Of a stretch of DNA of 36,250 nt, positions 1 to 36,250 are shown piece by piece. The stretch is from Myxococcota bacterium (GTDB lineage: Bacteria; Myxococcota_A; Bradymonadia; UBA7976; UBA1532). Every line of letters starts with the position of its first letter. Positions within the stretch are counted from its first letter, which is position 1. The notes beneath the pieces were generated by a model. The model saw nothing but the letters and a program-made list of their open reading frames with translations, was not told the origin of the DNA and searched no databases. The DNA lies in contig JAHJCH010000123.1 of the NCBI GenBank assembly GCA_018813065.1, forward strand, positions 1 through 36,250, read 5' to 3'. The position numbers were made by a program, and so were the translations under genes.

Positions 1-152
1 CGGCCAGATCGTCGGGCAAATCGTCGGGGATCGACGGCGCGGGCGGCTGCGGCGGCGTGTCATCCTCCGCCGCCGCCAAAAGCGCGGCCAGATCGTCGGG
101 CAAATCGTCGGGGATCGACGGCGCGGGCGGCTGCTGCGGCGCCTCATCCTCT
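1..152 (-). repeat. 84-bp in-frame tandem repeat in the acidic protein gene
   Basis: The first 50 bases of the window recur 84 bases later (from base 85) without change, then the copies drift. The unit is 28 codons, so the frame is kept, and it encodes the PSIPDDLPDDLAALLAAAED type of sequence. The array may continue beyond the left edge. Confidence 0.85.
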
Positions 153-1621
153 GTCGCTTTGAGGGCGCGCGGCGATGCCTCGGGCGCCAGCGTCGTTAAT
201 ATCGCCTGCACCTCACGGGGCGGCGCGCGCAGCGGGGATCTCTGCGCCCGATTCTGCGTCTCCAGCCGCTCCGCGACGTCCAGGAAGGAGAGCACATCGT
301 CAGGGAGATCCATCGCGCCCTCTCGCTCGTCGCTTGACCCTGGGCTGGGCGCTGGGCTGGGCGGAGGCATCTCCACGGAGATCGACGCCGCGCCCTGCTG
401 GGCCAGGTCTTCGACCTCGCGCATCGCAGGCTCGATCTCCATGGGAGGCCCAAGCTCACGCTCCAGATCCCCCTCCTCATCCATGAGCCCCTCGATGGGC
501 GCAGGCGTCGCTTCGATGATCTCGTCCCCCGCCTCCAAAGACACCACATCAGGGGCCTCTCCGTTGAGGAACATCTCCAGGCTGCCCTCACCTTCAAGAT
601 CAAAGTCTTCAAACTGATCCCCATCAAACCCCAGCATCCCAGAGAGGTCAGTCACCAGCTTGACGTACTCATCAGGGGTGACCACCTCCGCGTCGCGGTC
701 TTTGCGCTGGTAGATCGCGCGCTGCTTTTGGATCTCCTCCCTGATCCAATCCACGATCTCTTCGTCTTCTCGTGAGGGCGGCTCGTTGGAGGGCGCGCTG
801 CCCTCCTCCGCGCGCAGGAGGTGAGAGGTGTCGCCAATGCGCGCCAGCTGCTCTCGCTTCAGGATCGCCTCCAGTTGCTCCGGTGAGGCCTCTTCAAGCA
901 GCGCGTTGAGATCCTCATCTGCCTCTCCTGGCGCGTTCCTCGCCAACTCAAGCAGATCCGCAGGGATTTCACTCGTGTTGACCTCACGCGTGGGTGCGTG
1001 GGGCAACTCTAAAGCCTGGGGCGTCTCGGCGAGGATGCGCGCCAGGGAAGGCAGATCCTCGTCATCCGTGCCCCCCAATAGCTCCGCCAACTGGGCGGGA
1101 ATCGTCTCCAGGTCGATGTCCTCGTAGTCCTCCGCGTAGCTGGGGTGGATCGCCTCGTCCTCCACCGGCGCCTCGGCAAAGAGCGCGCTGAGTAACTCCG
1201 CCTCCTGGCTGATGCCTGAGCTGATCGCGTCAACCGCGTCAGGGGCGTAGAGCGTCGCCTCCAAATCACGCTGAGGCTGCCCCAACGCCGCGCTGACCAC
1301 GCGGCTCAGCTGCCCCGAGCTGAGCCCGTCTACCTGCGCGCTGAGGTGCGCGCTGAGGTGCGCGGCCCACGCCCTGGCCTCCTCAGGGGGCAACGATGGG
1401 CGCCTCGCGCTCGCCACGCTGCGCTTGAGCTGCGCCACGAGCGCGCCGCGCGCCTCCACCGCCCGCGCCCGGTGGTCTAAGGCCGCCTTGAGCTGCCTCG
1501 CCCAGCCCGCCTCCGCATCCCCCTTCACCAACGCGCTGAGCAGCGCCGCCTCCTCACGCTCCAAGTCATCCTCTCGGGCGGAGAGGCGCGTCAGCTCAGC
1601 GATGATCTCTCTGACTCCCAT
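1..1621 (-). CDS. acidic Asp/Glu/Pro-rich hypothetical protein, 3' end cut by window edge
   Basis: An open frame runs from an ATG at 1621 to the left edge without a stop, giving about 540 residues, so the true C-terminus is missing. I do not recognise a family. The first ~130 residues look helical and charged (MGVREIIAELTRL...). The rest is very acidic and low in complexity, with repeated short LAELLGG-, DLLELA- and LNALLEEA-like helices, and it becomes Pro-rich. The last visible part contains a 28-residue tandem repeat built on SIPDDLPDDLA. No signal peptide or membrane segment is seen, so it is probably cytoplasmic. An AGGG lies about 9 bases before the start. It begins 9 bases after the stop of the serine-protease gene, so it probably belongs to the same transcript. 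Function unknown. Confidence 0.75.
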   Translation of the reverse strand, partial: MGVREIIAELTRLSAREDDLEREEAALLSALVKGDAEAGWARQLKAALDHRARAVEARGALVAQLKRSVASARRPSLPPEEARAWAAHLSAHLSAQVDGLSSGQLSRVVSAALGQPQRDLEATLYAPDAVDAISSGISQEAELLSALFAEAPVEDEAIHPSYAEDYEDIDLETIPAQLAELLGGTDDEDLPSLARILAETPQALELPHAPTREVNTSEIPADLLELARNAPGEADEDLNALLEEASPEQLEAILKREQLARIGDTSHLLRAEEGSAPSNEPPSREDEEIVDWIREEIQKQRAIYQRKDRDAEVVTPDEYVKLVTDLSGMLGFDGDQFEDFDLEGEGSLEMFLNGEAPDVVSLEAGDEIIEATPAPIEGLMDEEGDLERELGPPMEIEPAMREVEDLAQQGAASISVEMPPPSPAPSPGSSDEREGAMDLPDDVLSFLDVAERLETQNRAQRSPLRAPPREVQAILTTLAPEASPRALKATEDEAPQQPPAPSIPDDLPDDLAALLAAAEDDTPPQPPAPSIPDDLPDDLA

Positions 1622-1630
1622 GGCCCAGCC

Positions 1631-4015
1631 CTATCGGCGCCGCGCCGCGCCGCGTTGAGGCCGACGCCACGCGAGCGCAAAGGCCAACAACAATATGAGC
1701 GGCGCGCCTCGTGAGCGCCCCGGATCAACCTGGCAACCCCGGCTCACCGCTTGAGCACGCCCAGCCTCTCCCCCCTCGCAAGGCGCGTCCAGGCCGTCGC
1801 AGTCCTGGTCCAGGCCGTCATCGCAGATCTCAAGCGCGCCCGGATAGCGATTCATGTCCGCGTCATCACAGTCGAATGGGACACAGTAGCCATCTTCGTC
1901 AGCGTCAACACAAATACAGCCTTCGTTAATCTGTCCATTGCAATTATTGTCGATCATATCAGCGCATGATTCAGCAACATTAGGATTTATAGATTCGTCG
2001 TAATCATTGCAATCAATGCCAGCACATACGCCATCGCCATCTTCATCATAACAAAAGCATCGATCATCAATTCTCCCATTGCAATCATTATCTTTACCAT
2101 CGTCACATTGTTCAATCGCGCCCAAGTATATATTGGGATCGCTTTCATCACAGTCTGATGTGCCACATCGACCATCTCCGTCAATGTCAATGCAGGCGAT
2201 TGCACAGCCTTCGTCAATTTGCCCATTGCAATTGTTGTCTATGAGATCTTGGCAGCGCTCATGATGCTCTGGAGATATGCTAGAATCACCATCGTTGCAA
2301 TCATCGAGAGAGCATACGCCGTCTCCATCGCGGTCGATGCATCGGCATACACCGACGTCTCTCCAAGATCCAAGATGTGAAAATTCTTCATGTATAACGG
2401 CGAGATAATTACACTCTTGGCCGCGGCCTTCGCATGATTGAAATTCGCAGGCCCTCTCACATATGCCATTTTCACTGCATATTAATCCGTCGTCACATTG
2501 CACAATTTGACCATGTTGATGTGGTGTGCAAGGCTCGCCTTCTGACTTCATCGCGCTGGGAAGGCAGTTTGAGTCGCCCCAAGGTACAATCGCGCAGGCT
2601 TGACCTCTAGGGCAGCTCGGCCAATCTAATTCACAATATTGATATTCGTAGCAGTAAGAGTACATCCAGCCACATTGTTCATAGACACAAGCTGAATTAA
2701 GTGAGTCTGATTCAGATGAACACATCTCTTGTGCGCACCATAGCAGTTCTTGGAAGTATTCGTCATAGTTATATATGGATTGGCAATGATCGATACATTG
2801 CCAATCGCTTAAATTGCAATATTTTGCGCATTCAATGGTTTCACTACATTGTCCATTTGTTACCGTGTTGTCATTGAAACATTCGTTTATCGCATATCCA
2901 CAAATATCATAAACACATTCATCAAAAGATGGCGATAATTCGTCGCAGTTCTCGCTAATACAGAATGAAAGTTCATCTAATTGACCTCTTGCTACATCAT
3001 TTGAGTTAAAATAGCAATCTATATAGCAATCAATTTCACCATTAAAGCATTCATCACGATTAAAACAATCGGAGATTTCAGCACACGTTTCATTTTGAAA
3101 CTCATTATAGCAGTCCATCGGATTACATACATTGAAATTATTACATTCAGCGTTGCATAAACATTGATTTCGGCATCCGCCATCACCATACATAATCCAA
3201 AGAATCCAACTGTGATATGCGTCAACACGCGTTTGAATTGATGGTCCATAGCAGGGGTCTTGATCATTATCATATGGTGAACCAGCACTATTTATACCCG
3301 CGACGGCGTATTGACCATCCGGTAGCAAAGCAAGACCAGGCCCCCCCGAATCGCCAAAGCATATGCCAGATGAACGCCCCTGGCTCGTATATACCGAAGA
3401 TGTAACACGATTCATCATCATCCACGTCGATCTTTTTATGCCATCGCCTTCATAATTGATCGAATCTTCTAGCCCATACCCAATATAAAATAGATCTTCT
3501 CCTTCTAGTCTTTCTATCGGGTTAATATATAAAGGAATCGGGACTTCTGGTGCTGGAATCGCGAGATGCACAAGCCCAATGTCGCCTATTGGGATAATCT
3601 GATCTCTATGAAAGTCTTCATGGTAAAAAATTTGATCCACAGGGAAGAGATTGCCACTGCGAGGGAATCCTTGTCCGCTGTTGCCTGTCGCGCGTGCGTC
3701 TTCGCCAATGTAGAAGTAGATCGTGTCCACGTTCGCGCCAGAGCGACCAAAGCCCTCAAGGCAGTGGGCCGCAGTGAGCACCCACTCCGGCTCAATCAAC
3801 GTCCCTGTGCAAAACGCACCGTAGTATTCTTGGTCATCAAAGATAAAAGTTAACGCGCCGACGCTCGGCCAGCCTGCCTCTCGGCGCCCACCAATGATCG
3901 GCGCTTGGGCTTGGGTCAACGCGGGCGCGGCCTCCTGGGGGGCCTGGCACGCGAGGGGCGAGATCATGAGCGTCAAGAGCGTTAGGCCAGCGGCGTGAAG
4001 GGTCGGTGTGTTCAT
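1631..4015 (-). CDS. secreted chymotrypsin-fold serine protease with Cys-rich repeats, MopE metal-binding repeats and MYXO-CTERM-like tail
   Basis: I place the start at the ATG at 4015 (MNTPTLHAAG...), which puts a hydrophobic signal segment first; the frame is open 57 bases further upstream. Numbered from this start, IIGG at 40-43 is the zymogen-cleavage N-terminus, and the triad is His84 (TAAHC), Asp145 (DIGLVHL) and Ser223 (GDSGGP). Six residues before the Ser is Gly, not the Asp of trypsin, so Arg/Lys specificity is unlikely. Then come two Cys-rich repeats of roughly 70 residues, an EGF-like Cys patch, and four repeats of the DxDGDGxC..DCxD..DNNCNGxIDEGC type seen in MopE-like proteins, presumed to bind Ca or Cu. 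The C-terminus has a Gly-Cys pair, a hydrophobic stretch and an Arg cluster, as in MYXO-CTERM surface-sorting signals. The Cys-rich middle is much more AT-rich than the flanking genes. Confidence 0.9.
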   Translation of the reverse strand: MNTPTLHAAGLTLLTLMISPLACQAPQEAAPALTQAQAPIIGGRREAGWPSVGALTFIFDDQEYYGAFCTGTLIEPEWVLTAAHCLEGFGRSGANVDTIYFYIGEDARATGNSGQGFPRSGNLFPVDQIFYHEDFHRDQIIPIGDIGLVHLAIPAPEVPIPLYINPIERLEGEDLFYIGYGLEDSINYEGDGIKRSTWMMMNRVTSSVYTSQGRSSGICFGDSGGPGLALLPDGQYAVAGINSAGSPYDNDQDPCYGPSIQTRVDAYHSWILWIMYGDGGCRNQCLCNAECNNFNVCNPMDCYNEFQNETCAEISDCFNRDECFNGEIDCYIDCYFNSNDVARGQLDELSFCISENCDELSPSFDECVYDICGYAINECFNDNTVTNGQCSETIECAKYCNLSDWQCIDHCQSIYNYDEYFQELLWCAQEMCSSESDSLNSACVYEQCGWMYSYCYEYQYCELDWPSCPRGQACAIVPWGDSNCLPSAMKSEGEPCTPHQHGQIVQCDDGLICSENGICERACEFQSCEGRGQECNYLAVIHEEFSHLGSWRDVGVCRCIDRDGDGVCSLDDCNDGDSSISPEHHERCQDLIDNNCNGQIDEGCAIACIDIDGDGRCGTSDCDESDPNIYLGAIEQCDDGKDNDCNGRIDDRCFCYDEDGDGVCAGIDCNDYDESINPNVAESCADMIDNNCNGQINEGCICVDADEDGYCVPFDCDDADMNRYPGALEICDDGLDQDCDGLDAPCEGGEAGRAQAVSRGCQVDPGRSRGAPLILLLAFALAWRRPQRGAARRR

Positions 4016-4068
4016 GGCGGGCAGTGTAACGACCCCCGCGCCTGGGATCGAGGCTCTGCGCGCGCCGC

Positions 4069-5067
4069 TCAACGCCCCTTGAGGAAGAAGGGCTCTCGCC
4101 CCCCCGTGAGGATCTCCGCCCCGCCCTTCGTCACCAGGATCGTGTGCTCAAACTGCGCGCTGAGGCTCAGATCCGCAGAGACGGCCGTCCAGTCATCCGC
4201 CCACATCTCGCAGCGATGCGTGCCCATGTTCAGCATCGGCTCGATGGTGAAGGTCATGCCCTCTTGGATCACCCAGGGGTTGCGGCGCTCCTCGTAGTGG
4301 GCGACATAGGGGTCCATGTGGAACAGCTCGCCGATCCCATGGCCGGTGAAGTCACGCACGATGCTGTAGCCGTGAGCCTTGGCGTGGGCCTCGATGACGC
4401 GGCCCACCACGTTGAGCTTGACGCCCGGCTTGACCACGTCGATGCCCTTGAGCAGACACTCCCAGGTCACCCGCACGAGGCGCTCGGCCTCCGGGCTGAC
4501 CTCGCCGACGAAGACCGTCTCCGAGCAGTCGCCGTGCATCCCGTCGAGGTAGACCGTCACGTCGCAGTTGATGATGTCGCCTGCCTCTAGCGGGCGGCTG
4601 TCGGGGATGCCATGGACGACGACCTCGTTGACCGAGGTGCAGAGGGACTTGGGGTAGCCCATGTAGTTGAGCGGGCTGGGGTAGCCGCCGAGCCGGATCG
4701 TCGCTTCATGGGCGATGGCGTCAAGGGCGTCAGTGGTGATCCCCGGGCGCACGGCGGCGAGCACCTCGTCCAAGACCGCCCGCGCCGCCGCGCCCGCGCG
4801 TCGCATCCGCGCGATCTCATCCTCGCTGGTCTTCTTGCAGTCGCGGCTGCGCCCCCCACGTCGGCCACTCTCGGCGTACTCGGGCTTGGGGATGTGCGCG
4901 GGGACCAAGCGCGTGGGGCTGAGCACGCCAGGCCGCACCGTCGGCTGCTTGCGCGCGCGCGCCTCGGGCGGCCGCGTCTCTCCACGCTCATCGCTGGCGA
5001 GGTGGCACTTCTTGTACTTCTTACCGCTGCCACACCAGCAGGGGTCGTTTCGCTTCGGCTGATTCAT
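4069..5067 (-). CDS. map: type I methionine aminopeptidase with N-terminal SEC-C zinc motif
   Basis: This 332-residue cytosolic enzyme removes the initiator Met from new proteins. Residues 10-22 (CWCGSGKKYKKCH) form a SEC-C zinc-binding motif, which some bacteria carry as an N-terminal extension thought to dock the enzyme on ribosomes. A ~60-residue linker follows, then the pita-bread catalytic domain. All expected residues are visible: His152 (VVHGIP), metal ligands Asp169 and Asp180 (11 apart as in E. coli), His243 (TGHGIG), Glu276 (FTIEPM) and Glu307 (QFEHT). The start is an ATG at 5067. It lies 63 bases after the TPR lipoprotein stop and 53 bases before the protease start, on the same strand, so it may be co-transcribed, although its housekeeping role has no evident link to the neighbours. 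Confidence 0.95.
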   Translation of the reverse strand: MNQPKRNDPCWCGSGKKYKKCHLASDERGETRPPEARARKQPTVRPGVLSPTRLVPAHIPKPEYAESGRRGGRSRDCKKTSEDEIARMRRAGAAARAVLDEVLAAVRPGITTDALDAIAHEATIRLGGYPSPLNYMGYPKSLCTSVNEVVVHGIPDSRPLEAGDIINCDVTVYLDGMHGDCSETVFVGEVSPEAERLVRVTWECLLKGIDVVKPGVKLNVVGRVIEAHAKAHGYSIVRDFTGHGIGELFHMDPYVAHYEERRNPWVIQEGMTFTIEPMLNMGTHRCEMWADDWTAVSADLSLSAQFEHTILVTKGGAEILTGGREPFFLKGR

Positions 5068-5130
5068 CTGCGCTCGTTGGGTTGAGGGGGGCGGGCATCC
5101 TAGATCAACGCCGCCTGGATCGGCGAGGGC

Positions 5131-6363
5131 TTAGGCGGCAGGGGCGCCTTCAGCGGGGGCGCCTTCAGCGGGGGCGCCTTCAGCGGGGGTGCCGTCAGCG
5201 GGGGCGCCTTCGCCCGTGGGCTTCGGCTCGCTTGAGGTCGTCTGCGGCTGTAAGGTCTGCGCTTGCTTGAGGAACTGCACGTTTTGGCGAATCGGGTCAT
5301 TGGCGGGTGGATTGGCCGCCGCGAGGTACTTTTCGTAGAAGATCAGCGCCTTTTGGGGCTTGTTGAGCTGCTCTTCGTAGATCTTCCCCGCCCTCAAGAG
5401 CGCCTCAGTGTTCTTTTCGTTGATCTCAAAGCTCTCTTCATAGACCTTGACCGCGCCCTCAAAGTCGCCCGTGCCGTAAAGGGAGTTCGCCTCACCAATC
5501 ATGGCGATATAGTGCTTGGGGAAGCGGGCGCGGACCTTTTGGAATTCTTCTAAGGCTCGTTTGTAGTCAAGGTAGTCAAGGTAGACCGACGCGATATTAA
5601 TCCTTGCCTCATCCATCGTCGGATCAAGCTCAATGGCTTTTTCAAACTCGATCACCGCGAGTGGGACGGTGTTGAGCTTGTAGTATGTCATGCCAAGGTT
5701 ATTATGGGCGCGCGCGTTGTCTTCTTCGTAACCAAGCGCCTTTTTGAACATTAAAAGCGCCAAGGGCAGCTTATTTTCGTTCATGTAAAGGATGCCAAGG
5801 TTAATAATCGCAGGGACGTTCTTGGGTTGAACCGCTAAGACTTCTTTAACATATCTCAAAGCCAGCTTCTCATCGCTCTTGGCGAGGTAAGCCGCCGCGA
5901 TGTTGTTCTTCGCCTGTAAGTCCTTGGGATTTTTGCGTAGAACAGACTCAAACTCAGTGATCGCTAGATCTGGCTGGTTGGTCATTAAGAGAGAGCGGCC
6001 CAGCGCGAGGTTTACCCCCCGGTCGGTGACGTCGTTTTTAATGAGCTGCTTGAATGCCTTGGTGGCGTCTTCATAGCGCCCTAAACGCTCGTAGCTGTAG
6101 GCGAGGTTTAACCAGGCGACGAAATACTTGGGTGAGTCCTTGGTGGCCTGCTCAAAGGCCGTCACCGCGCCTTTGTAGTTGGGGGGCGTCTCTTGGAGCG
6201 CCTTGACGCCTTGCTCAAAGGCGGCGCGAGCGGCGGGGCTGTACTTGCCCAGCTGCTCCTTGGGCGGGGCCGTGGGGATCACAGGCTTGGTCGTCGGCTG
6301 CACGGGTGTCCCTGAGCAGGCCAGGGCGAAGGCCGCCAGCGTCATCGAGAGTGCGCGTCTCAC
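5131..6363 (-). CDS. TPR-repeat lipoprotein, GltE/AglT-like
   Basis: A 410-residue lipoprotein. The signal (MRRALSMTLAAFALAC) has an ALAC lipobox with Cys16 as the lipidated residue. From ~43 to ~375 it is a run of tetratricopeptide repeats with typical spacing (A.NNLG..Y, A...A....P), a protein-protein scaffold. The tail is an EGAPA repeat. The start is GTG at 6363: its G-T-G overlaps the TGA of the upstream gene, and a near-perfect AAGGAGGGG Shine-Dalgarno lies 5 bases before it inside the last codons of that gene. In Myxococcus xanthus a TPR lipoprotein (AglT/GltE) is encoded beside the giant TPR protein AgmU/GltD, and the same pairing is seen here. The Glt name rests on architecture and order, not an alignment. 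Confidence 0.88.
   Translation of the reverse strand: MRRALSMTLAAFALACSGTPVQPTTKPVIPTAPPKEQLGKYSPAARAAFEQGVKALQETPPNYKGAVTAFEQATKDSPKYFVAWLNLAYSYERLGRYEDATKAFKQLIKNDVTDRGVNLALGRSLLMTNQPDLAITEFESVLRKNPKDLQAKNNIAAAYLAKSDEKLALRYVKEVLAVQPKNVPAIINLGILYMNENKLPLALLMFKKALGYEEDNARAHNNLGMTYYKLNTVPLAVIEFEKAIELDPTMDEARINIASVYLDYLDYKRALEEFQKVRARFPKHYIAMIGEANSLYGTGDFEGAVKVYEESFEINEKNTEALLRAGKIYEEQLNKPQKALIFYEKYLAAANPPANDPIRQNVQFLKQAQTLQPQTTSSEPKPTGEGAPADGTPAEGAPAEGAPAEGAPAA
5141..5215 (-). repeat. 15-bp tandem repeat, five copies, encoding the EGAPA tail
   Basis: Plus-strand unit GGGGCGCCTTCAGCG occurs three times exactly (5141, 5156, 5171) and twice with changes (5186, 5201). It stays in frame and encodes the C-terminal EGAPA/DGTPA tail of the TPR lipoprotein, so copy number could vary without breaking the frame. 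Confidence 0.9.
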
Positions 6364-9300
6364 TTCTTCCCCTCCTTGGCGGGCTTGGCGGCAGGCTGAG
6401 CGGCAGGCTTGGCGGCGGGGTTGGCCGCAGCCGGGCTGGCCGTGGCGGGCGCGGCGGGGCCGCTGGCGGGCTTCGTCGCTGGCTTGGCCTTGATCATCTG
6501 CGCCAGCTCACCATCGGGATCGGCGATAAAGGTGGTGCTGAAGGTGGCTGAGACCGGCCACTCGCTGTTGACCACGGCGTCATTGATGATGGGGAAGGCC
6601 TCAGGGCTGAGCTTGACCAGCAGCTCCGCCGAGCGCTGGGACCACTCGTTGTAGACGTGGTTCTCATGGGCCAAGCGCAGCGCGTTGCGCAGCGCCTCGA
6701 TGGACTTCTCATGCAGCGGCGCGGCTTTATCGTCCAGCTCCGCGCGGTAGATGATCTTCTCGTCCTCGCTCAGCTCCTCCGGCGTGGGCAGATCAAAGAG
6801 GCTCTTGGCGAACAGATAGTAGCCTTGTCCAATTCGATAGAGCGCGGCCGCGTTGACCTCGTGTGATTTAAACTCAAGCACCTGGAAAAATATTTTTTCA
6901 GAGTTATTAAGCAGCTCAGCCTTCTTTACAATGCTCTTTCTAAGCACATGCATTGGAAATTTGACCTCAACCGCCTCAAAATCCTCAAAAATATAGTTTC
7001 CTTTCATAAAGAGGCAGCGCGCTGCGGCTTGTCGCACTTTGGGATTGGCTTTCGCCTCATCTGGGAGCTTGTTAAAGGCGTTAAGCGCTGCATTTACTTC
7101 AGCTAAGGCCAGCTTACGCGCGTTGCGCGACCCCATCTTTTGATGCACGAGGGCTTTGCTTAAATAAATCTCAATGATTGTATCAGGGCGAGTCTTGCCA
7201 TAAGCCTTCTTATAGGCGTCATAGGTCTTGAGCGCGTCGCTCCAGTGCTGCTGCTTCTCCTGGAACTGCGCGAGCTGCATGTAGATCTCAGGGATGTCAT
7301 CGCGCTCGGGGAACTTCTTGACGTAGGTCGTGAAGATGTCCTCTGCCTTATTGAACTGCTCTAACGCGGCGCGGATCGCCCCAGCGTTATAGAGCGCGTC
7401 GGCCATTTGAGGCACGTCCGGGAATGAAGCCATCTTCTCGAAGTACTGCGCCGCCGTCTCAAACTCGGTTTGGCTCTCGTAGAGCGCGCCTAAGACAAAG
7501 TGCGCCTCGGTGGCCTGCGGCGCCTTTTGATAAGACCCGATTAGGCGCTCATAGAGGAGGATCGCCTCCTCCGTCTTCTCCGCTTGCTCGTTGATGACCG
7601 CCGCGTTAAAGAGCGCGATGGGCGCCTTTTCATGCTTGGGGAACTCATTGACGAAGCGCATCATCTCCTCTGCGGCCTTGTCCTTTTGTCCCTTCTCGCT
7701 CAGCTCTTGCGCGTACTCATTGATCGAGATCGCGATGACATCGTGGAGCTGCTTTTGTGTCATCACCGCGTAGTTCTTGCGATCGAGCATGTAACGACCC
7801 CATCGCTCCATCTCATGCCAACGACGCAGCCGGTAGTTGGCGTCAAACAGGGTCGCTGCGGCGTGCCCCGCGTACTTGTGCTTGGGGTGGTGCTCCATGA
7901 TCACCTCAAGCCGGTTAATCCCCTCGCCATAGTGACCCTTGTTGATAAAGATCTCAGCGGAGCGGAAAGAGACAAAGGGCACCTCGCTGTCCTTGGGGTA
8001 GTGCTCGACGTACTCTTTGCAGGCTTGGAGGAAGCCCTCTTCTTCATTGCGCAGCGGGGTCTTGGGGATTGGCTTAAATTCTTTGTCGTCCTTCTTGGCC
8101 GTGTAGGTGATCTCCGCCTCCTTGGCCTTGCCCTTGCCCTTCTTGCTCTTGGCGTCCTTCTTAGAGACACGCTTGGGGCGCTCGATGATGCCCGCGTCGG
8201 CCATCTTCTCTTCAGATGCCAGGATCACAGAATACGCAGAGTCCTTGGAGTACTTACCTTTGGGATCACGCGCGACGACGCCACGATAATGCTCCATCGC
8301 CTTATCCCATTTCTTAAACTGGAAGAAGTAGATCTCCGCGAGGTAGAATTGCATCTCATAAAGGCGATCCATCTTGGCTTCAGGGAAGTCAATGAGGTAA
8401 CGCTCGTAATACTCTGCGGCTTTTGTGTAAAGCTCATTTGCGCGTACATCGTCCTTGAGCTTCTCCACTTCTTGGGCTTTGGAGTGATATTTTGAGATGA
8501 TCCAGTCAAGCTCATCTTCACGAAATTGTTTCGCTAGCCCCATCGCGCTTTCATTGTCTTTTTTATCTTTATTGGCAATATACCAGCTGGTTTTTGGCCC
8601 AAGGTCTGCGTAAAAGCGGTTGAAGACCTCATCGATCTTCTTCATATCCTCTGATTTCTTATGGGCCTCAAGGAGCTTCTTGGCGTAGACAGGCAGCTTG
8701 GCGTTCTCTTTGTCGCGGGCGACGAGGTATTCATAGACGGCGATCTCCGCCGCAGTCTGATCTTGACCGCCATAGTTGGCGGCGATGGCCTCCAAGCGCT
8801 CCACCTCCAGCGCCGCGCCGCCCTCCGCGCGGAAGTAGTCCCGCGCGCGCTTCCAGCCGTTGCGCTCGCAGTTGGGCTGATCGGCGGGCTCGCACAGCTC
8901 CGCGTAGGTCATGCTCAAGGCGCCATAGGCTTGCTTGTTGCCACCCTTCTTTTGCAGGGCGACGACCTCTTGGAAGGACTTAATCGCGGACTCATAGTCC
9001 TCGGGGGTGCCCATGTTGAAGTAGACATAGCCCAGCTTGTAGAGCGCGTAGGCGTACTCGCCGCTCTGCTTATCCTCAAGCACCTTGAGGTAGTTGGTCT
9101 TCGCGGCCAAGAGCAGGTCAATATCAAAGTAGTATTCGGCCACCGCGAGGTAGGCGCGGCTGACATACTTGCTCTTGGGGTATTGCTTCGTCAGTCGAAG
9201 CATATAAGAGGCGCCTTGCTTCTTTTGATCGGCGGCATGCAGACCTCGACCAAGATAGAAAATGACTTCATCTAAGCGAGGATAATTAGGGAATTCTTTG

Positions 9301-9758
9301 AGGAGCTTTTTGTACTCTGTGATCGCTAAAGAGTAGTCCGGCTTAGGCTCAACAGGCTCTTTTTTCAACAAACCGCTATGAAGCTGCTCCATTTGCTTAT
9401 CATATTCTTTGCGCGCCAGGAAATAGCGATATTTTGCCTCATCCCACTCCCGCTCTGCGATGCGAAATAATAAGTCCGCGCGTTTCTTATAGAGCGGCTT
9501 ATCCTTGATGATCTTACGCATCTTGCGGATTTGATCTTGGCGGACCTTGGAGAGCTGCTCTTCTTTCTCCGCGATCTTCTGCTCGGTCTTGCTGTCCTCG
9601 ACCTGGCGTAGCGCCTCTGCGTCTTCTTTGGGCTTGATGACGTTCTTGGCGGCAGACTCTGCCGTCGCCAACTCGTCCTTGTCATTCTGGTTCTTCTGCG
9701 CGAAGGCAGGGATCGCGATGAGGAGCAACGCGAGGATGAAGAGGTCACGCGTTTTCAT
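6360..9758 (-). CDS. large secreted TPR protein, GltD/AgmU-like periplasmic scaffold
   Basis: An 1132-residue protein with a clean signal peptide (MKTRDLFILALLLIAIPAFAQ), so probably periplasmic. A charged helical stretch (~22-110) is followed by many TPR or TPR-like repeats spread over nearly the whole length (for example ALYKLGYVYFNMG, AHFVLGALYESQ, ALYNAGAIRAAL). A Lys-rich insert lies near 545-570 and a low-complexity Ala/Pro/Lys tail covers the last ~45 residues. The ATG at 9758 overlaps the TGA of the upstream gene (ATGA), with AGGA 9 bases before. Size and type fit the M. xanthus periplasmic gliding protein AgmU/GltD, a ~1200-residue TPR protein, and the TPR lipoprotein directly downstream supports this. 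It could instead be a generic envelope TPR scaffold. The orthology is inferred, not aligned. Confidence 0.88.
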   Translation of the reverse strand: MKTRDLFILALLLIAIPAFAQKNQNDKDELATAESAAKNVIKPKEDAEALRQVEDSKTEQKIAEKEEQLSKVRQDQIRKMRKIIKDKPLYKKRADLLFRIAEREWDEAKYRYFLARKEYDKQMEQLHSGLLKKEPVEPKPDYSLAITEYKKLLKEFPNYPRLDEVIFYLGRGLHAADQKKQGASYMLRLTKQYPKSKYVSRAYLAVAEYYFDIDLLLAAKTNYLKVLEDKQSGEYAYALYKLGYVYFNMGTPEDYESAIKSFQEVVALQKKGGNKQAYGALSMTYAELCEPADQPNCERNGWKRARDYFRAEGGAALEVERLEAIAANYGGQDQTAAEIAVYEYLVARDKENAKLPVYAKKLLEAHKKSEDMKKIDEVFNRFYADLGPKTSWYIANKDKKDNESAMGLAKQFREDELDWIISKYHSKAQEVEKLKDDVRANELYTKAAEYYERYLIDFPEAKMDRLYEMQFYLAEIYFFQFKKWDKAMEHYRGVVARDPKGKYSKDSAYSVILASEEKMADAGIIERPKRVSKKDAKSKKGKGKAKEAEITYTAKKDDKEFKPIPKTPLRNEEEGFLQACKEYVEHYPKDSEVPFVSFRSAEIFINKGHYGEGINRLEVIMEHHPKHKYAGHAAATLFDANYRLRRWHEMERWGRYMLDRKNYAVMTQKQLHDVIAISINEYAQELSEKGQKDKAAEEMMRFVNEFPKHEKAPIALFNAAVINEQAEKTEEAILLYERLIGSYQKAPQATEAHFVLGALYESQTEFETAAQYFEKMASFPDVPQMADALYNAGAIRAALEQFNKAEDIFTTYVKKFPERDDIPEIYMQLAQFQEKQQHWSDALKTYDAYKKAYGKTRPDTIIEIYLSKALVHQKMGSRNARKLALAEVNAALNAFNKLPDEAKANPKVRQAAARCLFMKGNYIFEDFEAVEVKFPMHVLRKSIVKKAELLNNSEKIFFQVLEFKSHEVNAAALYRIGQGYYLFAKSLFDLPTPEELSEDEKIIYRAELDDKAAPLHEKSIEALRNALRLAHENHVYNEWSQRSAELLVKLSPEAFPIINDAVVNSEWPVSATFSTTFIADPDGELAQMIKAKPATKPASGPAAPATASPAAANPAAKPAAQPAAKPAKEGKK

Positions 9759-11683
9759 TTGCAGACATCCTCTAAATTACTGCGGTAATTATTGATCTCA
9801 TCAGACCAATACTCACCTTCAAAGCCCCAGGTGATGTATTTATCACCGACGAAGATGCTGGCGCGCTTTTGCGCTGCGGCGACGTCCGCCTCCTCTTGCT
9901 TCCCCTGCGCCAGCTCATCGACCTGCTTCGCCAGCTCCTCGGCCTTCACCTCATCGATCTCGATGCGGATCTCTGTCACCTGGATATCCAGGTTTTCAAG
10001 GGACTCACTGAGCCCTTGGAGTAGCTCGCTGATTTTGATGCCTAAGGCGATGCGGTTCTCATGGTGGCGCGTCTCTACCGCATCGATGAGCTTGCGCGTG
10101 AGGGCCTCACCCATCTCGCCAGATCGATCGCGGATCTTGGCCAGCTCACGACGGTACTTCGTCACTGTTACATAGAGATCGTAGAACTCAGTGTTTGAGA
10201 TCACCGCCATGCGCAGCAGGTGGGGGATCTGCACGTTCTCTTTATATTGTTCTAAGACGAACGCGTTGTAGATCTCTTCGGGGAGCGTGTAGGTCTCAAT
10301 GAACTGCGTGAGGGGCTTGCGCAGCGCGAGGTATTGCTTCTCTAAGCGTGTGATCGCGTTGTAGGCAACCTCAAAGTGACATTTGTTCATAAAGACAGTG
10401 GCTTCGAGGAGGTATGTATCTGGGAGGAAGAAGTTCTTCCAATCAGGGCCATCAAGGGTATGGAAGATCCCCATCCCACGCTTTGTGTCTCCCTTGAGGA
10501 AGTATGACCAGCCCGCTTCGTGAAGCGCGTCAACATAGCTCGTGGAGTCGCTGGGGATCTTGCGGTAGTAGAAGATCGCCGCGTCAAAGCTGCTGAGTGT
10601 GTAGGCGATCCGCGCCAAGGCCATGTAGGCGAGGTCACGGATGCGCGGGATGTCGTTCTCTGTAGCGGCGATGACCGCGTTTTGGAACGCGCCGCTGGCG
10701 CCGATGATGTTTTTGGCCCAGTCTTCAGACTCTTCATCATCACCCGCCAGCTGGATCATCACTAACCCCTGGATATATTGAGCGTCAGCGTAGTCATCTG
10801 ATCCAGGTTTAACCGCGCTGAGGTATTTGAGGGCTTCATCTGAACGGTTGTAGTCAAAGAAAAACTTACCTAAGAAGTAGTTATAGCTATCTTGGACTTT
10901 TTGGGGTGCGTTACCGATAAAGTGATTTGTGAGCCCTTCGAGCGTAACAGGGCTGTATGAAATCTGCTTGCTACAGTCGCGTAGGCCAATGAATGCAGGT
11001 ACAAAGACATCGCTGTCGGCGCCAAAGTCAAGGAGCTGATGGTATAGCTCAGCGGCGTTGCCATAGAGGCCCAGCTTGTGGAGGGCCTCGGCCAGGCCCA
11101 GCTTCGCCGAGGCGTGGGCGGTGGTCTTGCTGTTGCCCGCCTGCTCAGAGCTGTCGAGGAACTCGCTGAAGAGCTTGGCGGCCTCGGCGTAGCGCTCGTC
11201 CTTGAGGGCCTCGCGCGCGGCGCTGAGGGCTTGGGCGATCTTGAGCTTGTTCTCTGAGGCGATCCGCTTGCGCTCTTTATCAGCGGCGGCCTTTACGGCG
11301 GCGCGTATCCGCGCCTCTTCTTCGATCTTGGCGCGCTCAACGGCCTCGGACTCTTGCAGCTTTTTGAGTTCATCCTCACCCTCGCCGGCGGGCTCAGGCG
11401 CAGGCTCAGGCGCGGGCGGCGGCGGCGGGGCGGCCTCACCGCCTGCGCCCATCATCACCTCGATGACGGCCTTGGGGACCCCCGCCTGCTCCAACTTGGC
11501 GAGGTCCTGCACTGTGAGGTTAAAGCTGGAGTTGGTGCTCTGGAGGGTCTGGACAATGACTGGGGCGGGCAGCCCCGACTTGTGCATCCCAATGACGTTG
11601 TCGATGGTCAAGCCCACAGCGAGGGCGGCCCCAGTCATGGAGAGTGTCAAGAGCAGGGCGAGGCCCAGCGAGTGTATACGCAT
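9755..11683 (-). CDS. secreted TPR protein, GltC-like
   Basis: About 642 residues from the ATG at 11683, which has GAGGGG 7 bases upstream; a TTG at 11698 in the same frame is the alternative. The signal peptide is MRIHSLGLALLLTLSMTGAALA. Residues ~23-80 form a helical module (VIGMHKSGLPAPVIVQTL ... LEQAGVPKAVIEVMM) that recurs in secreted proteins of these bacteria. A Pro/Ala/Glu linker and a long charged coiled coil (~100-170) lead into TPR-like repeats, and a second coiled coil lies at ~540-600. It sits between the beta-barrel gene (overlapping by a few bases if the TTG is used) and the giant TPR gene (ATGA overlap), so translation is probably coupled. GltC of M. xanthus is a periplasmic TPR protein encoded with the Glt barrels. 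The match in position and architecture is suggestive, not proven. Confidence 0.85.
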   Translation of the reverse strand: MRIHSLGLALLLTLSMTGAALAVGLTIDNVIGMHKSGLPAPVIVQTLQSTNSSFNLTVQDLAKLEQAGVPKAVIEVMMGAGGEAAPPPPPAPEPAPEPAGEGEDELKKLQESEAVERAKIEEEARIRAAVKAAADKERKRIASENKLKIAQALSAAREALKDERYAEAAKLFSEFLDSSEQAGNSKTTAHASAKLGLAEALHKLGLYGNAAELYHQLLDFGADSDVFVPAFIGLRDCSKQISYSPVTLEGLTNHFIGNAPQKVQDSYNYFLGKFFFDYNRSDEALKYLSAVKPGSDDYADAQYIQGLVMIQLAGDDEESEDWAKNIIGASGAFQNAVIAATENDIPRIRDLAYMALARIAYTLSSFDAAIFYYRKIPSDSTSYVDALHEAGWSYFLKGDTKRGMGIFHTLDGPDWKNFFLPDTYLLEATVFMNKCHFEVAYNAITRLEKQYLALRKPLTQFIETYTLPEEIYNAFVLEQYKENVQIPHLLRMAVISNTEFYDLYVTVTKYRRELAKIRDRSGEMGEALTRKLIDAVETRHHENRIALGIKISELLQGLSESLENLDIQVTEIRIEIDEVKAEELAKQVDELAQGKQEEADVAAAQKRASIFVGDKYITWGFEGEYWSDEINNYRSNLEDVCK

Positions 11684-11694
11684 CCCTCGACCCC

Positions 11695-12474
11695 TCAAAA
11701 AAGCATCAGGCCAAGCCCGAAGGAGATTTCCACGGGCTTGGAGATGCCGCCGACGTCTTCAATCTTTTGGAAGAAGTAGTGGCGATACTCGGTGTGGAGA
11801 TTGAATGTTTTGTTGATAAACCAACGAAAGCCGACAATGGTGTTCCCAGCAGGCTTAACTTTAGGGTTACCATCTGGATTGTTCTTGGGATACTCTGTTG
11901 TGTGGAATAGACCCGCGCCTATACCAAAATAAGTGTCAAAGTGCGTAAGTTTCAGACCCATTAGGCTAAATTTCCCATAAATCGGCGCCCAAAGCACATC
12001 AATATTGTAATACATATGGACATATTCCATAATTTTCGCTGCGGTTAAGCCGACTTTATCACCTTCAAGGAATTTGCCCAAGTCAGATGGCACATCTAAG
12101 CTGTATGCGTAGGATGCCTCGATAGAGAATGCTTCTGAGAAGTGATAACCCGCGCGCATTCCCATTGGGTAGTAAGTGAGAAAATCATCGTTGGGGATGA
12201 TCCCCACATAAGGCGTCAGCTCAAGCCGACCATCCTTGAGGTAGAGGCGGCGCTGTACCACCTCTACCTCACGGAGATTTCCCCAGAAGAGGCTTAAATC
12301 CTCCTCCATTCGCCACTCTGCGTCCGTGGCGGTTTGATCTTCAATGGCTGTGGGCGCCGCCGCAGTGGCGTCGTCTAAAGGCACGGCTTCTTGCGCGAAG
12401 GCGGGCAAGGCAAAAGTGGCGAGCAGGGCGCACAGCGAGAGCACCTGATTCATACGATTCATCCGTTTGGTCAT
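11695..12474 (-). CDS. outer-membrane beta-barrel protein, GltA/GltB-like
   Basis: I start it at the ATG at 12474 (MTKRMNRMNQVL...), which gives a normal signal peptide ending ALPAFA|QEA and a ~259-residue precursor. The frame is open to 12627, but the upstream part looks non-coding. The mature protein alternates hydrophobic and polar residues with aromatic girdles (LELTPYVGIIPND, IEASYAYSLDV, FNLHTEYRHYFF) and ends in Phe (GLGLMLF), the usual C-terminal signal for BAM-mediated insertion. It resembles the small outer-membrane barrel family widespread in Myxococcota, to which GltA and GltB belong. It lies between the VWA lipoprotein and the GltC-like gene. Part of the coding region (about 11940-12150) is noticeably AT-richer than the flanks. 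Confidence 0.85.
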   Translation of the reverse strand: MTKRMNRMNQVLSLCALLATFALPAFAQEAVPLDDATAAAPTAIEDQTATDAEWRMEEDLSLFWGNLREVEVVQRRLYLKDGRLELTPYVGIIPNDDFLTYYPMGMRAGYHFSEAFSIEASYAYSLDVPSDLGKFLEGDKVGLTAAKIMEYVHMYYNIDVLWAPIYGKFSLMGLKLTHFDTYFGIGAGLFHTTEYPKNNPDGNPKVKPAGNTIVGFRWFINKTFNLHTEYRHYFFQKIEDVGGISKPVEISFGLGLMLF

Positions 12475-12608
12475 GAGGTCCAAGGTCGAGCGCGTGTCTC
12501 GCCGTGTCTGAAGGGCGGCATGGTGATGAGGACCATCCATCACGCTCGCGGTTAAGTCGTTTTGGTTGATTGAAGTGCTTTGATCAAGGCAAAGCAGGCT
12601 GGATCTGA

Positions 12609-13877
12609 TCACTGCTTTTGAACCCAAAGGCGCGCGTCTTCATAGTCATCCCCGCCATCTTCACGCTGCTTTGTCAGCGTGGTCGGTAGCTTGGTGCCGC
12701 CGACGTTCACAAGGAGATCGGTGGAGATGTAATAATTGTCTGAGCCGTAATCAGGGCTGGAGAGCGTCGTGGTGACGTTCATCCGCCAAGATCCACTCAG
12801 CCGCGCGCGGATGACGTTCTCAAGGCGCTGATAGGCAGAGGTCATCTCCGCAGGCGTCTCAAGGAAGATGTACTCACCGCCTGTACGGCAGGCGAGGTTG
12901 ACCAAAGCAGGATCGCGCCCTGTCTGGAGCCGATAGGGGCTGTTAGCCGGGGGCTGAAGCTCCATGACGATGATCGGGATGGGGCCGTTGGGATCGTTGG
13001 CGTAGGCCGCCGTCATCTCCTCCAAGCTGGAGCGCGTGGAGGAGTCGCCCGTCTCAACGCCATCGGTGAACAGCACGATCAGGGGATTGAGGTTGCGGTT
13101 GGCGTCGATGATCTGTTGCTTCGCGTCTAAGAGCGCGTCGGCGAGGGGCGTCAAGCCGCTGGCCGCACGGTTGATGTTGTCGATCCCCAGCCCGCTGATT
13201 TGCTCACGGTTTAACGTCGGCGTCGCAAACTCTGCTTGAACAACAGGAAAGTCTTTATTAAACCAAATCAGAGAAAAAAACGTGTCTGTTGGCATATTAC
13301 TGATCAAGCTGCGGAAGAACCCGATGCGATCGCCGCTTTTATCGGTAGCAGGGACAGATGTAAAGTCACCCGTTAGCGGATTCTCTCCTACAAGGCTACC
13401 AGAGTGGTCTACCAGGAGCATTAAGAGGTTTGGGTTGTTTTTGCGCCCCTCTCCGCCAGAGTATTCATAGCGGAGGTTGTCAATGCGCAAAGCAAGCCCC
13501 TTAACCAAGCCTGTATTTTGGCCTTCTACACCCGCAGGCTCCGTGAATTGATCAAACTTGACCGCGCCTGGCTTCTTAAACTCAAATTGACTCGAGCCTG
13601 TACAGGTTTGATAGCTTTCATCACAGCTAAACAGCTCGGCGACGGTCTTCGCCTCGCGTACCAACCAGGTCTTCGGCCCGATGGTTTCATTTTGATTAAA
13701 CATCAAGATCGACAGCTCAAGCTGGCTGCCATCATCGGCCAACGCGCAGGCGTTGGGCACGAGCAGCTCAGTGATCTTGACAGATTGGGCATCAAGACCC
13801 ACGGTGGAGTCGCAGCCCCAGAGCGCGAGTACGAAGAGCAAACCCCGAACATGGTTCTGTTTGGGCATCGAGTACAT
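12609..13877 (-). CDS. VWA-domain surface lipoprotein, CglB-like
   Basis: A 422-residue lipoprotein. The signal peptide ends in LALWGC with Cys22 as the lipid anchor. An N-terminal region with several Cys (44, 85, 92) leads to a von Willebrand A domain starting ~150. A metal-ion-dependent adhesion site is visible: DHSGS (Asp157, Ser159, Ser161), Thr243 (GLTPLADAL) and Asp272 (FTDGVETGD). The 5' end is ambiguous: ATG 13877 has GGAG only 2 bases away, while ATG 13868 has it at 11 bases and also gives a good signal peptide. In M. xanthus, CglB is a VWA lipoprotein of about this size acting as the gliding adhesin with the Glt barrels. Its position as first gene of the cluster supports that role here. 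Other VWA lipoproteins exist, so the name is inference. Confidence 0.88.
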   Translation of the reverse strand: MYSMPKQNHVRGLLFVLALWGCDSTVGLDAQSVKITELLVPNACALADDGSQLELSILMFNQNETIGPKTWLVREAKTVAELFSCDESYQTCTGSSQFEFKKPGAVKFDQFTEPAGVEGQNTGLVKGLALRIDNLRYEYSGGEGRKNNPNLLMLLVDHSGSLVGENPLTGDFTSVPATDKSGDRIGFFRSLISNMPTDTFFSLIWFNKDFPVVQAEFATPTLNREQISGLGIDNINRAASGLTPLADALLDAKQQIIDANRNLNPLIVLFTDGVETGDSSTRSSLEEMTAAYANDPNGPIPIIVMELQPPANSPYRLQTGRDPALVNLACRTGGEYIFLETPAEMTSAYQRLENVIRARLSGSWRMNVTTTLSSPDYGSDNYYISTDLLVNVGGTKLPTTLTKQREDGGDDYEDARLWVQKQ

Positions 13878-14305
13878 TTCTCCGCGGCGCTCTGGCCGCC
13901 ATCGCTTTAAATTGGGCCGCTGATTGATGGTGAGGGTTGTTTTGGCCTAGCTCGCCCCCCTCACCCTCACGTTTAAAACGCGCGACCCTCTCAATTTAGG
14001 CGGCGGCGAGCGCCGCTCATTTCTCTTAAAAAAGAACGCGCAGTGCTATCACGGGCCTAGTGGGCTGTCAACGACAGGGGAGCGTGAGGCGCCCGCTCAG
14101 GGAGGCCAATGACGCGCCCTCTCACTGGACACGCGGCGCGTTTGACAGCACCCATGCGCGGACATACTCTTCCTGCGTCAGGGCGCCTGAGAGGTTGTAG
14201 AGATCGACCCCCTCAGGCCCGAGTGAAAAAAATTGCACTATGTTGAAAACACACAGCTTCGCAGAACGACGCTGGGGTTTAACCCCAAACAATCCAGGGG
14301 GCCTA
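13878..14305. other. divergent intergenic region
   Basis: 428 bases separate the minus-strand VWA lipoprotein cluster from the plus-strand ASH lipoproteins, so promoters for both should be here. I cannot point to a convincing -35/-10 pair. Visible items are a GTTTAAAAC near-palindrome at about 13970, a GCGGC/GCCGC hairpin at about 14004 followed by an AT-rich stretch, and a 15-base palindrome at 14273. On the minus strand, 14122-14235 can encode a ~38-residue peptide that looks protein-like (ends EEYVRAWVLSNAPRVQ), possibly a gene remnant or a small protein. I cannot support it further. Confidence 0.5.
14273..14287. promoter_or_regulatory. palindrome in leader of first ASH lipoprotein gene (possible operator)
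   Basis: Arms TGGGGTT and AACCCCA around a single central T form a perfect 15-base inverted repeat, 18 bases before the ATG at 14306. It could be a regulator site or a small leader hairpin. No regulator is identified. Confidence 0.35.
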
Positions 14306-16441
14306 ATGGAAAGAATGCGCTGCCTCATCAAGGCTCCAGGCGTCCGCCTGCTTGGCCTCATGCTCTTGCTCTCTGTCCTTGGAGGCTGCGAAGACAGCGT
14401 TCAAGAGATCAAGAGCGTGAACATTGAGGCCATACCAAACTCATTCCGTTTCTCTAAAGTCACGGTTGGGTATGATGATAAGGCTGAAGTGAGCCTGCTG
14501 AACCCCAGTGAGGGGACAGTCATTATCCGTAAAATTCACATGAACATAAATTCCTTCGAGGAATTTCAACTTGACTGGAGCAGTCAATCACAAGCAGGTC
14601 CTTTCGTCGGCTATGATGCCTCAAAAAAAGATCGTTTCTTATATCCAATTAAAATTAAGCCCGGTGAGACGTTTAAGCTCATCCTGACATATACGCCGCG
14701 AGAAGGCGGCTTGATCGACCCTGCAGATCACATTATGTTAGAGACAAACGTAGAAGAAGAGGGCAAACTTAATTTTAGATTGCCGATTGTCATCAGCGAT
14801 ACTGGCCCTGAGATTCGCGTCAACCCAAGCTCAATCAACTTTGGTCGCGTGCAAAAGAACACCCGCGAGAAACGAGATGTGGTGATCTCTAACTTGGGTG
14901 AGGCGGTTGTTCATATTCGGCAGATCAGCATCAATGGCTCGCTTGATTTCTCGCCATTGGTCGATAATCGCGATGTGCGCATCGATGAAGGCTTGCTCGA
15001 TGACCCCGATAAGGATGGGCGGCCCGGCTTAGCGCCATTTAACCCCGATAACCCCACGATCGGTCAATTTATCGTTCAGGTCGAGTATGCTCCACCGGAA
15101 GAAGGGCCGGATCGCGGCAGCTTGGTGATCCTCAGCGACGATCCCAATAGCCCGGAGCTGATCGTTGATCTCAGCGCCAACGGCGAGACGCCTTGCCTGA
15201 CAGTGACGCCACGCGCCCTGGAGTTTGAGACGAGCCTGGTCAACCGCACAGACTCGCGCCCACTCAGCATTGAGAGCTGCGGTGGCACGCAGCTCACCAT
15301 CAGTGATATTTACATCGCTGACAGCTCAGATCCGGCCTTTGGCGTCGTCGAAGAGAGCCTCCCTGCGATGCCCAGCGTGCTGCCCGCGTTGACGCCGGGT
15401 GAGCTGCCCCCCGCGCGGCAAATCCAAGTGTCCTTCTCCCCCAGGGAGCAGCACATTTATAACGGCACGCTGATCATCGAGAGCGATGATCCGGTCACCC
15501 CCAAGCGCGAGGTCAGCCTCCTGGGGCGCGGCGTGCAGAACGCCTGCCCGCGCGCGGCGGCCACCCAGGATGAGTTCTTCGTCAACCCCCTCGATCCGGT
15601 GATCCTCGACGGCAGCGCCTCGGTGGACCCCGACGGCCCCGGCAACGTCCCTGAGCGCTATGAGTGGGTGGTCACCGCTCGCCCCATGGGCTCCACCTCC
15701 CAGCCCATCGAGAACTTCATCGATCCGCTCCAGCCCCAGGACGGCGGCCCTGACGATGATGTCTACACCCCCACGGCCATGTTCTTCACCGATCTGGCGG
15801 GCACCTACACCATCGAGCTGCGCGTCACCGACAACCTCGGCGCTGGCGCCGCCGCTTGCACCAGCGCCATCGCCGTGGTCACGATCATCGCCAAGCCCGA
15901 CGAGGCCATTCACGTTCAGTTGGTTTGGGATACACCAATGGATGTCAATCAGACAGATGAGGATGGCACAGATCTAGATCTGCATTTCCTTCACCCTCGC
16001 GCCAATAACTGGTTTGATCCAGGGCTAGATTGCTATTTCCGTGATTATGAGCCGGATTGGGGTCAGCAAGGTAACCCCAATGACAATCCGACCCTCGATA
16101 TTGATGATTTTAACGGCGCTGGACCAGAGAACGTCAGCCTCGCGCAGCCTGAGATCATCCTCGATGAGTTCGATGAGGCCCTGCCGTATACCATTGGCGT
16201 TCACTACAACAAGAGCGTGGCGCGGACGACCGGTGAGGAGTTCGGCGCCAGCCACGCCAGCGTGCGCGTCTTCCTCAACGGCGAGATCGCTTGGGACTCC
16301 CAAGAGGCGCTGGGTGGGCTCAAGGAGCTGGAGCGCGAGGGGCACTTCTGGGAGGCGGCGCAGATCTTCTGGCCGGGCGACCCAGAGGCCGCCTATGTCG
16401 AGACGCGGGATCGTTATTTCGAGAGCCCCCCTGGTCTATAA
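14306..16441 (+). CDS. lipoprotein with ASH (choice-of-anchor-D), PKD-like and YfaP/DUF2135-like domains
   Basis: The start is set at the ATG at 14306, with AGGGGG 6 bases upstream; the frame is open to 14240 but the extra residues do not look like a signal. The signal ends in LLLSVLGGC. Residues ~25-410 hold ASH/choice-of-anchor-D beta-sandwiches, recognisable by repeats of the type IxVxPxxINFGxVxxNTxxxxxVxIxNxG and their ends (ILSDDPNSPELIVDLSANG). A PKD-like domain (~414-530, DPVILDGSASVDPDG ... LAGTYTIELRVTDN) and a C-terminal domain (~534-690) with a TDLDLHFLHP motif and WDCYF-like loop follow; the latter resembles the YfaP/DUF2135 type. It is probably on the periplasmic or outer face of the outer membrane. 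It is the first of three paralogues. The first ~170 codons are AT-richer than the rest. Confidence 0.88.
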   Translation: MERMRCLIKAPGVRLLGLMLLLSVLGGCEDSVQEIKSVNIEAIPNSFRFSKVTVGYDDKAEVSLLNPSEGTVIIRKIHMNINSFEEFQLDWSSQSQAGPFVGYDASKKDRFLYPIKIKPGETFKLILTYTPREGGLIDPADHIMLETNVEEEGKLNFRLPIVISDTGPEIRVNPSSINFGRVQKNTREKRDVVISNLGEAVVHIRQISINGSLDFSPLVDNRDVRIDEGLLDDPDKDGRPGLAPFNPDNPTIGQFIVQVEYAPPEEGPDRGSLVILSDDPNSPELIVDLSANGETPCLTVTPRALEFETSLVNRTDSRPLSIESCGGTQLTISDIYIADSSDPAFGVVEESLPAMPSVLPALTPGELPPARQIQVSFSPREQHIYNGTLIIESDDPVTPKREVSLLGRGVQNACPRAAATQDEFFVNPLDPVILDGSASVDPDGPGNVPERYEWVVTARPMGSTSQPIENFIDPLQPQDGGPDDDVYTPTAMFFTDLAGTYTIELRVTDNLGAGAAACTSAIAVVTIIAKPDEAIHVQLVWDTPMDVNQTDEDGTDLDLHFLHPRANNWFDPGLDCYFRDYEPDWGQQGNPNDNPTLDIDDFNGAGPENVSLAQPEIILDEFDEALPYTIGVHYNKSVARTTGEEFGASHASVRVFLNGEIAWDSQEALGGLKELEREGHFWEAAQIFWPGDPEAAYVETRDRYFESPPGL

Positions 16442-16498
16442 GACCCTGCGGCGTGCTTCGCCCCCAACGCCTGTCTTAAAACACAAAAACTCAACCCA

Positions 16499-18562
16499 AT
16501 GAGAGCCTTCATGCGTGACCTCGCCTCTCTGTGCCTCTTGGTCTGCCTCATCGGGTGCAGCGACAAGCAGACCCAAGAGACGCTCCCCATCTTCGACGTG
16601 CGCCCCAGCGCTTGCCAGCCCGGCGAGGGCGACGCCCCCACCCTCTGTGGGCAGATCTTGCTCTCCCAGATCCCCGTCGGTGAGGAGGGGCTGCGGCGGG
16701 TGGAGCTGGTTAACCTCGGCGCCGGCGCGCTGAAGATCCAGGCCCTCCGCCTTGAGGATCGCTCCTCGGCGAAGGAGCTTGAGCTGCTTCAGGCCAGGGC
16801 AGACGGCGCCCTGGAGGCGGCGCCGTCGAGCGCCACGCTGGCTCAAGGCGAGGTCTTGGCCTTGGTGGTGCGCTATCGGCCCACCGACGAGGACGCGGAC
16901 GGCGACGAGGGCGACGTGCGGCTGGCGACCAATGACCCTCGCGCCCGCGAGGCGCGCATCCCCATCTCCACGGGGGGCAGCGGACCTGAGCTGCGCCTGC
17001 GACCCAGCACGCTCGACTTCGGCGCCGTGGACGCGGGCGAGGAGGCCACCCGTGAGGTCACCCTCAGCAACAGCGGCGTGGCCACCCTGCACATCTCCAA
17101 GATGCTGATCAACGGCAGCCAAGACTTCCGGGGTCTCCACGAAGGCGCCGCGCTGGAGGATGTGGCCTACCCCCTGGAGATCGCCTCGGGCGAGAGCCGA
17201 GCCGTGACGCTGATCTACGCCCCCAACGCCACGGGGGCTGATGAGGGCGAGCTTCAAATCGAGAGCGATGATCCCCACGCCCCCATCACCAAGCTGCCGT
17301 TGACGGCCAACGGCGCCGAGGCCTGCCTGCGGCTGAGCCCCAGCGTCCTCGACTTCTCCGCCGCCCTGCGGGTGGACGATCCCAGCGCGCCGACCCCCAA
17401 CCAGCGCGCGCTGAGCGTCCAGAGCTGCGGCCGCAGTGTGCTGAAGGTCAGCCGCGTTGAGTTTGAGCCCGACGGCCCGCTGTTTGGGCTCATCGATGAG
17501 GCCGCTGTGCCCCTGACCTTGCCCGCCAGCACCCCCGGCGAGGCGCTGCCCTCGGATGAGCTGCTCGTGGGCTTCTGGCCCACGACCCTCGGCGCCGTCG
17601 GTGGGCGGATGATCATCCACAGCAACGCCCCTGACAGCCCGCACAGCGTGGACATCTTTGGTCGGGGCGTGGACAACGCCTGCCCGATCCCCGATGTCAG
17701 CCAAGCCATCTATGACGTCGAGCCCCTGGATCAGATCGTCCTCGACGGCGGCCCCTCGATGGATCCGGGCGGCGAGGTCAAGCAGTGGCGCTGGAGCGTC
17801 GTCGAGCGCCCTGACGGCAGCGTCTCCATCCCCTTTGAGCGCTTCACCGAGCCCCGCTACCCCGCTGAGGGCGGCGATCCAGATGATCCAGAGACGCCCA
17901 CGGCGGTCTTCTTCGTCGATCTGGCGGGTCACTACACGTTGGAGCTGAGCGTCGTCGATAACCTCGGCCAGCCCAGCTGCCCTCCCCTCGCCGTGGCGCG
18001 GGTGGAGATCAACGCCATCCCCTCCAAGGATCTCCACATCCAACTCGTGTGGTCTACGCCTGATGATCCCGATGAGACGGACGGCTCAGGCACCGACGTG
18101 GATCTGCACCTCAAGCACCCCAACGCCGCCGATCTCTGGGGCGAGGCGGCGGGTGGCTGGGACTGCTACTTCGCCAACACAGGGCCGGACTGGGGCGTGG
18201 CGGGGGACGTGGTGGATAACCCCACGCTGGACATCGATGATCGCAACGGCGCGGGGCCGGAGAACATCAACCTGAGCCGCCCCGAGGTGGGCGCGCGCTA
18301 TGAGGTCGCTGCCCTCTACTTTAAGGCAGAGAGCACGTTCAACCAGCCCGACGCTGACCCACGTCAATCGCACATCAGCTATGTCACTGTGCGCTTATTC
18401 GTGCGTGGCGATCTGCTCGGTGAGTTCATCGACGCGCCGCTGACCCAGGTCGGTCAGCTGTGGCGCGTCGCCGAGATCGAGTGGTGTGAGGACTTCAACC
18501 GCTGCCCAGTCATCACCCCGATTGATGAGATTCTCGCCGAAGAAGAGTATAACCGCCCATAA
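16499..18562 (+). CDS. second ASH/PKD/YfaP-like lipoprotein, paralogue of the gene upstream
   Basis: A 687-residue lipoprotein with lipobox LVCLIGC. The architecture matches the preceding gene: ASH-type sandwiches (~30-395), a PKD-like domain (~395-503, DQIVLDGGPSMDPGG ... LAGHYTLELSVVDN) and the C-terminal module (~511-640) with GTDVDLHLKHP, a WDCYF loop and DIDDRNGAGPENINL, nearly the same words as in the upstream protein. This is clear evidence of tandem duplication. Base composition is much more uniformly GC-rich than in the first copy. The start may be ATG 16499 or ATG 16511; the second has a weak GAGAG before it and gives a tighter signal peptide. The 57-base gap to the gene upstream suggests one operon. 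Function beyond an envelope location is unknown. Confidence 0.9.
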   Translation: MRAFMRDLASLCLLVCLIGCSDKQTQETLPIFDVRPSACQPGEGDAPTLCGQILLSQIPVGEEGLRRVELVNLGAGALKIQALRLEDRSSAKELELLQARADGALEAAPSSATLAQGEVLALVVRYRPTDEDADGDEGDVRLATNDPRAREARIPISTGGSGPELRLRPSTLDFGAVDAGEEATREVTLSNSGVATLHISKMLINGSQDFRGLHEGAALEDVAYPLEIASGESRAVTLIYAPNATGADEGELQIESDDPHAPITKLPLTANGAEACLRLSPSVLDFSAALRVDDPSAPTPNQRALSVQSCGRSVLKVSRVEFEPDGPLFGLIDEAAVPLTLPASTPGEALPSDELLVGFWPTTLGAVGGRMIIHSNAPDSPHSVDIFGRGVDNACPIPDVSQAIYDVEPLDQIVLDGGPSMDPGGEVKQWRWSVVERPDGSVSIPFERFTEPRYPAEGGDPDDPETPTAVFFVDLAGHYTLELSVVDNLGQPSCPPLAVARVEINAIPSKDLHIQLVWSTPDDPDETDGSGTDVDLHLKHPNAADLWGEAAGGWDCYFANTGPDWGVAGDVVDNPTLDIDDRNGAGPENINLSRPEVGARYEVAALYFKAESTFNQPDADPRQSHISYVTVRLFVRGDLLGEFIDAPLTQVGQLWRVAEIEWCEDFNRCPVITPIDEILAEEEYNRP

Positions 18563-18653
18563 CCGCGCCTGCGCCGCGCCCCCAGATTTCAAACCATGTG
18601 AGATCATCCTGCGTTGGGGATCTCCTCATATTTTATGCTACGAGGTCCACGGC

Positions 18654-21600
18654 ATGAGCTTGAGACTCCGCCTCCTCCTCGCTCCCCTCCTCTTGCTCTT
18701 CGCCTTTGGCTGCGATGGCGAGGAGGGCGGCATCTCAAACGCTGATTTCCCCAAGCTGGAGGCCGACCCGCCCCAGGTGATCGTGCCCGCCATTGAGCTG
18801 GGGGATGAGATCTCGCGGACGCTGCGGCTCTACAACGCCGGGGGCGCTCAGCTGAGGATCACCCAGATTGATCTCTCCAACACCCTCGACACGCGCGAGT
18901 GGCGCCTAGAGTTTGAGGCCTTGCCCGTGATCCTCAACGGGGGAGAGGGCGTCAACGTCACGGTCTACTACAGCCCGGTCAACCCCGGCACAGACTCAGG
19001 CGAGATCCTCGTCAACTCCAATAACCCTGACGATCCCTTTAAGATCCCGCTCCGCTCTGAGGAGGCGGACACAGAGCTGCGATGGAACCCTGATCGCCTG
19101 GTCTTCAACAGCGAAGACAGCCTGCCATCAACCAAATCGGTCAGCTTTACCAACCTCGGCGCGGTCCCGGTCAGCCTAGGAGAGGCCTACCTCACCGATG
19201 ACACCGACGCGGAGTTCGCGATCATCGACAGCACCAACACGAGCGCGACGATTGGCCAGGGTCAGACCGTGGAGATCGCGGTCATTTATACCCCAGAGGG
19301 CTTTGACCGCGACGAAGGCACCTTGATCGTCCCCTCCAATGACCCGCTCAACCCACGGATTTACATCCCGCTGGTGGGCGAGCAGCCCAGCGGCTCGATT
19401 CGTGTCTCACCGACCTCGATCAACTTTGGCGCCATCGACCCCGACACAGAGAGCGAGATCATCGAGGTGGTGGTGGAGAACGCGGGCAACGCCATCCTCC
19501 AGCTCGACGCCATCGAGTTCTCGCTGGCCGCGCCGGGGGTCAACGCGCAGTTTGTCCTCCACGATCTGCCCGCGGAGATGCCCGCGAGGGTGGAGACGGA
19601 CAGCCTCCTGCGCTTCGGCATCAGCTACAAACCCCAGGAGATGGCCACCCATGAGACGGCGCTGGTGCTGCGCAGCAATGATCCGCGTGAGCCGACGCTG
19701 CTGATCCCCGTCAAGGGCCGCGTGCGCACCCGCTGCGTCACCCAAAACCCCCACCGGGTGGACTTCGGCGCCATCGCCCTGACCCAGACGACGGCCCACC
19801 TCACCCTGGATCTGATCAACTGCGGCGATCTGCCTGTGCGCGTCTCTGAGATCACCCTGGAGGGGCATGAGGGCTTCCACTGGAGCCAGGTCGGCGGCGG
19901 CGAGGCCCAAGACGTCGAGATCCCGCCGCTCAGCGCCCACCCCCTGGAGGTCTGGTTCGTCAACGAGGCCCTGCCGGAGCGCCAGCTGGCCGAAGCGACG
20001 CTGCGCATCATCAACGACGTACCGGAGAACCCCACGCTGGAGATCCCCCTCAGCGCCCTCGGCGGCGGCGCGCCCAGCTGCAACCTCATCATCCGCCCCG
20101 ACAGCGTCAACATGGGCCTCGTCAGCCGTGGGAGCATCCGCGGCCAGACGCTGGATCTGCTCAACACGGGGACGGGCCGCTGTGAGATCCGCAACCAGAG
20201 CGTCGTCACCTTCCCCATCCCGGGGCTGCCCTCAAACTTCATCCTCACCGGCCCTGTCGGCGATCCGCTCATCCCTCCGGGCGCCATCGTGCCGGTGGAG
20301 GTCTCTTTCCGCCCGCAGACCTTCTTCCCGGAGCAAGCCCAGCTGATCATCGACTACTTTGACCCCTTTACGACAGACCCGCTCCAGCAGAACCGCCAAG
20401 CCACCGCGATCATCACGGGCATGGGTGGCGAGAGCAACATCGAGGTGATCCCAGGCCACTTGGACTTCGGCCAAGTCACGGCGGGCGAGTGCGCCTCTCG
20501 TGAGGAGCGCGTCACGGTCTATAACACGGGCCTAGTTGACCTCTGCATCACCGATCTGCGCTTCGAGGGCGACTGCGAGGAGTTCATCCTGGTGGACTAC
20601 CCCGTCGCCAACGATGAAGGCTGTATCAGCGTCACGCGCCACCGCCCTGCGGACGTGATCTTGGTCTACGAGCCCGGCGACATGGGCGTGGATCAATGCA
20701 AGCTGGTCTTTATCTCCAACGCGCAGGATGACCCAGAGATGCGCGTGATGCTGAGCGGAGAGGGCGTCGCTGAGCGAGATCAGGTCGATACTTTCGTGCA
20801 GACGAGCGGTCAGACCGTCGATGTGCTCTTCGTGATCGACAACTCTGGCTCGATGGGCGAGGAGCAAGAGAATCTAGAGGATAACTTCGCCGAGTTTATC
20901 TCCGGCGCGACCACCTTCCAAAATGACTATCAGATCGGGATCGTGACGACAGACATGGACGCGGAGGACGAACAAGGTCGCCTGCAAGGCAACCCGCGCA
21001 TCCTGACGCGCAACCCCGATGTGGAGCGTCAGTTCTCCAATAACGCCGACGTGGGCACGAGCGGCGCAGGCGAGGAGCATGGGCTGGAGGCGGCCCAGAA
21101 GGCGCTGGCGGATCCCTTGATCTTTGACTCGGGCAACGCCTGCGCGGCGGACGCCGACTGCACCGAGCCTGATCTCTGCGTGGCGGGGGTCTGCGGCGGC
21201 TTTAACCGGGGCTTCCTGCGCGACGAGGCGGCCTTGGAGCTGATCTTCGTCAGCGATGAGGACGATTACTCCCCTGGCACGCTGAACTTCTATGTGGATT
21301 TCTTTAAGAATCTCAAGGGTTTTCGCAACGATGGGCTGTTCCACGCCCACGCCATCGTCGGCGCGCGTAACGGCAGCGCCTCGGCCTGCTCAGGCAGCGG
21401 CGGAGAGGCCGACGCGGGGCAACGCTACGTCGAGGTGTCCAGGCGCACCAATGGTCGAGTGTTTAGCATCTGCGATGATGACTTCGGCGCGCCGCTGCGC
21501 GACATCGGCGAGCGCGCCTTTGGCTTGCCGGTGCAGTTCTTCCTCTCTCGGCCCGCTGAGCGCGCCTCCGTGCAGGTGAGCGTGGATGGGCAGCCCGCCG

Positions 21601-21719
21601 AGGGCTGGAGCTACGATCAAGAGAGCAACTCAGTGATCTTCGAGGAGGGCGCGGTCCCCCAGCCGGGTCAAACGATCGTCGTCCGCTACGAGGCGCAGTG
21701 CTTCCCGCGTCGAAACTGA
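18654..21719 (+). CDS. large lipoprotein with multiple ASH (choice-of-anchor-D) domains and a C-terminal VWA domain
   Basis: I start it at the ATG at 18654 (MSLRLRLLLAPLLLLFAFGC), with GAGG 8 bases upstream. Lipid Cys is residue 20 and the protein has about 1021 residues. Residues ~30-700 are a chain of roughly six ASH/choice-of-anchor-D repeats (e.g. IRVSPTSINFGAIDPDTESE, LDFGQVTAGECASREERV). The C-terminal third is a von Willebrand A domain with its metal site DNSGSMG starting at ~729. A Cys-rich loop (~820-845, CAADADCTEPDLC) and a SDEDDYSPG segment follow. Related proteins in Myxococcota have this ASH-chain plus VWA plan and are assumed to be surface or periplasmic. It shares ASH units with the two genes upstream but has lost the PKD/YfaP half and gained VWA. 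A binding or adhesion role is inference. Confidence 0.9.
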   Translation: MSLRLRLLLAPLLLLFAFGCDGEEGGISNADFPKLEADPPQVIVPAIELGDEISRTLRLYNAGGAQLRITQIDLSNTLDTREWRLEFEALPVILNGGEGVNVTVYYSPVNPGTDSGEILVNSNNPDDPFKIPLRSEEADTELRWNPDRLVFNSEDSLPSTKSVSFTNLGAVPVSLGEAYLTDDTDAEFAIIDSTNTSATIGQGQTVEIAVIYTPEGFDRDEGTLIVPSNDPLNPRIYIPLVGEQPSGSIRVSPTSINFGAIDPDTESEIIEVVVENAGNAILQLDAIEFSLAAPGVNAQFVLHDLPAEMPARVETDSLLRFGISYKPQEMATHETALVLRSNDPREPTLLIPVKGRVRTRCVTQNPHRVDFGAIALTQTTAHLTLDLINCGDLPVRVSEITLEGHEGFHWSQVGGGEAQDVEIPPLSAHPLEVWFVNEALPERQLAEATLRIINDVPENPTLEIPLSALGGGAPSCNLIIRPDSVNMGLVSRGSIRGQTLDLLNTGTGRCEIRNQSVVTFPIPGLPSNFILTGPVGDPLIPPGAIVPVEVSFRPQTFFPEQAQLIIDYFDPFTTDPLQQNRQATAIITGMGGESNIEVIPGHLDFGQVTAGECASREERVTVYNTGLVDLCITDLRFEGDCEEFILVDYPVANDEGCISVTRHRPADVILVYEPGDMGVDQCKLVFISNAQDDPEMRVMLSGEGVAERDQVDTFVQTSGQTVDVLFVIDNSGSMGEEQENLEDNFAEFISGATTFQNDYQIGIVTTDMDAEDEQGRLQGNPRILTRNPDVERQFSNNADVGTSGAGEEHGLEAAQKALADPLIFDSGNACAADADCTEPDLCVAGVCGGFNRGFLRDEAALELIFVSDEDDYSPGTLNFYVDFFKNLKGFRNDGLFHAHAIVGARNGSASACSGSGGEADAGQRYVEVSRRTNGRVFSICDDDFGAPLRDIGERAFGLPVQFFLSRPAERASVQVSVDGQPAEGWSYDQESNSVIFEEGAVPQPGQTIVVRYEAQCFPRRN

Positions 21720-21745
21720 GCCGCGCCCTGGCGCGTTGAGCCCCC

Positions 21746-23911
21746 ATGCGCCCCGCCCCCCACGCCTACGCGCTCCTCCTCAGCGCCACCCTGATCGCGG
21801 CCCTCCTTGGGCTGCTTGAGGGCCTCTATGCCGCGCTGGGCCTCAGCACAGGGGGGGGCGACGCGCCCGCGTCTGGCGGGGTCTTGAGCGCCGCGCTGGT
21901 CTTCCTCTATGCCAGCGCCCCGGCGCTGCTGCTGGGCCTCGGCTTTGGCCTCGTCACCGCCGCCCTCTTCGCGCTCTGGCGCGGCGCGGCGGCCCGAGGC
22001 GGCGAGGCCGTCGGCGCGCGCGCGGACATCAGCGCCTTCCTCCTCGCCGTGCTGACCTTCGCCGCCGCCCTCTTTATCAGCGCGCGGCTCACCCAACGCG
22101 CGGATCTGCGCCCCGCGCTGCGCGCCGCGCTGCTGGCCCTGGGGACCCCGCCGTTGGGGCTCTTGGCGCTCTACCTCTGGGCCACCCTGCGCCGCCTCCT
22201 GGCGCGCCTCGACCGCCGCCTGCGCGCCCCCTTCAGCCCCATCTTAGGCCTCACCGCCTTGGTCTTCGCCCTCTCCCTCCTCCTCACCACGTTCCTGCGC
22301 GAAGACGCCTTTGAGCAGCGCCTCAACCGCTGGATATTGGCCTTCGCCGCCATCCAAATCATCGGCGCGTTGATGCTCACCTACGCGCTGCGGGGCTGGC
22401 GACCGACGCCCCTCCAGCGCCGACACCTCCACAGGGGCGTGGCGCTCTCGGGGCTGCTGGGCCTGCTGGCGCTGCAAGACCTGGCGGGGCACCTCAACGA
22501 GGACGAGGCGATCAAGGAGGCGCTGCTCAACCACACGCTCACGTTCCGCCCGCTGCTCGACGTCACCCAGCCCTTCTTTGATCGCGATCTTGACGGCTAC
22601 GCGGCGCTCTTCGGCGGCGGTGACTGTGATGATGAAGATCCCAGCGTTCACCCCGGCGCGGTGGAGATCCCGCGCAACGGCGTCGATGATGACTGCTTCG
22701 ATGGCGACAGCCCCGGCGCCGCCCCTCAAGCGCCGCCCGCCGCGCCATTGGGTCGCCAGCACCTGCGCCGCCGCCCCAACGTCATCCTGATCACCATCGA
22801 CAGCTTGCGCGCCGATCACGTCGGCTTCCTGGGCTACGAGCGGCCCACCACGCCTCACCTCGACGCCTACGCCGCGCGTGGGGTGCGCTTCGCCCGCGCC
22901 TACGCCCAGGCCCCACAGACCAAGGCCTCCGTGCCCTCCATCTTCACGGGCCGCTACTTCTCGGAGGTGGATCGCAGCCCCGATCTCTGGGCCCGCGTCC
23001 ACGATGAGAACCACACGCTGGCCGAGGCCGCCCGAGACGCGGGCTATTTCACCGCGGGCGTCCCCTCACATCGCTTCTTCTTGCCCAACTACGGGCTCAA
23101 TCAAGGCTTTCAGCGCTGGGATTTGACCATCGTGGAGCGATACGGCCAGCAGATCCCCCATGTAATCGCCGATGAAGAGGTGATTGATCGGGCCATCGAC
23201 TTCTTAAAGAGCGATGATGCACAAAAAGGCCCATTCTTTCTATGGATACACTGCTTCAACCCACATCATTTCTATCAAAAACATGAAAAATATGACTTTG
23301 GGGGCCGTGATATTGATTTATACGACGCGGAGATCAGAGCGACCGATGAAGCGCTGGGCCGGTTCTTTAAGACGCTGCAAGCCCTTGAGCTGGACCAAAA
23401 GACCTACACGATCCTCCACAGCGATCACGCCGAGGGCTTTGGGGAGCATGGCTACCTCTATCACGGCCAACACCTCTACGACGATCAGCTTCATATCCCC
23501 CTGCTGATCCTGGGGCCGGGGCTGACGCCCAGGACGGTGACCACGCCCGTGGCCAACCTCGACCTGGTGCCGACCATCTTAGAGTTGATTGAAGCGCCTC
23601 TGCCCCCACGGTTGGGCGGCGTCTCCCTCTTGGACTACACCGGCGAGGCCGATCCACCGCTGACCCACCCGCCCATCTTCGCCGAGATGGTCAAGGACGA
23701 GACGCACTCGGCGCGGCGGGTCATCATCTCCTGGCCTTGGAAGCTCCACTACGCCATCACCTACAACCGCTACGCGCTCTTCGATCTCGCCGCTGATCCA
23801 AGCGAGCAACACAACTTGATGGCGCGCCGCCCGCTGGTCTTCGAGGACCTCCGGGGGCGGCTCCGGCGCTGGATGAGCGAGGAGATCGAGCCCGCCGCGC
23901 CGCGCCCTTAA
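21746..23911 (+). CDS. membrane-anchored sulfatase/alkaline-phosphatase-superfamily enzyme with MopE-type insert
   Basis: 721 residues. About six hydrophobic segments occupy residues ~7-250, so the catalytic part should face the periplasm. At ~278-320 there is one MopE-like Asp/Cys repeat (DRDLDGY ... GDCDDEDPSVHPGA ... DDDCFDGD). The sulfatase-fold domain starts at ~343 with RPNVILITIDSLRADH (metal Asp), continues with QTKASVPSIFTGRY at the nucleophile site, and has SDHAEGFGEHG (~560, metal Asp-His) and HGQHLYDDQLHIPLL. The nucleophile segment S-V-P-S-I lacks the Arg of the C/S-x-P-x-R formylglycine motif, so the enzyme may use Ser/Thr directly, like phosphoethanolamine or phosphoglycerol transferases. 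The substrate is unknown. It begins 26 bases after the ASH/VWA gene, probably in the same operon. Confidence 0.9.
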   Translation: MRPAPHAYALLLSATLIAALLGLLEGLYAALGLSTGGGDAPASGGVLSAALVFLYASAPALLLGLGFGLVTAALFALWRGAAARGGEAVGARADISAFLLAVLTFAAALFISARLTQRADLRPALRAALLALGTPPLGLLALYLWATLRRLLARLDRRLRAPFSPILGLTALVFALSLLLTTFLREDAFEQRLNRWILAFAAIQIIGALMLTYALRGWRPTPLQRRHLHRGVALSGLLGLLALQDLAGHLNEDEAIKEALLNHTLTFRPLLDVTQPFFDRDLDGYAALFGGGDCDDEDPSVHPGAVEIPRNGVDDDCFDGDSPGAAPQAPPAAPLGRQHLRRRPNVILITIDSLRADHVGFLGYERPTTPHLDAYAARGVRFARAYAQAPQTKASVPSIFTGRYFSEVDRSPDLWARVHDENHTLAEAARDAGYFTAGVPSHRFFLPNYGLNQGFQRWDLTIVERYGQQIPHVIADEEVIDRAIDFLKSDDAQKGPFFLWIHCFNPHHFYQKHEKYDFGGRDIDLYDAEIRATDEALGRFFKTLQALELDQKTYTILHSDHAEGFGEHGYLYHGQHLYDDQLHIPLLILGPGLTPRTVTTPVANLDLVPTILELIEAPLPPRLGGVSLLDYTGEADPPLTHPPIFAEMVKDETHSARRVIISWPWKLHYAITYNRYALFDLAADPSEQHNLMARRPLVFEDLRGRLRRWMSEEIEPAAPRP

Positions 23912-24082
23912 GAAAAAGTGAGCGGGCTAAACCACCGAAATCATTGAAACGTGCATCGAAAGGCATGGCAGGATTGATGAATGATTACAAGCGGTTGCAA
24001 TCGCGATCACGAGGCCAAGCGGCTCCGCGACGTTGACGCCTGAGCCTTTACGCGACGACAACGGCCCCATATCCTCGCGCCC

Positions 24083-24682
24083 ATGCATCACATGCCCACG
24101 AACACAGGCTGGATCGAGGTCATCTGCGGGAGCATGTTCTCGGGGAAGACCGAGGAGCTTATCAGCCGCCTCAAGCGGGTGCTCTACGCCCACCGCGCCA
24201 TCCAGGTCTTCAAGCCGCTGACCGACAACCGCTACGCCACCTGCGAGGTGGTCAGCCACAGCGACCATCGCCTCGCCTGCCGCCCGCTGGCCTCAGCGCG
24301 CGAGATCCTGGATCTGCTCGATCCAGAGACGGAGGTGGTCGGCATCGACGAGTGCCAGTTCTTTGGAGCGGACCTGGCCGACGTCGTCCAGGCGCTCGCC
24401 GATCAAGGGCTGCGCGTCATCTGCGCGGGCCTCGATCTGGACTACAAGGGCGAGCCCTTCGGCCCGATGCCTCGGCTCCTGGCCGTCGCTGAGTTCGTCA
24501 CCAAGAAGCACGCCGTCTGTATGATCTGTGGCAACCCAGCCCACCGCTCCCAGCGGCTCGTGGCGGGGGGCGCCCAGGTCTTAATCGGGGAGCGCGAGAG
24601 CTATCAGGCCCGCTGCCGAGGCTGCCACAGCGCCGAGGCCGAGCCGCTGGCATCGCCCAAGCTCGCCGCTGGAGAGAAATAA
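24083..24682 (+). CDS. tdk: thymidine kinase (type II)
   Basis: 199 residues. It phosphorylates thymidine to dTMP in the cytosol (pyrimidine salvage). The P-loop is GSMFSGKT (~16-23), and DECQFF (~90) carries the catalytic Glu of the DExQF motif. The zinc-binding lasso domain is seen as CMICG and CRGCH pairs at ~146 and ~178. Length is usual for TK1-like bacterial enzymes. Start at ATG 24083 or, equally possible, ATG 24092. The 170 bases upstream hold no gene and are AT-richer, so the promoter of the salvage operon should lie there. The next gene starts 5 bases after the stop. Confidence 0.95.
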   Translation: MHHMPTNTGWIEVICGSMFSGKTEELISRLKRVLYAHRAIQVFKPLTDNRYATCEVVSHSDHRLACRPLASAREILDLLDPETEVVGIDECQFFGADLADVVQALADQGLRVICAGLDLDYKGEPFGPMPRLLAVAEFVTKKHAVCMICGNPAHRSQRLVAGGAQVLIGERESYQARCRGCHSAEAEPLASPKLAAGEK

Positions 24683-24687
24683 AGCCC

Positions 24688-25482
24688 ATGTGCGCCTACT
24701 CGCTGAGCGAAATCGAGCACCACTACGGCGAGGGTGTCCACATCCTCGACGATCCCTTCCTCAGCACCTACCTCGCCCGGCTCTGCGCCCCCTCGACGAC
24801 GCAGCCGCTCTTCAACGCGCTGATCAAGGATCTCTACACCAGCCTCATCCGCGCGGTGATCAACCAAGAGTTCCCGCGCGTCAACGTCGAGGTGGAGACG
24901 CGGATGAAGGCCGTCGAGCCTCGGGGGGTGCTCAAGGCGCGGCTGGTCGATCCCAGCAGCCGCGCGGTGGTGGTGGATCTGGCCCGCGCCGGCATCCTCC
25001 CCAGCCAGGTCTGCTATGACACGCTCAACCACATCCTCAATCCAGCCAGCGTGCGCCAAGATCACCTGATCATGGCCCGCACGGTGGACGGCGAGCAGCA
25101 TGTGACGGGGGCCTCGATCTCAGGCAGCAAGATCGGCGGCGACGTGGAGGGCGCCATCGTGCTCTTCCCCGATCCGATGGGGGCGACGGGCAACAGCCTC
25201 AGCGTGGCGTTGAGCGCCTACTCCAACGGCGAGATGGGCCGCGCCACCAAGCTCATCGTGCTCAACCTGATCATCACCCCTGAGTTCATCAAGCGGCTCA
25301 AGGCGGACTTCCCCAAGGTGATTATCTATGGATTGCGCCTTGATCGTGGTATGTCTCCGCCTGAGATCCTCGACACGACGCCTGGCGCGCGCTGGGATGA
25401 AGAGTCGGGGTTAAACGAGCACCAATATATCGTCCCTGGTGGCGGTGGCTTTGGTGAGCTGATGAACAACAGTTGGATATAG
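24688..25482 (+). CDS. upp: uracil phosphoribosyltransferase
   Basis: 264 residues. It converts uracil and PRPP to UMP. The PRPP-binding loop is FPDPMGATGNSL (~170-181), as in UPRTs (DPMLATG). The uracil-recognising C-terminus is GLNEHQYIVPGGGGFGELM (GLNEHGYIVPGLGD in common UPRTs). It is longer than the usual ~208 residues: there is an N-terminal extension and an insert (RGMSPPEILDTTPGARWDEES) before the C-terminal motif, and the end is GGGGFGELMNN rather than GLGDAGDR, so it is a divergent subtype. It lies between tdk and hpt with almost no spacing, which supports salvage function. The last ~50 codons become AT-richer, continuing into hpt. Confidence 0.9.
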   Translation: MCAYSLSEIEHHYGEGVHILDDPFLSTYLARLCAPSTTQPLFNALIKDLYTSLIRAVINQEFPRVNVEVETRMKAVEPRGVLKARLVDPSSRAVVVDLARAGILPSQVCYDTLNHILNPASVRQDHLIMARTVDGEQHVTGASISGSKIGGDVEGAIVLFPDPMGATGNSLSVALSAYSNGEMGRATKLIVLNLIITPEFIKRLKADFPKVIIYGLRLDRGMSPPEILDTTPGARWDEESGLNEHQYIVPGGGGFGELMNNSWI

Positions 25483-26034
25483 ATGTTCTACGACCCGAAA
25501 AAAATTGAGGTTCTTTTAGACGAAGAGACGCTCTCCAAGCGCATTCATGAGCTTGGCGCGCAGATCACCGCCGACTACGCAGAGAACCCCGATATTATCC
25601 TGATCGCGGTGCTAAAAGGCTCCTATGTCTTCCTGGCAGACCTCGCTCGCGCGATAGATTTACCCCTCTCTATCGACTTCTTGGGCCTTTCAAGCTATGG
25701 CAGCTCTACAAAGAGCAGCGGCGTAGTCAGGATGACTCAAGATTTAAGCAAACCGATCAAAGATCGCGACATTGTGATTGTGGAAGACATCGTTGACACT
25801 GGATTGACGATGAAATACTTGCTTGATAACCTTCAAACAAGACAGCCACGCTCAATTAAGGTTGCGTCTTTACTGCATAAACCTGCGAGGGCGCAGGTTG
25901 AAGTGCCGATTGACTATGTTGGCTTTGTGATTCCCGACCGATTTGTGATTGGCTACGGCCTTGACTTTGATCAACGCCTCCGCAACCTGCCGTTCATCGG
26001 CGTCAGCGTCGATGGCGGCCCACCCTACCCCTGA
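25483..26034 (+). CDS. hpt: hypoxanthine phosphoribosyltransferase
   Basis: 183 residues, typical for the family. It makes IMP/GMP from hypoxanthine/guanine and PRPP. Motifs: VLKGSYVFLADL (~42-53, PPi-binding loop), SSYGSSTKSSGVV (flexible loop closing on the active site), VIVEDIVDTGLTM (~97-110, PRPP loop with the catalytic Asp) and the C-terminal DRFVIGYGLDFDQRLRNLP. The ATG follows the upp TAG with no gap, so translation is likely coupled. The gene is clearly less GC-rich than tdk and the first part of upp. Its stop lies 3 bases from the stop of the convergent minus-strand gene. Confidence 0.95.
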   Translation: MFYDPKKIEVLLDEETLSKRIHELGAQITADYAENPDIILIAVLKGSYVFLADLARAIDLPLSIDFLGLSSYGSSTKSSGVVRMTQDLSKPIKDRDIVIVEDIVDTGLTMKYLLDNLQTRQPRSIKVASLLHKPARAQVEVPIDYVGFVIPDRFVIGYGLDFDQRLRNLPFIGVSVDGGPPYP

Positions 26035-26037
26035 TCC

Positions 26038-26778
26038 TCACAGCCCGCCGATCAGATCATCAAGGGCCTTATCAGACTTGGCCGAGGCGGCCCGCTTGCG
26101 CTGCTGTGTACGGCGCGTCGCCGCCCGCTTACGCCGCTTGGTCTTCTTGGCGCGCTTGGCCTTCTGAGCGCGCTTGGCCTTCTTGGTGGTGGCGGGATCG
26201 GGGGGCGGGGAGATGGCCGCCGCCGCGCGCTGCGTCGTCAGCGCCTGCTCCAAGGTGAGCACGCGCGCTTGCAGCCGCGCCGTGTCGGCCTTGGCCTGCG
26301 TCGATGCTTGGCGAGCGGCCTCATGTTGGGCCTCGATGGTCTTCAACCGCGCGCGCAGCTCCAGGCCCTCGATGGCCTGATCCAGCACATCAAAGGTGAT
26401 CCCAAAGGGCGTGGGGGGGGGCTCATAGAGCTGCCGAAAGCCGAAGAATGTCAGGCCCATGGAGAGGGCCACGCCGCCGAGGAAGATCGCCGCCCGCCGC
26501 GCCCTGGCCTTAGAACCCGCCAGCGGGAGAGGCTTGGCGATGATGTTGGTGCCGTTGTCGATCCAGCGCTGTTGGCGATGGGCTTGGATCTCCCCCGCGT
26601 CGGGCACGCCCAGATCAGCGCCGCGCGGGCCATCCCTCGGCAGCCGCCGCTCGATCTGCGTGCGCGCCGCCTCGGGCAGCTCCTGCTTGAGCAGATCGCG
26701 GACTTCATCCAAGGACACCATCACCGAGTCTTCATAGCGCCGCGCCATCAGATCCTCCATACGCCAACGCATGTTCAA
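26038..26778 (-). CDS. single-pass membrane protein with coiled coil and Lys/Arg-rich tail, unknown function
   Basis: Up to 246 residues from ATG 26778; in-frame ATGs at 26772, 26760 and 26748 are alternatives. The N-terminal ~75 residues are soluble (VSLDEVRDLLKQELPEAAR). One membrane segment follows (~95-115, AAIFLGGVALSMGLTFFGF), then a coiled coil (~130-190), then a very basic Lys/Arg/Ala stretch (KKAKRAQKAKRAKKTKRRKR), ending ALDDLIGGL. The basic tail resembles histone-H1-like low-complexity regions and might contact nucleic acid or membrane phosphate; this is a guess. I do not recognise the family. It faces the salvage operon tail to tail and is divergent from the His-rich lipoprotein gene, sharing the hairpin-rich intergenic region with it. 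Confidence 0.8.
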   Translation of the reverse strand: MNMRWRMEDLMARRYEDSVMVSLDEVRDLLKQELPEAARTQIERRLPRDGPRGADLGVPDAGEIQAHRQQRWIDNGTNIIAKPLPLAGSKARARRAAIFLGGVALSMGLTFFGFRQLYEPPPTPFGITFDVLDQAIEGLELRARLKTIEAQHEAARQASTQAKADTARLQARVLTLEQALTTQRAAAAISPPPDPATTKKAKRAQKAKRAKKTKRRKRAATRRTQQRKRAASAKSDKALDDLIGGL

Positions 26779-26901
26779 CCTTTAATTGTGACATTTTCTC
26801 GGCCATCACCCCAGCGCTGCGCGCTGGGGCAGGCGCTCTGCTGCAGAAAAAATCCGCTTCGCAGATTTATTTCTTTGCTCCGGCCTGTCCGCCTTGAGCG
26901 G
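26779..26901. other. divergent intergenic region rich in small hairpins (left half)
   Basis: This stretch lies between the coiled-coil gene (minus) and the His-rich lipoprotein gene (plus). It contains inverted repeats at 26809-26829, 26837-26847, 26850-26868 and 26888-26902, and an AT-rich part next to 26779-26800. The same style of hairpin continues to 26985. No clear -35/-10 pair is seen. Confidence 0.6.
26809..26829. repeat. perfect inverted repeat, 9-bp arms
   Basis: Arms CCCCAGCGC and GCGCTGGGG with a TGC loop. It is not followed by a T-run in either direction, so it is not an ordinary intrinsic terminator. Confidence 0.9.
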
Positions 26902-27978
26902 ATGAAGTCCGAAAAATGTCGGTCCTCGGGCTGCTTACGCAGCCCTGCGGCTCGATTCAACAGATTCTCTCTGAAAAATGTCAGAACTAAAGATCTGATA
27001 AATCGGGCTTTATGCCTCTCGCTGCTGCTGCTGCCCGCGCTCGGCTGCGAGGACGACGGGTCCGAGGCGCGCCCCGACGCGGCGATCAGCGCGCCCACCT
27101 GGAGCTGCGACGCCGAGCACGACGGCTGGTCGCGCTGCGAGGGCGGCGCGGCGCAGTACTGCCACATCGTCGAGGGCATGGAGCCCCACTTCCACGTCGG
27201 CGCCGACTGCCAGCAGCTCAGCCTGGACTGCGTTCAGCTCGAAGAGGGCCGCGCCGTCTGCGCGGACCCCAACAGCGCCTGCCAAGCGGGCGAGTTTAAG
27301 TGCGGCGCCGAGGGCAGCGCCGAGGAGAACACCGCCTTTAACTGCGTTGAAGGGCGCTGGGCGATCCAGCCCTGTGGCACCGCCAAGGTCTGCCATGAGG
27401 AGGCCGACGAGGCCCACTGCGAGGCGATCTCGGGCCTGGAGTGTGGCGGGTTTGGGCACCTCCATGACGGCGAGTGCCACTGCGAGACGGGCTACATCCT
27501 CGACGAGCACGATCCCATGATCTGCGTCCCAAGCCAGCCCTTCCCCGAGCTGGCCTGCGCCCAGTTCGGTGACGCTCATCAGCATGAGGCGACGCTGGCC
27601 GACACCCATGAGGGCGCCTTCGACGAGGCCCATCACGGCCCGCAGGACGAGCCGATCCACATCACCCCGCTCGCCGAGGGCCTGGGCTACCTCCACTTCC
27701 CGGCCTTCGTCAGCGGCGAGCACGCCCTCTTCCTCAGCCGCGCCGACGCCCTCGATGGCGTCACCAACAAGGACGGCGTGGAGGTGACCTTGAGCGGCGG
27801 CGACCCTGTGAGCGTCTGCGAGGCGGCGATCCCCCAGCACTATCACCTCGCCCTGACCAAGCCCGCCGATGTCGAGAAGGTGCCCTATGTCCTGCGGTTT
27901 AAAGCGGGCGGCGCGCCGCTGGTGGTGATGATCAAGCGCATCCCCGAAGAGGATGACCATGAACACGATCACGACTAA
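26902..27978 (+). CDS. His-rich and Cys-rich lipoprotein, putative metal-binding
   Basis: The coding part is clear from about 27000: a signal segment ALCLSLLLLPALGC, then ~310 residues. The start is uncertain. The nearest in-frame ATG is 26902, which would put ~37 odd residues before the hydrophobic stretch, over the hairpin region; a non-ATG start near 26995 (CTG) would give a normal lipoprotein signal. The first half of the mature protein is Cys-rich (about 17 Cys, EGF-like spacing). His clusters occur throughout (HIVEGMEPHFHVG, GFGHLHDGECHC, DAHQHEATLADTHEG, HYHLAL) and the C-terminus is DDHEHDHD. These suggest binding of Zn, Cu or Ni in the periplasm. The next gene overlaps its 3' end, linking it to the TonB operon downstream. 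I know no named family for it. Confidence 0.75.
   Translation: MKSEKCRSSGCLRSPAARFNRFSLKNVRTKDLINRALCLSLLLLPALGCEDDGSEARPDAAISAPTWSCDAEHDGWSRCEGGAAQYCHIVEGMEPHFHVGADCQQLSLDCVQLEEGRAVCADPNSACQAGEFKCGAEGSAEENTAFNCVEGRWAIQPCGTAKVCHEEADEAHCEAISGLECGGFGHLHDGECHCETGYILDEHDPMICVPSQPFPELACAQFGDAHQHEATLADTHEGAFDEAHHGPQDEPIHITPLAEGLGYLHFPAFVSGEHALFLSRADALDGVTNKDGVEVTLSGGDPVSVCEAAIPQHYHLALTKPADVEKVPYVLRFKAGGAPLVVMIKRIPEEDDHEHDHD
26909..26985 (+). repeat. pair of AAAATG-loop hairpins with compensatory stems, flanking a third hairpin
   Basis: At 26909-26922 the stem CCGA/TCGG encloses loop AAAATG. At 26970-26985 the stem TCTGA/TCAGA encloses the same loop. Between them, 26928-26945 has arms GGGCTGC and GCAGCCC with loop TTAC. 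The two outer hairpins differ in the stem at paired positions only, so pairing is kept. Confidence 0.75.
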
Positions 27979-28738
27979 GGGCGCGGGGCTGCTGGCCCTG
28001 GCGCTGCTCCTCTCTTGCGGGGGCGAGACGGCGGGGGAGAACGTCACCTACCGCGCCACGCTCGGCGGGGCCGCCTCCACCGGCAGCCCCAGCGCCTTTG
28101 AGACGCCCGAGGGCTGGTCGGTGAGCCTCAGCGAGGCGCGCATGGCCTTGGGGCCGATCTACCTCTACGGGGGCGAGGCGAGGGGGGCCTTGGCCTGGCT
28201 CAAGCCCGCCCTGCTGGGGGTCGCCGTGGCCTGCCCCACGCACGCCCAGTTCGACAACGGCCCGGTCTTAGGTGAGATCCTCACGCAGCGGGCGGTGGAT
28301 CTCCTGGCGGGGCCGATGGACGGCGGCGAGATCTTCGGCGTCAAGGGCACCGTGGCCTCAGCGGAGATCCACCTCCACCCCCCAGGAGAGATCAGCGCGG
28401 GTGGCGGCGACTTTGGGGCGCTCGGCGGCGAGTCGATGCGCTTCGTCGGTGAGGCCACCAAGGGCGGCGAGGCGCGGCGCTTCGTCGCCACGCTGACGAT
28501 CCCCGATGAGGGCCTGATGCGGATCGTCGAGAGCATCCCCGCCGATGGGCCGCTCAGCGAGGGGAGCACCCTCGCCGTCGAGGTGCTCGTCGATCAGCTC
28601 TTCGCCAGCGTCCGCTTCGAGACGCTGAGCGAGCGCGATGATGAGGGCCGCTACCTCTTCAAGCCCGGCGTCCAGGCCACCGCCGCGCTCTTGATGGCGG
28701 CCCGCGCCCGCGCCACATACCGCGTGAGCGCCTTATGA
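27959..28738 (+). CDS. small lipoprotein of unknown function in the TonB operon
   Basis: About 259 residues from ATG 27959, chosen because GAGG lies 5-6 bases upstream; ATG 27953 in the same frame is the alternative. It overlaps the end of the His-rich lipoprotein gene. The signal ends in LALALLLSC. The mature part looks like a beta-rich periplasmic protein with the motif GWSVSLSEARMALGPIYLYG at ~40-60, a EIHLHP stretch and few His. The downstream protein has a similar GWSVQFDTYVVVVGDVQL segment, so the two may be distant relatives. Its stop overlaps the next start (ATGA). Function unknown; a substrate-binding partner of the TonB system is plausible from context only. Confidence 0.8.
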   Translation: MNTITTKGAGLLALALLLSCGGETAGENVTYRATLGGAASTGSPSAFETPEGWSVSLSEARMALGPIYLYGGEARGALAWLKPALLGVAVACPTHAQFDNGPVLGEILTQRAVDLLAGPMDGGEIFGVKGTVASAEIHLHPPGEISAGGGDFGALGGESMRFVGEATKGGEARRFVATLTIPDEGLMRIVESIPADGPLSEGSTLAVEVLVDQLFASVRFETLSERDDEGRYLFKPGVQATAALLMAARARATYRVSAL

Positions 28739-29652
28739 ATCAGCTTGGAATCATGACAAATCAGCTTGGAATCATGATGGCGCTGTGGGGCCTGGCGATG
28801 GGCTGCACGGGCGAGGACACCGCCGGTGAGGGCGGGCTGGAGTTGACGATCAGCGGCGGCGGGGCGCTGCGCGACGGCTTCCCCTTCAAGGAGGGCGACG
28901 TCACCCAAGCCTTCGTCGATGGCTGGTCGGTGCAGTTCGACACCTATGTGGTGGTGGTCGGCGACGTCCAGCTCACCGATGGCGTTGATGGCCCCGTCGT
29001 CGGGTCGTGGCCTGGGCCGATGGCCTTGGACTTGGCCCAGAGCGCCGACGCGGCGGAGACCTTGGGGATCATCGAGGGGCTGCCCGCCAAGCGCCTGGAG
29101 TTTGGCTTTGACTTCTTGGCCGCCGAGGAGGGCATGACCGGCTCCGCCTCCGCCGAGGATCTGGCGGAGATGGCCGCCAATGGCTGGTCGATGCTCGTCG
29201 GCGGCGTGGCCACCCGCGAGGGGGTCGAGATCCGCTTCAGGCTCGGGCTGGCGGCGGCGACGCGCTACCGCCAGTGTGTCAACGGCAAGGACAAGACCCA
29301 GGGGATCGCCATCGAGGCCAACAAGACGACGGGGGCGTTTATCTACGCCCACGCCATCCACATCTTTTGGGACACCCTCTCGGCGGGCAACGAGGATCTG
29401 CGCTTCGACGCCTTGGCGGCGGTGGCGGACGCCGACGGCGGGGTGACCTCTGAGGCGCTGACGCGACAAGACCTCACGGACTTGCGCGACGCCGACGGCG
29501 CGCCGCTCCTCGACGCCCACGGCTTCCCGCTCTATGACGACGGCGGGCTCCTGCCGCCGGGCAAGCACACCCTGCTGGACTTCTTGACCTACGCCGCCCG
29601 CGCCAGCGGTCACTTCAACGGCGTCGGCTTCTGCCGCGCCCAGCCGCGCTGA
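28735..29652 (+). CDS. lipoprotein of unknown function in the TonB operon
   Basis: 305 residues from ATG 28735, which overlaps the preceding stop as ATGA. Two further in-frame ATG sites (28753 and 28774) arise from a 21-base duplication; 28753 has GGA 3 bases before it and still gives a proper signal (MTNQLGIMMALWGLAMGC). The mature protein begins TGEDTAGEGG and carries a GWSVQFDTYVVVVGDVQL motif like that of the gene upstream. Two Cys are near the middle and the C-terminus. HAIHIFWDTL and an Asp/Gly-rich LRDADGAPLLDAHGFPLYDDGG segment could bind cations. I recognise no family. It lies 14 bases before the DUF3450 gene, so it is part of the same operon. Confidence 0.82.
   Translation: MNQLGIMTNQLGIMMALWGLAMGCTGEDTAGEGGLELTISGGGALRDGFPFKEGDVTQAFVDGWSVQFDTYVVVVGDVQLTDGVDGPVVGSWPGPMALDLAQSADAAETLGIIEGLPAKRLEFGFDFLAAEEGMTGSASAEDLAEMAANGWSMLVGGVATREGVEIRFRLGLAAATRYRQCVNGKDKTQGIAIEANKTTGAFIYAHAIHIFWDTLSAGNEDLRFDALAAVADADGGVTSEALTRQDLTDLRDADGAPLLDAHGFPLYDDGGLLPPGKHTLLDFLTYAARASGHFNGVGFCRAQPR
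28738..28777 (+). repeat. 21-bp tandem duplication at the lipoprotein start
   Basis: AATCAGCTTGGAATCATGA occurs at 28738-28756 and again at 28759-28777. The period is 21 bases (7 codons), so NQLGIM is repeated in the N-terminus and extra start codons are created. Confidence 0.92.
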
Positions 29653-29666
29653 GGAGCCCCAACGCC

Positions 29667-30422
29667 ATGCCCACGTGCCTGCTCGCCCTCGCGCTCCTCG
29701 CGCCATCGCCCCCGGCGCCGCCCCCTGACCTGCCCACGATGGCGCGCGCCTTAGCGGATCTCCGCGTCGAGATCGATGAGCTGGACGCGCAGCTGCGCGT
29801 GGAGAAGACCCAGATCAACGCCGCGCTGAGGGGGCTTGAGGCCCGCGTCGCTGAGCTGGAGATGCGCCTCGACGCTGAGCGTGTCCGCCGCGCCCGGCTC
29901 CAAGCGCAGATCGACCGACACCAGGCCGAGGCCGACGCCCAGACCCAGACCCGCGCGGCGGCCTCCGAGGCGATCCTGCGGGGGCTCGACGCCGCCCAGG
30001 CGCTCGTCGAGGAGGGGCTGCCCTTCCGCCGCGCCGCGCGCCTCAAGGCCCTCGACGGGCTGCGCGCCCGGCTCAAGGAGGGCCGCGTCGATCCGCACGC
30101 CCTGGGCGTGGAGCTGTGGCGCTTTATGGAGGACGAGCGGCGGCTGCGCAGGGAGGTGGAGATGAGCGAGATCCCCATCCAGATCGAGCCCGACGCCGCC
30201 CCGCGGCTCTTGCGCGTCGTCCGGCTGGGGATGGTGACCCTCTACACGCGGCTCGACGAGGCGCGCTTCGGCCAGCTCCGCCGCGAGGGCGCGGGCTGGC
30301 GTCATGTGGAGATCGAGCCCCCCCAGCAGCGCCAGCAGCTCGCCAGCCTCTTCCAGTCGCTGCGCCGCCAAGTCCGCGAGGGCGCCTGGCGCCTGCCGCT
30401 GGAGGCCCCAAATGCGCGCTAA
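29667..30422 (+). CDS. DUF3450 family secreted coiled-coil protein of TonB operon
   Basis: 251 residues. It has a short signal-like N-terminus (MPTCLLALALLAPS), a coiled coil from ~25 to ~100, then the conserved DUF3450 core: GLPFRRAARLKALDGL (~118-133), DPHALGVELWRFMEDERRLRREVE, IPIQI and LLRVVRLGMVTLYTR. In gammaproteobacteria DUF3450 proteins are encoded directly before TtpC/ExbB/ExbD/TonB genes. They are thought to act with TtpC in the periplasm, though their exact job is not settled. The order here is identical. The 3' end overlaps the next start by 11 bases. Confidence 0.92.
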   Translation: MPTCLLALALLAPSPPAPPPDLPTMARALADLRVEIDELDAQLRVEKTQINAALRGLEARVAELEMRLDAERVRRARLQAQIDRHQAEADAQTQTRAAASEAILRGLDAAQALVEEGLPFRRAARLKALDGLRARLKEGRVDPHALGVELWRFMEDERRLRREVEMSEIPIQIEPDAAPRLLRVVRLGMVTLYTRLDEARFGQLRREGAGWRHVEIEPPQQRQQLASLFQSLRRQVREGAWRLPLEAPNAR

Positions 30423-31725
30423 CCTCATGCCTCTCGGCCTGCTGCCCCTCGGCCTGCTGCTCGCCGCGCCCGTGGCCCTGGCCGCGCCGACCTTTGAGGC
30501 GGCCTATGAGCGTGAGCGCGTGGAGCTGGAGGCGCTGCGCGACGCGCTGAAGGGGCAGCTGAAGTCCCAGCTTGAGCGCGGCGCCGCCAAGCGCCAGGCG
30601 CTCAACGCGCAGATCGAGCGGCTGACCCACGCCGCCTCACGGCTCCAGGTCGAGGCCGACGATCTGGAGCGCGAGGTGACGCGCTTGGAGGAGGGGGGCG
30701 CGCTGAGCGCGGATCAGTCCGAGGCGCTGCGGACGCTCGTGGAGGAGGCCGAGGGGGCGCTGGGCGTCGAGGCGGGGGCGCCCAAGGCGCTGGGCTTGGG
30801 CGCGCGGCTGGAGATCCTCATCCACCGCGCCGCCGCCCAGGCGCGGCGTGGCGCCGAGATTCACATCACCGACGGGGCCTTCTTTGACGCCCAGGGCGTC
30901 GAGCGGCGCGGGCGCATCGTCCACATCGGCGAGGTCGCCGCGCTGGGGCTCGCCGAGGGCGTCGGCGGCGTGCTTGGCCCAGCCCCAGAGGGGCGGCTGC
31001 GGCTCATCGACGCCGCGGCGCGCCCCGAGGTGGAGGCGCTCCTCAACGGCGCCCCGCCCTCGGCGCTGCCCGTCTACCTCTTCGACGCCACCAAGCCCCC
31101 CTCACCGCCCAAGGCGAGCCGCTCGCTGTGGGATTTGGCTGAGGCGGGCGGGCCAATCGCTTGGATTATCCTGGCCTTGGCGGCGATCGGGCTGCTGCTC
31201 TTGCTTGAGCGGCTCATCAGCCTGGCGCGCGGCGCGGCGTGGCGGCTCGGCGCCCTGGGGCGCTTCATCGAGGCCCTCAGCGCGGGGCAGCGGCCCGCCC
31301 TCCCTGGGGGGCTGGGGCGGCTGCGGCGGGTGCTTGAGGCGCTGCTGACCGACGAGGGCGCCTCGCGGGCGGCCCTTGAGCAGCGCGCCTCGGAGCAGAT
31401 CCTCCGTCAGATGCCGCACTTTGATCGTGGCCTGGCGCTCTTAAACGTGATCGTGGTCGTCTCGCCGCTCCTCGGCCTGCTGGGCACCGTCACGGGGATC
31501 ATCTCCACCTTTGACGTGATCACGGAGCACGGCACGGGAGATCCAAAGCTGCTGAGCCAAGGCATCTCCGAGGCGCTGATCACCACGGAGTTTGGCCTCG
31601 CCGTCGCCATCCCGCTGCTCTTGATGAAGACGGCGGTGACGCGGTGGGCGGATCGAGGCGTGGAGATCATGCAGACGCAGGCGTTGGCGCTGATCAACGC
31701 CTTGACGCGTCGAGGCCCGAGGTGA
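30412..31725 (+). CDS. TtpC-like MotA/TolQ/ExbB proton channel protein with long periplasmic N-terminus
   Basis: 437 residues from ATG 30412, which has GGAGG 7 bases upstream; the frame is open earlier, but that part overlaps DUF3450 coding. A signal peptide (to ~24, PVALA|APTF) precedes a coiled coil (~25-100) and a ~130-residue periplasmic domain. Then come three membrane segments of the ExbB/TolQ type: IAWIILALAAIGLLLLLERL (~247-266), NVIVVVSPLLGLLGTVTGII (~345-365) and ITTEFGLAVAIPLLLMK (~387-403). The LGLLGTVTGI and TTEFGLAVAIP segments are the family hallmarks. This long ExbB form is the TtpC of Vibrio TonB2-type systems. It would form part of the inner-membrane motor using the proton gradient. 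The GTG of the next gene overlaps its stop. Confidence 0.92.
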   Translation: MRANLMPLGLLPLGLLLAAPVALAAPTFEAAYERERVELEALRDALKGQLKSQLERGAAKRQALNAQIERLTHAASRLQVEADDLEREVTRLEEGGALSADQSEALRTLVEEAEGALGVEAGAPKALGLGARLEILIHRAAAQARRGAEIHITDGAFFDAQGVERRGRIVHIGEVAALGLAEGVGGVLGPAPEGRLRLIDAAARPEVEALLNGAPPSALPVYLFDATKPPSPPKASRSLWDLAEAGGPIAWIILALAAIGLLLLLERLISLARGAAWRLGALGRFIEALSAGQRPALPGGLGRLRRVLEALLTDEGASRAALEQRASEQILRQMPHFDRGLALLNVIVVVSPLLGLLGTVTGIISTFDVITEHGTGDPKLLSQGISEALITTEFGLAVAIPLLLMKTAVTRWADRGVEIMQTQALALINALTRRGPR

Positions 31726-32288
31726 GCGGCGCCTTGAAGGCCGTAGAGGCGCTGATCGAGGCGGGCGGCGTGGTCATGTGGCCGCTCCTCTTCGTCGGCT
31801 TCCTGATGTGGTCGGCGTTGATCCTGCGCGCCCTTGATCTGCTCAGGCCGCCGCCGCTGCCCGAGGCCGAAGCGGCGAGCCGCGCGGCGCTGGGGCGCCT
31901 GGAGGTGGCCTTGCTGACGCGCCGCTTCGCGCTGTCTGAGCACGCCGAGGCCATCAACGCGTTGGTCGTCGCTGCGCCGCTCTTGGGGCTCTTGGGCACG
32001 GTCAGCGGCATGGTCTCCACCTTCGAGGCCCTCGACGAGATGGCGCTGTTCTCTCAATCCGGGGGCATCGCGGGGGGCATCGCCGAGGCCTTAACCACAA
32101 CGCAGATGGGGCTGGTCATCGCCTTACCGGGGATGTTCACCCATCGCTACCTGGAGCGGCAGGCGGCGCGCCAGCGGCAGCGCGTCGATGAGGCGCTCGG
32201 GCGATGCCGGAGCGCTGCGCGCCCGCATTCCACGCGGAGCGCTTCGCGCCCGCATTCCACACGGAGCGCATTGGAGAGCGAGCCATGA
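31722..32288 (+). CDS. exbB: ExbB-like MotA/TolQ proton channel protein
   Basis: 188 residues from a GTG at 31722 that overlaps the TtpC stop (GTGA), with GAGG 7 bases before. Three membrane segments: VVMWPLLFVGFLMWSALIL (~17-36), VVAAPLLGLLGTVSGMVSTF (~83-102) and TTQMGLVIALPGMFTHRYL (~124-142). This is the short ExbB2 type. The last ~28 residues (RSAARPHSTRSASRPHSTRS) come from a 27-base tandem repeat and are not typical of the family, so they look like an added tail. It overlaps exbD by ATGA. Confidence 0.92.
   Translation: MSGALKAVEALIEAGGVVMWPLLFVGFLMWSALILRALDLLRPPPLPEAEAASRAALGRLEVALLTRRFALSEHAEAINALVVAAPLLGLLGTVSGMVSTFEALDEMALFSQSGGIAGGIAEALTTTQMGLVIALPGMFTHRYLERQAARQRQRVDEALGRCRSAARPHSTRSASRPHSTRSALESEP
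32208..32270 (+). repeat. 27-bp tandem repeat at the exbB/exbD junction
   Basis: Copy 1 is 32208-32234, copy 2 is 32235-32261 (two base differences), and a 9-base partial third copy follows. The core includes AGCGCTGCGCGC, which also occurs in the hairpin at 26809. It adds an RPHST-type repeat to the ExbB C-terminus. Confidence 0.9.
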
Positions 32289-32701
32289 AGCTGGGCGAGA
32301 TCCGCAGGGCGGGCGCGCGGGGCGATGAGATCGACATCGGGCCGCTCATCGACATCATCTTCATCCTGCTGATCTTCTTCATGGTCAGCACCACCTTCGT
32401 GCGCAACCTTGAGGTGGACATCGAGCGCCCCTCAGCGGGCTCAGCGGCCCTCGCCGACGCGCGGGCGATCCGCGTCGCCATCGATCAAGGCGGCTCGGTC
32501 TACCTTGAGGGGCAGCCGATCCAGCCTTGGATGGTGCAGAGCCGGGTGCGCGACCTCCTGGCCGCCGATCGCCGCCGCCCCGTGCTCATCACCGCCGATC
32601 AGCGGCTGGAGACAGGGCGGCTCATCGACGTGGTTGATCAATGCCGCCTGGCGGGGGCCAAGCATGTGGCGGTGGACGCAGAGCTGGAGCCGCGCCCATG
32701 A
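32285..32701 (+). CDS. exbD: ExbD/TolR-like biopolymer transport protein
   Basis: 138 residues from ATG 32285 (MKLGEIRRAG), with GGAGAG upstream. The longer frame from 32204 only reads the 27-base repeat in another frame. IDIGPLIDIIFILLIFFMVSTTF (~17-39) is the single membrane helix with the proton-carrying Asp in the PLIDIIF motif. The periplasmic part follows, with VAIDQGGSVYLEGQPI and VLITADQRLETGRLIDVVDQCRLAG as in ExbD. It would assemble with the two ExbB-type proteins and TonB in the inner membrane. It overlaps exbB and tonB by ATGA at both ends, so stoichiometric coupled translation is likely. Confidence 0.95.
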   Translation: MKLGEIRRAGARGDEIDIGPLIDIIFILLIFFMVSTTFVRNLEVDIERPSAGSAALADARAIRVAIDQGGSVYLEGQPIQPWMVQSRVRDLLAADRRRPVLITADQRLETGRLIDVVDQCRLAGAKHVAVDAELEPRP

Positions 32702-33333
32702 GCCGGATCGGCAGGCTGGGCGTGGCTGTGGGGCTCTCGGTGCTCATCAACCTCGCCACGCTCATCGGCGTCGTCGCGCTGCGGGTGCATCAGAACCCGC
32801 CAGCGGCGCCGCCGCCTCACCGCGAGGCCCCGCAGATCCTCCGCCAAGCGCCCAAGCATGCGCCCAAGCCCAAGCCCCAGCCACGGCGCGCCCGCCCCAA
32901 GGCCGCCGCCCCCGCGCCCATCCCTGCCTTGGCGCTCCCCGCGATGGTCGCGACCCCGGACTGGGCGCCCCCCGAGGCCGAGGCGGGGGGGGTGATCCAC
33001 ACCGACGGGGCTGAGGGGCTCAGCGCGGGCGCCAAGCGCTTGATCATGACCGAGTCGATGGTGGACGTGCCGCCCGCGCCCATGGAGACGCCGCCGCCGC
33101 GCTACCCGCTCGAGGCCCAGCGCCAGGGCGTCACCGGCGCGGTCAAGGCGCGCTTGCTCGTGGACGTGGATGGGGCCGTGCGCCAGGTGACGATCCTCAG
33201 CTGCGATCCCCCAGGCGTCTTTGACGCCGCCGCCTCCGAGGCGCTCTCTCGTTGGCGCTTTCGGCCAGGCGCCTTTCAAGGCCAAGCCGTCCCGGTCTGG
33301 GTGCGCAAGACGATCCGCTTTACGCTGGATTGA
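32698..33333 (+). CDS. tonB: TonB energy transducer
   Basis: 211 residues from ATG 32698 (GGAG 8 bases before). One N-terminal membrane helix (~8-28, VGLSVLINLATLIGVVAL). A Pro/Lys/Ala-rich spacer (~34-80) that can span the periplasm. A C-terminal TonB domain (~130-211) with RYPLEAQRQGVTGAVKARLLV, DPPGVFDAAASEALSRWRF and a final VWVRKTIRF. Size and the short proline spacer fit TonB2 rather than the longer E. coli TonB. It should pass energy to an outer-membrane TonB-dependent receptor, none of which is in this window. Confidence 0.95.
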   Translation: MSRIGRLGVAVGLSVLINLATLIGVVALRVHQNPPAAPPPHREAPQILRQAPKHAPKPKPQPRRARPKAAAPAPIPALALPAMVATPDWAPPEAEAGGVIHTDGAEGLSAGAKRLIMTESMVDVPPAPMETPPPRYPLEAQRQGVTGAVKARLLVDVDGAVRQVTILSCDPPGVFDAAASEALSRWRFRPGAFQGQAVPVWVRKTIRFTLD

Positions 33334-33402
33334 GGGGCGCCTTTAAGGGCGAGGCCGCGTGATAACTTGGCGCCACACAATGACCACACCAGGGGCCTGC
33401 CC

Positions 33403-34539
33403 ATGCGCAGCTTGATCCTCCTCGCCGCCCTCCTTGGCCTCGCCCACGCCCGCAAGCCCAAGGAGATCCCGCCGCCGCCGCCCTACCTCCTCGACGCCCG
33501 CCAAGCGCTGGTCAAGGGGGAGCTTGAGCACGCCGCCGAGACCCTGACGCGGGCGCGGGCCTGTTGGCGAATGCACGAGGAGGCCTGTGGCTTTACGCGC
33601 GCCCAATATGACGCGGTGGTGGGCATCTTCTACCTTGAGCGCGGCGAGCTGGAGGCCTCGGTCGCGGCGCTCCAGCGCGCCATCGAGGCGCAGCCGAGCC
33701 TCCTGATGGCGTCCTTTTATCTGGGCCAAGCCCTCTACAAGCTCGAACGCTGGGCGCCTGCGGCGGAGGCCCTTGAGCGCAGCCGCCCAATCGCCGAGGG
33801 CCACCTGGACTGGCACGCCCTCCTCGCCCGCGCGCACCGCAAGGCCAAGCAGCCAGAGGCGGCGCGACAAGCGCTGGAGCGCGGCCTGGCGCGCTTTGAG
33901 GAGCACCCAAGCCTCCTGCGTGAGCTGGCGGGGCTGTTTATCGAGCAGGGCTTGTTCGCGGCGGCCTTGGAGATTGGGCGCCGCTGGGCGGCGGTCAGCC
34001 CAGAGGCCTACGCCCACCTCCAGGTCGCCGAGGCCCATCGCCGCGCGGGGCTGAGGCGGGCGGCGCGCTTGGCCTTGGAGGAGGCGGTCCTGTTAAACCC
34101 CGGCCACGTCGAGGCGCGCGTGCGCCTCGGCTACCTCTACGCCGAGTCGGAGATGCCCCTCAGCGCCGCGCGCCTCTTCTCGCAGACCCCCAAGGCCTAT
34201 GAGGCCGCCGAGCAATATCACCAAGCCGCGCGCCCCTCGGCGGCGTGGCGGCTCAACGCGCGCGTCGAAGAGGCCACGCGCCGCCAAGCCCAAGGGGCGC
34301 AGCTTCACCTGGGGACGGAGGCCTTCTTCGCGGCCCTGGCGCGCCTGGAGCCGCTGGAGGCGCGCGGGCAGCTCGACGGCGTGGCGCGCTTGAGGATGGC
34401 GTGGGCGGCGATCCAAGCGGGGCGCTTCTCCCTGGCGCGGCGGCTCCTTGAGGCCCTGGAGCGGACGTCGTTGAGGGGCGCCGCCGTCCGCCTGCGCGGC
34501 GCCATCGAGGCTTGCCAAAAGGCGCCCTGGGGCTGCTGA
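33403..34539 (+). CDS. secreted TPR protein ending the TonB operon
   Basis: 378 residues from ATG 33403, with AGGGG 8 bases upstream; a TTG at 33367 is an unlikely alternative. The signal peptide is MRSLILLAALLGLAHA. TPR motifs run from ~25 to ~260 (ASFYLGQALYKLERWAPAAEAL, ALLARAHRKAKQPEAARQAL, VRLGYLYAESEMPLSAARLF). The final ~100 residues are helical and may be degenerate repeats. A periplasmic TPR protein closes Vibrio-type TtpC/TonB2 operons, where it is reported to support function of the system, so its place here is as expected. It starts 69 bases after tonB. Confidence 0.9.
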   Translation: MRSLILLAALLGLAHARKPKEIPPPPPYLLDARQALVKGELEHAAETLTRARACWRMHEEACGFTRAQYDAVVGIFYLERGELEASVAALQRAIEAQPSLLMASFYLGQALYKLERWAPAAEALERSRPIAEGHLDWHALLARAHRKAKQPEAARQALERGLARFEEHPSLLRELAGLFIEQGLFAAALEIGRRWAAVSPEAYAHLQVAEAHRRAGLRRAARLALEEAVLLNPGHVEARVRLGYLYAESEMPLSAARLFSQTPKAYEAAEQYHQAARPSAAWRLNARVEEATRRQAQGAQLHLGTEAFFAALARLEPLEARGQLDGVARLRMAWAAIQAGRFSLARRLLEALERTSLRGAAVRLRGAIEACQKAPWGC

Positions 34540-34553
34540 GCGGCCGCCTCAGC
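34535..34553 (+). terminator. hairpin at the end of the TonB operon (weak terminator candidate)
   Basis: Arms GCTGAG and CTCAGC enclose CGGCCGC, overlapping the stop codon of the TPR gene. No T-run follows, so it may only be a processing or attenuation structure. Confidence 0.3.
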
Positions 34554-34560
34554 CGCGTGG

Positions 34561-34586
34561 CGTTCATTTAAACGAACATTTGAACG
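34561..34586. promoter_or_regulatory. inverted-repeat operator candidate
   Basis: Outer arms CGTTCA (34561-34566) and TGAACG (34581-34586) enclose a second, near-perfect inverted repeat GTTCATTTAAACGAAC (34562-34577). A GAAC direct repeat with 4-base spacing is also present. It overlaps the -35 box of the promoter next to it, as expected for a repressor site. It does not match a LexA box I can name with confidence. Confidence 0.5.
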
Positions 34587-34608
34587 TTTTAAGGCGCGGG
34601 GTTATCCT
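34580..34608 (+). promoter_or_regulatory. sigma70-type promoter candidate
   Basis: -35 TTGAAC (34580-34585), a 17-base spacer, and -10 TATCCT (34603-34608). Transcription would begin about 30 bases before the ATG at 34642. Each box matches the consensus at 4 of 6 positions. Confidence 0.45.
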
Positions 34609-34641
34609 TCCCGCCAACCTCACACGACCCTGAGCTTGATC

Positions 34642-36250
34642 ATGCCCCAGCGCGCCCGCCTCGCCACCCTCACGCTCACCCTGGCGCTCCTCGCGCCCGC
34701 GCCCGCCCAGGCCCAGCTCAACAACCCCGACGCGTGCAGCGGCGTGATGATCGACATGATGACCGATGGGATGGTCTTCATGTACCTCCACACCGCAGAC
34801 CTGTGCTTTGGGATGTGTGATCAAGCCATGGGTGTGTTCTTTATGGCGGTCCTCGAAAGCTCATCGCTGACGATGGAGTTTATGGAGTGCGCCGCCGCCA
34901 ACCCTGAGCTGATCGACATGATGATCCGCATCATCGCGCATAACCCGGAGCTGCTTGACCGCATGGCGAGCATCATTGAACAGGACTGCGCGTTCCCTGC
35001 GGCCTTTATCGACATGGCGAGCTGGCATGATGACCTTCGGGCCTTCTTCTTCTATGTGCTCAATGATCGACTCTACCGCGCGTTGACCCGCTCGATGCTC
35101 TGTCAGCCACCTTTTATCGTAGAGACGCTTGGCGAGATGATGGAGCTGGACGCGGCGCGAGAGATGCGGCGAGGCCGCCCCTTCTGGGAGGTCTATATGA
35201 ACATGGGCGCGCCGGAGCACGACGCCGACGCCAATGAGATGGCGGATGAGCGCATGTTCTACGCCTTTATGAGCAACCCGCGGGCGGCCGCGTCGATGTT
35301 TGAGGCGCTCTCGACGATGGGCGAAGCGGAGCAAGTGGCGGTCCTTGACTTTATGTTTCTGGGGCGCACACATACGCGAGACGCATCCCAAGAAAACCCA
35401 CGACAGGCATTCTATAACATTTATGCCATCACTGAAGCATTCATGACAGGCATTGCGCCGCTCTATGATATGAACCTGCCACCCGATCCGCGCAGCGCCA
35501 ACCCCGCCAACGCGCTCCTGGGCCAAATGCTGGCGATCCTGGTGGAGATGGACGCGCAGGGACAGCTGATCGGCTTCACGCCCTACGCGGGGAGCTTCTT
35601 CCAGGCGCTGCGCTCGGGCGCCGAGGTCCACTGTGATCCGCGCTGCCTGGGGATGATGCATTTTATGGCCAGCCTCTTCCCCCTTGAGGTCTTCGCCCGC
35701 CTGCCGCCCGCCGATGAGTCTGCCCCCAGCCCCCGCGACTACAAGCGCGACGGCGCCCCCCTTCACTTTGAGTGCCCTGCGCCGGCGTGTGGGCTCTTTG
35801 CGCCGATGCTCTGCGCCGATGAGCCCAGCTGCCTGGCGGCGGGGCTGAGCTGGTGCGGGGGCAGCTGCTTACCGGTCAGCCAATGCCCCGAGATGCCTTG
35901 TAGCCCCCAAGCGCCCGACGCCTGCTTGGACATCTGGAGCTGCTTCAGCGTGGGGCTGTCGTGGTGCAATATGAGCTGCCAAGCGGCGCCCTGCCCCGCG
36001 TCGATGCCGCCTGATCTTGGCCTCGCCGTTGACATGGGCCCCATGCCCGACGCGGCCTTGCCGCCGGGTCAGGCGCAGCCCGGCGCGGGGGGCGATGCGG
36101 GGCGTGATGCGGGGATCGCCGAGGAGGACCCTCAACCCCAAGATCATGGCGGGGAGGCGGGCGTCCTCCCTGCGGCGCGCCTGGACGGCGGCATGGGGGG
36201 GGCGGCGCGCCCCGAGGACGGGGGCCAGGCCAGCCCCATGTGCCACGCCG
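34642..36250 (+). CDS. Met-rich, Cys-containing secreted protein, 3' end cut by window edge
   Basis: Open from ATG 34642 to the right edge (536 codons visible, no stop). The signal peptide is MPQRARLATLTLTLALLAPAPAQA|Q. Residues ~25-360 are helical and unusually rich in Met (about one residue in ten, with several MM pairs such as IDMMTD and DMMIRI). Then come Cys-rich repeats (~375-455: CPAPACGLFAPMLCADEPSC ... CSPQAPDACLDIWSC, each with GLSWCxxSC), followed by a Gly/Asp/Ala/Pro linker (DAGRDAG, DGGMGG). Such linkers often precede a MYXO-CTERM anchor, which may lie beyond the edge. I recognise no family. It has its own promoter candidate and follows the TonB operon on the same strand. About 35370-35450 is AT-richer than the rest. 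Confidence 0.82.
   Translation, partial: MPQRARLATLTLTLALLAPAPAQAQLNNPDACSGVMIDMMTDGMVFMYLHTADLCFGMCDQAMGVFFMAVLESSSLTMEFMECAAANPELIDMMIRIIAHNPELLDRMASIIEQDCAFPAAFIDMASWHDDLRAFFFYVLNDRLYRALTRSMLCQPPFIVETLGEMMELDAAREMRRGRPFWEVYMNMGAPEHDADANEMADERMFYAFMSNPRAAASMFEALSTMGEAEQVAVLDFMFLGRTHTRDASQENPRQAFYNIYAITEAFMTGIAPLYDMNLPPDPRSANPANALLGQMLAILVEMDAQGQLIGFTPYAGSFFQALRSGAEVHCDPRCLGMMHFMASLFPLEVFARLPPADESAPSPRDYKRDGAPLHFECPAPACGLFAPMLCADEPSCLAAGLSWCGGSCLPVSQCPEMPCSPQAPDACLDIWSCFSVGLSWCNMSCQAAPCPASMPPDLGLAVDMGPMPDAALPPGQAQPGAGGDAGRDAGIAEEDPQPQDHGGEAGVLPAARLDGGMGGAARPEDGGQASPMCHA

Follow-up and report, generated by a model that had tools for sequence, protein, structure and literature searches.

A Glt/Nfs-type envelope operon carrying genes for a candidate MIDAS adhesin, conserved across an order of Bradymonadia

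The window, by which we mean the whole stretch of 36,250 nucleotides that was analysed, is the entire contig C344 of a Myxococcota genome assembled into 361 contigs and 89.6% complete. Five open reading frames (ORFs) are present at positions 5131-13877, all on the minus strand and in the order VWA lipoprotein, barrel, gltC, gltD and gltE, exactly as the preliminary description had placed them. Three ASH lipoprotein genes lie divergently beside the VWA gene (14306-21719, plus strand). These features, with the evidence on which each assignment is based, are the following.

12609-13877, minus strand: VWA/MIDAS surface lipoprotein of 422 aa, candidate adhesin (PF00092, invariant MIDAS, AlphaFold, Foldseek)
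11695-12474, minus strand: 8-stranded outer-membrane barrel of the GltA/GltB family (TIGR04565, hhalign, AlphaFold, Foldseek)
9755-11683, minus strand: GltC/NfsC-family periplasmic TPR protein (NF033756, tree)
6360-9758, minus strand: GltD/NfsD-family secreted TPR protein of 1132 aa (alignment to canonical GltD, trees)
5131-6363, minus strand: GltE/NfsE-family TPR lipoprotein of 410 aa (NF033758 below cut-off, operon position)
14306-16441, plus strand: ASH/choice-of-anchor-D lipoprotein 1, divergent (NF012200; the ORF opens at 14240, with an SD-preceded start at 14306)
16499-18562, plus strand: ASH/choice-of-anchor-D lipoprotein 2, divergent (NF012200)
18654-21719, plus strand: ASH lipoprotein with a C-terminal VWA domain, MIDAS adhesin/CglD-like (the ORF opens at 18486; NF052240, NF033765)

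The five minus-strand genes had been described as joined mostly by overlapping start and stop codons, which is accurate for part of the operon. Clear overlaps, each of 4 nt, occur at two junctions only, GltC/GltD (9755-9758) and GltD/GltE (6360-6363), whereas the barrel and gltC genes are likely preceded by short gaps, because their likely starts lie further in than the ORF openings: the gltC ORF opens at 11698 with a likely start at 11683, and the barrel ORF opens at 12627 with a likely start at about 12474-12453. With these starts, roughly 11 nt separate the barrel gene from gltC, and 135-155 nt separate the VWA gene from the barrel gene. A promoter scan of the operon region gave nothing above chance.

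The products of these genes had been proposed to form a CglB/Glt set. At the level of sequence, profiles and alignments confirm homology to Glt/Nfs for GltC, GltD, the barrel and, more weakly, GltE, but not the assignment of the VWA protein to CglB. The small outer-membrane barrel scored 106 bits against TIGR04565 (cut-off 60) and, in hhalign profile-profile comparisons, matched both M. xanthus GltA (99.65%, E = 5e-25, 233 columns) and GltB (99.4%, E = 3e-21). Its AlphaFold model has eight strands and is confident in the barrel part only (mean pLDDT 65), and the barrels of OprF and OmpA were among its best Foldseek matches. The GltC-like protein matched NF033756 over residues 95-646 (E = 1.8e-52, short of the equivalog cut-off of 450 bits); ahead of this profile match lie about 60 N-terminal residues (IxxMxxxGLPxxVI..., 11452-11617). 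The GltD-like protein is 30% identical over about 990 aa (E = 5e-110) to the canonical GltD of genome G058, a reference in which GltC exceeds the curated cut-off and GltG reaches 500 bits, below the cut-off of 650. The GltE-like protein matched NF033758 over residues 8-350 (E = 7e-22), below the cut-off, and generic TPR models score as well or better; this assignment, drawn from generic TPR similarity and operon position, is the least certain of the four. A sequence search of the PDB with the VWA and GltC-like proteins returned just weak generic matches.

The description of the first product as a VWA lipoprotein with an intact metal site holds, with the lipobox cysteine (Cys22) and the complete MIDAS (D-x-S-x-S, T, D) both invariant in 13 homologues. 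The AlphaFold model (pLDDT 85.3, pTM 0.85) places beta regions N- and C-terminal to the VWA domain, and the significant Foldseek matches were VWA-domain proteins. Its reading as CglB fared less well. The sole NCBIfam match at E <= 10 is indeed the CglB model NF033757, with 11.6 bits (cut-off, 200 bits; E = 0.098) over 20 residues of the MIDAS, and the protein was absent among the matches listed for an NF033757 search of its own genome at 1e-3. The hhalign comparison with CglB yielded a probability of 5%, which is weak evidence, since the same procedure with thin alignments also missed the links from this protein to two other VWA families. In a reciprocal test, an HMM built from CglB reference sequences (M. 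xanthus, Corallococcus and Archangium) did not rank the operon VWA protein (E = 0.62) above other adhesins. Identity with CglB is thus unproven, as the sequence does not set the operon protein apart from any other VWA adhesin, and there was likewise no profile match to the MIDAS adhesin model NF052240. The operon VWA protein may nevertheless work like CglB. Lone paralogues of this VWA family, with no Glt neighbours, were found at loci L056, L066 and L070-L073 (genomes G011, G008, G002 and G009). In addition, the second family of the order encodes another VWA protein (L041 in G014:C9 and L050 in G013:C168) that is closer to CglB (E = 1e-27 and 1e-22, respectively) than the operon VWA protein.

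A survey of gene order in related genomes recovered all five genes in the same order in ten other genomes of the order, spanning two families, and an eleventh locus (G010) contains four of the five genes before the contig ends. Such a conserved gene order is not chance. Among these relatives, GltD is 48-63% identical to the window protein, and the VWA protein, mostly 27-42% identical, is the fastest-diverging protein of the operon; an adhesin-type VWA lipoprotein is nonetheless encoded at the head of the operon in every member of the order seen. The conservation extends to the divergent genes. ASH lipoprotein 1 adjoins the VWA gene in all 13 loci, ASH lipoprotein 2 adjoins lipoprotein 1 in every locus whose contig extends that far, and the third ASH gene, combining ASH and VWA domains, has an orthologue of 47-54% identity in eight of the nine extended loci. 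The product of this third gene matched the MIDAS adhesin model NF052240 (E = 1e-10) and the CglD model NF033765 (E = 5e-9), both below the cut-off. The Bradymonas-type genome G020, which is labelled as belonging to the same class, shows the corresponding gene order of a VWA-like gene, two barrel genes, gltC, gltD, gltE and gltJ, with the window proteins as their best matches. The MIDAS of its VWA protein is degraded, with ENSGG in place of DxSxS, so that metal-dependent adhesion may not be universal. Two further window genes, encoding a trypsin-like protease (1631-4072) and a sulfatase (21746-23911), both carry MopE putative metal-binding motifs.

The absence of gltF-J genes, noted in the preliminary description, is true for the window, in which no GltG/NfsG gene was found, but not for the locus in relatives or for the rest of the genome. 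In relatives, a gltJ-like gene lies directly downstream of gltE and encodes an MJ0042 zinc finger, a transmembrane segment and a myxo_SS_tail; the gltJ-like genes of three of these loci scored 191, 158 and 77 bits against GltJ (cut-off 450). The genome to which the window belongs contains gltJ as pieces on contigs C353 and C321 only, detached from the operon, together with two GltG proteins, one scoring 407 bits (C262) and the other 296 bits (C179) against a cut-off of 650. The refutation set in the preliminary description, which called for a genome devoid of any AglRQS or GltG-J homologue, therefore does not apply. The searches of this genome covered GltC, GltD, GltG/J, CglB and motor genes. 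The truncated ORF at 2-1621 of the window was considered as gltJ and rejected, for it has no zinc-finger N-terminus.

The same genome also contains a separate, canonical gltC-D-E cluster on contig C225 (GltC, 405 bits). In the GltD and GltC trees, the window-type proteins form one clade (SH-aLRT 100 and 92, respectively), which falls outside another clade that unites M. xanthus GltD and GltC with the C225 type (SH-aLRT 97 and 96). For GltD, the AU test rejected the grouping of the window type with M. xanthus GltD (p = 4e-6) as well as with the canonical copies of the class (p = 3e-6); its grouping with NfsD, which involves a long branch, was not rejected (p = 0.217). By these trees, the GltC and GltD proteins of the window are not orthologues of the gliding Glt proteins of M. 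xanthus. The suggestion that the operon represents a minimal or ancestral form is therefore not upheld, given the coexisting canonical cluster, the separate clade and the gltJ gene at the locus in relatives. After the canonical cluster (L126) come a LolA-like gene and genes for an ABC transporter of the FtsX/LolCDE type, as judged by eye. A further Glt-like fragment, in G000:C56 (L139:1010-3668), has genes for a pair of small TIGR04565 barrels and, after them, one for a divergent protein of the GltC type, with no gltD beside it.

Regarding the motor, the earlier statement that no AglRQS genes are seen here is correct insofar as the window has no AglQS-like pair, but two TolQ/ExbB genes are present at 30304-32288, though as part of a TonB2/TtpC-type energising operon (29667-34539) in which genes for DUF3450, TolQ/ExbB, TolQ/ExbB, ExbD, TonB and TPR proteins stand in a row. 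We rejected this TolQ/ExbB pair as the motor, the set with ExbD and TonB being of the TonB2 type, and the other TolQ/MotA matches of the genome belong to TolQ-TolR-TolA sets or MotAB-like pairs, or stand as single copies. A tandem ExbD pair, the signature of AglQS, was not found in this 89.6%-complete assembly, yet each of the twelve other genomes searched, among them M. xanthus, has such pairs; those checked in the relatives G001, G012 and G014 are part of a 'core complex' that also includes TolQ, GltD and GltG. Because the pair was not found, the motor is either missing or on unsequenced DNA; the absence could be genuine or reflect a gap in the assembly. Immediately upstream of the TonB2/TtpC-type operon (26269-28738) lie genes for two lipoprotein-like proteins with no family match, one with a His-rich tail, for which a link to metal uptake is possible.

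Compactness had been taken as an unusual trait of the operon, a premise that does not stand: nfsA-H of M. xanthus is already a single operon with the order barrel-C-D-E, and the split glt genes are the M. xanthus condition (PMC3858216). Luciano et al. reported single loci for the core complex in other bacteria (PMC3169522), and among other Myxococcota we found barrel-barrel-gltC-D-E operons to be common. In the canonical Glt loci L143 (G058), L144 and L200, a gene for a MIDAS lipoprotein lies upstream of the barrel gene; L147 gave a weaker match to the VWA profile. The compact locus of G058, an uncultured Deltaproteobacteria MAG (JAADFL010000025), shares with the window the order VWA lipoprotein, TIGR04565 barrel, gltC, gltD and gltE, but it belongs to the canonical Glt clade, has gltG and gltI/J in the cluster, and encodes a VWA protein that matches the MIDASAdhsBdello/CglD models, whereas the window VWA protein does not. 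G058 also has an ASH-VWA gene divergent from a second Glt-like operon. The Bdellovibrio MIDAS lipoprotein adhesins Bd0875 and Bd1483 (PMC11003981) resemble the operon VWA protein in having a lipobox and a MIDAS domain between N- and C-terminal beta regions; they differ in that the operon protein does not match NF052240, and we found no such operon context in PMC11003981. Thus, the compactness of a Glt-type operon is already known, while for the set of MIDAS and ASH lipoproteins combined with its own GltC/GltD clade we found no description in the open-licence literature.

Taken together, the locus probably codes for the outer-membrane and periplasmic components of a Glt/Nfs-class complex that spans the envelope, belongs to a paralogous lineage separate from the gliding Glt system of M. 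xanthus and is equipped with its own adhesins. Glt and Nfs are themselves paralogous motor-driven surface transporters (PMC3858216), and the nearest alternative is an Nfs-like machine for transporting or packing a polysaccharide or coat at the surface; the VWA protein would then be a structural lipoprotein or one that binds the polymer. The identical barrel-C-D-E order in one operon, the paralogous family and the tree kinship with NfsD left unrejected by the AU test all speak for it, but we saw no VWA gene in the part of the M. xanthus nfs cluster that we read, whereas the window type has VWA and ASH lipoproteins; Nfs has NfsG and is devoid of a GltJ paralogue (PMC3858216), whereas gltJ, not nfsG, follows the operon in relatives; and we noticed no genes for polysaccharide export in the window. 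We consider this reading unlikely.

The view of the preliminary description, that this is the true gliding Glt/CglB system of the lineage with the VWA protein as functional CglB, appears quite improbable. The module types do match those of M. xanthus Glt (GltA-K, AglRQS and CglB), namely a GltA/B-type barrel, GltC, GltD, GltE and a surface VWA lipoprotein, with the GltJ type added in relatives. Moreover, a VWA lipoprotein heads the canonical Glt operons of G058 and a few others, and gliding has been reported for Bradymonadales (PMC7188933). Against these points stand the separate canonical gltC-D-E cluster of the same genome, the distinct GltC/GltD clade with the rejected grouping of M. xanthus GltD, and a VWA protein with no CglB-specific similarity; the window also differs from M. 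xanthus Glt in its single operon and in the AglQS pair not found in its assembly. That last result, along with the displacement of gltJ from the operon in this genome, would fit a static, outer-membrane-anchored adhesin scaffold in which the barrel and TPR proteins just assemble and present the VWA and ASH lipoproteins, free of any motor. However, the TonB-like inner-membrane partner GltJ is at the locus in the relatives checked, and tandem ExbD pairs were found in every other genome searched, which makes a motor-free scaffold rather doubtful as well.

We therefore favour a distinct envelope module of the Glt/Nfs class that brings its own MIDAS adhesins, found order-wide and in a Bradymonas version, whose function we infer from homology and gene order as regards assembly of the complex, adhesion, energisation by a motor and a role in motility or predation. 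In such a module, the eight-stranded barrel of the GltA/B type would join GltC, GltD and GltE, all TPR proteins, in an outer-membrane platform reaching into the periplasm, on which the VWA lipoprotein would bind prey, neighbours or the substratum via its metal site, with the divergent ASH lipoproteins, one with a VWA domain of its own, extending or varying the adhesive layer. An inner-membrane TonB-like protein of the GltJ/GltG type would couple this platform to a proton motor of the TolQ-TolR-TolR type, which could then pull on the complexes and their adhesins or load them with force, providing traction for gliding or serving contact-dependent predation. This picture is in line with the loading of CglB onto the outer-membrane Glt complex in M. 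xanthus (PMC12288465) and with the gliding and contact-dependent preying of Bradymonadales (PMC7188933). More tentatively, the locus could represent an undescribed motor-coupled Glt/Nfs class of Bradymonadia-type bacteria, in which a barrel-TPR-GltJ module carries dedicated MIDAS/ASH adhesins and places the binding of prey or surfaces directly under force control.

In this relative of predatory bacteria, adhesion and force transmission thus seem to share one gene cluster, which represents a separate and undescribed branch of the family of machines that drive Myxococcus motility and form its spore coat. There is accordingly at least one more Glt/Nfs lineage, and in it the outer-membrane module is genetically tied to a MIDAS lipoprotein of the surface. 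This bears on the role of Glt/Nfs members outside gliding and sporulation, and opens to test whether VWA adhesins serve such machines as generic tips that can be swapped, as CglB is in M. xanthus. The apparent presence of the system in Bradymonas sediminis places it in a cultured, reportedly weakly gliding predator.
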